Origin: Mesorhizobium sp. 113-3-3
GTDB lineage: Bacteria > Pseudomonadota > Alphaproteobacteria > Rhizobiales > Rhizobiaceae
Assembly (NCBI RefSeq): GCF_016756495.1
Contig: NZ_AP023243.1
Location: forward strand, 4,096,501 to 4,160,500
Length of the DNA: 64,000 nucleotides
Reading direction: 5' to 3'
A model generated the notes under the pieces. That model had not been told where the DNA came from, did no database searches, and worked only from the letters and a program-made list of their open reading frames with translations. The position numbers and the translations under genes were made by a program. This document shows positions 1 through 64,000 of the stretch, piece by piece (position 1 is the stretch's first letter; every line of letters begins with the position of its first letter).

Positions 1-30
1 GTTCCGACCTAGCTGGATATAGCTTCTGGA

Positions 31-1086
31 ATGACCGATCCGGTGTTCTTCGCGCCATCACGCCGGTATACGGCGGCCGAAGTCGCGAATCTGACCGGCT
101 CGGTGCTTGTCGATTCCGGCCAATCCGACGTTTCGATCGAGGCGCTCGCGCCGGCCAACGAAGGCGGCGCCAATGCGCTCGTCTTCGTCGACGGGAGGCG
201 CAATTCCGCGTTGATGCCGTCACTGCGTGCGGCCGCGGTCCTGTGCCCGGCGGAATTTGCCAACAAGGCGCCGTCCGGCGTTGCCGTTTTGACTCATCCG
301 CGTCCGCAACAGGCATTCGCGCTGGTCGGCCGGCTGCTGTTTCCGACAGCCGCGACGCCGGGTCCAATGACCGGTGAAACCGGTGTTTCGCCGCATGCCC
401 ATATCGATCCGACCGCGCATGTCGAGGCTGGCGCCATCATCGAGGCCGGTGTGGTCATCGGGCCAGGCGTCTCAATCGGCCGCGGCACTGTCATCGCGCC
501 AAACGCGGTCATCGGACAATCCTGCCAGATCGGCCGCGACGGCTATGTCGGCCCGGGCGCCAGCATCCAGTATGCGCTGATCGGCAATCGGGTCATCATC
601 CATGGCGGCGCCAGGATCGGTCAGGACGGCTTTGGTTTTGTCGGCGGTGCCAAGGGTCCCGAACGCGTTCCCCAGATCGGACGGGTCATCATCCAGGACG
701 ATGTCGAGATCGGTTCCAATTCCACCGTCGATCGCGGCGCCATGTCCGACACGATCATCGGTCAGGGCACCAAGATCGACAATCTCGTGCAGATCGCCCA
801 TAACGTCCGCATCGGTCGCAATTGCATAGTGGCCGGACTTTCAGGTATCTCCGGTTCCGTGGTCGTGGGTGACAACGTTACGATGGGCGGCGGCGTCGGG
901 CTTGCGGATCACTTGACCATCGGCTCAGGAGCCAAGCTTGCCGCCAGAAGTGGATTTATGAGCAATGTTCCCGCCGGCGAGATCTGGGGCGGTTATCCGG
1001 CACAGCCGATGGCGGAAGCCATGCGGGAGATAGCCATGTTGCGCACGATGGCCAGGGCACGCAAGCAGGGCAAGGACAATGGCTGA
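31..1086 (+). CDS. lpxD: UDP-3-O-(3-hydroxyacyl)glucosamine N-acyltransferase LpxD
   Basis: LpxD adds the second 3-hydroxyacyl chain, carried on ACP, to the 2-amino group of UDP-3-O-acyl-glucosamine in cytosolic lipid A synthesis. The 351-residue protein has the usual N-terminal uridine-binding region (about residues 1-110), then a long run of hexapeptide repeats (about 115-320) that forms a left-handed beta-helix, then a helical tail. The motif NLVQIAHNV carries the expected catalytic histidine (His257). The ATG at 31 gives a normal family length. The last 8 bases overlap fabZ, so the two are probably translationally coupled. It is the first visible gene of lpxD-fabZ-lpxA-lpxI-lpxB; the upstream partner lies outside the window. 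Confidence 0.96.
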
Positions 1087-1546
1087 TATGGTGGCGGCGA
1101 CGACGCTGGAAGCGGTCGACATAATGGGGCTGATGAAGCTCCTGCCGCACCGCTATCCCTTCCTGATGATCGACCGCATCGTCGACATCGATGGCGACGA
1201 TTCCGCCATTGGCATCAAGAATGTCACCATCAACGAGCCGCATTTTCAGGGGCATTTCCCGGAGCAGCCGGTGATGCCGGGCGTGCTGATCGTCGAGGCC
1301 ATGGCGCAGACGGCGGGCGCCATCTGCATCCGCAGCCTTGGAGCGTCAAAGCCGTCGCTGGTGTATTTCCTGACCATCGACAACGCCAAATTCCGCAAAC
1401 CGGTCGTTCCCGGCGACCAGTTGAAGATCCATGTCAAGAAAATCAAGAAGCGCGGCAACCTGCTCAAATTCGCCTGCGAAGCCCTGGTCGATGGCACCAA
1501 GGCGGCCGAGGCCGAGATTTCAGCCATGATGGTCACCGGCGACTGA
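1079..1546 (+). CDS. fabZ: 3-hydroxyacyl-[ACP] dehydratase FabZ
   Basis: FabZ dehydrates 3-hydroxyacyl-ACP to trans-2-enoyl-ACP in type II fatty acid synthesis and competes with LpxA/LpxD for 3-hydroxyacyl-ACP, which is why it sits in lipid A operons. The 155-residue hot-dog-fold protein shows [11 protein letters not shown] with the catalytic His (His59) and, 14 residues later, the catalytic Glu in IVEAMAQ (Glu73), the classic FabZ spacing. The start at 1079 overlaps lpxD by 8 bases; an in-frame ATG at 1088 is a less likely alternative. lpxA follows after about 13 bases. Confidence 0.96.
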
Positions 1547-1559
1547 CGATCGAGTGCTT

Positions 1560-2393
1560 ATGAAAATCGAGACTTCAATCCATCCCTCCTCCGTCGTGGA
1601 AGAGGGCGCTCAAATCGGCCAGGGTGTGCGCATAGGGCCGTTCTGCCATGTCAGCGCCGATGCCGTGATCGGCGATGGTGTCGAACTGGTCAGCCATGTC
1701 TCGGTCATGGGCGCGACGTCAATCGGCGCCTCGACCAAGGTCTATCCGATGGCGACATTGGGCGCACCGCCGCAGAACACCAAGCACAAGGGCGGTCGCA
1801 CGACGCTGGTCATCGGCGCCAACTGCACCATCCGTGAAGGCGTGACCATGCATGTCGGCACCGACACCAGCCGCGGCGAAACGACAGTGGGCGACAATGG
1901 CAATTTCCTTGCCTACGCCCACATCGCCCATGATTGCGTTGTCGGCAAGAATGCCACCTTTGCCAATGGCGCGACGCTGGGCGGCCATTGCGAGATTGGC
2001 GACAACGTTTATATCGGCGGCCTCAGTGCCGTTCATCAATTCGTGCGCGTCGGCGACAACGCCTTTCTTGGCGGGTGCTCGGCTTTCGTTGGCGACGTCA
2101 TTCCCTATGCCATTGCCGTCGGCAACCGCGCCAGCCTGCGCGGTTTGAACATCATCGGCCTCAAGCGCGCCGGTCTGCCGCGCTCTGAAATCTATCTGCT
2201 GCGCAAAGCCTACCGGACGATTTTCGACCGCTCCCGCACCGTCGGCGAGAACATCGAGTTCGCCAAGGCCGAGTTCGCCTCTTCGCCGACCGCCATGAAG
2301 ATCATCGACTTCATCAGCAGTCGCGGCAAGCGGCACTATGCGGTGCCGTCGCTCAAGGGCGGCGATGGCGACGATACCGATGATGAAGACTGA
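1560..2393 (+). CDS. lpxA: acyl-[ACP]--UDP-N-acetylglucosamine O-acyltransferase LpxA
   Basis: LpxA starts lipid A synthesis by moving a 3-hydroxyacyl chain from ACP to the 3-OH of UDP-GlcNAc. The 277-residue protein is a trimeric left-handed beta-helix enzyme: hexapeptide repeats fill about residues 8-190 and a helical C-terminal domain follows. The motif AHIAHDC supplies the catalytic histidine (second His, residue 124, against 125 in E. coli). A GTG at 1554 is in frame, but the ATG at 1560 gives the standard N-terminus. The acidic C-terminus overlaps the start of lpxI. Confidence 0.96.
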   Translation: MKIETSIHPSSVVEEGAQIGQGVRIGPFCHVSADAVIGDGVELVSHVSVMGATSIGASTKVYPMATLGAPPQNTKHKGGRTTLVIGANCTIREGVTMHVGTDTSRGETTVGDNGNFLAYAHIAHDCVVGKNATFANGATLGGHCEIGDNVYIGGLSAVHQFVRVGDNAFLGGCSAFVGDVIPYAIAVGNRASLRGLNIIGLKRAGLPRSEIYLLRKAYRTIFDRSRTVGENIEFAKAEFASSPTAMKIIDFISSRGKRHYAVPSLKGGDGDDTDDED

Positions 2394-3279
2394 GACCGCT
2401 TCTGCCGGTCTTGATCTCCCGGCAGATGCCAGGGTCGGCATCATCGCCGGCGGCGGCAGTCTTCCGGTCGAAGTCGCGGCCGGCTCGGCCGGGCAGGGTT
2501 ATCCGCCCTTCATCGTCCTCATGGAAGGCGAGGCCGACCGTCTGTCGGAATTGTGCCGTTATGAGCATGAAACGCTTGCCCTGGAGGCGATCGGCTCGCT
2601 TGTTCCACTGCTCAAACGCCACCGGATCACCCATCTGGTGCTTGCCGGCGAGATCAAGCGCCGGCCAAGACTGACGCATCTGCGCCCAAGCCTAAGCCTG
2701 CTCGCTGTGATACCGATTGTCGTCATGGCGCTGGCGCGCGGCGACGACGGCCTGTTGAAGGTGGTGGCGCGGGGTCTCGAAGCCCGAGGGATAAAGGTCA
2801 TGGGCGCCCACGAAATCGTGCCGAAGCTGGTCGCCGCCGAAGGGGCCTTGACCAAAGCGGTACCGCAGAAGTCGGACTGGCGCGACATCGAGGCAGGCTT
2901 TGCAGCGGCGAAGGCCATCGGTGCGCTGGATATCGGCCAGGCGGCTATCGCGGTCGGCGGCCGGGCCATTGCGCTCGAGGGTATCGAGGGAACGGCCGGA
3001 TTGCTCGACCGTACAAGGCTGCTGCGCGGCCATGGCCGTATCGCAGGCAAGACGCGCGGCGTCCTGGTCAAATGCGCCAAGCCTGGTCAGGAACTGCGCG
3101 CTGATCTTCCATCCATAGGGCCACAGACGGTCGACGCGGCCCATGCGGCGGGGCTCGCCGGCATTGCCGTCGAGGCGGGGCGATCGCTGATCCTCGAAGG
3201 TCCCGCAACCCTGTCGCGCGCCAATGAACTTGGCCTGTTCATCGTCGGTGTGGCCGCAGCGGAGCCGGCGCATGGCTGA
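2383..3279 (+). CDS. lpxI: UDP-2,3-diacylglucosamine diphosphatase LpxI
   Basis: LpxI hydrolyses UDP-2,3-diacylglucosamine to lipid X and UMP. It is the alphaproteobacterial replacement for LpxH (DUF1009 family). The protein begins with a nucleotide-binding-like segment, GIIAGGGSLPVEVA, and has the two-part LpxI layout with a conserved C-terminal half containing RGVLVKCAKPGQE and DLPSIGPQT. Starts at 2338, 2365, 2380 and 2383 are all in frame; 2383 (298 residues) is chosen because family members begin shortly before the GGG motif. The gene overlaps lpxA by 11 bases and lpxB by 8, so all three are probably translated in a coupled way. Confidence 0.92.
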   Translation: MKTETASAGLDLPADARVGIIAGGGSLPVEVAAGSAGQGYPPFIVLMEGEADRLSELCRYEHETLALEAIGSLVPLLKRHRITHLVLAGEIKRRPRLTHLRPSLSLLAVIPIVVMALARGDDGLLKVVARGLEARGIKVMGAHEIVPKLVAAEGALTKAVPQKSDWRDIEAGFAAAKAIGALDIGQAAIAVGGRAIALEGIEGTAGLLDRTRLLRGHGRIAGKTRGVLVKCAKPGQELRADLPSIGPQTVDAAHAAGLAGIAVEAGRSLILEGPATLSRANELGLFIVGVAAAEPAHG

Positions 3280-4444
3280 CAGGGCGTTGAAGGTCGCGAT
3301 CGTCGCCGGCGAGGAATCGGGCGATCTGCTCGGTGCCGATATCGTGCGTTCGCTGCGCCAGGCAACTGGCCGCGAGGTAAAGCTCGTCGGCCTCGGCGGC
3401 CGGCATCTCGGGGAATTGGGCCTGGAGTCGCCCTTCGACGCGGGCGAGATCGCGCTGATGGGTTTCAGCGCCGTCCTGCGCGATCTGCCGCGCCTTGTCA
3501 GGCGGATCGGCCAACTGGCCAAGACCGTTGCCGAGGAAACGCCGGACTGCCTGATCACCATCGACAGTCCGGACTTTTCCTTGCGCGTCGCCAGGAAGGT
3601 GCGGGCGTCCAATCCATCGATACCGATCATCCATTATGTCTGCCCGAGCGTCTGGGCCTGGCGGCCGGGCAGGGCTGTGGCGATGAAGCCCTATGTCGAC
3701 CATATCCTCTGCATCCTGCCGTTCGAGGTGAAGGAGCTTGACCGGCTGGGCGGCCCGCCCGGCACCTATGTCGGGCACCGCCTTACGCATGATGCTGGCG
3801 TGCTTGCCGCCCAGATGGCGCAGGCCCTGCCACGCGATCTTGCCCAGGACCGCATCAAGACATTGCTGGTCCTGCCCGGCTCGCGGCGCGGTGAGGTGCG
3901 ACGGCTGATCGACACGTTCGGCGAGACCGTGTCGATGCTGCGCGCGCGCGGACATCGTCTGCGTCTGCTGTTGCCGACGGTCCCGCATGTCGCCGACCTC
4001 GTCAAAGCCTCGGTCAACCGTTGGGACGAGAAACCCGAAATCATCGTTGATCCGCAGCGCAAATGGCAGGCTTTCGGCAAGGCCGATGCCGCGCTGATCG
4101 CGTCGGGAACCGTATCGCTGGAACTGGCTTTGGCCGGCGTGCCGATGGTGTCGTCCTACAGGCTCGATCCCATCGCACGCACCGTGGCGCCCTATTTCGT
4201 TTCCGTCTGGTCGGCGCTGTTGCCCAATCTGATCGCGGATCGCGCGCTCATCCCGGAGTTCTACAACGAGTACGTCAAGGCGAACAATCTGGCTCGCCAA
4301 CTGGAAGCATTGTTCGCCGACAGCGGCATGCGCGCCTGGCAGAAGGACGGTTTTGCCGAAATCGCGCGGCGCATGGCGACGGACAAGCCGTCAGGCGAGA
4401 TCGCGGCGGGCGTTGTGCTTCGTCATATAAAAAAGGCGCCCTGA
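3272..4444 (+). CDS. lpxB: lipid-A-disaccharide synthase LpxB
   Basis: LpxB is the GT19 glycosyltransferase that joins lipid X to UDP-2,3-diacylglucosamine to make the beta-1,6 lipid A disaccharide at the inner face of the inner membrane. The 390-residue protein starts with the family signature VAIVAGEESGDLLGA and keeps CPSVWAWRPGR in the middle and GTVSLELALAGVPMV in the C-terminal Rossmann domain. The reading frame is open from 3224, but the ATG at 3272 fits the family and overlaps the lpxI stop by 8 bases. The stop codon lies in the loop of an intrinsic terminator that closes the operon. Confidence 0.96.
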   Translation: MADRALKVAIVAGEESGDLLGADIVRSLRQATGREVKLVGLGGRHLGELGLESPFDAGEIALMGFSAVLRDLPRLVRRIGQLAKTVAEETPDCLITIDSPDFSLRVARKVRASNPSIPIIHYVCPSVWAWRPGRAVAMKPYVDHILCILPFEVKELDRLGGPPGTYVGHRLTHDAGVLAAQMAQALPRDLAQDRIKTLLVLPGSRRGEVRRLIDTFGETVSMLRARGHRLRLLLPTVPHVADLVKASVNRWDEKPEIIVDPQRKWQAFGKADAALIASGTVSLELALAGVPMVSSYRLDPIARTVAPYFVSVWSALLPNLIADRALIPEFYNEYVKANNLARQLEALFADSGMRAWQKDGFAEIARRMATDKPSGEIAAGVVLRHIKKAP

Positions 4445-4457
4445 GAGGCGCCTTTTT
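4430..4457. terminator. intrinsic terminator overlapping the lpxB stop codon
   Basis: The 11-base arm AAAAAGGCGCC (4430-4440) is followed by a 6-base loop and the exact complement GGCGCCTTTTT (4447-4457). The lpxB TGA (4442-4444) is in the loop. Because one arm ends in T5 and the other begins with A5, the hairpin can stop transcripts from both the lpx operon and the convergent gltA, whose stop is 19 bases away. Confidence 0.85.
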
Positions 4458-4475
4458 CGATTCAAGCCTTTTCGA

Positions 4476-5804
4476 TCAGCGCTTGGCGATCGGCACGTAG
4501 TCGCGTTCCGGCGCACCGGTGTAGAGCTGGCGCGGCCGGCCGATCTTCTGGCGCGGATCCTCGATCATCTCCTTCCACTGCGCGATCCAGCCGACGGTGC
4601 GGGCGACCGCGAACAGCACGGTGAACATGGTGGTGGGGAAGCCCAGCGCCTTCAGCGTGATGCCGGAATAGAAGTCGACATTCGGATAGAGTTTCTTCTC
4701 GATGAAATAGGGATCGGTCAGCGCGATCTTTTCCAGTTCCATGGCGATGTCGAGCAGCGGATCGTCCTTGATGCCGAGTTCGCCCAGAACCTCGTGCGCA
4801 GTCTTCTGCATGATTTTCGCACGCGGATCGTAGTTCTTGTAGACGCGGTGGCCAAAGCCCATCAGCCGGAACGGGTCGTTCTTGTCCTTGGCGCGGGCGA
4901 TGAATTCCGGGATATGATCGACATGGCCGATCTCGCCCAGCATGTTGAGCGCCGCTTCATTGGCGCCGCCATGGGCCGGACCCCACAGGCAGGCGATCCC
5001 GGCGGCGATGCAGGCGAACGGGTTGGCGCCCGACGAGCCGGCGAGGCGAACCGTCGAGGTCGAGGCATTCTGCTCGTGGTCGGCGTGCAGGATGAAGATG
5101 CGTTCCATGGCGCGTGCCAGCACCGGGTTGATCTTGTACTCCTCGCACGGCACCGCGAAGCACATATGCAGGAAGTTTGCCGCGAATCCGAGATCGTTCT
5201 TCGGGTAAATGAAGGGCTGGCCGATGTGGTACTTGTAGGCCATGGCCGCGATCGTCGGCATCTTGGCGATCAGCCGCATGGAGGCGACCATGCGCTGGTA
5301 CGGGTCGGAGATGTCGGTGGAGTCGTGATAGAAGGCCGACAGCGCGCCGACCACGCCGCACATCACCGCCATCGGGTGCGCGTCGCGGCGGAAGCCGGTG
5401 AAGAAGCGCGACATCTGCTCGTGCACCATGGTGTGGCGCGTCACGCGGTAGTCGAAATCGTCCTTTTGCGCCTTGGTCGGCAGCTCGCCGTAGAGCAGGA
5501 GATAGCAGACTTCGAGGAAGTCGCCGTGCTCGGCCAGTTGGTCGATCGGATAGCCGCGGTGGAGAAGAATACCGGCGTCGCCGTCGATGAAGGTAATCTC
5601 GGATTCGCAGCTTGCGGTCGAGGTGAAGCCGGGATCGTAGGTGAAGGCGCCGGTCGTGCTGTAGAGCGAGGCGATGTCGATCACGTCGGGTCCGACGGAG
5701 CCGCTTCTCACCTTGAATTCATGGGTCTTGCCGGCGAATTGAAGCGTTGCGGTTGCCTCTTGGTTCGCGCCGCCCACATCCAGTTTTTTCGCAGCTTCGG
5801 TCAT
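4476..5804 (-). CDS. gltA: citrate synthase (type II) GltA
   Basis: Citrate synthase condenses oxaloacetate and acetyl-CoA at the entry of the TCA cycle. The 442-residue protein has the hexameric type II layout, with an N-terminal beta-rich extension (about residues 1-65) and then the catalytic fold. [12 protein letters not shown] and [15 protein letters not shown] carry the two active-site histidines, and PNVDFYSG the catalytic Asp. On the minus strand an AAGGAG-like ribosome site lies about 7 bases before the ATG at 5804. The gene faces the lpx operon and shares its terminator. About 180 bases separate it from gltX, so it probably has its own promoter. Confidence 0.96.
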
Positions 5805-5987
5805 TGCAAACTCCTTGTTGTTTCCTCATGCCGGCAAAGGCAAATTCTGCAGAGCGACACGTCGAAATCACCGCAATGCGCGTATTCGCCACCGCATTTT
5901 AGGAGGTGCGTGCCAGATTGGGCCAAGGCCTAATGTTGCACTGCGAAACGCGCCTTTCAATGCCAATCTTCTTGGGCCAGTTTGCTC

Positions 5988-7412
5988 CTAATCGATTTGA
6001 TCCGCTACGCGCGCCAGGCTTTCCTCGCGCCCAAGCACGGCAAGCACGTCGAACACGCCGGGGGAGGTGCTTTTGCCGGTCAGCGCGGCCCGCAATGGTT
6101 GGGCCACGGCACCAAGCTTGTGGCCACCGGCCAGCGCATAATCGCGGATCGCGGCCTCTGCAGCGGCAGCCGTCCAGTCACTTGCAAGCGCGGTCAAAGC
6201 TTCGTGAGCGCCGCGCAGGATCTTGCGGGCATCGTCATTGAGCAGAAGGGCCGCCTTCTCGTCGACCGGCAGCGGGCGCGTGGCAAACAGGAAAGCGGCG
6301 CCATCGACAAGCTCGACCAGCGTCTTGGCGCGCTCCTTGAGGCCTGGAAGGGCCTCCAGCAACTGCGCCTTGTTCGTGTCGTTAAGGCGTGCGGCCATCT
6401 CCGGACCACCCTCGAGATAAGGCAGAGTGGCGATGAAGATGTCCAAAAGCTCCGCGTCGGCCATGCGTCGCATATGCGCGCCGTTGATCGCTTCCAGCTT
6501 GGCGAAGTCGAAGCGGGCCGCACCCTTGTTGACGTCGCCGATATCGAACCAGGAGATCATGTCCTTGATCGACATGATCTCGTCGTCGCCATGGCTCCAG
6601 CCCAGGCGCGCCAGATAGTTGAGCAGCGCCTGCGGCAGGTAGCCCATGGCCCGATAGGCCTCGACGCCGAGCGCGCCATGGCGCTTCGACAGCTTGGCGC
6701 CGTCGGCGCCATGGATCAGCGGGATGTGCGACATCGACGGCACGTCCCAGCCCATGGCGTTGTAGATGACGGTCTGGCGGGCGGCGTTGGTCAGGTGGTC
6801 GTCGCCGCGAATGATGTGCGTGACACCCATGTCGTGGTCGTCGACGACGACGGCATGCATGTAGGTCGGGTTGCCGTCCGAACGCAGGATGATGAAGTCG
6901 TCGAGATCCTTGTTGGGGAAGCGCACTTCGCCCTGGACACGGTCGTGGACGATCGTCTCGCCCTCGGTCGGCGCCTTGATGCGGATGGCGCCCTTGACGC
7001 CCGCAGGCGCCTCGGAGGGGGCGCGGTCGCGCCACTGGCCGTTGTAGCGCGGCGGCAGGCCCTTGGCCCGCGCTGCCTCGCGCATTGCCTCCAGCTCGGC
7101 TGGTGTCTCGTAGCTGTAATAGGCCTTGCCCAGACGCACGAGTTCCTCCGCGACCTCGCGGTGGCGCGGCGCGCGCTCGAATTGCGAGACCGCGTCGCCG
7201 TCCCAGCCAAGGCCGAGCCAGGTGAGACCGTCCAGGATGGCGGCCGTTGCGGCGTCGGTCGAACGCTCGCGATCGGTGTCCTCGATGCGCAGCAGCATCG
7301 TGCCGCCTGTGTGTTTGGCATAGAGCCAGTTGAACAACGCCGTGCGCGCGCCGCCGATGTGCAGATAGCCGGTGGGCGAGGGGGCAAAACGGGTGACGAC
7401 CTTGTCGGACAT
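5988..7412 (-). CDS. gltX: glutamyl-tRNA synthetase GltX
   Basis: GltX charges tRNA-Glu, and in many alphaproteobacteria a GltX also charges tRNA-Gln for later amidation. The 474-residue class I synthetase has [16 protein letters not shown] at the N-terminus, containing the HIGH element (HIGG), and KLSKRHG as the KMSKS loop. The rest is the usual helical anticodon-binding region. The frame is open up to 7484, but the ATG at 7412 ([13 protein letters not shown]) is the family start. It is transcribed divergently from comEC across about 100 bases. Rhizobia often have two gltX genes; which one this is cannot be told here. Confidence 0.94.
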
Positions 7413-7514
7413 GAAACTCTCGGAAACCATCTGAAGCGGGGTGCGGCTGCGCGGGCTTTCGCGCGCCCGGCGTTCATGTAGCATAGGGCGTCAGGGGTGC
7501 AAGGGGCAGACCCG

Positions 7515-9968
7515 ATGGCTGGACGAGGCCGGGGCTCGGAACAGGGCGAGGACGCCAACGTTGGCGTCAGCGAACGGTCCCTGTTTGCGATCCCTCCGCC
7601 AGCCTCATTGCCGCCATCGCCCCTTGTGCCCACGCCGGGCAGTCAGCCGTCGCAGGCGGATATCCAGGCGCCACTTCCGGCACCTGCCTCGGGCCGGATT
7701 GTGCGTGTGCGCCGGCAACTCGGGCGGGTTTCCTTGCCTCGCCTGCGCCATAGCGTGGCGATGGCGGCGGAGCTGGAGCTGGACCGAGGCATCGCCTTCC
7801 TGCTGGTGCCGGTCTGTCTGGCCGCTGGCGCGATCGGCTACTATTCGCTCGCAGTGGAGCCTGATTTTGCAAGACCTGTCGCCGTGGTCTTGCTGATGGC
7901 GATCTGTGCGCTGGTTTCGCGCTCCTGGCCGAAAACTCATCTGGGCTTCATGGCGGCATTGCTGTGCGCGCTTGGCCTGCTTGCCGCCAAGGCCGAGACA
8001 TGGCGGGCGGGCACGCAGATGCTGGGTTCGGAAATCTCGACGCAGGTGACCGGACGCGTGGTCTCGATCGACCGCATGGAGACCGGCCGCATCCGGCTGA
8101 CCATCGACATGACGTCGACCGCCCGGCCGACACTGCGCTACGCGCCGGCAAGGGTCCGGCTTTCGGCGCGCAATATCCCGGCCGAAATGACCGCGGGCTC
8201 CTTGGTCACGGGCTACGCCAAACTGCTGCCGCCGACCGGTCCGGTGCGGCCGGACAGCTACGATTTCTCCTTCGACAGCTATTTCGCCGGCATTGGCGGC
8301 AGCGGCTTCTTTCTCGGCAATCCAAAGCTGGTTTCCGCCGACGACGAGATGCCGCTCTCGGCCCGGCTTTTCTCAGGGATCGAAAATGCTCGCGAAGCCA
8401 TTGCCGACCACATCAGGGCCACGGTCGGCGGTGCCGAAGGCGAGATAGCGGCGGCGCTCATCGTTGGTGTCCGCGCGGGCATTCCCGATGAAATCAACGA
8501 GGCGATGCGGCGCACCGGCATCTATCACATCATCTCGATCTCCGGACTGCATATGGCGCTGGTTGCCGGCACCATCATGGGTCTGCTGCGCGGCGCCTTC
8601 GCGCTGTTTCCGGATTTTTCCGCGCGTCGGCCGGTGAAGAAATACGCCGCCGCCGCGGCCCTTTTCTCGATCGCGGCCTATCTCGTCATTTCCGGCGTCG
8701 TCGTTGCCGCCGAGCGCAGCTTTATCATGCTGGCGGTAATGCTCATTGCTGTCCTGTTCGATCGCGCGGCGCTGACTATGCGCAATCTGGCGATCTCGGC
8801 GATCGCCGTCATTCTGGTGTCGCCGCACGAAGTCGTCGGCCCGAGCTTCCAGATGTCGTTCGCCGCGACCGCGGCGCTGGTTGGTGCCTATGCCGGCTGG
8901 GCGGATCACCATGCGGGAAAGACAAGACCGCCACCGCCAAAGCGATCCCTTCCGGGCTTTCTCACACGAAAATTCCTGCTGGCGACGGGCGGGCTGGCCA
9001 TGACCTCCATCATTGCCGGCTGCGCCACGGCGCTGTTTGCCATCTGGCATTTCCAGCGCGTGTCGCCGCTCAGCCTGTTCGCCAACCTGGCCGTCATGCC
9101 GATCGTGTCGCTGATTGTCATGCCTTTCGCTGTTCTCAGTTCTCTTGCGATGCCCTTTGGCGCCGATGGCCCCTTTCTCTACGTGATGGGCAAGGGCCTG
9201 ACGGCGATGATCGCCATATCGGCTTGGATATCGGAACGCTCGCCGATCGATGCCGTCGGGCTGATTTCCCAGCACTCCGTGCTGCTGGTGACCATCGCAC
9301 TGGTCATCGCGACAATGGCGACGACCTGGCTGCGGCTCGCGGCCGTGCCATTCGCGCTTGCCGGCCTGCTGACGGTGTCGGATACGCGCACGCCGGATGT
9401 GCTGATCTCGGAAGATGCGCGGCTGGTTGCGCTGCCAATCGGCGGCGGCGAACTCGCTGTCAGCCGGGCTCGTCCGAACGAATTCACCGTCGACAACTGG
9501 AAACGCGCGCTGACATCCGAAACCATCGTCGTGCCGGAAATGTTCAGCAAGGCGGACGGGCAATTCGACATTGCCGATGCGGTCAACCTGCCGCCGGGAG
9601 CGCCATTCTATTGCACTGACGGTGTCTGTCTTGCCCGGCATCCGTCCGGCGCGATCATTGCGCATGTCGAAGACCGCAAGGACACCTGGAAGGCCTGCGG
9701 TTTTGCCGATCTGATCGTCGTCAATGACGCGACGGGCTATGATGCCTGCCACAATCCGCTGGTTCTTGTCGTCACCAAACGGCAACTGGCCCGCAAGGGC
9801 AGTGCCGCCGTCTTCTTCGACCGCCAATCGGCGACCGGTCCGCCAATTGTCAGCTTCGCGGTGGACGGCCCGTACCGGCCCTGGCACGAGCAGCGAAAAT
9901 TTTCACGCGAGGCGAGGGGGCTGCCGCCCTATCAAAAACCCGAAAAGCCGTCCGCTCCTGCTCAGTAA
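7515..9968 (+). CDS. comEC: ComEC/Rec2-family DNA-uptake channel protein
   Basis: ComEC proteins form the inner-membrane channel that takes up single-stranded DNA in natural transformation. The 817-residue protein has a Pro/Ala-rich cytosolic N-terminus, two early membrane helices (about residues 85-160), an OB-like DUF4131 segment (about 170-270) and a large polytopic Competence domain (about 300-600) with [15 protein letters not shown], a strong family signature. Past residue 620 there is a soluble region in which I see no zinc-binding HxHxDH motif, so the metallo-beta-lactamase domain of long ComEC proteins seems absent or highly degenerate. The ATG at 7515 follows AAGGGG; an in-frame GTG lies at 7497. 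The 3' end overlaps lexA by 7 bases in convergent orientation. Confidence 0.88.
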
Positions 9969-10699
9969 CGCCGGATCAGCCCGACCAGCTTGCCTTGCAC
10001 CTTGACCCTGTCCGGTCCGAAGATACGCGTCTCGTAGGCTGGGTTGGCGGCTTCAAGGGCGATCGAGGCGCCCTTGCGGCGGAACCGCTTCAAGGTTGCT
10101 TCCTCCTCGTCGACCAGCGCCACGACGATCTCGCCCGGGCTTGCCGTGTTGGCATTGCGGATAATGACCGTGTCGCCATCGAAGATGCCGGCCTCGATCA
10201 TCGAGTCGCCCTTGACTTCCAGCGCATAGTGCTCGCCGCCCATGATCATGTCCGGCGGCACCGAGATCGAATGCGTCTGGTGCTGGATGGCATCGATCGG
10301 CACACCGGCGGCGATGCGGCCCATCACCGGGATCGAAACGGCGGATACCGCGTCGTCGTCATTGCCGGCCGCCGGCAAGCGCGACGGCGCCGGCTTGATC
10401 TGGCGGCCGAGGCCGCCCTGACCGAGACTACCCTGGATGACGCTCGGCGAGAATTTCTTTGCCGCGTTGAGACCCGGCGCGATCGAATCCGGCAGCCGCA
10501 GCACCTCCAGCGCCCGCGCCCGGTTGGGCAGCCGGCGAATGAAGCCGCGTTCCTCCAGTGCCGTGATCAGGCGATGGATGCCTGACTTGGAGGCGAGATC
10601 GAGCGCTTCCTTCATCTCGTCGAAGGAAGGCGGAATGCCACTTTCCTTGAGCCGTTCATGAATGAACATCAGCAGTTCATGTTGCTTGCGTGTCAGCAT
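9962..10699 (-). CDS. lexA: SOS repressor LexA
   Basis: LexA represses DNA-damage genes and cleaves itself when RecA filaments form. The 245-residue protein has an N-terminal winged helix ([16 protein letters not shown] to about residue 70), a long alphaproteobacterial linker, and a C-terminal S24 peptidase domain. IAAGVPIDA is the cleavage region, [13 protein letters not shown] holds the nucleophilic Ser, and EATLKRF the catalytic Lys. The frame extends to 10765, but the ATG at 10699 gives the family N-terminus. A consensus alphaproteobacterial SOS box lies 72 bases upstream, showing autoregulation. Confidence 0.96.
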
Positions 10700-10770
10700 G
10701 GCGGCCCCCAAGGCATTGAACGAAGGGTGTGAACCAGAATCGAAAAACAAACCCAGAACAAACACTATCT

Positions 10771-10785
10771 GTTCCAGTTGTGTTC
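10771..10785 (-). promoter_or_regulatory. LexA SOS box (GTTC-N7-GTTC) upstream of lexA
   Basis: The sequence GTTCCAGTTGTGTTC is a perfect GTTC-N7-GTTC direct repeat, the established alphaproteobacterial LexA operator. It is 72 bases before the lexA start, where it would let LexA repress its own gene. Extra GAAC half-sites at 10718, 10731 and 10756 do not have the 7-base spacing. Confidence 0.82.
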
Positions 10786-11053
10786 CGCAACTGTTTAAAG
10801 TTTAATGAATTTGTTAAGGCCTCAGAAATTATCTGGCCCCCGGCAGCAGGGGGCAAGCGACCACGGCGCCATCGGCACATGCATTGAAATTATTTTGGTT
10901 AATGGCCTGTGGCCTACCCCAGGGTGCGCTTTGGCATCAGGCGTTTGAGAGGCGTCCGCGGGGCGAATTTGAACGGTGTATCGATCCATTTCCAGCGGAA
11001 CGAAACGAAACCAAAACGCCAACCATCGCTGGCTATCCGGGAATAGAACGCAT
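10786..11053. other. intergenic region between lexA and the dehydratase gene
   Basis: The whole gap between the lexA start (10699) and the dehydratase stop (11054) is about 354 bases. Apart from the SOS box at its lexA end it shows only a 6-bp GC stem (10836-10854) without a T tract. I see no credible gene. Confidence 0.6.
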
Positions 11054-12022
11054 TCAGGCTTCCGGCACCGCGCCGGCCAATACCTGCGCATAGGCGCCGG
11101 CATCGATATTGCCGCCGGAGATAACGCAGACAACATTGCCCGTTGCGTGCTCGCTGCGCAGAGCGGCGGCGAGCGAGGCGGCACCGGCACCTTCGGCCAC
11201 GATCTTTGCCTTCGAGAACAACAGGCGCATCGCTTCCGTGACCTGCTCGAGACTGACGGCAATGGCGCCGTCGATCAGCTGATTTGCCAATGGCCAAAGG
11301 CCGGGCACCAACGATGGGCCGCCGATGCTCTTGATGAAGGAGGGACGCGTCTTAATCTCGACAATGCGTCCGGCCGCCAACGCCGCCGTGACCGGAGCCG
11401 CGTTTTCGTCCTCGACCGCAAACACCTTGGCCTGGCCTCGCATCGCCTTGACCGCACTGGCGACGCCTGACGTCATGCTTCCCCCGCCATAGGGTGTCAG
11501 GACGCAATCGACATCGGGCAGATCTTCGACAATCTCCAGGCCAATGGTTCCGTTGCCGGCAAGCACCGCCTGATCGGTGACCGGGTTCACGAGAAGCTCG
11601 GCGCCATCGGGCCGTTCGGTTCCGACTATGTAGCGCCACCATGTCTCGTGCGAGACGAAACGCACGTCGCCACCAAGGCGGCGGACCCCGTCGATCTTGG
11701 TCCGGGGTGCGTCGGCATACATGTAGGCGGCCATCGGAACGCCAAGCGCTCTTGCCGCCCAGGCCATTCCATAGGCCATGTTGCCGGAACTGATGGTCGA
11801 CACGCCGTGCCTGAGTTCATCGGCGTCGCGGCAAAGCAAGGCGTTGAGCGCCGGCCTGATCTTGAAGGCGCCGATGGGCGACAATGTCTCGAGCTTGAGA
11901 AATATAAGCTGATCGGGCCGGCCGAGATCAGTGCGCAGCAGCGGCGTGCGCGGCAGCCAGGCGCGCAGCCGGTCACGGGCCGCGACGATCTCGTCAAGTG
12001 TCGGACGCCGCGGCAGCGTCAT
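11054..12022 (-). CDS. PLP-dependent threonine/serine dehydratase-like protein (fold type II)
   Basis: The 322-residue protein belongs to the tryptophan-synthase-beta superfamily of PLP enzymes. LETLSPIGAFKIRPA holds the expected Schiff-base lysine, SSGNMAYGMAWAA is the cofactor-cradling Asn loop, and PYGGGSMTSG resembles the phosphate-binding glycine loop. This family includes threonine and serine ammonia-lyases and EutB-like enzymes of ectoine breakdown; no regulatory ACT domain is present, so a catabolic role is likelier than isoleucine synthesis. The start codon overlaps the stop of the upstream GntR gene by 4 bases, so both come from one transcript. The substrate is not determined by sequence. 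Confidence 0.78.
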   Translation of the reverse strand: MTLPRRPTLDEIVAARDRLRAWLPRTPLLRTDLGRPDQLIFLKLETLSPIGAFKIRPALNALLCRDADELRHGVSTISSGNMAYGMAWAARALGVPMAAYMYADAPRTKIDGVRRLGGDVRFVSHETWWRYIVGTERPDGAELLVNPVTDQAVLAGNGTIGLEIVEDLPDVDCVLTPYGGGSMTSGVASAVKAMRGQAKVFAVEDENAAPVTAALAAGRIVEIKTRPSFIKSIGGPSLVPGLWPLANQLIDGAIAVSLEQVTEAMRLLFSKAKIVAEGAGAASLAAALRSEHATGNVVCVISGGNIDAGAYAQVLAGAVPEA

Positions 12023-12792
12023 CCGGAAACCGCTTTCAGACTGCCAGCGCGTGCGGCGTAGGTGTTGGCGCCGTTGTCTTCGCTGTGGACATAGACATGA
12101 AGCGTGTAGCCGATATGCGCCGTCATCAGCGCCTTTGCCCGCTCGACGTCGCGATCGAGCGCCGCTTCCATGATCGCGGTGTGATGCTCGATCGCGATCG
12201 CCTCGCGCAAGGCGTCCATTGCCTCGCCATAGCCATCCTTGAGGCCGGCCGCCGCCCGCAATGTCGGCGCCAGGCCGAGAAACCGATGATGCCGCCGCAA
12301 CTGATCGGCGATCGTCGAGCGGAAGCGCAAAAGCCAGTTGGATGTCGCCGCGCTGAGCAGCGCCGCGTGGAAGGCCTCGTGGCTCTCGTCCCATTTGTCG
12401 ACGGCCGCATCGGAAGGGTCGTCGACCGCGGTCTTGCAACGGGAGAGCCGGTAGTGGGCGGTGACGACCGCGTCCTCCCATTCCCTGCCGCCATTCGCGA
12501 TCGATTCCAGGAACAGCGGCATTTCGACAACCATCCGCGCGCGCGCCAGGTCCTCGAGCTCGGTGCGCGACACGGGGGCGACGGTAAAGCCGCGATTGCT
12601 GATGGCGGTGACCAGGCGCTCGGCTTCTAGGCGGGACAGGGCTTCCCGCAGAGGCGTCCAGCCGACGCCGTATGTGCCGCGCAGCGCGCTCAGCTTGAGG
12701 GGCGCCCCCGGCATGAGACGGGTGGTGAGGATATCGCGCCGCAGCAACTGATAGGCCGCCTCGGTCTTCGTGGAACTGTTCTGATCCTGCAT
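12019..12792 (-). CDS. GntR-family transcriptional regulator (FCD domain)
   Basis: The 257-residue protein has an N-terminal winged helix (about residues 10-75: EAAYQLLRRDILTTRLMPG, then WTPLREALSRLEAERLV) and an all-helical FCD effector domain (about 85-230) with His/Asp residues suited to a metal-bound carboxylate ligand. The frame is open to 12849, but the ATG at 12792 fits the family, and the longer version would run through the likely operator. It diverges from the transporter genes and is co-transcribed with the dehydratase. Its location makes it the probable regulator of tryptophan/kynurenine breakdown; the effector could be kynurenine, anthranilate or a CoA ester, which is inference. 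Confidence 0.87.
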   Translation of the reverse strand: MQDQNSSTKTEAAYQLLRRDILTTRLMPGAPLKLSALRGTYGVGWTPLREALSRLEAERLVTAISNRGFTVAPVSRTELEDLARARMVVEMPLFLESIANGGREWEDAVVTAHYRLSRCKTAVDDPSDAAVDKWDESHEAFHAALLSAATSNWLLRFRSTIADQLRRHHRFLGLAPTLRAAAGLKDGYGEAMDALREAIAIEHHTAIMEAALDRDVERAKALMTAHIGYTLHVYVHSEDNGANTYAARAGSLKAVSG

Positions 12793-12816
12793 CGCCGTCC
12801 GTCCATCACCAGGCTT

Positions 12817-12864
12817 GCAAAAATTATATATCATGGGGAGGCATGGCAAGAATTATATATAATG
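12817..12864. promoter_or_regulatory. two 19-bp direct repeats, candidate GntR operator
   Basis: GCAAAAATTATATATCATG (12817-12835) and GCAAGAATTATATATAATG (12846-12864) match at 17 of 19 positions with starts 29 bp apart, close to three helical turns. The second copy contains the perfect palindrome ATTATATATAAT (12852-12863). Both lie between the divergent gntR and transporter genes. The first contains a possible gntR -10 (TATAAT on the minus strand, 12828-12823), and the second abuts a TTGACA -35 facing the transporter. Repeated AT-rich palindromes are typical of GntR/FCD sites. Confidence 0.6.
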
Positions 12865-12865
12865 T

Positions 12866-12894
12866 TTGACACATGGCGAGGTACTGACCATGAT
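12866..12894 (+). promoter_or_regulatory. candidate sigma-70-type promoter for the transporter-kynU operon
   Basis: A consensus -35 TTGACA (12866-12871) is followed, with 17-bp spacing, by CATGAT (12889-12894), a 4/6 match to the -10. It sits directly after the second operator-like repeat, so a bound repressor would block it. The start codon is about 45 bases downstream. Confidence 0.45.
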
Positions 12895-12944
12895 CGCCGC
12901 AGTTGCCGCCTGTGAGCGGCGCTGATCAAATCTGGGAGGAAATG

Positions 12945-13931
12945 ATGTTGAAGTCGAAGTCCGCTTGGCTGTCGGGATTGGCCCTGGCAGGCGCATTGAT
13001 GGTCAGCGCCGGCAGCGCCGCGGCTGATCAGATACGCATCGGCATCGCCAATTTCGGCGAGCATCCGCAGCTCAACGCCGCCATAGCCGGCTTCAAGAAG
13101 GCATTGACGGACTACGGTTTTGCCGAGGGCAAGGACGTCGTATATACCGAAAGCCACACCAATTTCGATGCATCGCTGGTGCCGCAAATGATCGCCAAGC
13201 TGCAGGCCGAGCAGCCCAAGCTGATCTACACCATCACTACGCCCGTCTCGCAGATCGCCAAGAAGGCGCTCGCTGGTTCCGGCATTCCAATCGTTTTCGC
13301 CGCGGTCACCGATCCGGTGGCGGCCAAGTTGGTGCCGTCATGGGACGCCGGCGACGACGGCATGACCGGCGCCAGCGATCTGCAGGATGTCGCCGCGGTG
13401 ATGGCCTTCACCAAGAAGCTGCTGCCGAACGCCAAGCGCTTGGGCGTGCCTTACAATCCAGGCGAGGCCAATGACGTTGCCCTGATCGAAAAGATCAAGG
13501 CAGCGGCGCCCGCCGCCGGCTTCGAAGTCGTGGAAGTCGGCGTCGACAACGTCAATGACATCCAGCAGCGCATCGCTTCGCTCGCCGGCAAGGTCGACGT
13601 GATCTACGGCCCGGCTTCGAACCTGATCCAGCCAGCGATCGCTGCCGTCTCCGCGGCTGCCCGCCAGGCCGGTATCCCGGTCGTCAACTCCGACGACAGC
13701 GCGGTCCGCAACGGCACCGTGCCGGCAAGCTTCGCGGTCAACTACACGCAGGTCGGCATCAACGCCGGCAACATCGCCGCCGAGATCCTCAAGGGCAAGG
13801 ATCCCAAGACGATCGCGCCGTCGCGCCCGGCCTACAAGGATCATATGGCAACGATTTCCCGCAAGGCGATGGCCGCGTTCGGCATCGAGATACCGGCTTC
13901 GATGGCCGATTGCGGCTGCATCGTCGACTGA
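12945..13931 (+). CDS. ABC transporter substrate-binding protein, TrpX-like
   Basis: This periplasmic binding protein of 328 residues belongs to the ABC_sub_bind family (PF04392), which includes TrpX of Gram-positive tryptophan transporters. A Sec signal peptide is clear: KSK, then a hydrophobic core to SAGSAAADQ, with cleavage after about residue 26. The mature protein has two Rossmann-like lobes; YTITTPVSQIAKKAL and YGPASNLIQPA line the inter-lobe cleft in relatives. The frame opens at 12903, but GGGAGGA at 12934-12940 fits the ATG at 12945 better than the one at 12942. With tryptophan-degrading genes downstream, the ligand is probably tryptophan, kynurenine or a related aromatic. Confidence 0.84.
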   Translation: MLKSKSAWLSGLALAGALMVSAGSAAADQIRIGIANFGEHPQLNAAIAGFKKALTDYGFAEGKDVVYTESHTNFDASLVPQMIAKLQAEQPKLIYTITTPVSQIAKKALAGSGIPIVFAAVTDPVAAKLVPSWDAGDDGMTGASDLQDVAAVMAFTKKLLPNAKRLGVPYNPGEANDVALIEKIKAAAPAAGFEVVEVGVDNVNDIQQRIASLAGKVDVIYGPASNLIQPAIAAVSAAARQAGIPVVNSDDSAVRNGTVPASFAVNYTQVGINAGNIAAEILKGKDPKTIAPSRPAYKDHMATISRKAMAAFGIEIPASMADCGCIVD

Positions 13932-13987
13932 TATCGGGCTAAGGGGTGACGGCGTTGGCGCCGTCACCCTTCAGCCAGGGAGGAACG

Positions 13988-14767
13988 ATGCTCGATATCC
14001 GCTCCGCGCGCAAAGTATTCTACAAGGGCCAGGCCGACGAGAAGGTCGCGCTGGACGGCCTCAGCCTGTCATTGGCCACCGGCGAGTTCGGCATCGTCAT
14101 CGGCTCCAACGGCGCCGGCAAGAGCAGCATGCTCAACGCCATTTCCGGAGCTCTCGTCCTGGATTCCGGCAAGATCCTGATCAACGGCGCCGACGTGACA
14201 GCCATGCCGGTGTACAAGCGCGCCACAAGACTGGCGCGTGTCTTCCAGGACCCGATGCGCGGCACCGCCGCCAGCATGACCGTGGCGGAGAACATGCTGC
14301 TGGCCGATCTGCGCAGCCAGAAACGCACGCTGCGGCAAGGGCTGTACGCCACGCGGCTCGCGTCCTACAAGGAGCGCCTGGCGATATTGGGCCTCGGCCT
14401 TGAAAATCGTCTCGACACCCGCGTCGACCTGCTCTCGGGCGGGCAGCGGCAGTCGCTGTCGCTGATCATGGCGGTTGGCGGATCGCCTGACCTGCTGCTG
14501 CTCGACGAGCATACCGCGGCGCTCGATCCGCGCACGGCCGAGATCGTCATGCAGGCGACGGTGCGTGCCGTCAACGCGCTGAAGCTGACCACGCTGATGG
14601 TGACCCACAACATGCAGCACGCCGTCGACTATGGCAGCCGGGTGATCATGCTCGACGCGGGCCGGGTCCTGCTGGAGGTCACCGGCGAGGAGAAGGCAAG
14701 GGTCACGGTCATCGACCTGATCGGGCATTTTTCGGTCAAGACCGACCGCATGTTGCTGGCGAGCTGA
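13988..14767 (+). CDS. ABC transporter ATP-binding protein, TrpZ-like
   Basis: This cytoplasmic ATPase of 259 residues drives the importer encoded with its neighbours. Walker A is GSNGAGKSS, the signature is LSGGQRQSLSL, Walker B is LLLLDEHTAAL, and the switch His is in VTHNMQHAV. The start at 13988 follows the ribosome site GGGAGGAACG. The open frame from 13946 lacks a plausible initiation signal. Only 5 bases separate it from the permease gene. It groups with the ATPases that pair with BPD_transp_2 permeases. Confidence 0.9.
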   Translation: MLDIRSARKVFYKGQADEKVALDGLSLSLATGEFGIVIGSNGAGKSSMLNAISGALVLDSGKILINGADVTAMPVYKRATRLARVFQDPMRGTAASMTVAENMLLADLRSQKRTLRQGLYATRLASYKERLAILGLGLENRLDTRVDLLSGGQRQSLSLIMAVGGSPDLLLLDEHTAALDPRTAEIVMQATVRAVNALKLTTLMVTHNMQHAVDYGSRVIMLDAGRVLLEVTGEEKARVTVIDLIGHFSVKTDRMLLAS

Positions 14768-14772
14768 TCACC

Positions 14773-15696
14773 ATGGGCTTTGTTCAGGAGGTTCTCACCA
14801 GCTTCGTCGCGATCATGCCGGTCACCCTGGCGCAGAGCCTGATCCTGGCCTTTGTCGTGCTCGGCATCATGATCCCGTTCCGCATGCTGAATTTCCCCGA
14901 TCTGACCAGCGAAGGCGCCTTTCCGCTGGGCGGCTGCGTCTGCGGCGTGCTGCTGGCTGCCGGTGTATCGCCGCTGACCTGCATCGTCGTCGCATTCGCG
15001 GCGGGCTTCGCGGCGGGCTGCTGCACCGCCTTCATCCATCTGCGCTTCCGCATCCACACGCTGCTGGCCGGCATCCTGATGATGACGATGCTCTACAGCA
15101 TCAACCTGCGCATCATGGGCAAGTCCAATCTCTCCGTCTTCGGCTCGCCCACCGTGTTCGACTGGGTGCCGTTGGCGCGGCCGGGTTTTCCGGCCAGCAA
15201 GATCGTCGTCGCCGGCCTTCTCGCGCTCATCGTCTTCGTGGCGCTCTACATGTTCTTCAGGACAGAGAAGGGGACCGCCGTGCGCGCTGTCGGCGCCAAT
15301 CCCGACATGGCCGAGGCGCAGGGCATCAATGTCTGGGCGGCGACCATCGGCGGTGTTGGACTGGCGAGCGCGTTTTCGGCCTCGAGCGGCGCGCTGATGG
15401 TGCAGTCGCAGGGATTTGCCGACGTCAATATGGGACTGGGCATCCTGATCAACGGCCTGGCCGCGCTGATGATCGGCGAGGCGGTCGTCGGCAAGCAGAC
15501 AGTCTGGCGCCAGCTGCTGGCGCCCTTTGCCGGCGCGATCATCTACTACCAGCTGGTGTCGTTCTGCCTCGCCGCCGGCATGCCGCCTCCCGACCTGAAG
15601 CTCGCCACGGGCCTGTTCGTGCTCGCCATGCTGGCTCTGCCCAGCCTCAAGCGCAGCCGGGGACCCGCACCGGCTCGCGAAGCCATCCGTGAATAA
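14773..15696 (+). CDS. ABC transporter permease, TrpY-like
   Basis: This inner-membrane permease of the BPD_transp_2 (branched-chain amino acid/sugar) type has 307 residues and about eight hydrophobic segments. The loop EKGTAVRAVGANPDMAEAQGI is the cytoplasmic coupling helix that contacts the ATPase. It is followed within 8 bases by the kynureninase gene, so transporter and enzyme are on one transcript, which supports import of a compound that KynU or an upstream enzyme degrades. Confidence 0.88.
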   Translation: MGFVQEVLTSFVAIMPVTLAQSLILAFVVLGIMIPFRMLNFPDLTSEGAFPLGGCVCGVLLAAGVSPLTCIVVAFAAGFAAGCCTAFIHLRFRIHTLLAGILMMTMLYSINLRIMGKSNLSVFGSPTVFDWVPLARPGFPASKIVVAGLLALIVFVALYMFFRTEKGTAVRAVGANPDMAEAQGINVWAATIGGVGLASAFSASSGALMVQSQGFADVNMGLGILINGLAALMIGEAVVGKQTVWRQLLAPFAGAIIYYQLVSFCLAAGMPPPDLKLATGLFVLAMLALPSLKRSRGPAPAREAIRE

Positions 15697-15703
15697 TCAG
15701 GGA

Positions 15704-16963
15704 ATGTCACAAATCATGCGTGCAACGATCGATCTCGCCGCAGTCGAAGCCATGGATGCGGCGGATCCGCTGCGTGCCATGCGCGACCGCTTCATCCTGC
15801 CGGAAGGTGTGATCTACCTCGATGGCAATTCGCTGGGTGCCGCGGCGCCCGCCGTCTTCAGCGAACTGCAGAAGGCGGCGACGCAGGAGTGGGCGCAGGA
15901 CCTCATCCGCGCCTGGAACACCGCCGGCTGGTTCGACATGCCGGTCGCGCTTGGCGACCAGCTCGGACGTCTGATCGGCGCCGCTGCCGGCCAGACGGTG
16001 GTCTGCGACACGACCTCGATCAACATCTACAAGGTGCTGCATGCAGCCCTTGGCATGCGCCCGAACCGCTCGGTCATCGTCGCCGAGGGCGACAGTTTCC
16101 CGACCGATCTCTACATGGCCGAAGGCGTGGCCTCGACGCGGCCGGGCACGGTGCTGCGGCTCGAAGGCGTCGACGCGCCAACCATCGAAGAGCTGATCGA
16201 TGAGCGCGTCGCGGTCATCCTGGTCAACCACGTCAACTACAAAACCGGACAATTGCGCGACATGGCCGCGCTGACATGCAAGGCCCATCAGGTCGGCGCG
16301 CTAATCGTCTGGGATCTCTGCCACACCGCCGGCGCATTGCCGGTCGAACTCGATGCCGCGAATGCCGATTTCGCCATCGGCTGCACCTACAAATATCTCA
16401 ATGGCGGTCCGGGTGCGCCCGCCTTCATCTATGCCGCGAAGCGCCATCACGACGATGTCCATCAGCCGCTGAGCGGCTGGTGGGGCCATGCGCGGCCCTT
16501 TGCTTTCGAACAAAGCTACACTGCGGGCAGCGGCATCCGCCGGTTCCTGTGCGGCACGCAGCCGGTGCTGTCGATGCGGGCGCTGAAAGGGGCTCTGGAC
16601 ATCTGGGACGATGTCGACATGGCGGCGGTGCGCAAGAAGAGCATCGCGCTCACCGACCTGTTCATCCAGCTCGTCGAAGCCAGATGTGGCGCCCACGGCC
16701 TCGAACTCGAAGGTCCGCGCGACGGCAATGCGCGTGGCAGCCAGGTGTCGTTCCTCCACCCCAACGGCTACCAGGTGATGCGGGCCTTGATCGAGCGCGG
16801 CGTGATCGGCGATTTCCGTGCGCCGTCAACCATCCGCTTCGGCTTCACGCCGCTCTATGTCGGCTACAAGGACGTCTGGCAGGCGGTCGAGGTGCTTGAG
16901 AACATCCTGCGCACCGGCGCCTGGCAGGAAGCGCGTTTCGCGGTCAAGACGGCGGTTACCTGA
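15704..16963 (+). CDS. kynU: kynureninase KynU
   Basis: Kynureninase is a PLP enzyme that splits kynurenine into anthranilate and alanine. The 419-residue fold-type I protein shows IYLDGNSLGAAAP near the N-terminus and GCTYKYLNGGPGAPAF, whose lysine (Lys230) binds PLP at the position expected for the bacterial enzyme. Possible starts are a GTG at 15689 and ATGs at 15704 and 15716; 15704 is chosen. The gene ends 4 bases from the convergent kynA with no room for a terminator, so the two transcripts must overlap. No kynurenine 3-monooxygenase is nearby, so kynurenine rather than 3-hydroxykynurenine is the likely substrate. Confidence 0.94.
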   Translation: MSQIMRATIDLAAVEAMDAADPLRAMRDRFILPEGVIYLDGNSLGAAAPAVFSELQKAATQEWAQDLIRAWNTAGWFDMPVALGDQLGRLIGAAAGQTVVCDTTSINIYKVLHAALGMRPNRSVIVAEGDSFPTDLYMAEGVASTRPGTVLRLEGVDAPTIEELIDERVAVILVNHVNYKTGQLRDMAALTCKAHQVGALIVWDLCHTAGALPVELDAANADFAIGCTYKYLNGGPGAPAFIYAAKRHHDDVHQPLSGWWGHARPFAFEQSYTAGSGIRRFLCGTQPVLSMRALKGALDIWDDVDMAAVRKKSIALTDLFIQLVEARCGAHGLELEGPRDGNARGSQVSFLHPNGYQVMRALIERGVIGDFRAPSTIRFGFTPLYVGYKDVWQAVEVLENILRTGAWQEARFAVKTAVT

Positions 16964-16967
16964 GAAG

Positions 16968-17804
16968 TCAAAGCCGGGTGCGGACCGTCCACAGTTCGGG
17001 AAACAGCACGACCTCGAGCATCTTCTTGAGGTAGGAAGCGCCTGACGTGCCGCCGGTGCCGCGCTTCAGGCCGATGATGCGCTCCACCGTGGTGACATGG
17101 TTGAAGCGCCAGCGGCGGAAATAATCCTCGAAATCGACCAGCTTCTCGGCCAGTTCATAGAACATCCAGTAGCGCTGCGGATCGCGGTAGACGGTCTGCC
17201 AGGCGACCAGGACTTCTTCGTTTTCGCTGCGCGTCTCGCGCCAGTCCGTGCGCCTGGCGTCGGCGCCGATGTCGAACCCGTTGCGCGCCAGAAGCAGCAA
17301 CGCTTCATCATAGAGCGACGGCTCGGCCAGGATCGCCTCCAGCTTGCCGCTGAGGTCCGGCCGGTGCTTGTGGGGGCCGAGCATCGCCAAATTGCGGTTG
17401 CCCGCCATGAACTCGATGGCGCGGTATTGCCAGGACTGGAAGCCGGAGGACTGGCCGAGCGCGTCGCGGAACTCGGTGTATTCGCTTGGCGTCATCGTGC
17501 GCAGCACGTCCCAGGCATTGTTGAGCTGCTCGAAAATGCGGGCGACACGCGACAGCATCTTGAAGCTCGGCTCCAGCCGGTCTGCGCGAATGGAGCGGAT
17601 CGCGGCACCGATCTCGTGCAAAGCGAGCTTCATCCAGAGTTCCGAAGTCTGGTGCTGGATGATGAACAGCATCTCGTCATGCGCCGACGACAGCGGCGTC
17701 TGCGCGTCGAGCACTTTTTCCAGGTGCAGATAGTCGCTGTAGGACATGCGCTCCTTGAACGACATCTGTGCGCCTTCGGACGCCGGATCGTAGGGCTCGC
17801 TCAA
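16968..17804 (-). CDS. kynA: tryptophan 2,3-dioxygenase KynA
   Basis: This heme enzyme opens the indole ring of tryptophan to give N-formylkynurenine. [18 protein letters not shown] contains the distal-pocket histidine, and [15 protein letters not shown] the proximal heme-ligand histidine. [13 protein letters not shown] near the end is also typical. The best start is a TTG at 17804 (S-E-P-Y-D follows), preceded by GGAGA and giving 278 residues, the normal bacterial size. That TTG overlaps the stop of the upstream CoA ligase by 4 bases. A shorter start at MSFKERMSY is possible. It would be expressed with the ligase and convergent to kynU. Confidence 0.95.
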
Positions 17805-19426
17805 TTGATTTTCTCCGTGCGCAGCCGGAAACGCTGGATCTTGCCGGTCTGGGTCTTGGGCAAAGCGGCGATGAATTTGACCGAGCGTGGATATTTGTAG
17901 GGCGCGATCGTCGCCTTGACGTGGTCCTGCAGGCGCTTGACGGTCAGCGCGTCGGGCGCCACGCCTTGCACCAGCACGACATGCGCCTCGACGATCTGGC
18001 CGCGTTCGCCATCCTCGGCGCCGATGACGGCGCATTCGGCGACATCGGGATGCGACAGCAACGCCGCCTCGACTTCTGGCCCGGCAATGTTGTAGCCGGC
18101 GCTGACGATCATATCGTCGGAACGCGCGGCGAAATGGAAGAAGCCGTCCTCGTCCTGGGCGAACGTGTCGCCGGTCAGGTTCCAGCCGTCGCGGACATAC
18201 TCCTTCTGCCTGTCGTCGGCCATGTAGCGGCAGCCGGTCGGGCCGCGCACCGCCAGCCGTCCGGTCTCGCCGCGCGGCACCTCGCGCATCGTGTCGTCGA
18301 CGATGCGCGCCTCATAGCCGCCGACCGGCTTGCCGGTCGACGCAGGCTTCCTGTCGTCGAAACGGTTGGAGATGAAGATGTGCAGCATTTCGGTGGCGCC
18401 GATGCCGTCGAGGATCGGCTTGCCGGTCTTCTGCGTCCACTCTTCGAAGACTGGAGCCGGCAAGGTCTCGCCGGCCGAAACGGCGACGCGCAGCGATGAA
18501 AGATCGGCGCCTTCATCCATGGCCTTAAGCATGGCGCGATAAGCGGTCGGCGCGGTGAAAGAAATGGTCGCTTTGTAGGTCTCGATGATGTGGATCATGT
18601 TGGGTGGCGTTGCCTGCTCCAGCAACGTTGCCGCCGCGCCGAAGCGCAAGGGGAAGATGGCGAGGCCGCCAAGGCCGAAGGTGAAGGCGAGCGGCGGCGA
18701 GCCGACGAAAATGTCGTCCGGCGTCACCTGGAGGATTTCGCGGGCATAGGCGTCGGCGATGATCAGGAGGTCGCGGTGGAAATGCATGGTCGCCTTCGGC
18801 ACGCCCGTCGTGCCGGAAGTGAAGCCGAGCAGGGCGACATCGTCGCGGCCGGTGTTGACGGCGGTGAAGGTGACCGGCTTGTCGAGCGCGGCGCGGTCGA
18901 GTTCGGCATCATGGTTGGCGGTGCCGTCAAAGCCGATCACCTGTTTCAGGAAAGCGCTGTCCTTGGCGCAGGCGGTCATCTCGTCCATCAGCCTGGTGTC
19001 GCAGAGCGCGATGGTGATTTCCGCCTTGTCGACGATCTTGGTGAGTTCGCCGGCGCGCAGCATCGGCATGGTGTTGACGACGACCGCGCCGACCTTGGTG
19101 GCGGCCAGCCAGCAGGCGACCATTGCCGGGTTGTTGGCGGAGCGGATCAGCACACGGTTGCCCGGCTTGACGCCGTAATTCTCGACCAGCGCGTGCGCCA
19201 GCCTGTTCGTCCAGTCGGACAGTTCCTTATAGGTGCGGCGGCGGCCATTGCCGATGAGGGCGGTGTGATCGCCAAGACCCTTCTCGACCAGCCTGTCGGT
19301 CAATTCGACGCCGGCGTTGAGACGTTCGGGGTAGTCGAAGCCGTCGAGCAGGAAATCCGGCCATTGATCCGGCGGCGGCAGGTGATCGCGCGTGAACGTG
19401 TCGATATGCGCTGAAGGCCCAAGCAT
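17801..19426 (-). CDS. aryl-CoA ligase, probable 2-aminobenzoate (anthranilate)-CoA ligase
   Basis: This 541-residue ANL-superfamily enzyme activates an aromatic acid as an acyl-adenylate and then as a CoA thioester. [17 protein letters not shown] is the ATP-binding loop, [13 protein letters not shown] the adenine/substrate region of benzoate-CoA-ligase relatives, GWNLTGDTF the hinge motif, and [14 protein letters not shown] the C-terminal catalytic lysine loop. Overall it resembles the benzoate/2-aminobenzoate-CoA ligases. Overlap with kynA by 4 bases and kynureninase next door point to anthranilate as substrate. The next step, 2-aminobenzoyl-CoA monooxygenase/reductase, is not in this window. 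Confidence 0.82.
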
Positions 19427-19736
19427 GTCGCCGCCATCCCATTTGCTGCCTGGCCGATGCTCGAAGCACGCGTCCCAGGTGGTGGATATGAAGTTCCCGT
19501 CTTTTCGCGAGAGGCTTCGTGCAGCCAGTTACACCTGTTCGGCGACGCACCGCAGGGCGGGCATCCGCAGGTTTGGACGGCACAGCAGACCTCCCATTGT
19601 CGGCTGTTCTTCGGGGAGGATCGCACCAGTCGAAATTTGTTTCAAGCCTAAAATGTTTTTGCCCTGACGCATTGACGCATGGCATGGTGACAGCCATTGC
19701 TAGCGCCAAACGGATGCGCTTTTGGGGAGGGTGCCA
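19427..19736. other. divergent intergenic region, CoA ligase / formamidase-like hydrolase
   Basis: About 310 bases with no convincing gene. It must hold the promoters of the leftward ligase-kynA pair and the rightward hydrolase. I do not see a copy of the 19-bp element found before the transporter, so control by the same GntR protein is not shown. Confidence 0.55.
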
Positions 19737-20567
19737 GTGCCTAGACATCGCATAGCCGATTGGAACAACGCCTACGCCAACGGCGCCAACATCGCCGGCA
19801 GCGATCGTTGGCCGGCCGCCTGGGCAGAACCGGCACAGGCGTTTCGCGACGCGCTGTCGGCTGAGGGGCGAGCACGCATCGATGTCGCCTATGGCGAGCG
19901 ACCGCGCAATCGCTTCGATCTTTTCCTTCCCAAAGATTCGCCAAAGGGCCTCGTCGTGTTCATCCATGGCGGTTACTGGATGGAGTCCGACAAGAGCGAT
20001 TGGTCCCATCTTGCAAATGGCGCGGTCAGCAGCGGTTTCGCAGTGGCGATGCCATCCTACACGCAGTGCCCGGACATACGCATCGCGGGTATCGTCCGCG
20101 AAATCGGCGCGGCGATCGAAAAAGTGGCGGCCATGGTCGACGGACCGCTGATGTTGACCGGACATTCGGCCGGCGGCCATCTCGCCAGCCGCATGGTGAC
20201 CACAACGACGCCGTTAGCCGCCAATGTGGCCAAGCGCATACGCCACGTCGTCTCGATTTCAGGCCTGCATGACCTGCGCCCGCTGATGCGCACCGGCATG
20301 AATGCGGCGCTGGCAATCGACGAGGCTGAAGCCCAGGCCGAGAGCCCGGCGCTGCTGCGGCCCCAGGACGGCGCCCGCATCACCTGCTGGGCCGGCGGCG
20401 GCGAGCGTTCCGAGTTCCTGCGCCAGAATGCTCTGCTGGCCAATATCTGGACCGGCCTCGGCGCTACCACCAGCTGCGTGGTCGAGCCCGACCGGCATCA
20501 CTACGACATTGTCGATGGCCTCGCCGATCCGGTGCATGCGCTGACGCGGACCCTGATCTCGGAATAG
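19737..20567 (+). CDS. alpha/beta hydrolase, probable kynurenine formamidase (arylformamidase)
   Basis: The 276-residue hydrolase has the oxyanion-hole motif VVFIHGGYW and the nucleophile elbow GHSAGGH (Ser144), with a late RHHYDIVDGL that probably supplies the triad histidine. HGGYW and this size match the eukaryote-like arylformamidase family, which differs from the metal-dependent KynB cyclase family. It would convert N-formylkynurenine from KynA to kynurenine for KynU, filling the one gap in the cluster. The start is a GTG at 19737, 6 bases after GGGGAGG; GTG at 19731 and TTG at 19722 are alternatives. Function rests on context plus motif, so another ester substrate remains possible. Confidence 0.78.
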   Translation: MPRHRIADWNNAYANGANIAGSDRWPAAWAEPAQAFRDALSAEGRARIDVAYGERPRNRFDLFLPKDSPKGLVVFIHGGYWMESDKSDWSHLANGAVSSGFAVAMPSYTQCPDIRIAGIVREIGAAIEKVAAMVDGPLMLTGHSAGGHLASRMVTTTTPLAANVAKRIRHVVSISGLHDLRPLMRTGMNAALAIDEAEAQAESPALLRPQDGARITCWAGGGERSEFLRQNALLANIWTGLGATTSCVVEPDRHHYDIVDGLADPVHALTRTLISE

Positions 20568-20583
20568 CGGATATTTATGTATT

Positions 20584-20605
20584 ATCAGCTACTTATGTGG
20601 CTGAT
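20584..20605. terminator. possible hairpin between convergent hydrolase and moeA genes
   Basis: ATCAGCTAC (20584-20592) can pair with GTGGCTGAT (20597-20605) around a TTAT loop, with one G-T pair. It sits between two convergent stop codons (20567 and 20608). No T tract follows on either strand, so termination is uncertain. Confidence 0.35.
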
Positions 20606-20607
20606 CT

Positions 20608-21813
20608 TCAGCGCAGCATCAGCACGCTGCAGGAATCTCCGGCAGCGGATGCAGGGGCAAATGGCGCTCGCACGATGAGGCCATTGGCATCGGCCAGCAT
20701 CCTCAGCATGGACGAATCCTGGATGCTGAACGGCGTCGCCACCAGTCCGCCATCGTCTTCCCTGATCACCGCCCGCACATAATCCTGGCGCAGATCATTG
20801 GCCAGCATTGCGGCGCCCAATCGTGCTTGGCGTATGTCCTGGCGATGATCGCGGCCGCCGAGCCTTGCCAGAAGCGGCTTCAGGAACAATTGCGAGCAGA
20901 CCAGGCTTGCCACCGGATTGCCGGGCAGGCCGATGCACCTGATAGCGCCGAGGCGCCCAAACATCAGCGGCTTGCCGGGGCGCATGGCGATCTTCCAGAA
21001 GCCGAGCGTCATGCCTTCGCCGGTCAGCACGTCATGGATAAGATCGTGGTCGCCGACCGAGGCGCCGCCAAGCGTGACGATGACATCCGCACCGGCCGCG
21101 ACCGCCTTTTTGACCAGCGCGGCGATGGCGCCCTTGCGGTCGGCGGCAATGCCGAGATCGAGCGCGCGAGCGCCGACCGATTGCGCGGCGGCGGCAACGC
21201 CGTAGGCGTTGGATGAGATGATCTGGTCCGGTCCGAGCTCGCTGCCGGGCGGCAACAACTCGTCGCCGGTGGCGATGATGGCGACCAGCGGCCGTTTGAC
21301 CACGCTCACTCTGGGGTGGTTGGCCGATGCCGTCAGCGAGAGCGCTGCCGGGTCGAGCAGGCGGCCTCTTTCAAGCAGGACGTCGCCTTTGGAAAAGTCG
21401 AGGCCGATGCGGCGGATGTTGCGCCACTCCGCCGTCGGTTCGATCACTTCGATCTCACCGCCGCCGATATCCCGGACGTTTTCCTGGATGACGATGGTGT
21501 CGGCGCCTTCAGGCAGCGGCGCGCCGGTGAAGATGCGCACCGCCTGGCGCTCGCCGACGGTGCCGTCAAAGCCGCGCCCGGCGGGCGCCATGCCGATGAC
21601 CGAGAGTTTCGATGGCACGGACGCCACGTCGGCGGTGCGGACCGCGTAACCATCCATGGCCGAGGCATTGAAGGGCGGCTGGGTGCGCAGTGCCGCGACA
21701 GGCTCCGCCAACACGCGATCGACCGCCTCGAAGAGAGAAACGCTTTCGCCCGCCAGGGGTGCCGCACCATCCAGCAGGCGCTCGAGCGCCTCCGACACAG
21801 GAACCAGCGCCAT
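20608..21813 (-). CDS. moeA: molybdopterin molybdenumtransferase MoeA
   Basis: MoeA inserts molybdenum into adenylylated molybdopterin to make the molybdenum cofactor. The 401-residue protein has the MoeA domains in order: an N-terminal region with PPFNASAMDGYAVRTAD, a domain with FTGAPLPEGADTIV, the MogA-like domain with IIATGDELLPPG and VTLGGASVGDHD, and a C-terminal beta domain. GLPGNPVAS is also diagnostic. It overlaps the last base of moaC and is the distal gene of ppiD-trpD-trpC-moaC-moeA. In many related genomes lexA follows directly; here the tryptophan island intervenes. Confidence 0.95.
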   Translation of the reverse strand: MALVPVSEALERLLDGAAPLAGESVSLFEAVDRVLAEPVAALRTQPPFNASAMDGYAVRTADVASVPSKLSVIGMAPAGRGFDGTVGERQAVRIFTGAPLPEGADTIVIQENVRDIGGGEIEVIEPTAEWRNIRRIGLDFSKGDVLLERGRLLDPAALSLTASANHPRVSVVKRPLVAIIATGDELLPPGSELGPDQIISSNAYGVAAAAQSVGARALDLGIAADRKGAIAALVKKAVAAGADVIVTLGGASVGDHDLIHDVLTGEGMTLGFWKIAMRPGKPLMFGRLGAIRCIGLPGNPVASLVCSQLFLKPLLARLGGRDHRQDIRQARLGAAMLANDLRQDYVRAVIREDDGGLVATPFSIQDSSMLRMLADANGLIVRAPFAPASAAGDSCSVLMLR

Positions 21814-22295
21814 CAGGCGCCCACCTTGTAGTCGACGGACTTGCCACCGGTCTTTTCGACCAGCCGGATGCCGGAGATGACCATGGCGCGGTCCACGGCC
21901 TTGGCCATGTCATAGATAGTCAGGCAGGCAACGGAAGCTGCGGTCAGCGCCTCCATCTCGACGCCGGTCTTGCCGGTGACGCGCGCCAATGCCGTGACTT
22001 TCAAGCCCGGCAGCGCATGGTCGGGCTCGATGTCGACGGAAACCTTGGTCAAGAGCAGCGGATGGCAGAGCGGGATCAGCTCATGCGTCTTCTTCGCCGC
22101 CATGATACCGGCGATGCGCGCGGTGCCGAGCACATCACCCTTCTTGGCGTTGCCGGCAAGGATGGTTTTCAGCGTCTCGGGCTGCATCGAGACGAAACCT
22201 TCGGCGATCGCCGTGCGGGTCGTTTCTTGCTTGTCGCCGACATCGACCATATTGGCCTCGCCCTGCGCGCCGAGATGGGTGAGGGCCGATGTCAT
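21813..22295 (-). CDS. moaC: cyclic pyranopterin monophosphate synthase MoaC
   Basis: MoaC converts the MoaA product into cyclic pyranopterin monophosphate in molybdenum cofactor synthesis. The 160-residue protein has the family motifs [14 protein letters not shown] near residue 16, [15 protein letters not shown] with the active-site region, and [20 protein letters not shown]. Starts at M1 and M16 are both in frame; the longer one is normal for MoaC. It ends in a one-base overlap with moeA and starts 2 bases after trpC. Confidence 0.95.
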
Positions 22296-22297
22296 CG

Positions 22298-23110
22298 TCA
22301 GATGGCCTCGGCCAAAGCCTTACCCGTCAGCAGGATACGGGTCGCCGCGGTGACATCTTCCTGCCGCATCAGGCTCTCACCGACAAGGAAGGTGCCGATG
22401 TCCTTCTTCTGCAGCCTGAGGCAGTCATCATGGGTGAAGATGCCGCTCTCACTGACCAGCAAGCGGTCGGCCGGCACCATCGTTGCCAGCCGCTCGGAGG
22501 TTTCGAGGCTGGTCTCGAACGTTCTCAGATTACGGTTGTTGATACCGATCAGCCGCGACGACAGCTTTAGCGCGCGTTGCGTCTCGGCTTCATCATGTAC
22601 CTCGATCAGCGCATCCATGCCGAGTTCGAACGCAGTCGCTTCCAACTCGCTCGCCAGGGCATCGTCGACGCTGGCCATGATGATCAGAATGGCGTCCGCG
22701 CCCCAGGCGCGCGCCTCATAGACCTGATAGGGATCGAACAGGAAATCCTTGCGCAGCGCGGGCAGGGCGACGGCTGCCCGTGCCCTGGTGAGGAATTCCG
22801 GCGCGCCCTGGAAGGACGGCGCATCGGTCAATACCGAAAGACAGGCTGCGCCGCCCTGTTGATAGGCCCGCGCCAGCGCCGGTGGATCGAAATCGGCACG
22901 AATCAACCCTTTGGAGGGGCTCGCCTTTTTGATTTCGGCGATCAGGGCGAAGCGGCCCGATCTGCGCTTGGCCTCCAGTGCGGCGAGAAAACCGCGTGGC
23001 GCGTCGGCGTTCTTCGCCCGCGCCTTGATCTCGACCAGCGGTATCAGTGCCTTGGCCGCCGCGATCTCGTCGCGCTTGTAGGCCTCGATCTTGCGCAGAA
23101 TGTCAGACAC
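22298..23110 (-). CDS. trpC: indole-3-glycerol phosphate synthase TrpC
   Basis: TrpC closes the indole ring in tryptophan synthesis by converting CdRP to indole-3-glycerol phosphate. The 270-residue TIM-barrel protein shows [17 protein letters not shown] with the catalytic lysines, [40 protein letters not shown] and LLVSESGIF, the standard sequence of IGPS loops. It is a stand-alone TrpC, not fused to TrpF. It lies 3 bases after trpD. Confidence 0.96.
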
Positions 23111-23113
23111 GGT

Positions 23114-24124
23114 TCACCCGTTGGAAATTTCGACCAGCCGGTCCAGCACTTGCAGCGCCCGGCCGCTGTCGATGGCTTGCGCCGCGAGCGCGATGCCGTC
23201 GCCGAGCGGCGTCGCCTTGCCCGCGATCACCAGCCCGGCGCCGGCATTCATCAGCACGGTGTCGCGGTAGGCACCGACAGCGCCGCTCAGCATGTCGCGC
23301 AAGGCCTTGGCATTGTAGGCAGCGTCGCCACCGCGCAACTCGTCCTTGGTATGCCGCTTCAGCCCGACCTCTTCGGGGGTCAGCGTGAAGCTGCGAATCT
23401 CGCCACCGATCAGTTCCGCCACCTGCGTCTCGCCTGTGGTGGTGATTTCGTCATAGCCATCGCCATGGACGACCCAGGCATGCTCGGTGCCCAGCGCCTT
23501 CAATGTCTCGGCCACCGGCATGATCCATTCCGGCAGGAACACACCGACCATCTGCCTGACGACGCCAGCCGGATTGGAGAGAGGGCCGAGAAGGTTGAAG
23601 ATGGTGCGGGTGCCGAGCTCGACGCGGGTCGGGCCGACATGTTTCATCGCCGGATGGTGCGCGGGCGCGAACATGAAGCCGACGCCGGCTTCGTGGATGC
23701 AACGGCCGATCGCCTCGGGCGCAATGTCTATCTTGACCCCAAGCGCGGTCAGGACATCGGCCGCGCCGGTCAGCGAGGACAGGCCGCGATTGCCGTGCTT
23801 GGCGACCGGTACGCCGGCGGCGGCGATGACGAAGGCCGACCCCGTCGAAATGTTGACGCTGTGGGAATTGTCGCCGCCCGTGCCTACGATATCGATGGCG
23901 CCCGCAGGCGCCTCGACGCGCAGCATCTTGGCCCGCATCGTGGCGACGGCGCCAGAAATCTCGCTCACCGTTTCACCGCGCACGCGCAGCGCCATCAGGA
24001 AGCCGCCGATCTGCCCGGGGGTCGCGTCGCCCGACATGATGATGTCGAAGGCCTCGCGCGCTTCCTCGAAGGAAAGCGCGGTGCCTGCCGCCACCTTGGC
24101 GATATGGGTTTTCAGCGCGCTCAT
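23114..24124 (-). CDS. trpD: anthranilate phosphoribosyltransferase TrpD
   Basis: TrpD transfers phosphoribose from PRPP to anthranilate in tryptophan synthesis. The 336-residue protein has [20 protein letters not shown], the PRPP-binding loop, then [20 protein letters not shown] and GPLSNPAG. It overlaps ppiD by 4 bases. The same intermediate, anthranilate, is made by the kynurenine cluster a few kilobases away, so in this strain TrpD and the anthranilate-CoA ligase could compete for one pool. Confidence 0.96.
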
Positions 24125-26013
24125 CTTGTCGAGGCTTGGGCAACGGCGGCCTGGTCGATGCGGACGTCATACTGCGTCTGCAACTGCGCCACCAATTGGT
24201 CGAGCAGATCGTCCGACATGCCGGAGGTGAAGGATTTCTGCGCGTCTTCCGGCACCGAGCTGGCATCGGCTCCGGCGGGCTCGAACACTTCGGCGACCTT
24301 GAACAGGATCTGTCCGTCACCGGTGGGCGAGGGGATCAAGCCGGTGCCGCCTTCGCCGACGCCAAACATCACGGCAGCACCTTCCTTGCCGAAGTCGGCA
24401 TCGTCGGCTTCGCGCTTCAGGCCCCGCTTGGTCTGCTTCTCCAGCTTGAGATCACCGGCGATGACATCGAGCGTGGCGCCGGCCTTGAGCCGCTTGTCGA
24501 GCTCGCTCGCCTTGGCGGCGAGCCGCTTTGTGGCCTCGGCCGCAGTCCAGTCGGCGACGACTTTCTGGCGAACCTCGTCCAATGTGCGGTCGCGCGCCGG
24601 CGTGATCGAAGCAACCTCATAGAAGACAAAGCCGTTGTCGGCCGTGGTCAGCGCTTCGTTTTCGGTGTTGGGTTCGGCGTCGAAGACCGCCTTGATCAGC
24701 GCCGGCGATTCCGGCAGATCCTTGACGATCGAGCCGTCCGGCCTCTGGCCGCTGCGATCGATGGCGTCGATGGTGACGTCCTTCAGCTTCAGCTTGGCGG
24801 CAGCGTCCGCCAGCGAACTGCCGGAAGCACGGGTGTCTTCGTAATTGTCATGCACATCCAGAAGGATGCGGCTTGCCTCGCCCAGCGCCAAGTCCTTGCG
24901 GATCTGGTCGGACACTTCGGCGAGCGGCTTCACCACCTCGGGCTTGACCTCGGTGACGCGCAGCAGCACCGGACCGAAGGCGCCCTGGACGACCTGGCTG
25001 ACTTCATTGGCGTTGAGCGCGAAGGCGGCATCGGCAACCGCCTTGTCGGCGATCTTGTCCTTGGCCAACGTGCCTAGCAGCGTGTCGGCAGGCGTCTTGC
25101 CTTCGGCGGTCACCAGCTTTTCGAAAGTGGCGCCGGCCTTGAGCGAATCGAGCGCGGCCTTGGCCGCATCCGGGGTCTTGAACACAAGCTGCTCGATCGT
25201 GCGCATTTCGGGCGTGGTGTAGCGCGCCTTGTTCTTGTTGTAGTCGTCGCTGACCTGCTGGTCGGTAACGGCGGTAGGATCCATGATGTCCGCCGGTTCG
25301 AGGCGGACATAGGAGAATTTGCGGTACTCGGGTGCAGCGTAGGTCTTCTTGTTGGCCTCGAAATAGGCCTGAAGCACGCCGTCGCTCGGTGCCTCGATCG
25401 GCTCGACGAGCGTCTTTGGCAAGACCAGATAGTCGACGGTGCGGTCCTCACCGCGGTAGAGCGCGACCGCCTTGAAGAAAGCGTCCGGCGCCTTGAGGCC
25501 ATCCGAGACCGCCTCGACGATCTGCTGGCGCACCGCCACCTGGGCGCGGTTCTTCAGGTAATCCTCGGGCCGCATTCCGACCTGGCGCAGCATGTACTCG
25601 AATGTTCTCCTGTCGAACTCGCCGCCTGGGCCCTTGAACGCCGGATCCTCGCGCGTCAGCTCCGCCAGCCGGTCCTTGGACAGGCCAAGGCCAAGCTTGC
25701 GCGCCTGTTCGTCGAGAACGGCGCCGGAGACAAGCTGAGCCAGGACCTGGTTGTCGATGCCAAGCGCCTTTGCCTGTTCGTGGGTGAGGCGCTGACCGAA
25801 CTGCTGCGACATCACGGCGAGCTGGCGATCATAGGCGAGGCGGTATTCGTTGATCGACACCTTGGTGCCGCCTGCCGTTATCACCGAATCGTGGCCGGCA
25901 AAGCCGCCCATCAGCCGCCCGGAGATGCCCCAGGCGGCGAAACTGACCACCAGCAGCGAAAGCAATGTCTTCGCGACCCATGTACCCGCCGCGCTTCTCA
26001 ATATGCCAAGCAT
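24121..26013 (-). CDS. PpiD-like periplasmic peptidyl-prolyl isomerase / chaperone
   Basis: The 630-residue protein has one N-terminal membrane helix (about residues 12-32, [17 protein letters not shown]) and then a large periplasmic part: a SurA_N-like helical chaperone region (about 40-200), a parvulin-type domain around residues 240-365, and a second helical region to the end. This is the SurA/PpiD architecture, a folding helper for outer-membrane and secreted proteins near the Sec translocon. It is the first gene of the leftward ppiD-trpD-trpC-moaC-moeA transcription unit and diverges from tpiA. Confidence 0.88.
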
Positions 26014-26156
26014 CGTTACTTCCGATTTATGCGCATTTTCGCATGCGCCGAGTCTGAAACAAGCGCAATAGCGCCCTTCCGGCCCACTGTCGATTGCTTT
26101 GTGGCCTGATTTTGGTAGTGAGGGCCAGAGCCTGATATTGCCCGGAGAAGCAGACC

Positions 26157-26927
26157 ATGACGCCAGGAATTCGCCCGCTTGTCGCCGGCAACTGGAAAAT
26201 GAACGGCACCAGCGCCTCGCTGAACGAGCTAAGGATGATCGGCAACGGGTTCATGAGCGGGCTCGACGCGGAGACCGAGGCGCTGGTCTGCGTTCCCGCG
26301 ACGCTGCTTTCCCATGCCGCGGAGATTATGTCGCGCACGCCGGTCCATGCCGGCGGTGAGGACTGCCACACCAAGGAAAGCGGCGCATACACCGGCTGCA
26401 TCTCGGCGGAGATGCTGAAGGACGCCGGCGCGAGCCATGTCATTGTCGGCCATTCCGAATGCCGAGAGCAACGCGGCGAGGACGACGCGACGGTCCAGGC
26501 CAAGGCGGCCGCCGCATGGCGTGCCGGGCTCGTGGCCATCATATGCATCGGCGAGACGCAGCAGCAGCGTGAAGCGGGCGCCACGCTCGACGTGCTGTCG
26601 CGCCAGGTCGCCGGTTCTGTGCCGCCGAGCGCCACGCCATCCAACACCGTCATTGCCTATGAGCCTGTGTGGGCGATCGGCACCGGCCTGACGCCGACCG
26701 CCGCCGATGTGGCCGAAGCGCATGCGCATATCCGCGAAAAGCTGTCGGAGAAACTTGGTGCCCCTGCCGCCAAGATGCGCATTCTTTACGGTGGCTCGGT
26801 CAAGCCGTCCAACGCGGTGGAACTGCTGGGCGTCAGGAATGTCGATGGCGCGCTGGTCGGCGGCGCTAGCCTGAAAGCAGCCGATTTCCTCGGTATCGCC
26901 GAGGCCTATCGCAGCATTTCAGGCTAG
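26157..26927 (+). CDS. tpiA: triosephosphate isomerase TpiA
   Basis: TpiA interconverts dihydroxyacetone phosphate and glyceraldehyde 3-phosphate. The 256-residue TIM barrel has AGNWKMNG (catalytic Lys), [10 protein letters not shown] (electrophilic His), [15 protein letters not shown] (catalytic Glu and mobile loop) and [11 protein letters not shown] (phosphate binding). The ATG at 26157 follows GGAGAAG. Its promoter lies in the 140-base gap to the divergent ppiD. Confidence 0.97.
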
Positions 26928-27093
26928 ATTCACGACGAAAGACGGGGCTCATCCCGTCCAAATTCGTTGCAAAGGGCGCGTTGCTTCCCATATTCCGGCC
27001 ACGGGCTTGGAAATGCCGTGAAAGCATTGTATTGAGCCGCCTCCAATTCACCGGTCGTGTCCGCGGCCGGGCAAGGCCTTGCCAGGATAAACT

Positions 27094-27570
27094 ATGCAAA
27101 CCGTACTGATCGTCATCCATCTCATGGTCGTGCTCGCCCTCGTCGGCGTGGTGCTGCTGCAACGCTCTGAAGGCGGCGGCCTTGGCATTGGTGGCGGATC
27201 GGGCTTCATGACGGCGCGCGGTGCTGCCAACGCGTTGACGCGGGCAACGGCGATCCTGGCGGCGGCTTTCTTCGTCACGTCGCTGACCTTGTCGATCATC
27301 GCCCGCTACGGCGAGAAGCCGATCGACATTCTCGACCGCGTTCCCGCGACGTCGGACGGGGCCGGCAAGGGCGTGCTCAACCAGCTGCCCGGCACGACGA
27401 CCCCGGCGCCCGCCGGCAGCACCACCCCGACACCGCCGTCGGGCAATGGCGCGGCGACGACGCCTGCGCCGGCAGCTCCGGCCACCGCGCCGGCCTCTGG
27501 CGCGACGCCGCCGGCAACCAACGGCGCCACCAACACGGCCCCGGCGGCACCGCAGGTCCCGAACCAGTAA
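27094..27570 (+). CDS. secG: preprotein translocase subunit SecG
   Basis: SecG is the small auxiliary subunit of the SecYEG channel. The protein has two membrane helices (about residues 3-21 and 50-70) joined by the conserved loop with LLQRSEGGGLGIGGGSGFM. At 158 residues it is longer than E. coli SecG because of a Pro/Ala/Thr-rich C-terminal tail (about residues 95-158), a feature common in rhizobial SecG. It lies downstream of tpiA with a 166-base gap. Confidence 0.93.
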   Translation: MQTVLIVIHLMVVLALVGVVLLQRSEGGGLGIGGGSGFMTARGAANALTRATAILAAAFFVTSLTLSIIARYGEKPIDILDRVPATSDGAGKGVLNQLPGTTTPAPAGSTTPTPPSGNGAATTPAPAAPATAPASGATPPATNGATNTAPAAPQVPNQ

Positions 27571-27587
27571 CCACTATCTGGTCCAAA

Positions 27588-27620
27588 CCGCGACCTGTGA
27601 TCGTTTGAACACAGTCGCGG
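27588..27620. other. hairpin downstream of secG
   Basis: CCGCGAC (27588-27594) pairs with GTCGCGG (27614-27620), and the stem extends by TGTG/CACA after a one-base bulge. It starts 17 bases after the secG stop. No T run follows, so it could be an mRNA 3' end stabiliser rather than an intrinsic terminator. Confidence 0.4.
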
Positions 27621-27782
27621 CAAATGCTGCGCGATCACGAAGATTCCACGGGCAGCAGCGCGGTCTCGCGCTTGAGGCATCCGCGCTTATTCGACTATAG
27701 ATTGCGCGCGGCATTTTCGGTGTCCTTGGGGGACGCCGGGCGACGCCGTGGGCAACAAGCATTGAACGATCGGATCTTCGCC

Positions 27783-28913
27783 ATGCAGCTTCGCAGCTTC
27801 ATTTTCCTGGGACTTTGCGCCGTACTCGGCCTGAGTTCCCCGGCTTTCGCCGGCGTGCCGTCCAATTTGGCCGCCAATCAGTCGGTCGACAAAACCGACG
27901 CCGTCCACGTCGCGGTCAAGAGCGATGCGGCGCAGTTGAGGCTTCTCAAGAAGAAGAAAAACCCGACACCGGACGATCTCGCCCAGATCAAGAAAATCGA
28001 GGCCAAGATCGTTGCCGACAAGGAAGACGCCAAGGCCAAGGCGCTCGAAGCCAGGAAGCTGGCGATGCGCGAAGCGGCCAAGGCCAAGGCCGACGCCGAA
28101 CGGCAGGCCTTCCTGGCCAAGAAGGGGAAGAGCAGCGCTTCCGCAACCACCGAAGTGGCTGACGCCAAGCCGGCCAAGAAGACCACCAAGGTCATCGAGC
28201 CGGTCGAACCGATCACCCCCATCCAGTCGGCCGAGCCGCTTCCGGCAGAGGCGATGAATGTCGCGCTGACAGGTAACAATGGTGAGCTTCGCAGCGAGGT
28301 CATCGGCCAGAAGCAGCCGAGCGCTGGCGGCCTTTTCGCCGGCCTGTTCGGCGGCACCTCGTCCGGATCGTCGATCAGCTATCTGCCAGAGACGCGGGCG
28401 CTCGACCAGGCTCTCGCCAAGAAGGACGCCAAGAAGCCGTTCAAGGTAAAGCCGGAATTCGTGCCGCAGGATGTCGAGTTCACCGGGTACGAGCCGGGTA
28501 CCATCGTCATCGACACCAGCGCGCGCCGGCTTTATCTCGTCGAATCGTTTTCGACCGCGCGTCGCTACGCAATCGCGGTCGGTCGTGAAGGCCTGCAGTT
28601 CAAGGGCACGGTCGCGGTCGGCGACAAGCAGGAATGGCCGCGCTGGATCCCGACGCTCGACATGCAGAAGCGCGAGCCCAAGCATTACGGCCAGTACAAG
28701 GACGGCATGCCTGGCGGTGGGCAGAACCCGCTCGGCGCCCGCGCCATCTACCTCTATGACGGCAAGAAGGACACGCATCTGCGCATCCACGGCACCATCG
28801 CGCCGCAGTCGATCGGAACCAGCGCTTCCAATGGCTGCTTCCGCATGATCAACGAGCATGTCATGGACCTCTACAGCCGCGTCAGGGTCGGCACCAAAGT
28901 CGTCATCATCTGA
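27783..28913 (+). CDS. L,D-transpeptidase (YkuD family), secreted
   Basis: YkuD enzymes form 3-3 crosslinks in peptidoglycan or attach proteins to it. The 376-residue protein has a signal peptide (MQLRSFIFLGLCAVLG to SPAFA, about residue 25), then a Lys/Ala-rich coiled region (about 50-130), a linker, and a YkuD domain (about 235-376). The catalytic motif is HGTIAPQSIGTSASNGCFRM with Cys352 and the upstream His. The frame is open from 27624, but the ATG at 27783 begins the signal peptide. A strong terminator follows. Confidence 0.9.
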   Translation: MQLRSFIFLGLCAVLGLSSPAFAGVPSNLAANQSVDKTDAVHVAVKSDAAQLRLLKKKKNPTPDDLAQIKKIEAKIVADKEDAKAKALEARKLAMREAAKAKADAERQAFLAKKGKSSASATTEVADAKPAKKTTKVIEPVEPITPIQSAEPLPAEAMNVALTGNNGELRSEVIGQKQPSAGGLFAGLFGGTSSGSSISYLPETRALDQALAKKDAKKPFKVKPEFVPQDVEFTGYEPGTIVIDTSARRLYLVESFSTARRYAIAVGREGLQFKGTVAVGDKQEWPRWIPTLDMQKREPKHYGQYKDGMPGGGQNPLGARAIYLYDGKKDTHLRIHGTIAPQSIGTSASNGCFRMINEHVMDLYSRVRVGTKVVII

Positions 28914-28932
28914 CGGTCCCGTCATCCTGCCG

Positions 28933-28962
28933 AAAGGGCCGGCTCAGCCGGCCCTTTTGTTT
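28933..28962 (+). terminator. intrinsic terminator after the L,D-transpeptidase gene
   Basis: AAAGGGCCGGC (28933-28943) and GCCGGCCCTTT (28947-28957) form an 11-bp stem with a 3-base loop, followed by a T-rich tract (TTTTGTTTT). It begins 20 bases after the stop codon. Confidence 0.88.
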
Positions 28963-28968
28963 TGCCTC

Positions 28969-29099
28969 GATCACGACCAGGCCTGCTCAGTCGTGATCCC
29001 TCGGACAACGGAAACCGTTTGTCCGAGAAAGCCGGGTTCCACTCTTCGGGATCATGGTCCGACGCCTTCTTGGGAAAAAACCTTCGCGGTGGTTTTTTC
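28969..29099 (+). other. three further inverted repeats in the pyrG leader
   Basis: Between the terminator and pyrG lie GATCACGAC/GTCGTGATC (28969-28977 and 28990-28998), a nearly perfect TCGGACAACGG/CCGTTTGTCCGA (29001-29026), and GAAAAAACC/GGTTTTTTC (29074-29082 and 29091-29099). The last, with its T6 arm, ends 41 bases before the pyrG start and could act as an attenuator or weak terminator if the promoter lies upstream. Confidence 0.5.
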
Positions 29100-29127
29100 T
29101 CTGGCGGAATCAATCCAGCCGCGTTAA

Positions 29128-30768
<1,641 letters not shown>

Positions 30769-30793
30769 GCGACCGCCGGGCGAGGCCTCTCCT

Positions 30794-31360
30794 GTGCAGA
30801 CCTATGTCGCGCTCCTCTACAGCATCATCCTGGGCGAGGGCCGCCGGGTGGTCATGGCGGACCTCAAGGCGATGGCGGAAGGCCTCGGCTTGAGGAATGT
30901 TCGCACGCTGGTGGCGACCGGCAACCTCGTCTTCGAAGCGCGGACGACCGATAGCGGCAAGCTGGAACAGCGGCTGGAAACGGCCTTCGAAAAAACCTTC
31001 GGCCGCCATGTCGACATTATCGTGCGCAGTGCCGAGGAATGGCTCAAACTTGCCGCCGGCAATCCGTTCCCGGGGGATTCAGCCGAAGCAGGCGACCAGG
31101 TGGCTGTGCGGGTGATGCGCAAACCCGCGCCTGTGGAGGGCGTCGCGGCGCTGCAAGCCTATGCCGCCGAGGACGAAAAGGTATTGCCTTTCGCCGGCGA
31201 CATCTGGGTCGTCTTTTCGCGCGAGAGACCAAGCTCGCGGCTGCTGGCGGCAATGAACCACAAACGCCTCGGCATCGGCACCTCGCGCAACTGGAACACG
31301 GTTCGCAAGCTGGCGGAAATGGTAGGCAGTAGGGCAGTAGGGAAGGGTCGTATTCCCTAA
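30794..31360 (+). CDS. DUF1697 family protein
   Basis: The protein (188 residues from a GTG start) matches the DUF1697 pattern: YVALLYSIILGEGRRVVMADLKAMAEGLGL at the N-terminus, then TLVATGNLVFEA, and near the end RNWNTVRKLAEM. The function of the family is unknown. The C-terminal residues after AEMVG are encoded by a short-sequence repeat (see 31324-31387), so the natural end may once have been elsewhere. It follows pyrG by 25 bases and is convergent with an NCS1 transporter gene. Confidence 0.82.
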   Translation: MQTYVALLYSIILGEGRRVVMADLKAMAEGLGLRNVRTLVATGNLVFEARTTDSGKLEQRLETAFEKTFGRHVDIIVRSAEEWLKLAAGNPFPGDSAEAGDQVAVRVMRKPAPVEGVAALQAYAAEDEKVLPFAGDIWVVFSRERPSSRLLAAMNHKRLGIGTSRNWNTVRKLAEMVGSRAVGKGRIP

Positions 31361-31387
31361 CCCCTACTGCCTACTGCCTACTGCCTA
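31324..31387. repeat. inverted clusters of a tandem 7-8 base unit (GCAGTAGG / CCTACTGC)
   Basis: Two copies of GGCAGTAGG-type sequence (31324-31342) face three copies of CTACTGCC (about 31362-31386) across a short spacer. The arms can fold into a long hairpin between convergent genes, and the left cluster encodes the last residues of the DUF1697 protein. It may serve as a two-way terminator or be a mobile palindromic repeat. Confidence 0.75.
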
Positions 31388-31390
31388 ATT

Positions 31391-32848
31391 TCAAGCCTTT
31401 GCCGTCTTGGCGCCCGCACCCACGGCGGCGGTGCGCAGCACGTAGTAGATGATGCCGGCAATCGCCACGCCGAAGAACCAGCCATAGACGCCCCACCAGG
31501 ACGGCAGCCAGTTGGTGAAGTTCGGCAGGATCGACGAGAAGACGGCACCTATGCCGGCGGCGATGAAGGCGTTGACGTGCCAGCCGCCCTGGAAGCGGAA
31601 CTCGCCATCCTCGCGATACAGCGCCTCGACGTCGACCTCGCCTTTGCGGATCAGATAGTAGTCGACCATCATCACGCCGAAGATCGGCCCCATCGTCGCG
31701 CCGATGATGCCAACGAAATGCGCGGCGCTGCCTTCCCACGGTGCGAAGGGATAAAGCACGAGTGCGATAATTGCCGCGATGTAGCCGCCCTTCTTGAAGT
31801 CGATCTGACGCGGGAAGACGTTGGAGAAGTCGAAGGCCGGCGAGACGAAGTTGGCGACGACGTTGATGCCGAGCGTGGCAACCGCGAAGGTCAGGGCGGC
31901 GAGTGCCGCCAGGAACCAGCTGTCGAACTTGGCCGAGATCTGGTCGGGGTGCAGCAGCACTTCGTGATAGACGTCATAGGCGGCAATGGTGGTGACGCCG
32001 GCGACGAGCGAGAACAGGATCAGATTGACGGGCAAGCCCCAGATGTTGCCCTTGCGCAGCGCGGCCTTGTCCGGCGCGTAGCGGGCGAAATCGCAGAAAT
32101 TGAGATAGAGCGCGGAGAAATAGGTCACCCAGATCGCCGCGACCCCGAAGAGTGCCGTCCACGAGCCGGGGTCTCCCGGAATGCCGGCATCGGCGGTCTT
32201 TTCGCGCAGCACGTCCATCGGGATGTCGCTGGTGAAGGCGAAACTCCCAGATTTGACGCAGAGATAGATGGCCAGGAGCAGCATCATCACCCAGACCGCA
32301 GGACCAGCCCAGTCCTGGAAGCGGCGCACCGTTTCCATGCCCTTCTGGATGATCAGCAGTTGCAGCGCCCAGATGATGACGAAGCAGATCACTTCCAGCG
32401 TGGAATGGCCGAGAAGATGAGAGGTCTTGTTGAATTCGTCGAACCATTGCAGGCGGGTGAGCAATGCCACGATGGCGCCGGAGGCGGCGGCCGTCTGCGC
32501 GCCGTACCAGAAGCAGGCGACGATGGCGCGCACCAGGGCCGGGATGTTGGCGCCCCAGATACCGAAGGAGGCGCGCGCGAGCACGGGGTAGGGCACGCCG
32601 GTCTTCACGCCGGCATAGCCGACCATGTTCATCAGCGCGTAGATGATCAGCGAGCCGATGCCGATGGCGACGATGAAATTGACGAAGCCGCCGCAGAACA
32701 GGAACAGGCTGGCGGCGAGATAGTAGCCCCACAGGCTGTGGACGTCCGATGTCCAGACGTTGAAGATCGAGAACGGTCCCCAGTTTCGAACCTTGGCCGG
32801 AGCGAGATCCTCGTTGTACAGGTCAGGCGAAGCGCCTTGTATGGTCAC
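31391..32848 (-). CDS. NCS1 family nucleobase/allantoin-type permease
   Basis: This 485-residue inner-membrane protein with about 12 hydrophobic segments belongs to the nucleobase:cation symporter-1 family (Mhp1/allantoin/uracil/cytosine/thiamine permeases). NWGPFSIFNVWTSDVHSLWGYYLAA in the first helix and GANIPALVRAIVACFWYGAQTA in the third are diagnostic. The GTG at 32848, about 6 bases after GGGGAGG on its strand, is the best start; the open frame continues to 32932. No purine or pyrimidine catabolic genes are nearby, so the substrate is unknown. The LysR gene upstream on the same strand may or may not control it. Confidence 0.88.
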   Translation of the reverse strand: MTIQGASPDLYNEDLAPAKVRNWGPFSIFNVWTSDVHSLWGYYLAASLFLFCGGFVNFIVAIGIGSLIIYALMNMVGYAGVKTGVPYPVLARASFGIWGANIPALVRAIVACFWYGAQTAAASGAIVALLTRLQWFDEFNKTSHLLGHSTLEVICFVIIWALQLLIIQKGMETVRRFQDWAGPAVWVMMLLLAIYLCVKSGSFAFTSDIPMDVLREKTADAGIPGDPGSWTALFGVAAIWVTYFSALYLNFCDFARYAPDKAALRKGNIWGLPVNLILFSLVAGVTTIAAYDVYHEVLLHPDQISAKFDSWFLAALAALTFAVATLGINVVANFVSPAFDFSNVFPRQIDFKKGGYIAAIIALVLYPFAPWEGSAAHFVGIIGATMGPIFGVMMVDYYLIRKGEVDVEALYREDGEFRFQGGWHVNAFIAAGIGAVFSSILPNFTNWLPSWWGVYGWFFGVAIAGIIYYVLRTAAVGAGAKTAKA

Positions 32849-33043
32849 TGCAATGTCCTCCCCTTGATTGGCCGCGCGCCTCCACGCGATGGCCGTGCAG
32901 GTTAAGCCTGACGCTGGGGAACCGACAAGCAATCCATTTGCCGGCTTTGGCCTTAAAGATATTCAATGCGAACCGAGATTATCGGGGGCGCGCAATGGTG
33001 GGCCGCGGTTGAACCGGCAGGGCGGTGATTCGGAATTCAACCG

Positions 33044-33147
33044 CCTAAAGCGCGTCGCGTTGGTACGGATTCTGGCGACGCGCTTTAGGTTTTTGTTTCA
33101 TGCATGTCATTCTCCCAAAACCGAAGTCACTTTTGGGCGACATGCAT
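33044..33147. repeat. RIME-like rhizobial intergenic element with two palindromes
   Basis: Palindrome 1 has exact 15-base arms, CCTAAAGCGCGTCGC (33044-33058) and GCGACGCGCTTTAGG (33075-33089), followed by TTTTTGTTT. Palindrome 2 pairs ATGCATGTC (33100-33108) with GACATGCAT (33139-33147) and inner CCCAAAA with TTTTGGG. The size near 104 bp and the two large palindromes match the RIME repeats described in rhizobia. The element ends at the LysR stop codon. Confidence 0.8.
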
Positions 33148-34049
33148 TAGGCGATAGCCATGACCCGCTTGTGGTCCTCGACTTCCGACAACAGCCAGTC
33201 CTGAAACAGGCCGGTGCCCGGCTTGTTGCCGATGCTTCGGCGCTGATGCAGGTAGATGCCGGCCGGATAGGTATGACGGGCCTGAAACGGCGCGACGAGC
33301 TTGCCTTGCTGCAGAAAATCCTGCGCCATCATCGTGTCGGCAAGCGCTATTCCGGCGCCATTGATCGCCTCGCGCATGATCAGCGTGCAATCATCCAGCG
33401 TCGTGCTGGATTTCGGCGTCGTATCCGAAACGCCTTCCTGCTCCAGCCATCGTCTCCATCTCATGCTCTCGCATTCATGGATCAGATGATGGTTGACCAG
33501 ATCGGCGGGCGATCGCAGCGGCACGGGGCCATCGAGCAGCGAGGGCGCACAGACCGGCGTCAGGACCAGCGGGATCAGCAGCGTCAGAGCCGGGCCGGCC
33601 TTGTAGACGAACTCGTCGACAATGGCCAAATCGAAGTTGGCGCGCTTGCCTGAGGTCGAGATCTCCAGTTCCACGGCCGGATGCAGCCGGCGAAAATTCG
33701 GCAACCGGTCCGCCAGCCAAAGGTTCAGGACCGCCGGGACGCACAAGACCCGGACACGTTGGGTCCTGCCGTGGCTCGGGCTGTTGGCAAGGCTGACGTC
33801 GTCGGTGGCGCGCCAGATGGCCTCGAACGCTTCGGAAAGGCTGCGCGCATAGTAGGAGCCCCGGATGGTCGGCGTTATTTGGCGAAAGCCCCGCTCGAAC
33901 AAATCCTGGCCGAGATTCTTTTCAAGCGCGCGGATGTGGCGGCTCACGGCGGAGGGTGTGAGGTGCAATTCCTCGGCCGCATCTTTCACGCTGCCGAGAC
34001 GTGCGGCGGCCTCGAAAGCGCGCATGCCATTGAGTGAGGGTAGGGCCAT
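33147..34049 (-). CDS. LysR-family transcriptional regulator (GcvA-like)
   Basis: The 300-residue protein has the LysR winged helix (LPSLNGMRAFEAAARLGSVKDAAEELHLTPSAVSRHIRALE, about residues 3-60) and a periplasmic-binding-like effector domain (about 90-290). The N-terminus is of the GcvA subgroup. The frame is open to 34145, but the ATG at 34049 gives the family start. It diverges from the peptide-utilisation operon, the typical layout for a LysR protein controlling its neighbour. The last codon abuts a RIME-like repeat. Confidence 0.88.
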   Translation of the reverse strand: MALPSLNGMRAFEAAARLGSVKDAAEELHLTPSAVSRHIRALEKNLGQDLFERGFRQITPTIRGSYYARSLSEAFEAIWRATDDVSLANSPSHGRTQRVRVLCVPAVLNLWLADRLPNFRRLHPAVELEISTSGKRANFDLAIVDEFVYKAGPALTLLIPLVLTPVCAPSLLDGPVPLRSPADLVNHHLIHECESMRWRRWLEQEGVSDTTPKSSTTLDDCTLIMREAINGAGIALADTMMAQDFLQQGKLVAPFQARHTYPAGIYLHQRRSIGNKPGTGLFQDWLLSEVEDHKRVMAIA

Positions 34050-34063
34050 TGGCCGATCATGAA

Positions 34064-34089
34064 TTGTCAGTTGAGTTTTTGTCAATCGA
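34064..34089. promoter_or_regulatory. direct repeats in the lysR / peptide operon divergent region
   Basis: TTGTCAGTTGA (34064-34074) and TTGTCAATCGA (34079-34089) start 15 bases apart, 15-40 bases before the LysR start. They could be a LysR binding site for autoregulation and for control of the aminopeptidase operon. The evidence is only repetition and position. Confidence 0.35.
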
Positions 34090-34305
34090 CTTGGGCAAAA
34101 TTGGCGTTTGATCGCTTGCCCCGTTCGGGGATACCCAAAAGGCAAGAGCGATCAAGTCGCCATCAGAAAACGATTATTTGGGGCCTCCGGCACCATTCCA
34201 CCAACGGCAGGGGCCCGTAACAGGGCTTCCGCGGTTGGCGGGCGAAGCTTTGCGCTCACGCTGCGCCGAGGCCGGAGTCATCTGCAAGTGGGAGAATGCC
34301 AGCCT

Positions 34306-35814
34306 ATGCCTCAATCGCCAGTGCCGGTCTTTGAAGCGGCGGACGAGATTTCCGCGGAAACCTCGGTCGTCGTGATCCTGCAAACTGCTCAGACAGGCTT
34401 TGGCCTGCGGGCGGCGGCACTGGACGCTGAGATGGGCGGAATCCTCTCTCGTGCCTGCTCCGAACCGGCCACCCTGGCCGAATCCGGCACCTGCATCGAT
34501 CTCATCGCCCCGCAAGGCGTATCGGCCCGGCGAGTGATCGTCCTGGCCCTGGGCAAAGCCGAGGCTGTCAGCGCCCTGTCCCTGACGCGCGCCGGTGGTT
34601 TGCTTGCCGCGCATCTGGAAGGCAAATGGGAATGCGCGGCCACACTTGTCCTCGACCCGATCGCCGGCGTCGACCTGCCGGCAGCCGAGATCCTGGCGCG
34701 CGTCGCGCTGGGCATGCGGCTGCGGCGCTACCGTTTCGACATGCGCAACCGGCGGCAAGGGGCGGGAGCGGACCGGACGTTGCGGGTACAACTGGTAGGA
34801 GCAAGCAGCGTAGAGTTGACCCCGGCACTGGCGCGGATCAACGCCATCGCCGATGGCGTCGAATATGCGCGCACGCTGGTCAACCTGCCGCCGAACCATC
34901 TCCATCCCGACAATTTCCACGATCATCTGGAGCCGCTGCGCGAAGCCGGCATAGATGTCGAGATACTCGATCCGTCGCGATTGAAGGAACTCGGCATGAA
35001 CGCGATCCTGGCCGTGGGCTCCGGGTCGGTGCGGCCGCCGCGCGTGGCTGTGCTGCGCTATCGCGGCAAGGGCGCCCCTTCCCAACCGATGGCTTTCGTC
35101 GGCAAGGGCGTGTGCTTTGACTCCGGCGGCCTTTGTATCAAGCGCGGCGAGCAGATGTTCGACATGAAGGCCGATATGGGGGGCGCGGCCGCCGTGGTCG
35201 GTCTGCTGATCGCGCTCGCCCGGCAAGGCAGCCCGGTACACGCCGTCGGCGTGCTGGGCATTGCCGAGAACATGCCGTCCGGCACCGCGCTCAAGCCGCG
35301 CGACATCATCACCACGGCGTCGGGACAGACGGTCGAGGTGTTCGACACGGACGCGGAGGGGCGCCTGATCCTGGCCGACTGCCTCTACTACGCCGCCTCG
35401 CGCTTCAACCCCTCGGTGATCGTCGATCTGGCGACGCTGACCTATTCGGTGATGCGCGGCCTCGGCTCGGTGTTCGCCGGTCTTTTCAGCACGGACGATG
35501 CCATCGCGTCGCAGATGATCGCTGCGGGGGAAAGGGTCGGCGAGCGGTTCTGGCAGCTGCCGCTCGACAAAGCCTATGACGAAGGCTTGCAGTCGCCCTT
35601 CGCCGATATCCGGCACCACGCCAAGGACATGGAAGACGGCGACGCGCCTTACGCCGCGGCGTTCCTGCGCCATTTCACCGAGAATCGTCCCTGGGTGCAT
35701 CTCGATATCGCCGGCAAGGAAATGGCCGACGCGGATCGGCCGCTCGGCCGCGAAGGCGCCACGGCGTTCGGTGTGCAGATGCTGGAAGAGTGGGTGCAGG
35801 CCAGGGTGAACTAG
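34306..35814 (+). CDS. M17 family leucyl aminopeptidase
   Basis: This di-zinc aminopeptidase of 502 residues removes N-terminal residues from peptides in the cytoplasm. Metal and active-site motifs are GKGVCFDSGGLCIK, DMKADMGGAAAV and VFDTDAEGRLILADCLYYA. The usual NTDAEGRL is DTDAEGRL here, a change in a residue that is not a metal ligand. The N-terminal macro-like domain occupies about residues 1-165. The ATG at 34306 is preceded by GGGAGA; the open frame from 34108 has no good start. It is the first gene of an operon that also encodes proline iminopeptidase and an oligopeptide importer, so it likely digests imported peptides. Confidence 0.9.
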   Translation: MPQSPVPVFEAADEISAETSVVVILQTAQTGFGLRAAALDAEMGGILSRACSEPATLAESGTCIDLIAPQGVSARRVIVLALGKAEAVSALSLTRAGGLLAAHLEGKWECAATLVLDPIAGVDLPAAEILARVALGMRLRRYRFDMRNRRQGAGADRTLRVQLVGASSVELTPALARINAIADGVEYARTLVNLPPNHLHPDNFHDHLEPLREAGIDVEILDPSRLKELGMNAILAVGSGSVRPPRVAVLRYRGKGAPSQPMAFVGKGVCFDSGGLCIKRGEQMFDMKADMGGAAAVVGLLIALARQGSPVHAVGVLGIAENMPSGTALKPRDIITTASGQTVEVFDTDAEGRLILADCLYYAASRFNPSVIVDLATLTYSVMRGLGSVFAGLFSTDDAIASQMIAAGERVGERFWQLPLDKAYDEGLQSPFADIRHHAKDMEDGDAPYAAAFLRHFTENRPWVHLDIAGKEMADADRPLGREGATAFGVQMLEEWVQARVN

Positions 35815-35868
35815 CCGCCTGCTGTCAGGACAACAACGAGATGCGCTCAAACGGGATGGGAAATCGGA

Positions 35869-36774
35869 ATGTCGTCTGAGATTAAGGGCAGGGAAGGGCG
35901 CGCTACCTTCGGCGGCTACGAAACCTGGTATCGCGTCTCCGGCGACCTTGGCGCCGACAAGGCCCCGGTGGTGATCCTGCATGGCGGGCCGGGGGCCGCC
36001 CACAACTATGTCGATGCCTACAAGCTTCTCGCCCGACGGGGCCGTGCCGTCATCCACTACGACCAGTTGGGCTGCGGCAACTCCACTTTGCTGCCGGAGA
36101 AGGGTGCCGATTTCTGGACACCCCGGCTCTTCATCGACGAGCTTGAAAACCTCGTCGATCATCTCGGTATCCGCGCGGGCTTCCATGTGCTCGGCCAAAG
36201 CTGGGGCGGCATGCTGGGCGCCGAATATGGGGTCACACGGCCGAAAGGGTTGAAGTCCCTGACCATCGCCAACTCACCGGCTTCCATGAAGCTGTGGGTC
36301 GAAGAGGCCAACCGGTTGCGCGCCGACTTGCCTGAGGATGTGCAGGAGACGCTGACCCGGCACGAACAGGCGGGCACGACGGAAGATCCAGCCTACCAGG
36401 AAGCCACGATGCGGTTCTACGAGCGGCATGTCTGCCGGGTCGTGCCGTTCCCACCGGAGGTGACGGAAACCTTCGCCCAGGTCGCGCGCAACCCGACCGT
36501 CTATCATCTGATGAACGGGCCAAACGAGTTCCATGTCATCGGAACGCTGAAGAATTGGAGCATCATCGACCGGCTGCCGGCCATCGATGTTCCCACGCTG
36601 ATCATCTCCGGACGTTATGACGAGGCCACGCCCGCGACCGTGCAACCCTACAAGGACGGCATCAAGGGATCGCGTTGGGAGATATTCGAGCATTCCAGCC
36701 ACATGCCGCATGTCGAGGAGCAAGAGGCGTGCATGCGGGTGGTGGGCGACTTCCTGGACGACAACGACAACTGA
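35869..36774 (+). CDS. proline iminopeptidase (S33 family)
   Basis: This 301-residue alpha/beta hydrolase is of the prolyl aminopeptidase type, which releases N-terminal proline from peptides. [12 protein letters not shown] is the HGGPG oxyanion motif, GQSWGGMLG the nucleophile Ser elbow, [10 protein letters not shown] carries the Asp, and [12 protein letters not shown] the His. Some relatives act on L-amino acid amides or leucyl peptides. It lies between the M17 peptidase and a peptide-binding protein, so a role in using proline-containing peptides is likely. Confidence 0.88.
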
Positions 36775-36792
36775 GAAAAGGGGAACTAAAAC

Positions 36793-38454
36793 ATGAAGAA
36801 ACTGCTTTTGGCGGCATCGGCCGCCGCATTGCTGGCCGGTGCGTGGCTCGCTCCGGCACAGGCCGAATACCTCAAGGAGCACCGAGGCGGTACCATCCGC
36901 CTTCTGGCCCGCTCCGCGGCGGGAACGCTCGATCCGCACATCAACTACACCGACCAGGGCTGGCAGATGTACCAGCCGATCTATGACGGCCTGGTGGCCT
37001 TCCGCAAGGCCGAGGGCATGGACGGCTTCACCGTCGTGCCCGATCTGGCCGAGGCGCTGCCTGCGGTTACGAATGACGGCAAGACGTTCACCTTCAAGCT
37101 GCGCAAGGGCATCAAGTTCTCCAACGGCCAGGAGCTTGGCGTGAAGGACGTCGTCGCCTCCTTCCAGCGCATCTTCAAGGTTTCCGGGCCGACTTCCGGC
37201 ACCTTCTATGCCGGCATCGTCGGCGCCGACAAATGCCTTGCCGACACCAAGAACTGCACGCTGGAAGGCGGCGTTGTCGGCGATGAAGCGGCCGGCACCA
37301 TCACCCTCAATCTCACCAAGCCCGACGCCGAGATCCTCTACAAGCTTGCCTTGCCGCATGCCGTGGTGCTGCCGGCGGATACACCCGCCGAAGACATGGG
37401 CTCCAAGCCCATTCCCAGCACCGGCGCCTACATGATCTCCGCCTTCGATCCCAACAAGGGCATGACGGTTTCCCGCAATCCGAACTTCAAGCAGTGGAGC
37501 GAGGAAGCGCAGCCGGACGGTTACCCGGATGTCGTACAATATGATTTCGGCCTGTCCGAGGAAGCGGCCGTTACCGCGATCCAGAACGGCGAAGCGGACT
37601 GGATGTTCGACGCGCTGCCGAGCGACCGCCTGGGCGAACTTGGCAGCAAGTCCATGGATCAGCTGCACATCTCGCCGCTTTCGGCGTGGTGGTATGCGCC
37701 GCTGAACAACCGTCTGGCACCCTTCGACAACGAAAAGGCGCGCCAGGCCGTTGCCTATGCGATCGACCGCAACACGCTGGTCAAGCTGTTCGGGGGCAAG
37801 GTGCTCGCCTCGCCGGTCTGCCAGGTCCTGCCGCCGGATTTCCCCGGCCATGAAGACTACTGCCCCTTCACCAAGAACCCCGGCGCCAAATGGTCAGCGC
37901 CCGATCTCGACAAGGCAAAGCAGCTCGTCGAGGAATCCGGCACCAAGGGCCAGAAGGTGACCATTATCGTCGAAGACACCGCCATTTCACGGTCGATCGG
38001 CGTCTATCTGCAGAGCGTGCTGACCACCATCGGCTATGTCGCCGACGTCAAGCCGATCTCGTCCAACATCCAGTTCACCTACATCCAGAACACCAACAAC
38101 AAGGTGCAGATGTCCGTTACCCAGTGGTACAAGGACTATCCCGCGGCCTCGGATTTCCTGAACATCCTGTTCAGCTGCGCCTCCTTCCGTGAAGGTTCGG
38201 ATGCGTCGATCAACATCGCCGGCTTCTGCGACAAGGACATCGACGCCAAGATGCAGAAGGCGCTGGACCTCGGCGTCACCGACCAGAAGGCCGCCGACAA
38301 GATGTGGGCCGAAATCGACAGAGAGGTCACGGACAAGGCACCGGCCGTCGGCCTCTTCACCCCGAAGCGGCTTGACTTCGTCAGCAAACGGGTCGGCAAT
38401 TTCAAGTTCAACCGGCAGTTCAACTGGATGATCACCCAGTCCTGGGTGCAGTAA
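36793..38454 (+). CDS. peptide ABC transporter substrate-binding protein (SBP_bac_5)
   Basis: This 553-residue periplasmic protein has a clear signal peptide (KKLLLAASAAALLAGAWLAPAQAE, cleaved near residue 24) and the long three-domain family 5 binding fold. VPDLAEALPAVTNDGKTFTF and ARQAVAYAIDRNTLVKLFGG are typical. The family binds oligopeptides, dipeptides or other compounds. A ribosome site AAAGGGGAAC precedes the ATG. Neighbouring peptidases argue for peptides. Confidence 0.9.
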   Translation: MKKLLLAASAAALLAGAWLAPAQAEYLKEHRGGTIRLLARSAAGTLDPHINYTDQGWQMYQPIYDGLVAFRKAEGMDGFTVVPDLAEALPAVTNDGKTFTFKLRKGIKFSNGQELGVKDVVASFQRIFKVSGPTSGTFYAGIVGADKCLADTKNCTLEGGVVGDEAAGTITLNLTKPDAEILYKLALPHAVVLPADTPAEDMGSKPIPSTGAYMISAFDPNKGMTVSRNPNFKQWSEEAQPDGYPDVVQYDFGLSEEAAVTAIQNGEADWMFDALPSDRLGELGSKSMDQLHISPLSAWWYAPLNNRLAPFDNEKARQAVAYAIDRNTLVKLFGGKVLASPVCQVLPPDFPGHEDYCPFTKNPGAKWSAPDLDKAKQLVEESGTKGQKVTIIVEDTAISRSIGVYLQSVLTTIGYVADVKPISSNIQFTYIQNTNNKVQMSVTQWYKDYPAASDFLNILFSCASFREGSDASINIAGFCDKDIDAKMQKALDLGVTDQKAADKMWAEIDREVTDKAPAVGLFTPKRLDFVSKRVGNFKFNRQFNWMITQSWVQ

Positions 38455-38476
38455 CGAGCTGCGGAGGGACACGTCC

Positions 38477-39493
38477 GTGTCGAACCAAGCCATCGCCATG
38501 CCGCGCAGGACGCGAGGGCCCTGGGCCATCGCGTTTGCCAAGCTGGCAAGGGACAGGGCTGCCATGGCATCCCTGGCCGTGTTCCTCCTCATCGTGCTCG
38601 CCTGCCTCAGCGCGCCTCTCTACGCGCAATGGGCAGGCGTCGACCCGTTCGCCTCGACGCTCGACGCCGTCATCCAGATCGACGGCGCCGACGTCCCGGT
38701 GATGGAACAATCGACGGAAGGGCTCGGGCTCGGCTACACGCCGCTCGGGCCCACATGGCGGCTCGGCAATTATTTCCTCGGCGCCGACAGCCAGGGGCGC
38801 GATGTCATGGCCCGGATGCTCTATGGCGGGCTGAGCTCGCTGCTGATCTCCGCGGCGGCCACCATCTTCACGCTGATCATCGGCACGGCGGCGGGATTGA
38901 TCGCCGGCTATTTCGGCGGCATCACCGACACGGTGCTGTCGCGCTTGCTGGATGTGCTGTGGGCGTTCCCGATCTATCTGCTGGCGATTTCGCTTTCCAT
39001 CGTCACCATCGCGCAAGGCATCAGGATCGGGCCGATCGATATCGAGTCCGGCAGTCTGTGGTTGCCGGTCATCATCATCGGCATCGTCTACGTGCCCTAT
39101 GTGGCGCGCCCGATACGCGGGCAGGTGCTGTCGCTGCGCCACAGCGAATTCGTGCTGGCCGCGATCAATCTCGGCGTGCCGGGATGGCGCATCCTGTGGC
39201 GCGATATCCTGCCCAACATCACCACCACGCTCATCGTCTTCGTGCCGCTAATGATGGCGCTGAACATGCTGACAGAATCGGCACTTTCCTTCCTGTCGAT
39301 CGGCGTGCAGCCGCCGGCGGCAAGCTGGGGCACCATCATCCAGGACGGACAAGCTCTGCTTTATACCAGGCCGCTGGTGGCGCTGGTGCCGGGCCTGGCG
39401 ATCGCGGTTTCGGTCATGGCGCTCAATGTCTTCGGCGACGGCCTGCGCGACGCGCTCGACCCGCGCTCCAAGGTTCGATTGGGGCGCGACTGA
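38477..39493 (+). CDS. peptide ABC transporter permease, OppC/DppC type
   Basis: This 338-residue inner-membrane permease has about six membrane segments and an N-terminal OppC_N segment (LARDRAAMASLAVFLLIVLACL). A long periplasmic loop after the first helix (about residues 50-110) includes GADSQGRDVMARMLYGGLSSL, a family signature. The coupling-loop EAA motif is around SLRHSEFVLAAINLGVPGWRIL. The start is a GTG 9 bases after GGAGGG. Its stop overlaps the next permease start (TGATG). The C-type permease comes before the B-type, the reverse of the E. coli opp order. Confidence 0.9.
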   Translation: MSNQAIAMPRRTRGPWAIAFAKLARDRAAMASLAVFLLIVLACLSAPLYAQWAGVDPFASTLDAVIQIDGADVPVMEQSTEGLGLGYTPLGPTWRLGNYFLGADSQGRDVMARMLYGGLSSLLISAAATIFTLIIGTAAGLIAGYFGGITDTVLSRLLDVLWAFPIYLLAISLSIVTIAQGIRIGPIDIESGSLWLPVIIIGIVYVPYVARPIRGQVLSLRHSEFVLAAINLGVPGWRILWRDILPNITTTLIVFVPLMMALNMLTESALSFLSIGVQPPAASWGTIIQDGQALLYTRPLVALVPGLAIAVSVMALNVFGDGLRDALDPRSKVRLGRD

Positions 39494-40460
39494 TGCTTTA
39501 CGCCATCCTGCGCCGTTTCGGTCAGATGCTGTTCGTCATGTTCGGCATCTCGGTCATCGTCTTCCTGATCTTCTTCGCGACGCCGGGCGCCGACCCGGCG
39601 GCGCGTATCGCCGGCCGCAATGCATCGCCCGAAGTGCTGGAAGCGGTGCGTCACAATTTTGGCTTCGACCGGCCGCTCTACGTGCAATATGTGAAGATGA
39701 TGGAGAAGATCTTCGTCACCGGCGACCTGACCTCCTTCGTCAATCGCGGCTGGAAGGTGGTGCCGGCGGTCATGGATTCCATCCCCGTCACGCTGTCTTT
39801 GGTGTTCGGAGCGGCGATCCTGTGGGTGGTCGTCTCCATCATCATCGGCATCGTCGCCGCCGCCACGCGCGACAGCTGGCTGGACAAGCTTCTGATGGCG
39901 CTCGGGCTGCTCGGCATTTCCATGCCGGTCTACTGGCTGGGCGAGGTGATGAACCTGATCACCCAGAGCCGCTACCATGACAGCTGGGCGTTCTCCTGGG
40001 TGCCGCCGCTCGGCTACAAGAGTTTCTCCGACGATCCCAAAGGCTGGTTCCTGACCCTGATCATACCGTGGATCACCCTGGCCATCCTGTACATCGGCAT
40101 TTACGGGCGCGTGCTGCGCGCGGCCATCATCGAATCCCTGCAGGAAGACTTTATCCGCACCGCTCGCGCCAAGGGCCTGTCGGAGACGCGCATCCTGCTG
40201 CGCCATGCCTTGCGCACGTCGCTCATTGCGTTCGTCACCTTGTTCGGTCTCGACTTCGGCGCGCTGGTGGGGGGCTCAGCGTTGCTGACCGAAGTGGTGT
40301 TCGGGTTGCACGGCATCGGCAAGCTCACCTATGACGCATTGCAGAACCTCGACCTGCCGATGATCATGGCAACGGTGATGTATGCGTCCATGTTCGTGGT
40401 CATCGCCAACGCGGTCGTCGACTTCGTCTACATCCTTCTCGATCCGCGCCTGAGGACATC

Positions 40461-40464
<4 letters not shown>
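39493..40464 (+). CDS. peptide ABC transporter permease, OppB/DppB type
   Basis: This 323-residue permease begins MLYAILRRFGQMLFVMFGISVIVF, the classic OppB N-terminal helix, followed by FATPGADPAARIAG and about five more membrane segments. The coupling helix is ESLQEDFIRTARAKGLSETRILLRHALR. The same frame is open as far back as 38629, but that part is antisense-like shadow coding; the ATG at 39493 overlaps the previous stop by one base. It overlaps the ATPase gene by 4 bases. Confidence 0.92.
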
Positions 40465-41416
<952 letters not shown>

Positions 41417-41420
<4 letters not shown>

Positions 41421-42409
41421 GCGGACCGATGACCGACAGGCCAATCCTCGAGACGCGCTCACTCGGCAAGCGCTTCTCGATCGGCACCCGTTTTTCGTCC
41501 GAAGGCAAGCGAACCGTGCATGCGGTCAACAATGTCTCGCTCACCGTGCGGCGCGGCGAGACGGTCGGCCTGGTCGGCGAATCAGGATGCGGCAAGTCCA
41601 CGCTGGCGCGCTGTCTGGTGAGGCTTTACGAGATCACAGATGGCGAGCTGCTGTTCGAAGGCGAGGACATCACCTCGAAGTCGCTGTCCGAACTCAGGCC
41701 GCTGCGCCGCCGCCTGCAAATGGTCTTCCAGGACCCGTCGGCATCGCTCAATCCGCGCCGGCGCGTCGGCGATCTGGTGGCCGAGCCGCTGCGTATCCAC
41801 GGCAAGCTTTCCTCCCGCGAGATCACCGCGCGCGTCGCCGAACTGTTCGAACTCGTCGGCCTCTTGCCCGACCATGTCATGCGCTACCCCCATGAATTCT
41901 CGGGCGGCCAGCGCCAGCGTGTCGGTATTGCGCGGGCGATTGCCTTGAATCCCGATCTGGTCGTGCTGGACGAACCGGTCTCCGCGCTCGACGTCTCGGT
42001 GCAGGCCCAGATCGTCAACCTGCTCGCTGACCTGCAGGAGAAGCTGAACCTCACCTACATTTTCATCGCGCACGACCTGTCGGTGGTGCGTCAGGTATCG
42101 ACCCGCATCGCGGTCATGTATCTCGGTTCGATCGTCGAGGAGGGGCCTGCGGAGGAGGTGTTTGCAGCACCAGCCCACCCTTACAGCCAGGCGCTGATCT
42201 CGGCGGTTCCCGTCGTCGAGACGACGCCGAGCGGGACGCGCAAGCGCATCATTCTCACCGGCGACGTGCCGAGCCCGCTCAAGCCGCCATCCGGCTGCCG
42301 CTTCCATCCCCGATGCCCGATCGCGGTCGAGCGATGCCGCACCGAGCGGCCGGAACTGAGGGAGCATCGACGCGGCCGCAAGGTGGCCTGCCACTTTCCC
42401 ACGGTTTAG
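41417..42409 (+). CDS. peptide ABC transporter ATP-binding protein, OppF/DppF type
   Basis: This 330-residue ATPase has Walker [11 protein letters not shown], signature [13 protein letters not shown], Walker [15 protein letters not shown] and the C-terminal [14 protein letters not shown] region found in dipeptide/oligopeptide ATPases. The frame is open from 41327, but the ATG at 41417 overlaps oppD by 4 bases and fits the family. It is the last gene of the seven-gene peptide operon (34306-42409). Confidence 0.93.
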
Positions 42410-42520
42410 CTGGCGACAAAAAATTTTAGAAAGATTCTGTTTCCTGTATGGAACCAACCGCAGGCCGGTGCGTTTTATAAGGTTCGATCGGGCGGCACCG
42501 CGATCGACCGGGAGGAAACG

Positions 42521-42823
42521 ATGGACTACCTGCATTTCTTTGCGCCTGTGCGAATCTCGCGCGGGCAGGGACACCCTGTAGAAGAAGTGGATAGTGTGGC
42601 CGAGGCGATGGTTTTCTTGCGTAAATGGCCGACGGGACGACGTGGGCCAGTGTATCAGTGCGCGCTGAATTGCTGCTCGGCAGCTTTGTCGGGACAGATG
42701 TCGGCGGAGGAGGCCAGAAAGGCATTCACCGGCTTTGCCCGGATCACGCGGCTTCTGGATGACGACATGGCGCTGCCCGTCGCCGGCGAAAACATGGCCG
42801 GCGTATACGCGCTGCGGCGGTAG
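42521..42823 (+). CDS. DUF982 family small protein
   Basis: This 100-residue protein of the rhizobial DUF982 family is recognised by VAEAMVFLRKWPTGRRGPVYQCALNCCSAAL and a helical C-terminus (AEEARKAFTGFARIT). Members are small and cytoplasmic, usually many per genome, and of unknown function. A strong ribosome site GGGAGGAAACG precedes the ATG. The gene is separate from the peptide operon by 111 bases. Confidence 0.82.
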   Translation: MDYLHFFAPVRISRGQGHPVEEVDSVAEAMVFLRKWPTGRRGPVYQCALNCCSAALSGQMSAEEARKAFTGFARITRLLDDDMALPVAGENMAGVYALRR

Positions 42824-42947
42824 CCGCACCAGGATTGCTGAATGCTACGACTGCGGCCATGACCGGCCGCAGCGTCTTTGTGCGTCTGCGGGACGTAGCC
42901 GCACGGCTTTTTTGGATGACGCAGATGGTTGGCCCTGGGCCAAGGCC

Positions 42948-43313
42948 TTAATCCCAAGCGACCGAATAGCGATCGATCACCCAGAGCCAGGAGCCGTCGG
43001 CTTGCCGCCTGGCAACCTCGCTGGTCACATCACCGTCGGGCAGTCGGGTCGAGGTGAGGGCAAGGTCGCCGCAAATCAGCGCCGGTCGCTGTTCGCCGAC
43101 CGCAAACTTCCGTCCTGACGCGACAATTTCGGCATAGTATTCACGAATGGCTTGGCGGCCGCGCAGAAAAAATCCGCCACCGCAGTCGATCACCGCATCC
43201 GCCTCGAACAGCGCGACCATGCCATCGATGTCGCCCGCATGCTGTCTCGCTATCAGCATGGGTTCCAGTTGCTGCGGGTCGGAGGCGGGCCTTCCCGCTT
43301 TCGGATCGTTCAT
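42948..43313 (-). CDS. SnoaL/NTF2-like protein
   Basis: The 121-residue protein has the NTF2-like pattern: a helical start (PMLIARQHAGDIDGMVALFEADAVIDC), GRQAIREYYAEI, then beta strands ending VARRQADGSWLWVIDRYS. Such proteins hold small ligands or act as isomerases or cyclases. Nothing in the sequence fixes a substrate. It is on the minus strand next to an A+T-rich gap that starts the RHS region. Confidence 0.75.
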   Translation of the reverse strand: MNDPKAGRPASDPQQLEPMLIARQHAGDIDGMVALFEADAVIDCGGGFFLRGRQAIREYYAEIVASGRKFAVGEQRPALICGDLALTSTRLPDGDVTSEVARRQADGSWLWVIDRYSVAWD

Positions 43314-44032
43314 GACGGCAACCCCATAAATACTTGGCGCCTTTCGAAACTAGCTGATTCCATAGCCTTGGAGATAAGAACCCTCATACATGTACAATAC
43401 ATCAAAGTGTAAATTAGAATTGTCTTATGAATTGAGTGAAGATTTTCTTGGTCGGTTTCTTCACAGGCCCTTAACAGCCCATCACGGGTATGTTACTTCT
43501 GCGTGAGGGAGATGCCCTGACCAGTCGCATTGGGTCGAAAAGGGGCTTAAACCCTTCATTGTGCGGGTGTCGCATTTGGATTTGCAGCTGGTGACGCCAG
43601 GCAGGTGCACCTTGCAGTAGCGGTTTAGGTTTTAGTCGATTCTGCTTTGGCCTCTTGTGTAGTTCTTTTGACAAGAATCTATCGAAGAGGTGGCACGTGT
43701 TATCTGCAAGACATTCCCATAAATGACAGATGATATGAGTGCATAATTGGCTCATGCCTCTGACAAAACTGCGTTTTTTTGGCGACGCATAGAGATTTTT
43801 CCTAAAATCTTGCGAATTATATTCCGATCCGTCGCTGGTTTCCGCCGCTATGAAGAATATACACACTTGACATCGCAACGATCGATGATTGTATTGATAA
43901 TAGATTGCGGCGAGGGAGTGTGTGATGGCTTTTTGTCAGTCACATGAGCATGATTGTGCATCAAATACTAAATTAAACTCCTCTAAAATTAGCCAATTTT
44001 ACTTTCTGCTATTTGAGGCGCGCTTCGTTCGC
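43314..44032. other. A+T-rich gap of about 720 bases before the RHS gene
   Basis: The base composition drops sharply here compared with both sides. Short open frames on either strand have no family features or ribosome sites that I can support. A possible promoter is TTGACA (43867-43872) with TGTATT 17 bases later. The composition marks the left border of a probable horizontally acquired segment. Confidence 0.6.
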
Positions 44033-47000
44033 ATGTTCCGGGGCGCGGCCATGCTGGGTGCCCGGCTTTGCGCGGCGCTGCTTGTGATCGTCGCGCTCGG
44101 TTTTGCGACAGTTCCAGCAACCGCCCAGACGTTGCACGGCGGATGGGGCGCCGGGTACGGCGGACCGTTCGCGACCGCGCGGGAGGCCTGCTATGCCGTA
44201 TGGGCTCACTACCATCCGCCCGGCACCGATCCAAACGAATCGCCCGTTGCTGGAGCCTACAGCCGATTCACTGGCGCGTTCCCAGGACAGGATCCAAATA
44301 CGCAACGGTGTCATTGGACGCACTTTCAGGATGGCACCTGCCCCGGTGTCTTTGCCTGCACGACCATTCTGCCGGGGAATGCTTCCTTCAGCTGTGACAG
44401 TGGTTACCATCGTACGATCGACGATCGGTGTGTTGACGATTTAAAGCCGGAACGCCCTCTATGCGATGGGGAAACGCCAAACCCCACTGAAGGCGATCCG
44501 ATCATTCTAGGGTCGGGGGCCCAGTACTATCGGGTCGACGATTTCGCCACGCAGGACGGCCGGTTCCGCATCGGGCGGGAATACCGGAGTTTCGCCGGCG
44601 GCAGGGTCAGCAGCTACAATGGGCCTGCTCTTGCGCCCTCGGCCGGCTGGCAGTTCAATTTTGGCTATGAGCTGCATCTCGGAGAGTTTTCGGGATCGCC
44701 GAGCTCGCCAACCGGCAAGGTCACTCTGCTGACGCCGGACGGGTCGGGCTACGATTTTGTGCTGCAGTCGAACGGCACGTGGCAAGGCCAGGCCGCGATG
44801 GGGGCCGTATCAGATACCTACAGGCTGGCATTCGTCGGAACCTTGCCGAGCAATCTTGCCGACATGAAGACCCTGCCAAGGCAATGGAAGCTGACCGGCC
44901 CAGACGACCGCGTCTGGACCTTCGTCACCATGTCGCCGGTCAATCTGAGCCCTGCGAGCTACAGGGTTGGCCGCCCGACAGGCATGCGCGAGCGTGACGG
45001 CTACTCCTGGGAACTCAACTATTCGACGGACGGGGCACTGACGTCGCTCGTGGACAGCTTTAGCCGCACGGCGTCTTTCACCTGGAACATCTTCTATCCG
45101 ATGGTTGACCCGAACGCCTCCTGGCCGCGGCGGATGCCCGAAGCGATCAAGGACATCACCTTCCCGGATGGCACGAAGGCGACTTATCTCTACGACCCGG
45201 CGCCCACCGGCACGTCCCCGTCGCGTGCCGTAATCCAGCGTCTTGTCGGTGTGCAGTGGCGCGATGCATCCGGTGCGGTGGTGGATTCCAATACCTATCA
45301 CTATGAGGATGCGAACTACCCGAAATTCCTGACCGGCATCAGCGACCATCGCGGCGTGCGCGTTGAAACTTACGCCTATGACGCGGATGGGCGGTCTGTT
45401 TCAGCCGCAGGCGCCGGTGGCGCCAACGGGGTCACGGTTGCCTATGGCACGTCCGGTTCGCAGCTCACCCGAACCGTCACCAATGCGCTTGGACGGGTGA
45501 AAGTCTACAAATTCGACCCTGTCTCCGGCAGCAGCTGGGATATCCGCTTTGCCGGCGTCGATGGTCAGGCCTCGACCAATTGCCCGGCATCGGCCCGCGC
45601 GCTGACCTATGACGGCGCGGGTTTCGTCGCGTCGCGGACCGACGAGGAGGGCCGCGTCACAAGCTATGTCAGGGACAGTCGCGGCCGGCCGACCGAGATC
45701 GCCGAGGCGGATGGCTTGCCGGAGGAGCGGCAGACCACGATCACCTGGAACGCTACGTTCAACGTGCCCGATACGAAAGTGGCCCCCGGCCTCACCACGC
45801 AATATACCTATAACGGGTCCGGCCAGCTGACCGGGATGACGCAGACCGACACCACCACGCAGACCGTTCCCTATTCGACGAACGGCCAGACGCGAAGCTG
45901 GGCCTACACCTACACGACATCAGGCTTGTTGTCCTCGGTCGATGGACCGTTGCCGGGAACAGGCGACACAGTGTCCTACAGCTATGACGCGGCGGGCTAC
46001 CTCGCCAGCGTCACGGACGAAGTCGGAAATGTAACCACGATCGGTGGCGTCAACGGTCGCGGTCAGCCGACTGCCATCGCTGACGCAAACGGTCTCATCA
46101 GCGAACTGACTTATGATGCCAGGGGCCGGCTCACGGCCAAGGTCGACGACCCCTCGGGCATCTCGGCCACGACGGAGTTCGCCTACGATAATGCCGGCAA
46201 TGTCACCACGCTGACCAATCCGGACGGTTCAGTGCTGGCGATGGAGTATGATGGCGCCAATCGCGTCACATCCGTCACCAATGGCCTGGGCGACAAGGTG
46301 ACCTACGCCTATGATGCCATGGGCAACCGCACCAGCGAACAGTCCACGGACGTCAATTCGCAGCTGTTCTTCGAGGTCACCCGGACCTTCGACGAGCTCG
46401 GCCGGTTGCGGCAGGTCATTGGCGTCGGCCCGGCAACGTGGACCTACGGCTATGACAAGGTCGGCAATCCAACCTCCGTCACCGATCCCAACAGCAATGC
46501 TGCGACATCAGCTTATGACGGGCTCGACCGGCTGATCAGCCTTGCCGATGAGCGCAACAGCACCACGACGCAAGGTTTCGACGCCACCGACAATCCGACT
46601 TCCGTTACTGATCCGCGCAATGTGGTCACCACCTATGTCCGCAACGGCTGGGGGGAGGTGATCCAGGAAAGCAGCCCCGACATCGGCACGGTGGTCTATG
46701 TGCGCAATCGGGACGGTCAGGTCACCCAGAAGACCGACGCGCGCGGCATCATCACCGTCTACACCTACGACTATGCCGGGCGGATAACGACGCGGAGCTA
46801 TCCGTCGGAGACCGCTTCCGATGTCGCCTACACCTATGACAGTGTGGCCGGCGGCAATCCCGGCAAGGGCCGCCTGACGAGTGTCACCGATGCCGCTGGT
46901 ACGGTTGCCAACACCTATGATCTGCTCGGCCGCGTTGTCCAGGAAGTGCGAACGATCGGGGTGAAATCCTACACGGTCGGCTACAGCTGGGACGATGCCG

Positions 47001-48427
47001 GCAACCTGTTGAGCATCACCTATCCGTCCGGCCGCATCGTCGAATATGGCCGCGGCGCGGCAGGCGAGGTGCAACAGGTCCGCACGAGCCCGGATGCGCT
47101 GTCGTCGCCGACGGAACTGGTGTTGTGGGGTACTTACACGCCCTTCGGCCCGCGTTCCATCACGGCCTTCGCCAACGATCTCCGGGAAACCCGCGACTAT
47201 GACACCGATGGCCGCATCGTAGGCTATGGCGTTGAGGACCAGTCGCTCGGCCAGGACCTCATCCGGCGCGCGCTGCAATACCAGGACAAGCGCAACCTGA
47301 CCTCCATCGAGCACCAGCTCAACGCCGCCAACAACGAGACTTACACCTATACGGCCAACGGCTTCATCGAGAACGCCGACGGTCCATGGGGCAGCCTCAC
47401 GTATACGATCGACGGCGTCGGCAACATCACCCAGCGCACGATCACCATCGGCGGCGTCACCTCGACCGACACCTACAGCCTGCAGGCCGGCTCGAACCGG
47501 CTGACCGGCATCGTCACCAACGGTGCGCCGAGCCGCGGCTTCCAGTCGGACCTGGCCGGCAACGTCACGCAGGACGCGACGGCTTCCCCAGCTCTGACCA
47601 AGGCCTACACTTACAATGCCGCAGGCCAGCTCTCGGGCGCCACCACCAGCGGCGCGGCGAGCGGCTCTTATATTTATGACTACCAGTCCCGCCTAGTCTC
47701 GCGCACCATCAGCGCCTCCTCGACGACGCTGCACATGGTGCACGACCTCGATGGCAATGTGATCGCCGAGTACAACGCCTCCGGCACGCTCGTCACCGAA
47801 TACATCTCGGTGGACGGAAGGCCGCTGGCCATGGTCGACAACACCGGTACGGCACCGGCGCTGTACTATGTGCTGACCGATCATCTCGAGCGGCCGATCA
47901 TGATGACGGATGAGAGCCGCAACATCGTCTGGCAAGCGAGCTATCTGCCCTATGGCGAGGTGCGTACCATCAGCGGCACGGCGACACTTAACCAGCGCTT
48001 CCCCGGCCAGTGGTTCCAGATGGAAACGGGGCTGGCCTATAATTGGCATCGGCATTACGATCCTAGCATCGGGCGTTATGTGCAGCCCGATCCGCTTGGC
48101 ATGCCGGATGGGCCCTCGAGGTGGGCCTATGCTAAGAACTCGCCATTGATGAATGTCGACAGAATGGGACTGCAAATACTTCAATCGCAACCTCAGCCTA
48201 GACCAATCCCTAATTCTTGCATGGCGCCAATTGACGAGGATTTCTGCAAGGAAGATAAAGAAAAGGCTAGAGATAAATGCTGGGAGTTGTATGAAACATT
48301 CCAGAATTTTAACAAAAGATTATTTGGACCAGATCCGCACGACATCAATATGTGTATGAAAGGTTACATGGCAGAAATATGCGGAGGGAACCCTGTTGAT
48401 TGGGGTGGAAATAGAAAAAGAAGATAA
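44033..48427 (+). CDS. secreted RHS/YD-repeat protein with variable C-terminal tip (polymorphic toxin candidate)
   Basis: From the ATG at 44033 the protein has 1464 residues. A Sec signal peptide (GARLCAALLVIVALGF to ATAQT) is followed by a Cys-rich N-terminal region (about 35-150), a DUF6531-like segment (EGDPIILGSGAQYYRVDDF), and about 20 YD-type repeats (about 440-1270) such as YDAMGNRTSEQ and YDLLGRVVQE. The RHS core begins at LYYVLTDHLERPI (about 1278) and ends near VQPDPLGMPDGPSRWAYAKNSP. After NVDRMGLQ comes an unrelated 83-residue tip (1382-1464) with five Cys, a Lys/Glu-rich helix and a basic end, coded in A+T-rich DNA. RHS proteins build a shell that encloses such tips. An upstream in-frame start at 43922 would bury the signal peptide and is less likely. 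Confidence 0.88.
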   Translation: MFRGAAMLGARLCAALLVIVALGFATVPATAQTLHGGWGAGYGGPFATAREACYAVWAHYHPPGTDPNESPVAGAYSRFTGAFPGQDPNTQRCHWTHFQDGTCPGVFACTTILPGNASFSCDSGYHRTIDDRCVDDLKPERPLCDGETPNPTEGDPIILGSGAQYYRVDDFATQDGRFRIGREYRSFAGGRVSSYNGPALAPSAGWQFNFGYELHLGEFSGSPSSPTGKVTLLTPDGSGYDFVLQSNGTWQGQAAMGAVSDTYRLAFVGTLPSNLADMKTLPRQWKLTGPDDRVWTFVTMSPVNLSPASYRVGRPTGMRERDGYSWELNYSTDGALTSLVDSFSRTASFTWNIFYPMVDPNASWPRRMPEAIKDITFPDGTKATYLYDPAPTGTSPSRAVIQRLVGVQWRDASGAVVDSNTYHYEDANYPKFLTGISDHRGVRVETYAYDADGRSVSAAGAGGANGVTVAYGTSGSQLTRTVTNALGRVKVYKFDPVSGSSWDIRFAGVDGQASTNCPASARALTYDGAGFVASRTDEEGRVTSYVRDSRGRPTEIAEADGLPEERQTTITWNATFNVPDTKVAPGLTTQYTYNGSGQLTGMTQTDTTTQTVPYSTNGQTRSWAYTYTTSGLLSSVDGPLPGTGDTVSYSYDAAGYLASVTDEVGNVTTIGGVNGRGQPTAIADANGLISELTYDARGRLTAKVDDPSGISATTEFAYDNAGNVTTLTNPDGSVLAMEYDGANRVTSVTNGLGDKVTYAYDAMGNRTSEQSTDVNSQLFFEVTRTFDELGRLRQVIGVGPATWTYGYDKVGNPTSVTDPNSNAATSAYDGLDRLISLADERNSTTTQGFDATDNPTSVTDPRNVVTTYVRNGWGEVIQESSPDIGTVVYVRNRDGQVTQKTDARGIITVYTYDYAGRITTRSYPSETASDVAYTYDSVAGGNPGKGRLTSVTDAAGTVANTYDLLGRVVQEVRTIGVKSYTVGYSWDDAGNLLSITYPSGRIVEYGRGAAGEVQQVRTSPDALSSPTELVLWGTYTPFGPRSITAFANDLRETRDYDTDGRIVGYGVEDQSLGQDLIRRALQYQDKRNLTSIEHQLNAANNETYTYTANGFIENADGPWGSLTYTIDGVGNITQRTITIGGVTSTDTYSLQAGSNRLTGIVTNGAPSRGFQSDLAGNVTQDATASPALTKAYTYNAAGQLSGATTSGAASGSYIYDYQSRLVSRTISASSTTLHMVHDLDGNVIAEYNASGTLVTEYISVDGRPLAMVDNTGTAPALYYVLTDHLERPIMMTDESRNIVWQASYLPYGEVRTISGTATLNQRFPGQWFQMETGLAYNWHRHYDPSIGRYVQPDPLGMPDGPSRWAYAKNSPLMNVDRMGLQILQSQPQPRPIPNSCMAPIDEDFCKEDKEKARDKCWELYETFQNFNKRLFGPDPHDINMCMKGYMAEICGGNPVDWGGNRKRR

Positions 48428-48444
48428 TTCTTCGGGTAGATAGC

Positions 48445-48852
48445 ATGAGCGAATCAGATCGGATATTTGGCATAAAGAAGAAATTTCTACGAGAGAAAGA
48501 CTATAATGGACTGAGAGAATTTCTTGATGAGGCATACGGGGTAGGTACAGTGAGGCGCCACGTAGCCGAGTGTCAGGTTATGTGGGAAGAGGGTCGTAGA
48601 GATGAGGCTATTGATGAGATCGTATACAAGCTAAGAGGTGACAGCTATAGTGTAATGCATATAATACTGGCATCTGAATATGCATTAAAATTAAGGAGAT
48701 TGGATGTGGCTGATTTTCTAGAATTCTCATTTAAGTCGAAATTTCTTGAAAAATCATCTATATTGGCAGCGAAGTTTGTCTATCGTGAATTGAATGGAAT
48801 TGAATCGAGCGAAGATATGAAGGACGCGGCACGAACGTTGCTAATGCCGTGA
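48445..48852 (+). CDS. small helical protein, candidate immunity protein for the RHS tip
   Basis: The protein (135 residues) has no family that I recognise. It is acidic and appears fully alpha-helical, resembling short helical repeats: KKFLREKDYNGLREFLDEAY, then CQVMWEEGRRDEAIDEIVYKL, then SEYALKLRRLDVADFLEF. It begins 17 bases after the RHS stop, has the same A+T-rich composition as the RHS tip, and no signal peptide, as expected for a cytoplasmic antidote. Position is the main evidence. Its stop overlaps by 4 bases an alternative GTG start of the next gene. Confidence 0.65.
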   Translation: MSESDRIFGIKKKFLREKDYNGLREFLDEAYGVGTVRRHVAECQVMWEEGRRDEAIDEIVYKLRGDSYSVMHIILASEYALKLRRLDVADFLEFSFKSKFLEKSSILAAKFVYRELNGIESSEDMKDAARTLLMP

Positions 48853-48872
48853 TCGTAGAAACTATCTCGCAA

Positions 48873-49769
48873 ATGACCGAGGATTTAACTGAACACCCGA
48901 TCCCTCAGCCACATGGCTTCGCCCTCGTCGCCGTCCTGGTCTTCCTCCTCATCGTTTCCGCTATCACCTCGACCTTCGCCCTGACCGCCTGGACGCGGCT
49001 CAAGATGGCTGCCAACGAGACCGAAAGTCAGCGGCTCGGTCTGCTTGCCGAAGGGCTGACCAATGTGCTGGCGGCGCGGCTGTCGGGGGACGGGGCCGAT
49101 CTCCGGCTGCCGCTGAATTTCGAACCGGTCTCCTGCACCGTTGGCGACCTCGCTGTCGTGACGCGGGTGCAGGGGCATTCGGGGCTGATCGACCTCAACG
49201 CCGCCGATCACAATCTGCTTGCCCAGGGTTTTGCCTCGCTCGGCGTCGATTCTGAGATGTCCAACCGGCTTGCGATCGCGGTCGAATATTCGCGTAGCGG
49301 CGCCAGCATCTTTGCCGCGGCCGCCCAGGAGAAAATCGAGGTCGCGGGTGGCTTCAAGCACGCGCCGTTCGAAGCGGTGGCCGAGCTGCAGGATTTTTCA
49401 GGGCTGCGTACGATACCCTTGCTGGATCTCTATCGAACATTCACGGTCAATTCCCGCCGTGGCTCGCTGATAACAAGCCGGGCCAATCCCGTTCTCGCCA
49501 GCATCGTCAAGGTCGGTACACCTGCGGGCGAAAAGACGCCCGAGCAGGCTTTCACGATCGCGATTTCCGTCAGCCGGCGTGGGTCGCCGATCGCTGGTGC
49601 CGCCGGTTACGTCTTCGAGAGCCGTGCGGGCGAGCATGCCGGCCTGCAGCGCATTGCGGCCTATCCCGAAATCGCAGCCGATGAAGCGGGCGCGAAGCGC
49701 GGTGCTGTCGGCGGCTGCGACGAGGTTTTCGGCGCGCCAGTCGCCGGCATGCTTGCGACCCTGCACTGA
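48873..49769 (+). CDS. GspK-like type II secretion minor pseudopilin (orphan)
   Basis: This 298-residue protein has a prepilin leader ending PQPHG, a predicted cleavage G15/F16, and a hydrophobic helix FALVAVLVFLLIVSAITSTFAL. The residue at +5 of the mature form is Val rather than Glu, which is the hallmark of GspK, the tip pseudopilin. The rest matches the GspK layout, with DLNAADHNLLAQGFASLG resembling the helix-hairpin region. GTG at 48849 is an alternative start that would couple it to the upstream gene. No other gsp genes are in the window, so it is separated from a secretion operon or is a remnant. Confidence 0.75.
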   Translation: MTEDLTEHPIPQPHGFALVAVLVFLLIVSAITSTFALTAWTRLKMAANETESQRLGLLAEGLTNVLAARLSGDGADLRLPLNFEPVSCTVGDLAVVTRVQGHSGLIDLNAADHNLLAQGFASLGVDSEMSNRLAIAVEYSRSGASIFAAAAQEKIEVAGGFKHAPFEAVAELQDFSGLRTIPLLDLYRTFTVNSRRGSLITSRANPVLASIVKVGTPAGEKTPEQAFTIAISVSRRGSPIAGAAGYVFESRAGEHAGLQRIAAYPEIAADEAGAKRGAVGGCDEVFGAPVAGMLATLH

Positions 49770-50010
49770 ACCATTGCAGGCGGCCGGCTCTCGTTCGCAG
49801 GAGAGGGATAGAGCGGCGGCCAATTCCTTTGCCAGCTAGGTCAGTAAACAATCCGGTAAGTATTTTTCCCGGCGAGTCTTGTATGACAAACAAAATTGTA
49901 ATGCAGAGGCTTGGATTCCCCAAAAATTCAGTAATACTCACCTTAGCAAGAGCTCTATCGATCCAATATATTAAGTATATCTAATGTTTCTGGACGGAAG
50001 GGGATAGCCG

Positions 50011-53000
50011 ATGTCAAGCGGGAACGACACCATCACCGGCACGAGCGCGGCCGACATCATCGATGCGGGCGAGGGTGACGACATCGTCAATGCGCTTGCG
50101 GGCAACGACACCATCACTGGCGGCAAGGGCGACGATATCCTCAATGGCGGCGCCGGAAACGACACCTATAATTATATCAGGGGTGACGGCAACGACACCA
50201 TTACCGAGTTGAGCCTGGGCGGTTCCAGCGACCGCCTGGTCTTCACCGACATCAATCAGGCCGATGTCACCCTGGTGCGCAACGGCACCGACGTCACGCT
50301 CGTCATCGCTGAAAGCGCGCCCGGCGCCGGCGATGGCGGCTCGATCCTGCTCAAGGACAATTTCGAGGACGTCACCGATCGTGGCATCGACCGGATCGTC
50401 TTCGCCGACAATTCGGCGTGGACACGCGCCTCCATGCGGGCCGCCTGGCTGGCTCAGGTCTCGACCTCGGGCAACGACACCATCACCGGCTTCAATGCCG
50501 CCGACACCATCACCGGCGGCGCCGGCAACGATGTCATGGACGGCGGCAAGGGCAACGACATCTACAATTACGCGCGCGGCCACGGCAACGACACCATCAT
50601 CGAGGCGGCTTCCGGCGGAACCGATGACCGGCTAGTGCTGCAGGGGATCAACCCGTCGGCGGTGAGCCTTGTGCGCAACGGCAACGACGTCACGCTCGTC
50701 ATCGCCGAAAGCACGCCTGGCGCCGGCGACGGCGGGTCCGTCCTGCTCAAGGACAATTTCGAGGAATATTACGACCAGGGCATCGACAAGATCGTCTTCG
50801 GCGACGGCACGATCTGGACCCGGGCCGCACTGCGCACGGCATTCCTTGCCCAGTCCTCGACGTCGGGCAACGACGTCATCACCGGCTTTGCCGTCAACGA
50901 CACGATCAATGCCGGCGACGGCAACGACCAGGTCTTCGCCGGCGATGGCGCCGACACGCTTACCGGCGGCAAGGGTGCGGACAGTCTTTACGGCGGCGCC
51001 GGCAACGACACCTACATTTATGCCCGCGGCGACGGCAACGACACGATCCAGGAAGACAGCGGCGGCGGCGCCGGCGACCAGTTGGTCCTGACCGGGATCA
51101 ATCCGTCGGCCGTGACGTTGGTCCGCAACGGCGCCGATGCGTCGCTGGTGATCGCCGAAAGCGCGCCGGGCGCCGGCGATGGCGGCTCGATCCTGCTCAA
51201 GGCCAATTTCGACGAGAACAATGGCCAAGGCGTCGATAAGATTGTCTTCGCAGACGGCACCATCTGGACGCGGGCGGAGCTGCGGGCGATGTACCTTGCC
51301 CAGGTGTCCACGGCGGGCAACGACACCATCACGGGCTTCGGTGGCGCCGACATCATCAATGCGGGTGCCGGCAACGACGTTGTCGATGCCGGCGGAGGCA
51401 ATGACGATCTGCGCGGCGGCACCGGCAATGACACGCTCTCCGGCGGCGATGGCAGCGACACCTATCATTATGCCCGCGGCGACGGGGACGACATCATCAT
51501 CGAAGGACCTTCCGGCGGTGGACAAGACAGCCTCGTTCTCGAGGGCATCAGCCGCTCGGATGTGACGGTGGTGCGCAACGGCAATGACGTGACGCTTTTC
51601 ATCGCCGAGAGCGCGCCGGGCGCCGGCGACGGCGGATCCATCCAGTTGAAGAACAATGCGGACCCGTACCCCAACAGCGGCGTCGACGGGATTGTCTTCG
51701 CCGGGGGCACGGCATGGTCGAAAAGTGACCTGTTCACCAACATCGATTTCGTCGGCGGCACTGCTGGAAACGACACGGTAACGGGAACAAGCGGAAACGA
51801 CCTGGTTCGCGCCGGCAGGGGCAACGACACTCTTCTCGGTGGCGGCGGCAATGACGAGTATCACTATCAACGCGGCGACGGCAACGACACCATCGTCGAA
51901 GACATCAATGGCGGCACCGATGACCGGCTGGTGCTGGAAGGCATCAACCCGGCCGATATCAGCCTGGTGCGCAACGGCAACGACCTGACGCTGGTGATCG
52001 CCGAAAGTGCGCCGGGCGCCGGTGACGGCGGCTCCGTCCTGGTCAAGGAAACGCTGGAAGACAATTCCAACCGCGGCATCGAGAAAATCGTCTTTGCCGA
52101 CGGCACGGTCTGGACCAGGGCCGATCTCAGGGTGATCGTGCTCGACCGGGCGGGTACGAGCGGCAGCGACACGATCGCCGGCTTCAGCATTGCCGATACG
52201 ATCCAGGGCCGCGCAGGCAACGACGCGCTCAGTGGCGCTGGCGGGGATGATACCTACCTGTACGCCCGCGGCGACGGCAACGATACCATCACAGAAGACA
52301 CCAACAATGGCAGCAACGACCGGTTGGTGTTCAGCAATATCAATGCCGCCGCCGTGAGCCTGTCGCGCAGCGGCAATGACGTGACGGTGGTGATCGCCGA
52401 AAGTACGCCGGGTGCCGGTGACGGCGGATCTGTCTTGCTCAAGAACAGCCTCGACGAGTATTACGGCCAGGGCGTCGACAAGGTGGTCTTCGCCGACGGC
52501 ACGATTTGGACCCGGGCCGACATCAGGGTCAAACTGCTGGATCAGGCTGCAACAGCCGGCAACGATACCATTGCCGGCTTCAACACCGCCGATACGATCC
52601 AGGGCCGCGCGGGCAACGACGCGCTCAATGGCGCCGGTGGCGACGACACGTACCTCTACGCCCGCGGCGACGGCAACGACACCATCACCGAGGACACCAA
52701 TAATGGCGGCAACGACCGGTTGGTGTTTACAGACATCAATCCTTCGGCCGTGACCCTGGTGCGCAACGGCAACGACGTGACGGTGGTGATCGCCGAGAGC
52801 ACGCCGGGCGCCGGCGACGGCGGGTCGGTGCTGCTCAAGAACAGCCTCGACGACTATTACGGTCAGGGTGTCGACAAGGTCGTCTTCGCCGACGGCACGA
52901 TCTGGACCCGGGCCGACATCAGGGCCATGCTGGTTTCGGCATCCGGCACAAGCGGCGATGACACGATCAACGGAACGGGTTCATCCGATATCATCGCCGG

Positions 53001-56000
53001 CCATGCCGGCAACGACACGCTCAATGGTGGCGGCGGCGACGACACCTACCTCTACGCCCGTGGCGACGGCAACGACACAATCAACGAAGGAACCAACGGC
53101 GGCGGCAACGACCAACTGGTGTTCAGCGACATCAACCCTGCTGCCGTCAGCCTGGTGCGCAACGGCAATGACGTGACGGTGGTGATTGCCGAAAGCACGC
53201 CAGGCGCCGGCGACGGCGGCTCGGTCCTGCTCAAGGACACGCTCAACGACAGTTACGGCCAAGGCGTTGACAAGGTCGTTTTCGCCGATGGCACGATTTG
53301 GACCCGGGCCCAGCTGCGCGACATGCTGCTGACCGGCACTGCCGCCAATGAGACGTTTGCCGGGTTTTGGGGCGATGACACCTTCCGCTATGCCCGCGGC
53401 GGCGGCAACGACACGATTGTTGAAGACACGAACAGCGGCAGCGGCGATCGGCTGTTGCTGACCGACATCAATCCCTCGGCCGTGAGCCTGGCGCGCAACG
53501 GCAACGACGTGACGGTGGTGATCGCCGAAAGCACGCCGGGCGCCGGGGACGGCGGCTCGGTGCTGCTCAAGAACAGCCTCGACGACTATTACGGCCAGGG
53601 TGTCGACAAGGTTGTCTTCGCCGACGGCACGATTTGGACCCGGGCCGACATCAGGGTCAAACTGCTGGATCAGGCTGCAACCGCCGGTAACGACACCATT
53701 GTCGGCTTCAACATCGCCGATACGATACAGGGCCGCGCCGGCAACGACGCGCTCAACGGCGCCGGTGGCGACGACACCTACCTCTACGCTCGTGGCGATG
53801 GCAACGACACCGTCACCGAAGACACCAACAATGGCGGCAACGACCGGCTGGTGTTTATTAACATCAACCCTGCCGTCGTCAGCCTGGTGCGCAGCGGCAA
53901 TGACGTGACGGTGGTGATCGCTGAAAGTACGCCGGGCGCCGGCGACGGCGGCTCGGTGCTGCTCAAGAACAGCCTCGACGACTACTATGGCCAGGGCGTC
54001 GACAAGGTCGTCTTTGCCGATGGCACGACATGGACCCGGGCCGATATCAGGGTCAAGCTGCTGGACCAGGCCGGAACCGCCGGCAACGACACCATCACCG
54101 GCTTCAACTCCGCCGATACGATACAAGGCCGCGCCGGCAACGATACGCTCAACGGCGCTGGTGGCGACGACACCTACCTCTACGCTCGTGGCGACGGCAA
54201 CGACACCATTTTCGAGGGAACCAACAACGGTGGCAACGACCGACTGGTGTTCAGCGACATCAATCCTGCGTCCGTAAGCCTGGTGCGCAACGGTAATGAT
54301 GTGTCTGTGGTGATTGCCGAAAGCACGCCGGGCGCCGGGGATGGCGGCTCGGTCCTGCTCAAGGACACGCTCAACGACTATTACGGCCAAGGCGTCGACA
54401 AGGTCGTCTTCGCCGACGGCACGATCTGGACCAGGGCCCAACTACGCGACAGGCTGCTGACCAGCACCGCGGCAGATGAGACGTTTGTTGGATTCTCAGG
54501 CAGCGATACCTACCGCTACGCTCGCGGCGGCGGCCACGACACGATTGTTGAAGGTGCGAGCAGCGGCAACGCCGATCAGTTATTGCTGACCGACATCAAC
54601 CCAGCGGCCGCAACGTTAGTGCGCAATGGCAATGATGTGACATTGGTCATCGCCGAGAGTGCGCCCGGCGCAGGAGACGGCGGGTCGGTGCTGCTCAAGA
54701 ACAGCCTCGACGACTACTACGACCAAGGCGTCGACAAGGTCGTCTTTGCCGACAACACCGTTTGGACACGGGCCGACATCAGGGTCAAACTGCTGGATCA
54801 GGCTGCAACCGCCGGCAACGACTCCATTACCGGCTTCAACTCCGCCGATACGATCCAGGGTCGCGCCGGCAACGATACGCTCAATGGCGCCGGAGGTGAC
54901 GACAGTTACCTCTACGCCCGTGGCGACGGCAACGACACCATTTTCGAGGGAACCAACAACGGCGGCAATGACCGGCTGGTGTTCAGCGACATCAATCCTT
55001 CAGCCGTAAGCCTGGTGCGCAACGGCAATGATGTGTCGGTGGTGATCTCCGAAAGCGCGCCGGGTACCGGCGACGGCGGCTCGGTCCTGCTCAAGGACAC
55101 GCTCAACGACTATTACGGCCAAGGCGTCGACAAGGTCGTCTTCGCCGACGGCACGATCTGGAACAGGGCGGATCTGGTTGCACGGGCCAACGCGACGGTC
55201 AGTTATGCGTCGAATGCTGATGCGGTATCGGTCGATCTGGCGCTTGGAACGACCGTCGTGAACCATGCGGCCCTGGTCGGGCAATTCGTCCGCGTCTACC
55301 AGACCAATGGCAACTACCTTTCTCTTGCCGAAGTGCAGGTCTTCGAAAACGGGCAGAATGTCGCATTGGACGGCACGGCAAGCCAGAAGACCACCGGCTG
55401 GGGAGGCGACGCCAGCCGCGCCATTGACGGCAACACCGATGGCGTTTTCGACCACAATTCCGTGACCCACACCGGAACGCCCAACGTGGGCGAATGGTGG
55501 CAGGTCGATCTCGGTCAAGCGGCCACGATCGATCAAATCGTCATTTTCAACAGAGCGGATTACTCGAACCGTCTTGGCGATTTCGACGTGGTTATCACCA
55601 GCCAGGAACTGTCATCGTCGGCGTCACTGCAAGATGCCATCTCGCAACCTGGTGCTCAGGTCGTGCATTATTCCGGCACTTTCCCCTCGAGCGATACCGT
55701 GTTCACAACCAGCGAAACGCATACGTTGACGAACATCAAATACGTCATAGGATCCGCCTTCAATGACATCCTCCGTGGAGACGCATCGGCCAACATGCTC
55801 CTCGGTGGCGGCGGCAACGATACGATAGAAGGGCGGGGCGGTCAGGACCTTTTGTCGGGCGGAGCCGGCAACGACACCTTCATCTTCAAAGCCGGGTTTG
55901 GCCTCGACACCATCACGGACTTCACCGCTGGAGCCGCGTCGGACGATGTCATCCAGTTCGGCAATGATGTCTTCGCCGACTTCGCCTCGGTCCTCGCCGC

Positions 56001-56118
56001 AGCCACCCAGGTCGGCGCCGACACGGTGATCACCCATGACGCCGGCAATACGCTGACCCTGAAGAATGTTGCGCTGGCAAATCTTCATCAGGATGATTTC
56101 CAGTTCATCGCCGCCTGA
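50011..56118 (+). CDS. giant RTX repeat protein, type I secretion substrate with F5/8 type C domain
   Basis: The 2035-residue protein has no signal peptide and is made of RTX nonapeptides (GGxGxDxxx; e.g. GGKGDDILNGGAGNDTY) that bind calcium after export. Thirteen units each combine a short RTX run with an HCBP_related-like module (DRLVxxxINPxxVxLVRNGNDVTxVIAES, then PGAGDGGSVLLK and VDKVVFADGTIWTRA). An F5/8 type C, galactose-binding-like domain follows (about residues 1751-1865, ending DQIVIFNRADYSNRLGDFDVVI), then a terminal RTX block (about 1925-1965) and a C-terminal signal ending HQDDFQFIAA. The ATG follows GGAAGGGGATAGCCG. The direct neighbours are its transporter genes. It is probably a surface adhesin or biofilm protein; an enzymatic domain is not seen. 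Confidence 0.92.
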   Translation: MSSGNDTITGTSAADIIDAGEGDDIVNALAGNDTITGGKGDDILNGGAGNDTYNYIRGDGNDTITELSLGGSSDRLVFTDINQADVTLVRNGTDVTLVIAESAPGAGDGGSILLKDNFEDVTDRGIDRIVFADNSAWTRASMRAAWLAQVSTSGNDTITGFNAADTITGGAGNDVMDGGKGNDIYNYARGHGNDTIIEAASGGTDDRLVLQGINPSAVSLVRNGNDVTLVIAESTPGAGDGGSVLLKDNFEEYYDQGIDKIVFGDGTIWTRAALRTAFLAQSSTSGNDVITGFAVNDTINAGDGNDQVFAGDGADTLTGGKGADSLYGGAGNDTYIYARGDGNDTIQEDSGGGAGDQLVLTGINPSAVTLVRNGADASLVIAESAPGAGDGGSILLKANFDENNGQGVDKIVFADGTIWTRAELRAMYLAQVSTAGNDTITGFGGADIINAGAGNDVVDAGGGNDDLRGGTGNDTLSGGDGSDTYHYARGDGDDIIIEGPSGGGQDSLVLEGISRSDVTVVRNGNDVTLFIAESAPGAGDGGSIQLKNNADPYPNSGVDGIVFAGGTAWSKSDLFTNIDFVGGTAGNDTVTGTSGNDLVRAGRGNDTLLGGGGNDEYHYQRGDGNDTIVEDINGGTDDRLVLEGINPADISLVRNGNDLTLVIAESAPGAGDGGSVLVKETLEDNSNRGIEKIVFADGTVWTRADLRVIVLDRAGTSGSDTIAGFSIADTIQGRAGNDALSGAGGDDTYLYARGDGNDTITEDTNNGSNDRLVFSNINAAAVSLSRSGNDVTVVIAESTPGAGDGGSVLLKNSLDEYYGQGVDKVVFADGTIWTRADIRVKLLDQAATAGNDTIAGFNTADTIQGRAGNDALNGAGGDDTYLYARGDGNDTITEDTNNGGNDRLVFTDINPSAVTLVRNGNDVTVVIAESTPGAGDGGSVLLKNSLDDYYGQGVDKVVFADGTIWTRADIRAMLVSASGTSGDDTINGTGSSDIIAGHAGNDTLNGGGGDDTYLYARGDGNDTINEGTNGGGNDQLVFSDINPAAVSLVRNGNDVTVVIAESTPGAGDGGSVLLKDTLNDSYGQGVDKVVFADGTIWTRAQLRDMLLTGTAANETFAGFWGDDTFRYARGGGNDTIVEDTNSGSGDRLLLTDINPSAVSLARNGNDVTVVIAESTPGAGDGGSVLLKNSLDDYYGQGVDKVVFADGTIWTRADIRVKLLDQAATAGNDTIVGFNIADTIQGRAGNDALNGAGGDDTYLYARGDGNDTVTEDTNNGGNDRLVFININPAVVSLVRSGNDVTVVIAESTPGAGDGGSVLLKNSLDDYYGQGVDKVVFADGTTWTRADIRVKLLDQAGTAGNDTITGFNSADTIQGRAGNDTLNGAGGDDTYLYARGDGNDTIFEGTNNGGNDRLVFSDINPASVSLVRNGNDVSVVIAESTPGAGDGGSVLLKDTLNDYYGQGVDKVVFADGTIWTRAQLRDRLLTSTAADETFVGFSGSDTYRYARGGGHDTIVEGASSGNADQLLLTDINPAAATLVRNGNDVTLVIAESAPGAGDGGSVLLKNSLDDYYDQGVDKVVFADNTVWTRADIRVKLLDQAATAGNDSITGFNSADTIQGRAGNDTLNGAGGDDSYLYARGDGNDTIFEGTNNGGNDRLVFSDINPSAVSLVRNGNDVSVVISESAPGTGDGGSVLLKDTLNDYYGQGVDKVVFADGTIWNRADLVARANATVSYASNADAVSVDLALGTTVVNHAALVGQFVRVYQTNGNYLSLAEVQVFENGQNVALDGTASQKTTGWGGDASRAIDGNTDGVFDHNSVTHTGTPNVGEWWQVDLGQAATIDQIVIFNRADYSNRLGDFDVVITSQELSSSASLQDAISQPGAQVVHYSGTFPSSDTVFTTSETHTLTNIKYVIGSAFNDILRGDASANMLLGGGGNDTIEGRGGQDLLSGGAGNDTFIFKAGFGLDTITDFTAGAASDDVIQFGNDVFADFASVLAAATQVGADTVITHDAGNTLTLKNVALANLHQDDFQFIAA
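50320..55080 (+). repeat. 13 tandem coding units, mostly 396 bp, with a 1128-bp duplicated block
   Basis: The proline codon of PGAGDGG recurs at 50320, 50716, 51166, 51616, 52012, 52408, 52804, 53200, 53536, 53932, 54328, 54664 and 55060. Intervals are 396 bp (132 residues), twice 450 (two extra nonapeptides) and twice 336 (shortened). Units 8-10 and 11-13 have the same 396/336 pattern offset by exactly 1128 bp, which shows duplication of a three-unit block. Confidence 0.9.
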
Positions 56119-56146
56119 TGCCTGAACTGGAAATCATTTGAAGGCG

Positions 56147-57892
56147 ATGCCGCAGTCCCGTCCGTCCGAGCCGCCGCGAACCACCCTCGCGGCGGTTCTT
56201 GGTTCCTTCCGGCGTGCCTTTGCCGGCATCGCGCTGATGAGCGGTGTCGTCAACATATTGGCGCTGACCGGCTCGTTCTTCATGCTGCAGGTCTACGACC
56301 GGGTCATCCCCGGCCGCAGCGTGCCGACGCTGGTCGGGCTTGCGGTGTTTGCCGGCACGCTGTTCGTCTTCCAGGGCGTGCTCGAGCTCATCCGGTCGCG
56401 GCTGCTGGTGCGCATCGGCATGGGGCTGGACACACGGTTGAGCGGGCAGGTCTATGCGGCACTCATGCGGCTGCCCTTGCGCACCAAGCTCGCCGGCGAT
56501 GGCCTGCAGTCGCTGCGCGATCTCGACCAGGTGCGTTCGTTTATGTCGAGCGCCGGTCCGACGGCGCTTTTCGACTTGCCATGGATGCCGCTCTATCTCG
56601 GCATCTGCTTTCTCTTCCATTTCTGGATCGGCATGACGGCGCTCGCTGGCGCCATCGTCCTGTTCAGCCTGACGCTGTTTGCCGAGGCCCGCACGCGCGA
56701 GCCCGCCAAGGAAGCCAACCGCCAGGCCGCCGCGCGCAACACGCTGGCCGAAGCGACACGGCGCAATGTCGAGGTGCTGCAGGCGATGGGCTTTGGTTCG
56801 CGCATCGCCGGACGCTGGGCCGATATCAACGCCGAGTATCTCGGCACCAACGCCAAGGCGAGCGATCTGGCCGGCACGCTCGGAACCATCTCCAAGATCC
56901 TGCGCATGATGCTGCAGTCCGGCATACTGGCGATCGGCGCCTGGCTCGTCATTCACCAGGAAGCGACAGGCGGCATCATGATTGCGAGTTCCATCATGAT
57001 GAGCCGGGCGCTGGCGCCGATCGAACTGGCCATCGCGCACTGGAAGGGCTTCGTCACCGCCCGCCAGGCCTGGGCGCGGCTCACCCAGCTGCTGGCGCTG
57101 CTTCCCGAAGCGGCGACGACGGTTTCCCTGCCGGCGCCGACGGCCACTCTCGTGGTCGAAGGCATCAGCGTCACGCCGCCGGGCGAGCGGCGGGTGGTCG
57201 TGCAGGATGCGGGCTTTGCCCTGGAAAAGGGCGCCGGCCTCGGCATTATCGGGCCGAGTGCTTCCGGCAAATCCTCGCTGGTGCGGGCGATCGCCGGCAT
57301 CTGGCTGCCGGGCCGCGGCGCCGTCAGGCTGGACGGCGCAACGCTTGACCAGTGGTCGCCGGAGGAGCTTGGCCGGCATGTCGGCTATCTGCCGCAGGAT
57401 GTGCAGCTGTTCGACGGCACCATTGCCGAGAACATCGCGCGTTTCGAGCCCGAGGCGCCTTCGGACAAGATCCTGTCTGCCGCCCGGGCGGCAGGCGTGC
57501 ACGACCTGATCGTCCATCTGCCGGAAGGCTACGAGACACGCATCGGCGAGGCCGGATCGGCCCTGTCGGCCGGCCAGCGGCAAAGGGTTGCGCTGGCGCG
57601 TGCGCTTTATGGCGATCCGTTCCTGGTCGTCCTCGATGAGCCCAATTCGAACCTCGATGCCGAAGGCGAGGCCGCCTTGACCGAGGCGATCCAGGGCGTT
57701 CGCGCCCGCGGCGGCATCGCCGTCGTGGTGGCGCATCGCCCAAGCGCGCTGGCAAGCCTCGACCAGGTCCTGGTCATGGCGAATGGCCGGGTCCAGGCCT
57801 TTGGCCCGAAGAACGAAGTGCTGAACAAGGTCACCCGGCCGGGTGGCGTGCCATTGAAAGTCGTATCCGCGCCCGAGGAGAACGCATCCTGA
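56147..57892 (+). CDS. type I secretion ABC transporter/permease (PrtD/HlyB-like)
   Basis: This 581-residue inner-membrane exporter has a six-helix ABC transmembrane domain (about residues 20-310; LALTGSFFMLQVYDRVIPGRSVPTL is diagnostic of the PrtD group) and a nucleotide-binding domain (about 330-560). Walker A is GPSASGKSSLVR, the signature is LSAGQRQRVALARAL, and Walker B is VVLDEPNSNLD. No N-terminal C39-like domain is present, which fits the PrtD rather than the HlyB subgroup. A TTG at 56138 is in frame, but the ATG at 56147 is preferred. It starts 28 bases after the RTX gene and overlaps the next gene by one base. Confidence 0.94.
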   Translation: MPQSRPSEPPRTTLAAVLGSFRRAFAGIALMSGVVNILALTGSFFMLQVYDRVIPGRSVPTLVGLAVFAGTLFVFQGVLELIRSRLLVRIGMGLDTRLSGQVYAALMRLPLRTKLAGDGLQSLRDLDQVRSFMSSAGPTALFDLPWMPLYLGICFLFHFWIGMTALAGAIVLFSLTLFAEARTREPAKEANRQAAARNTLAEATRRNVEVLQAMGFGSRIAGRWADINAEYLGTNAKASDLAGTLGTISKILRMMLQSGILAIGAWLVIHQEATGGIMIASSIMMSRALAPIELAIAHWKGFVTARQAWARLTQLLALLPEAATTVSLPAPTATLVVEGISVTPPGERRVVVQDAGFALEKGAGLGIIGPSASGKSSLVRAIAGIWLPGRGAVRLDGATLDQWSPEELGRHVGYLPQDVQLFDGTIAENIARFEPEAPSDKILSAARAAGVHDLIVHLPEGYETRIGEAGSALSAGQRQRVALARALYGDPFLVVLDEPNSNLDAEGEAALTEAIQGVRARGGIAVVVAHRPSALASLDQVLVMANGRVQAFGPKNEVLNKVTRPGGVPLKVVSAPEENAS

Positions 57893-59196
57893 TGGCCGTG
57901 GCCCCCACCATCGACCGGACCATCCGGCGCTATTTGCTTGCCGGCGTGGCGGCGTGCATTCTTCTGGTCGGTGGCGCGGGCAGCCTGGCGGCGGTCACCG
58001 AACTGTCCGGCGCCGTGATTGCGCCGGGCAAGCTGGTCGTCGATTCCAGCGTCAAGAAGGTGCAGCATCCCACCGGTGGCGTGGTCGGCACCATTCTGGC
58101 GCGCGAAGGCGATGCGGTGAAATCCGGCCAGGTGCTGCTTCGTCTCGACGAGACGGTCACCCGCGCCAATCTGGCGATCGTCATCAAGGGGCTCGACCAA
58201 TTCGAGGCGCGGCTGGCCCGTCTCGAAGCCGAGCGCGACAACCATGCCGACATCGCCTTTCCGGCTTCATTGACATCGAGGCGCGATGACCCCGCCGTTG
58301 CGCGCGCCATGGCTGGCGAACAGTCGCTGTTCGAGTTTCGCCGCCAGGCCCGCGCCGGGCAGAAGGCGCAATTGGAAGAGCGTATTGCGCAGCTTGCCGA
58401 GGAGGCCTCGGGGCTCACCGAGCAGCGGGAGGCCAAGAGCCAGGAAATAAAACTGATCGGCACCGAGCTCGACAGCATCCGCACGCTCTGGCTGAAGAAG
58501 CTTGTCTCGATCGACCGCATGACGGCGCTGGAGCGCGACGCGGTGCGGCTCGACGGCGAACACGGGCAGCTGACGGCCTCCATTGCACAGGCCAAGGGCC
58601 GGATTGCCGAGACCCGGCTGCAGATCATCCAGGTCGACCAGGATCTGCGCAGCGAGGTCGCGACCGAGCTGCGCGATGTTCAGGGAAAAATATCCGAATT
58701 CGTCGAACGCAAGGTGTCCGCCGAAGACCAGCTTAAGCGCATCGACATCCGCAGCCCGCAGGATGGCGTGGTCCACCAGCTCGCCGTCCATACGATCGGC
58801 GGCGTCATTTCGCCGGGCGAGGTCATCATGCTCGTGGTGCCGGTGGCGGATGATCTGACCGTCGAGGCCCGCATTGCCCCACAGGACATCGATCAGCTCT
58901 CGCTGGGCCAGGACGTGACGCTAAAACTCTCGGCGTTCAATCAGCGCGTGACCCCGGAACTGAACGGCGTGGTCAACGAGATTTCAGCCGATCTCAGCGT
59001 CGACGAGCGCAGCGGCGCGGGCTTCTACACGGTTCGCGTCAGCCTGCCGCGCACGGAGCTGAAGAAACTGAAGGGTCTTACCCTGGCGCCGGGCATGCCT
59101 GTCGAGGCGTTCTTCTCCACCGGCAGCCGGACCATGCTGTCCTACCTGGTGAAACCTCTGGCCGATCAGATAGCGCGCGCGTTCCGGGAAGAGTGA
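57892..59196 (+). CDS. type I secretion membrane-fusion protein (PrtE/HlyD-like)
   Basis: This 434-residue protein has one N-terminal membrane helix (about residues 13-35), a lipoyl half (VIAPGKLVVDSSVKKVQHPTGG), a long coiled-coil hairpin (about 90-285) and a C-terminal beta-barrel region (IRSPQDGVVHQLAVHTIGGVISPGE, VEARIAPQDIDQL). It bridges the PrtD-like ATPase and an outer-membrane TolC-like channel, which is not encoded in this window. The start codon overlaps the PrtD stop (TGATG). The RTX-prtD-prtE order is that of dedicated type I systems. Confidence 0.94.
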   Translation: MAVAPTIDRTIRRYLLAGVAACILLVGGAGSLAAVTELSGAVIAPGKLVVDSSVKKVQHPTGGVVGTILAREGDAVKSGQVLLRLDETVTRANLAIVIKGLDQFEARLARLEAERDNHADIAFPASLTSRRDDPAVARAMAGEQSLFEFRRQARAGQKAQLEERIAQLAEEASGLTEQREAKSQEIKLIGTELDSIRTLWLKKLVSIDRMTALERDAVRLDGEHGQLTASIAQAKGRIAETRLQIIQVDQDLRSEVATELRDVQGKISEFVERKVSAEDQLKRIDIRSPQDGVVHQLAVHTIGGVISPGEVIMLVVPVADDLTVEARIAPQDIDQLSLGQDVTLKLSAFNQRVTPELNGVVNEISADLSVDERSGAGFYTVRVSLPRTELKKLKGLTLAPGMPVEAFFSTGSRTMLSYLVKPLADQIARAFREE

Positions 59197-59540
59197 CATG
59201 GACCGGGATCGGTCCAGCCTTCGTCGAGTTGTGCCCTCGTCTTTGATTGGAAAATACTTATACGATTTCCCCGCGGACTATCTTTAAACCTGTTGACGCG
59301 ATCCCTACGTCATCTGCCGTTATGTCTATCAAGGCAACACCGATGTGACATCGCCGAGGCCACGCCTCCCTCACTGGGGACTCGGGACGCGCGGTCATTT
59401 TCCTAGACAATGAGCAGCCCAAACGTTCGACACGCCCTTGGTGCGTCGGGCGTGTCGGTGCGCGATCTCCCCATCATCAATCAACACCAACCGGGTGGCC
59501 GTTGGGTGAACAAACCCGCGCGCCCCGCAGGAGAGAAGAG
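59197..59540. other. intergenic region before the flotillin-like gene
   Basis: About 344 bases follow the secretion operon. A short hairpin TGGACCG/CGGTCCA (59199-59216) lies just after the stop codon but has no T tract. No convincing gene or clear promoter is visible; an open frame that continues into the next gene in another frame is a shadow. Confidence 0.55.
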
Positions 59541-61586
59541 ATGGAAGCCCTACAGTATCTCGGCCCGATGGAATGGATGGCGATCGAGGCAGCCGTGCTG
59601 GTCATCGTGCTGGCAATCCTGTTCTGGTGGAGCGGTGTGGTCCGCTACATCCCGAACGACAGGCTCGGCATCCTGGAAAAACTGTGGAGTTTTCGTGGCT
59701 CCGTCAGCAATGGCTTCATCGCGCTCAACCGTGAGGCAGGCTACCAGCCGGAAGTCGTGCGCGGTGGCCTGCATTTCTTCATGCCGTTCCAATATTCGAT
59801 GCATCGCGCCAATCTTGTCACCATCCCGCAAGGTCAGATCGGCTATGTCTTTGCCCGTGATGGCAAGCCGCTGCCGTCGACGCAGACTCTGGCTTCCAAC
59901 ACCGAAGCCGATGATTTCCAGGATGTACGCGGCTTTCTCGAAAAAGGCGGACAAAAAGGACCGCAACGCAAGATCTTGCGTGAAGGCATCTATGCCATCA
60001 ATCTCGCACAATTCATCGTGCTGACCGCCCAGTCGATCTATGCCGTTAATCTGAGCTCGTCGGAACAAAACCTTTTTACCAATATGTCCAGCATGATCTC
60101 GGAGCGGGGCGGCTTTGAGCCGATCGTCATCCATAATGCCGAGGATATGATCGGCATCGTCACCATCCATGACGGTCCGGCCCTGCCGGATGGCGAGATC
60201 ATCGCACCGACCGTCGCCAACGATCCGAACGACCCGAACTTCCACAACAATTTTCAGGACCCGGAGAAGTTTCTCAATGCCGGTGGCTACCGTGGCCGGC
60301 AGCTGCAGGTGCTGGCCGACGGCAGCTACTTCCTCAATCGCATTTTCGCGACCGTCGAACTGGTCAAGAAGACGATCATCGACGTTGGCACGGTGGGTGT
60401 CGTCGTCTCCTATAACGGCCGCCACGGCACGGATATATCCGGGCAGGCATACCGTCACGGCGAGCTGGTCGAAATCGGCGCGCGCGGTGTCTGGTCAACG
60501 CCGCTGCTGCCGGGCAAGTATGCGTTCAATACCTATGCCGGCAATATCATCACCGTGCCGACCACCAACTTCGTGCTCAAATGGACGAAGGAGCAGTTTG
60601 GCGAACACAGGCTGGACGAGAACCTGTCTGAAGTGTCGCTGATCACCAAGGATGCGTTCGAGCCTGTGCTGCCGCTCTCCGTCGTTGTGCATATCGACTA
60701 TATGAAGGCGCCGCTCGTGGTGCAGCGTTTCGGTGACATCAAGCGGCTGGTCGAACAAACGCTCGACCCGATGGTTTCCGCTTACTTCAAGAACATCGCC
60801 CAGACAAAGACGCTGATTCAGCTTTTGCAGGAGCGTAGCGATATCCAGCGCAAATCGGGCGAGGAAATGCGCGCGAAATTCAATACCTACAGCCTCGAGC
60901 TGCAGGAAGTGTTGATTGGTACGCCCCGTGCCGCCAATGGCCAGAACAGCATAGAGCAGATCCTGATCCAGCTGCGCGAGCGCCAGATCGCAGTCGAAAA
61001 GGTCGAGACCTACAAATTGCAGGAGAAGGCGGCCATTCAGGAACGCACGTTGCGTGAGAAGGAGGCGCTCGCCGAACAGCAAGCCAAGATCACGGCGTCG
61101 GCGCTTACCATCGAGATCAGTGAGAACGAAGGCAAGGCGCAACTCGCCCGCACCCGCCAGCAGGCGGAAACCATTCAGGTCACTGCCAAGGCAGAAGCCG
61201 AGAAGGTGCGCCTCGCCGGCCATGGCGAGGCCGACATGATCAAGGCTATCGCGCTTGCCGATGCCGAACGCATCAAGGCGACCGGTTTTGCGGATGCCGA
61301 GAAGGTGCGCGCCATCGGCCTGGCGGAGGCCGAGGCCACCGAGAAGAAGGTCGCGGCCTTCGGCGGCCCGGACTATCAGCTCAACGCGCAGGTTCTCATG
61401 CGCTTCGCCGAGGCGATCGAGAATGGCAGGCTGCCCATCGTGCCGCAGATCCAGATCGGCGCTACCGGTGGAGAAAAGGGGGCCGCCAACGGCCTTGTCG
61501 AGATGATGCTCTCTATGCTCGTTGCCGACCGGGTTGGACGGCAAATCGTTCCGGATGAGATCCCGGCACCCGTCGAGGAGGATTGA
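59541..61586 (+). CDS. flotillin-like SPFH/Band 7 membrane protein
   Basis: The 681-residue protein has an N-terminal membrane helix (about residues 12-30), an SPFH region (about 35-390; YIPNDRLGILEKLW, VSYNGRHGTDISG, NTYAGNIITVPTTN) and a long Ala/Glu/Lys-rich coiled coil typical of flotillins (about 450-620, e.g. EAEKVRLAGHGEADMIKAIALADAERIKATG). Flotillins scaffold ordered membrane domains. The internal insert about residues 150-280 makes it longer than E. coli YqiK. The ATG follows GCAGGAGAGAAGAG. An NfeD partner gene, common with flotillins, is not next to it. Confidence 0.88.
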   Translation: MEALQYLGPMEWMAIEAAVLVIVLAILFWWSGVVRYIPNDRLGILEKLWSFRGSVSNGFIALNREAGYQPEVVRGGLHFFMPFQYSMHRANLVTIPQGQIGYVFARDGKPLPSTQTLASNTEADDFQDVRGFLEKGGQKGPQRKILREGIYAINLAQFIVLTAQSIYAVNLSSSEQNLFTNMSSMISERGGFEPIVIHNAEDMIGIVTIHDGPALPDGEIIAPTVANDPNDPNFHNNFQDPEKFLNAGGYRGRQLQVLADGSYFLNRIFATVELVKKTIIDVGTVGVVVSYNGRHGTDISGQAYRHGELVEIGARGVWSTPLLPGKYAFNTYAGNIITVPTTNFVLKWTKEQFGEHRLDENLSEVSLITKDAFEPVLPLSVVVHIDYMKAPLVVQRFGDIKRLVEQTLDPMVSAYFKNIAQTKTLIQLLQERSDIQRKSGEEMRAKFNTYSLELQEVLIGTPRAANGQNSIEQILIQLRERQIAVEKVETYKLQEKAAIQERTLREKEALAEQQAKITASALTIEISENEGKAQLARTRQQAETIQVTAKAEAEKVRLAGHGEADMIKAIALADAERIKATGFADAEKVRAIGLAEAEATEKKVAAFGGPDYQLNAQVLMRFAEAIENGRLPIVPQIQIGATGGEKGAANGLVEMMLSMLVADRVGRQIVPDEIPAPVEED

Positions 61587-61784
61587 TTTGATATGGTCCG
61601 GCTGTACCGGCCCACTTCTCTTCCATTTTCGTTCACACGAAGGACCGGCCCACGCCGGCACTGGCGCTATTTGCCCGCGGCATTGGTACCCGCTGCCGCC
61701 GATTGGCGAGCTTCTGAATGTTAGGCAAGCTATGATAACGGGTGATTAGTAGGGTCGAGTTGACTGCAAGAAGAGGGGAAACAC

Positions 61785-62156
61785 TTGAGACGCATTTTAG
61801 TAACGGTCATCGCTGCAATCTGCTTCACGATTTCGGCTGCTTCGGCCGGGCAGGAAGAGAAAAATATCGATTACTTGGTGCGTATGCCGGATGGCAAATT
61901 GCATCTGGCTGCAGCAATTTCAGGTAGGATCTATGGCGTATTGAAAAGGTGCCCGGCGCTGAGCCCAAGCCCAAGTGGAAAAGCCATGATGGCCGTCTTC
62001 CTCCTTTTGCAGCACGGGCTGGATAGACACTTGGCACCTAATCCAGCCAAATTCGAGAGGGCTATGCGCGTGTTTGAGGACGCCTACCGCAAGGCTGTCT
62101 TGAGCAAGGTGGATTGCCGGGCCGAGAGGGCCAAGGACCGAGACAATTACCGGTAG
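61785..62156 (+). CDS. small secreted hypothetical protein
   Basis: From a TTG start preceded by AAGAGGGGAA, the 123-residue product has a clear signal peptide (MRRILVTVIAAICFTISAASAG, cleavage near residue 21) and a mature part with two Cys (in LKRCPALSP and KVDCRAERA) that could form a disulfide. No family is recognised. The local composition is less GC-rich than the neighbours, suggesting recent acquisition. Relation to the flotillin gene upstream is unknown. Confidence 0.6.
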   Translation: MRRILVTVIAAICFTISAASAGQEEKNIDYLVRMPDGKLHLAAAISGRIYGVLKRCPALSPSPSGKAMMAVFLLLQHGLDRHLAPNPAKFERAMRVFEDAYRKAVLSKVDCRAERAKDRDNYR

Positions 62157-62426
62157 ATGTGTGCCACTCCATGTCGCGCGTTGCCGCCATCGACCGCAGG
62201 TTCTCCACTGCTCAAAGAGTCATCGGTCCAATACCTTGGGCGGCTGTTCAAAACGAATGAGCCCAGATGTCTTTGGGGCATATCGAGGGCTTCAGCCTTG
62301 GAGCGGCGAGGGACTTGCCTACATCGCACAGGTCGTCGATATGAAGGGTTGGCGTCTCACTATGGTCGATTTGTCGCTCGGCTCGTGTGCACTCGGCAGG
62401 TTCTAACGATTTTATGTTAAAGAAAA

Positions 62427-63425
62427 ATGCTGAAATATCAAGACCATAGACTAGCCATTGCGCCCATGATGGACTGGACGGACCGGCATTGCCGGTTCTT
62501 CCATCGCCAGCTGACGAGCCGTGCGCTGCTTTATACCGAGATGGTAGTGGCCGATGCGGTCATCCAAGGCGCGCGCGACAGGCTGCTTGGCTTCGATGTG
62601 GCGGAACATCCGGTCGCGCTGCAGCTTGGCGGCTCGGACCCGGCGAAGCTTGCCGAGGCAGCGCGCATCGGCGAAGCGTTCGGCTATGACGAGATCAACC
62701 TCAATGTCGGTTGCCCGTCAGACCGCGTCCAGTCGGGCACGTTCGGCGCCTGCCTGATGAAAGTGCCCGATCTTGTCGCGGACTGCGTCGCGGCAATGAA
62801 AACGGCGGTGACAATCCCCGTCACCGTGAAGTGTCGCATCGGCGTCGACGAACAGGATCCGGAGCCGGCGCTCGATGCGCTGGCGGACGGGGTTTTCGCG
62901 GCCGGCGCAGACGCGCTTTGGGTGCATGCGCGTAAGGCGTGGCTGGAGGGGCTTAGCCCCAAGGAAAATCGCGACATCCCGCCGCTCGATTACAACAGGG
63001 TCTATCGGCTCAAGGCCAAAAAACCAAACGAATTCATCGGCATCAATGGCGGAATTCAGTCGCTTGAAGAGGCCCGGGCGCATCTCGATCATGTCGACGG
63101 CGCCATGCTTGGCCGCGCGGCCTACCACACACCAGGCATTCTGGCCGGCGTCGATGCCGGCTTCTATGGCGCGAAGCCCGAGGCATTCGATTTCGCCGCG
63201 CTGATCGACGCCATGGTGGATTACGCGGCACGCCACATCGAACAGGGCGGGCGGCTCGGCCATGTCACCCGCCATATGGTCGGGCTGTTCCACGGGCTGC
63301 CCGGCGCGCGCCGCTACCGCCAGATCCTGTCGACCGACGCAAACCGGCCCGGTGCCGGGCCTGAGGTGCTGAAGACGGCTTTCGCGGCGGTCGAATTCGG
63401 TAGAGGGGCAGCCGAAGCGGCCTGA
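62427..63425 (+). CDS. dusA: tRNA-dihydrouridine synthase DusA
   Basis: DusA uses FMN to reduce uridines in the D-loop of tRNA. The 332-residue TIM-barrel protein shows LAIAPMMDWTDRHCRFFHRQLT (FMN binding), NLNVGCPSDRVQSGTFGACLM with the catalytic Cys, TVKCRIGVDEQD and INGGIQSLEEA, and the C-terminal helical RNA-binding region with GHVTRHMVGLFHGLPGARRYR. These are the DusA-subfamily motifs. The stop is 2 bases before the convergent aspartic protease stop. Confidence 0.95.
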   Translation: MLKYQDHRLAIAPMMDWTDRHCRFFHRQLTSRALLYTEMVVADAVIQGARDRLLGFDVAEHPVALQLGGSDPAKLAEAARIGEAFGYDEINLNVGCPSDRVQSGTFGACLMKVPDLVADCVAAMKTAVTIPVTVKCRIGVDEQDPEPALDALADGVFAAGADALWVHARKAWLEGLSPKENRDIPPLDYNRVYRLKAKKPNEFIGINGGIQSLEEARAHLDHVDGAMLGRAAYHTPGILAGVDAGFYGAKPEAFDFAALIDAMVDYAARHIEQGGRLGHVTRHMVGLFHGLPGARRYRQILSTDANRPGAGPEVLKTAFAAVEFGRGAAEAA

Positions 63426-63427
63426 GT

Positions 63428-64000
63428 TCAATCCCGCAGGATCATACGGTCGCCGCGCACGTCGAAGCCTGACAGCGAGCCGATGAAATTCATGCCGAGC
63501 AGGCTCTGGCTCAGCATGCCGGGTGCCGCGACCATGACTGACATGTCCTTGCGCACGATGCCGCCGATCGCCACCGCGTCGGTCTTGACCGCCGCGGCGC
63601 GCGCCATGCCGTTGGCTGTCGAAACCGGTATCGTGTAGTTGAGCGCGGCCGGGTTGAAGCCGGCGGCCTGCGCATCTTCAGACGTCAGCACGGTGCTGGT
63701 CGCGCCAGTATCGACAACGGCCCGCACCGGATTGCCATTGACCAGGATGCGCGCTTCGAAATGGCCGTTGTCGGCCTTGTCGAGGGTCACAGTGGCGTGG
63801 CCGTCTTCGACACCAAGCGCCAGCGGGCTGCCGGGAACGAGACCAGCGGTCACCCGGCTGGCGATGTCCTGCAATTCGTAGCGATACTGGTAGCCGGCGA
63901 TCAGCGCCAGCACGATCGCCGCCCAGGCGCCGAAATTGCGGGCCATGTCGCCCAACGGGCGGCCCGAGCGCAGCAGGCCACCAGCGATCAGGGCACCAAA
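63428..64000 (-). CDS. retropepsin-like aspartic protease, TIGR02281 family (partial)
   Basis: The visible 190 residues hold a membrane-anchor region (GAWAAIVLALIAGYQYRYEL) and a single retropepsin-like domain with VDTGATSTVL, the catalytic DTG. Such proteins dimerise to form an active site and are found across rhizobia with unknown substrates. The reading frame stays open to the window edge, reading FGALIAGGLLRSGRPLGD before MARN, which is protein-like, so the true start lies beyond 64000. An apparent TTG start at 63955 is therefore not used. The gene is convergent with dusA. Confidence 0.85.
   Translation of the reverse strand, partial: FGALIAGGLLRSGRPLGDMARNFGAWAAIVLALIAGYQYRYELQDIASRVTAGLVPGSPLALGVEDGHATVTLDKADNGHFEARILVNGNPVRAVVDTGATSTVLTSEDAQAAGFNPAALNYTIPVSTANGMARAAAVKTDAVAIGGIVRKDMSVMVAAPGMLSQSLLGMNFIGSLSGFDVRGDRMILRD

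Follow-up and report, generated by a model that had tools for sequence, protein, structure and literature searches.

A variable C-terminal tip of an RHS protein and the small gene directly behind it probably form a polymorphic RHS toxin/immunity cassette of Mesorhizobium, with the tip delivered as a toxin and the follower protecting the producer. Both lie in the window, that is, the whole stretch of 64,000 nucleotides of Mesorhizobium DNA that was analysed. The kind of system is already known, and the tip/follower pair is new at the sensitivity of the searches used. It is a well-bounded toxin/immunity candidate: the searches turned up no more than about a dozen relatives of the follower, and none of the tip.

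The RHS frame occupies positions 43922-48427 in the ORF list of the window, and the database form of the protein starts at 44033 and has 1464 aa. The RHS body (43922..48172, plus strand) contains both RHS/YD repeats and the RHS-associated core domain: the Pfam families RHS_repeat (4e-68) and RHS (2e-8) and the NCBIfam family TIGR03696 (Rhs_assc_core, 4e-20) are matched over their cut-offs, and the last residue of Rhs_assc_core, number 1416 when the protein is read from 43925, corresponds to position 48172. The motif at this core end is DRMGL instead of DPxGL, a replacement of Pro that counts against the cassette, and DREGL is found at the core end of two siblings (P0004 and P0009). Since Asp and GL are retained in DRMGL, aspartyl cleavage there is plausible, judging from the motif. 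The N-terminus of the RHS protein looks signal-like by eye, and no PAAR domain was found in the protein, RHS families only being matched in Pfam at E <= 1. Just upstream of the RHS gene (43300-44000), there is a second A+T-rich stretch with a GC content of about 0.40-0.52, and the one frame scanned there (43474-43878, minus strand) has no Pfam family.

Directly behind the core end comes the tip, a candidate toxin of 84 residues (48173..48427 on the plus strand with the stop, 48173-48424 in frame), which contains five Cys and ends in NRKRR. These two features had been described correctly in the original prediction, while its start at 48174 was one base out of frame and its length of 83 residues one too few. 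The follower, a candidate immunity gene with an ORF of 135 residues (48445..48852, plus strand, stop included), begins 17 bases behind the tip frame. As had been noticed from the letters alone, GC drops at the core end and the follower is as A+T-rich as the tip: total and third-position GC are 0.627 and 0.772 in the RHS body, 0.405 and 0.369 in the tip, 0.407 and 0.385 in the follower, and 0.646 and 0.751 in the next gene, so that the composition breaks at both edges of the tip/follower stretch. In the sliding-window check, tip and follower were the most A+T-rich 677-base stretch of the whole window (GC 0.41 vs. 0.63 in the RHS body), and 0.2% of the 2533 sliding windows (677 bases, steps of 25) were equally A+T-rich. 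Nine of the sliding windows came within 0.02 of the GC of tip and follower, all of which start at 48076-48276 and overlap the stretch. That is to say, the composition of the stretch is foreign to its surroundings, and the breaks speak for the cassette.

The stretch is also exchanged between relatives. Three other Mesorhizobium genomes (G082, G119 and G101) have the same RHS class, followed by a small A+T-rich frame (GC 0.40, 0.45 and 0.30, respectively) and then by the gspK-like gene; G003, which has the same RHS class with a core cut short and a gspK-like gene 2.3 kb away, was left out of the comparison. In blastn with an E limit of 1e-10, the closest of them, G082 (L145), matches the window at 43907-48159 (82%) and at 48915-53378 (92%) with no match between. 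The exchanged cassette, not shared with G082, thus covers 48160..48914 (unstranded) and reaches into the leader end of the gspK-like gene. G101 matches at 47249-48131 and 48915-49660 (84%), and G119 at 44134-48114 (73%) and then from 50011 onward (70%), its gspK-like gene being alike at the protein level only (54%). The core ends are identical to that of the window at 89 of 100 positions in G082, 82 of 100 in G119 and 44 of 53 in G101 (81-89% across the set). Behind them, the followers of the four same-locus genomes have 135, 119, 201 and 112 aa and are unrelated, with z values of −1.1 to 1.6 against shuffles for the six pairs; the six pairs of tips give z values of −0.7 to 3.5, the highest being G101/G119, and no clear similarity. 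The right-hand junction at 48915 coincides with an invariant GF, residues 10-11 of the gspK-like protein in the frame from 48888, and therefore the exchanged piece takes in the leader end of the gspK-like gene.

One body and one right-hand neighbour with four different tip/follower pairs speak for the cassette, and the same-locus comparison shows the exchange of RHS cassettes among the root-nodule bacteria of Mesorhizobium. Had the prediction been wrong, every relative might have shown one identical tip and follower in ordinary codon usage; this was looked for and not seen, since relatives that share the body at this site have followers unrelated to the window's and tips with no clear similarity to it. 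In G101, the RHS gene (L144:7265-8176) is a 5′-truncated C-terminal remnant with an internal stop, in which tip and follower are still present. In the genomes searched, no second genome with both the window's tip and the window's follower was found, which counts against the cassette, and the pairing of the two therefore rests on their position.

Sibling proteins show what kind of tip such a body can carry. The search with the RHS C-terminus gave 17 proteins including the window's own, and the 16 others, among them named proteins of Mesorhizobium, Sinorhizobium and Allorhizobium, share the core and carry other tips. Of ten sibling tips scanned (nine of these 16 proteins, one of G101), two proved to be known toxin domains, namely Cytotoxic (5e-32) and Ntox33 (5e-23); the other eight gave nothing at the cut-off. 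Eight sibling followers were also scanned, and Pfam assigned none of them to a family at the cut-off, a point against the cassette. The genus has a second RHS class, whose follower in G141 (L182:6357-6908) is a SUFU protein (4e-14), and Imm-SuFu is among the immunity domains listed in PMC3482391; this follower and the two toxin tips are points in its favour. An inert, adhesive or signalling end piece, made variable by recombination at RHS ends and followed by a mere passenger, is very unlikely as an account of the tip. It would agree with a tip that is short and has neither motif nor profile match, with the low-confidence tip model and with the tips of 75-84 residues that also occur in G119, but Cytotoxic and Ntox33 tips sit on sibling bodies, a small A+T-rich frame stands behind the tip in each of the four same-locus genomes, and homologues of the follower persist without RHS.

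As far as HMMER profiles, shared-word search and tblastn can detect, the expectation that the tip matches no known family held. No Pfam family reached the cut-off, and the best match, AvrLm4-7 (17.3 bits vs. 25 needed, E 0.01), was set aside; nothing was found at E <= 1 in NCBIfam, nor in PHROGs and PADLOC. Among 99 genomes of the genus, the window's own was the sole one with a match to the tip at E <= 0.001; at E <= 1 there were matches in 29 genomes (32 places including its own), and the best other match (E 0.0014), which has two internal stops, was regarded as chance. A plasmid tblastn search (E <= 10) gave five matches with E values of 4-6, all in oxidoreductase genes, and viral contigs, scanned with a DNA motif, yielded two stretches whose in-frame reading is no RHS. 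It is possible, if rather unlikely, that the tip belongs to a known toxin family but has diverged too far for these searches, all three of which easily miss short domains. Its scores against the 16 sibling tips (z −1.3 to 3.4 over shuffles) include three slightly above shuffles (3.2-3.4); nevertheless, these values are small and may reflect composition, that is, Cys and Pro content, or possibly remote kinship. Neither Pfam nor NCBIfam gave a match at the cut-off, PHROGs and PADLOC gave none at E <= 1, and the plasmid matches were in oxidoreductase genes only, all of which speaks against such a descent.

For the tip as the toxin of the cassette, the structure model is of limited help: modelled alone, it reaches a poor pLDDT of 52, which together with the missing toxin motif counts against the cassette. 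Two helices are predicted, with CX10C and CX8C, and this model suggests a disulfide hairpin that would be formed after export. Tips resembling this pattern are those of P0019 and G101. A shared Cys-hairpin family was considered and not established, as CX10C/CX8C occurs in 3 of the 58 distinct tips collected; shuffled tips carry it 0.97 times on average, and 22 of 500 shuffles reach 3.

The follower is better defined. It had been expected to be all-helical, and its model agrees (mean pLDDT 93.5, eight helices), so that an eight-helix protein is predicted with high confidence, its fold looking TPR-like; it also looks soluble. There is no Pfam match at the cut-off, the best, ThermoDBP-RP_arch (E 0.13), having been set aside, and no NCBIfam match at E <= 1. 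Neither follower nor tip has a convincing match in PHROGs or PADLOC, where three PHROGs matches at E 0.16-0.20 were set aside as weak. Used alone as the query against 5.8 billion proteins, the follower found itself only, and an alignment of five relatives found 12 proteins up to E 1, including the follower and three that are partial or chimeric-looking. A scan of named bacterial genomes returned only the two Mesorhizobium loci already found, and the one plasmid match (E 4) is at chance level. Since homologues with 51-53% and 38% identity retain the reading frame, and since two orthologues differ at 13, 7 and 39 sites of codon positions 1, 2 and 3, the pattern of substitution indicates that the follower represents a genuine family of genes.

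Homologues of the follower also occur in four genomes in which no RHS core was detected. Among them, G019, G071 and G136 are RHS-free, and in G200 the homologue adjoins an RHS fragment. These copies match the orphan immunity genes as described in PMC3150448 and speak for the cassette. On the other side, of the five follower homologues found beyond the window, those of G019 and G046 are broken genes, and so orphan copies are not always retained. Three genomes likewise lacking a detected RHS core have their orphan homologues (L007:7669-8362, L047:6968-7447 and L008:6182-6614) between one and the same pair of neighbouring genes, and in L007 a second small frame behind the homologue (8093-8362) is possibly another orphan immunity gene. 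In another genus (L049:6114-7256), a homologue lies between a small frame and an RHS core fragment, which resembles the relic of an RHS cassette array.

TPR-like folds also serve chaperones, for example the type III chaperone IpgC. IpgC is indeed among the structural matches of the follower model, so the follower might assist the secretion of the tip as a chaperone or adaptor rather than act as an immunity protein. This is highly improbable, as followers change along with tips, and in G019, G071, G136 and G200, where no RHS core was detected, there would be no RHS tip for such a chaperone to serve.

The right-hand neighbour of the cassette bears on the export of the RHS protein. This minor pseudopilin-like gene (48849..49769, plus strand, true start uncertain) has profile matches that are all under the cut-off, namely PilX_N in Pfam (20.1 bits) and T2SS_GspK in NCBIfam (E 0.0013); the gspK label is weak and is given because the neighbours of its homologues are genes of the type II secretion system (T2SS). 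Across 144 genomes of the genus, gspK-like genes were found in 26, RHS cores in 36 and both in 24 (Fisher p 2.5e-16, uncorrected for kinship and with the gspK and RHS samples taken as identical), and at 20 of the 29 gspK-like places the contig has an RHS core no more than 15 kb away (29 of 30 rows counted, the other being the second piece of one G101 gene). For example, in G017 the order is RHS gene, small frame, unscanned frame, T2SSM_b, gspK-like gene, T2SSE, T2SSF, N_methyl pseudopilin and a T2SSJ match just under the cut-off, with a secretin on the opposite strand. In the window's own genome, a secretin (L179:7415-9541) and a gspK-like gene are near a second RHS gene. Stretches with RHS genes near T2SS genes are L180:6510-16100 and L179:7415-15855; beside the window's RHS gene there is the gspK-like gene only. 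None of the 19 frames scanned in the window, all outside 1-16963 and 27094-38454, is a T2SS part, and a lone gspK-like gene is valid for these frames only. Behind it (50011-59196) come a strongly repetitive protein of 2035 residues and then an ABC exporter and an HlyD-type protein, an arrangement like that of a type I secretion locus.

In a sample of 277 genomes of the family, the association is weaker than in the genus: with the window's own genome excluded, an RHS core is present in 10 of 22 genomes with gspK vs. 27 of 254 without (p 1.2e-4), and in five of these ten (G154, G203, G306, G343 and G377) a single contig carries both at a distance of up to about 10 kb. In the genus, RHS genes tend to lie near T2SS genes, and therefore Sec/T2SS export of the window's RHS protein is plausible. 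It has been reported that the activity of the RHS bacteriocin Bcn-A is lost in an xpsD deletion (PMC7259588), and 'T2SS' is given as the trafficking mode of many RHS toxins in PMC3482391, apparently in the sense of the general export pathway. No paper on RHS with T2SS in rhizobia was found in the literature searched, mostly at the level of title listings. Type II secretion is thus indicated as an export route of RHS proteins in this bacterial family, with one experimental precedent found in that literature, Bcn-A of Xanthomonas.

Taken together, the cassette could work as follows. The RHS shell would be a fixed delivery body, probably exported by Sec and T2SS, and the Cys-rich, mostly helical tip of 84 residues would be carried by it, probably as an antibacterial toxin. 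Enclosed by the shell, the tip would be freed by the aspartyl cut at the core end, while the immunity protein guards the producer; this scheme follows PMC8636562 and PMC3150448. The follower, probably a cytosolic TPR-like immunity protein, would bind the tip directly, neutralise it and so protect the producer and its kin, and from its soluble appearance we infer that the tip acts, or must be restrained, in the cytosol. Recombination in the conserved core on one side and in the conserved gspK-like gene on the other would swap tip and follower jointly. A more specific version is doubtful: that the tip is a new toxin type, a small helical hairpin with disulfides at CX10C and CX8C on a T2SS-tied RHS class; that it is neutralised by a new TPR-like immunity family which also circulates as an orphan in RHS-free Mesorhizobium; and that the cassette is moved through recombination in the RHS core and in a captured pseudopilin-like gene, taking the leader end of the latter along.

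Four known systems come closest to the cassette. One consists of the rhs-CT/rhsI modules (Poole et al. 2011, PMC3150448), for which toxicity and neutralisation were shown in Dickeya dadantii: these modules and the cassette both have a homologous RHS body with abrupt divergence after the DPxGL motif, tips and followers that are unrelated between related strains at a single locus, and orphan modules elsewhere. Unlike these modules, the window's tip and follower match no profile at the cut-off, the body stands beside a gspK-like gene, and toxicity is what we infer. The displacement of RHS C-termini in enterobacteria (Jackson et al. 2009, PMC2935791) likewise involves an invariant core and dissimilar tips within one locus; there, displaced tips are found in the locus, whereas none stands directly behind the window's pair and the next frame is the gspK-like gene. 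Bcn-A of Xanthomonas perforans (PMC7259588) is also an RHS protein with a downstream immunity gene, but its immunity protein is predicted to be in the inner membrane, while the window's follower looks soluble; T2SS dependence comes from the xpsD deletion for Bcn-A and from the gene neighbourhood for the window, the two being likened by description and not by sequence. Finally, the T6SS protein Rhs1 of Photorhabdus laumondii (PMC8636562) shares the RHS shell, the C-terminal toxin and the immunity gene, and aspartyl autocleavage would free the tip in the same way, but the window's RHS protein has no PAAR domain in Pfam and, by eye, a signal-like N-terminus, and its cleavage is putative.
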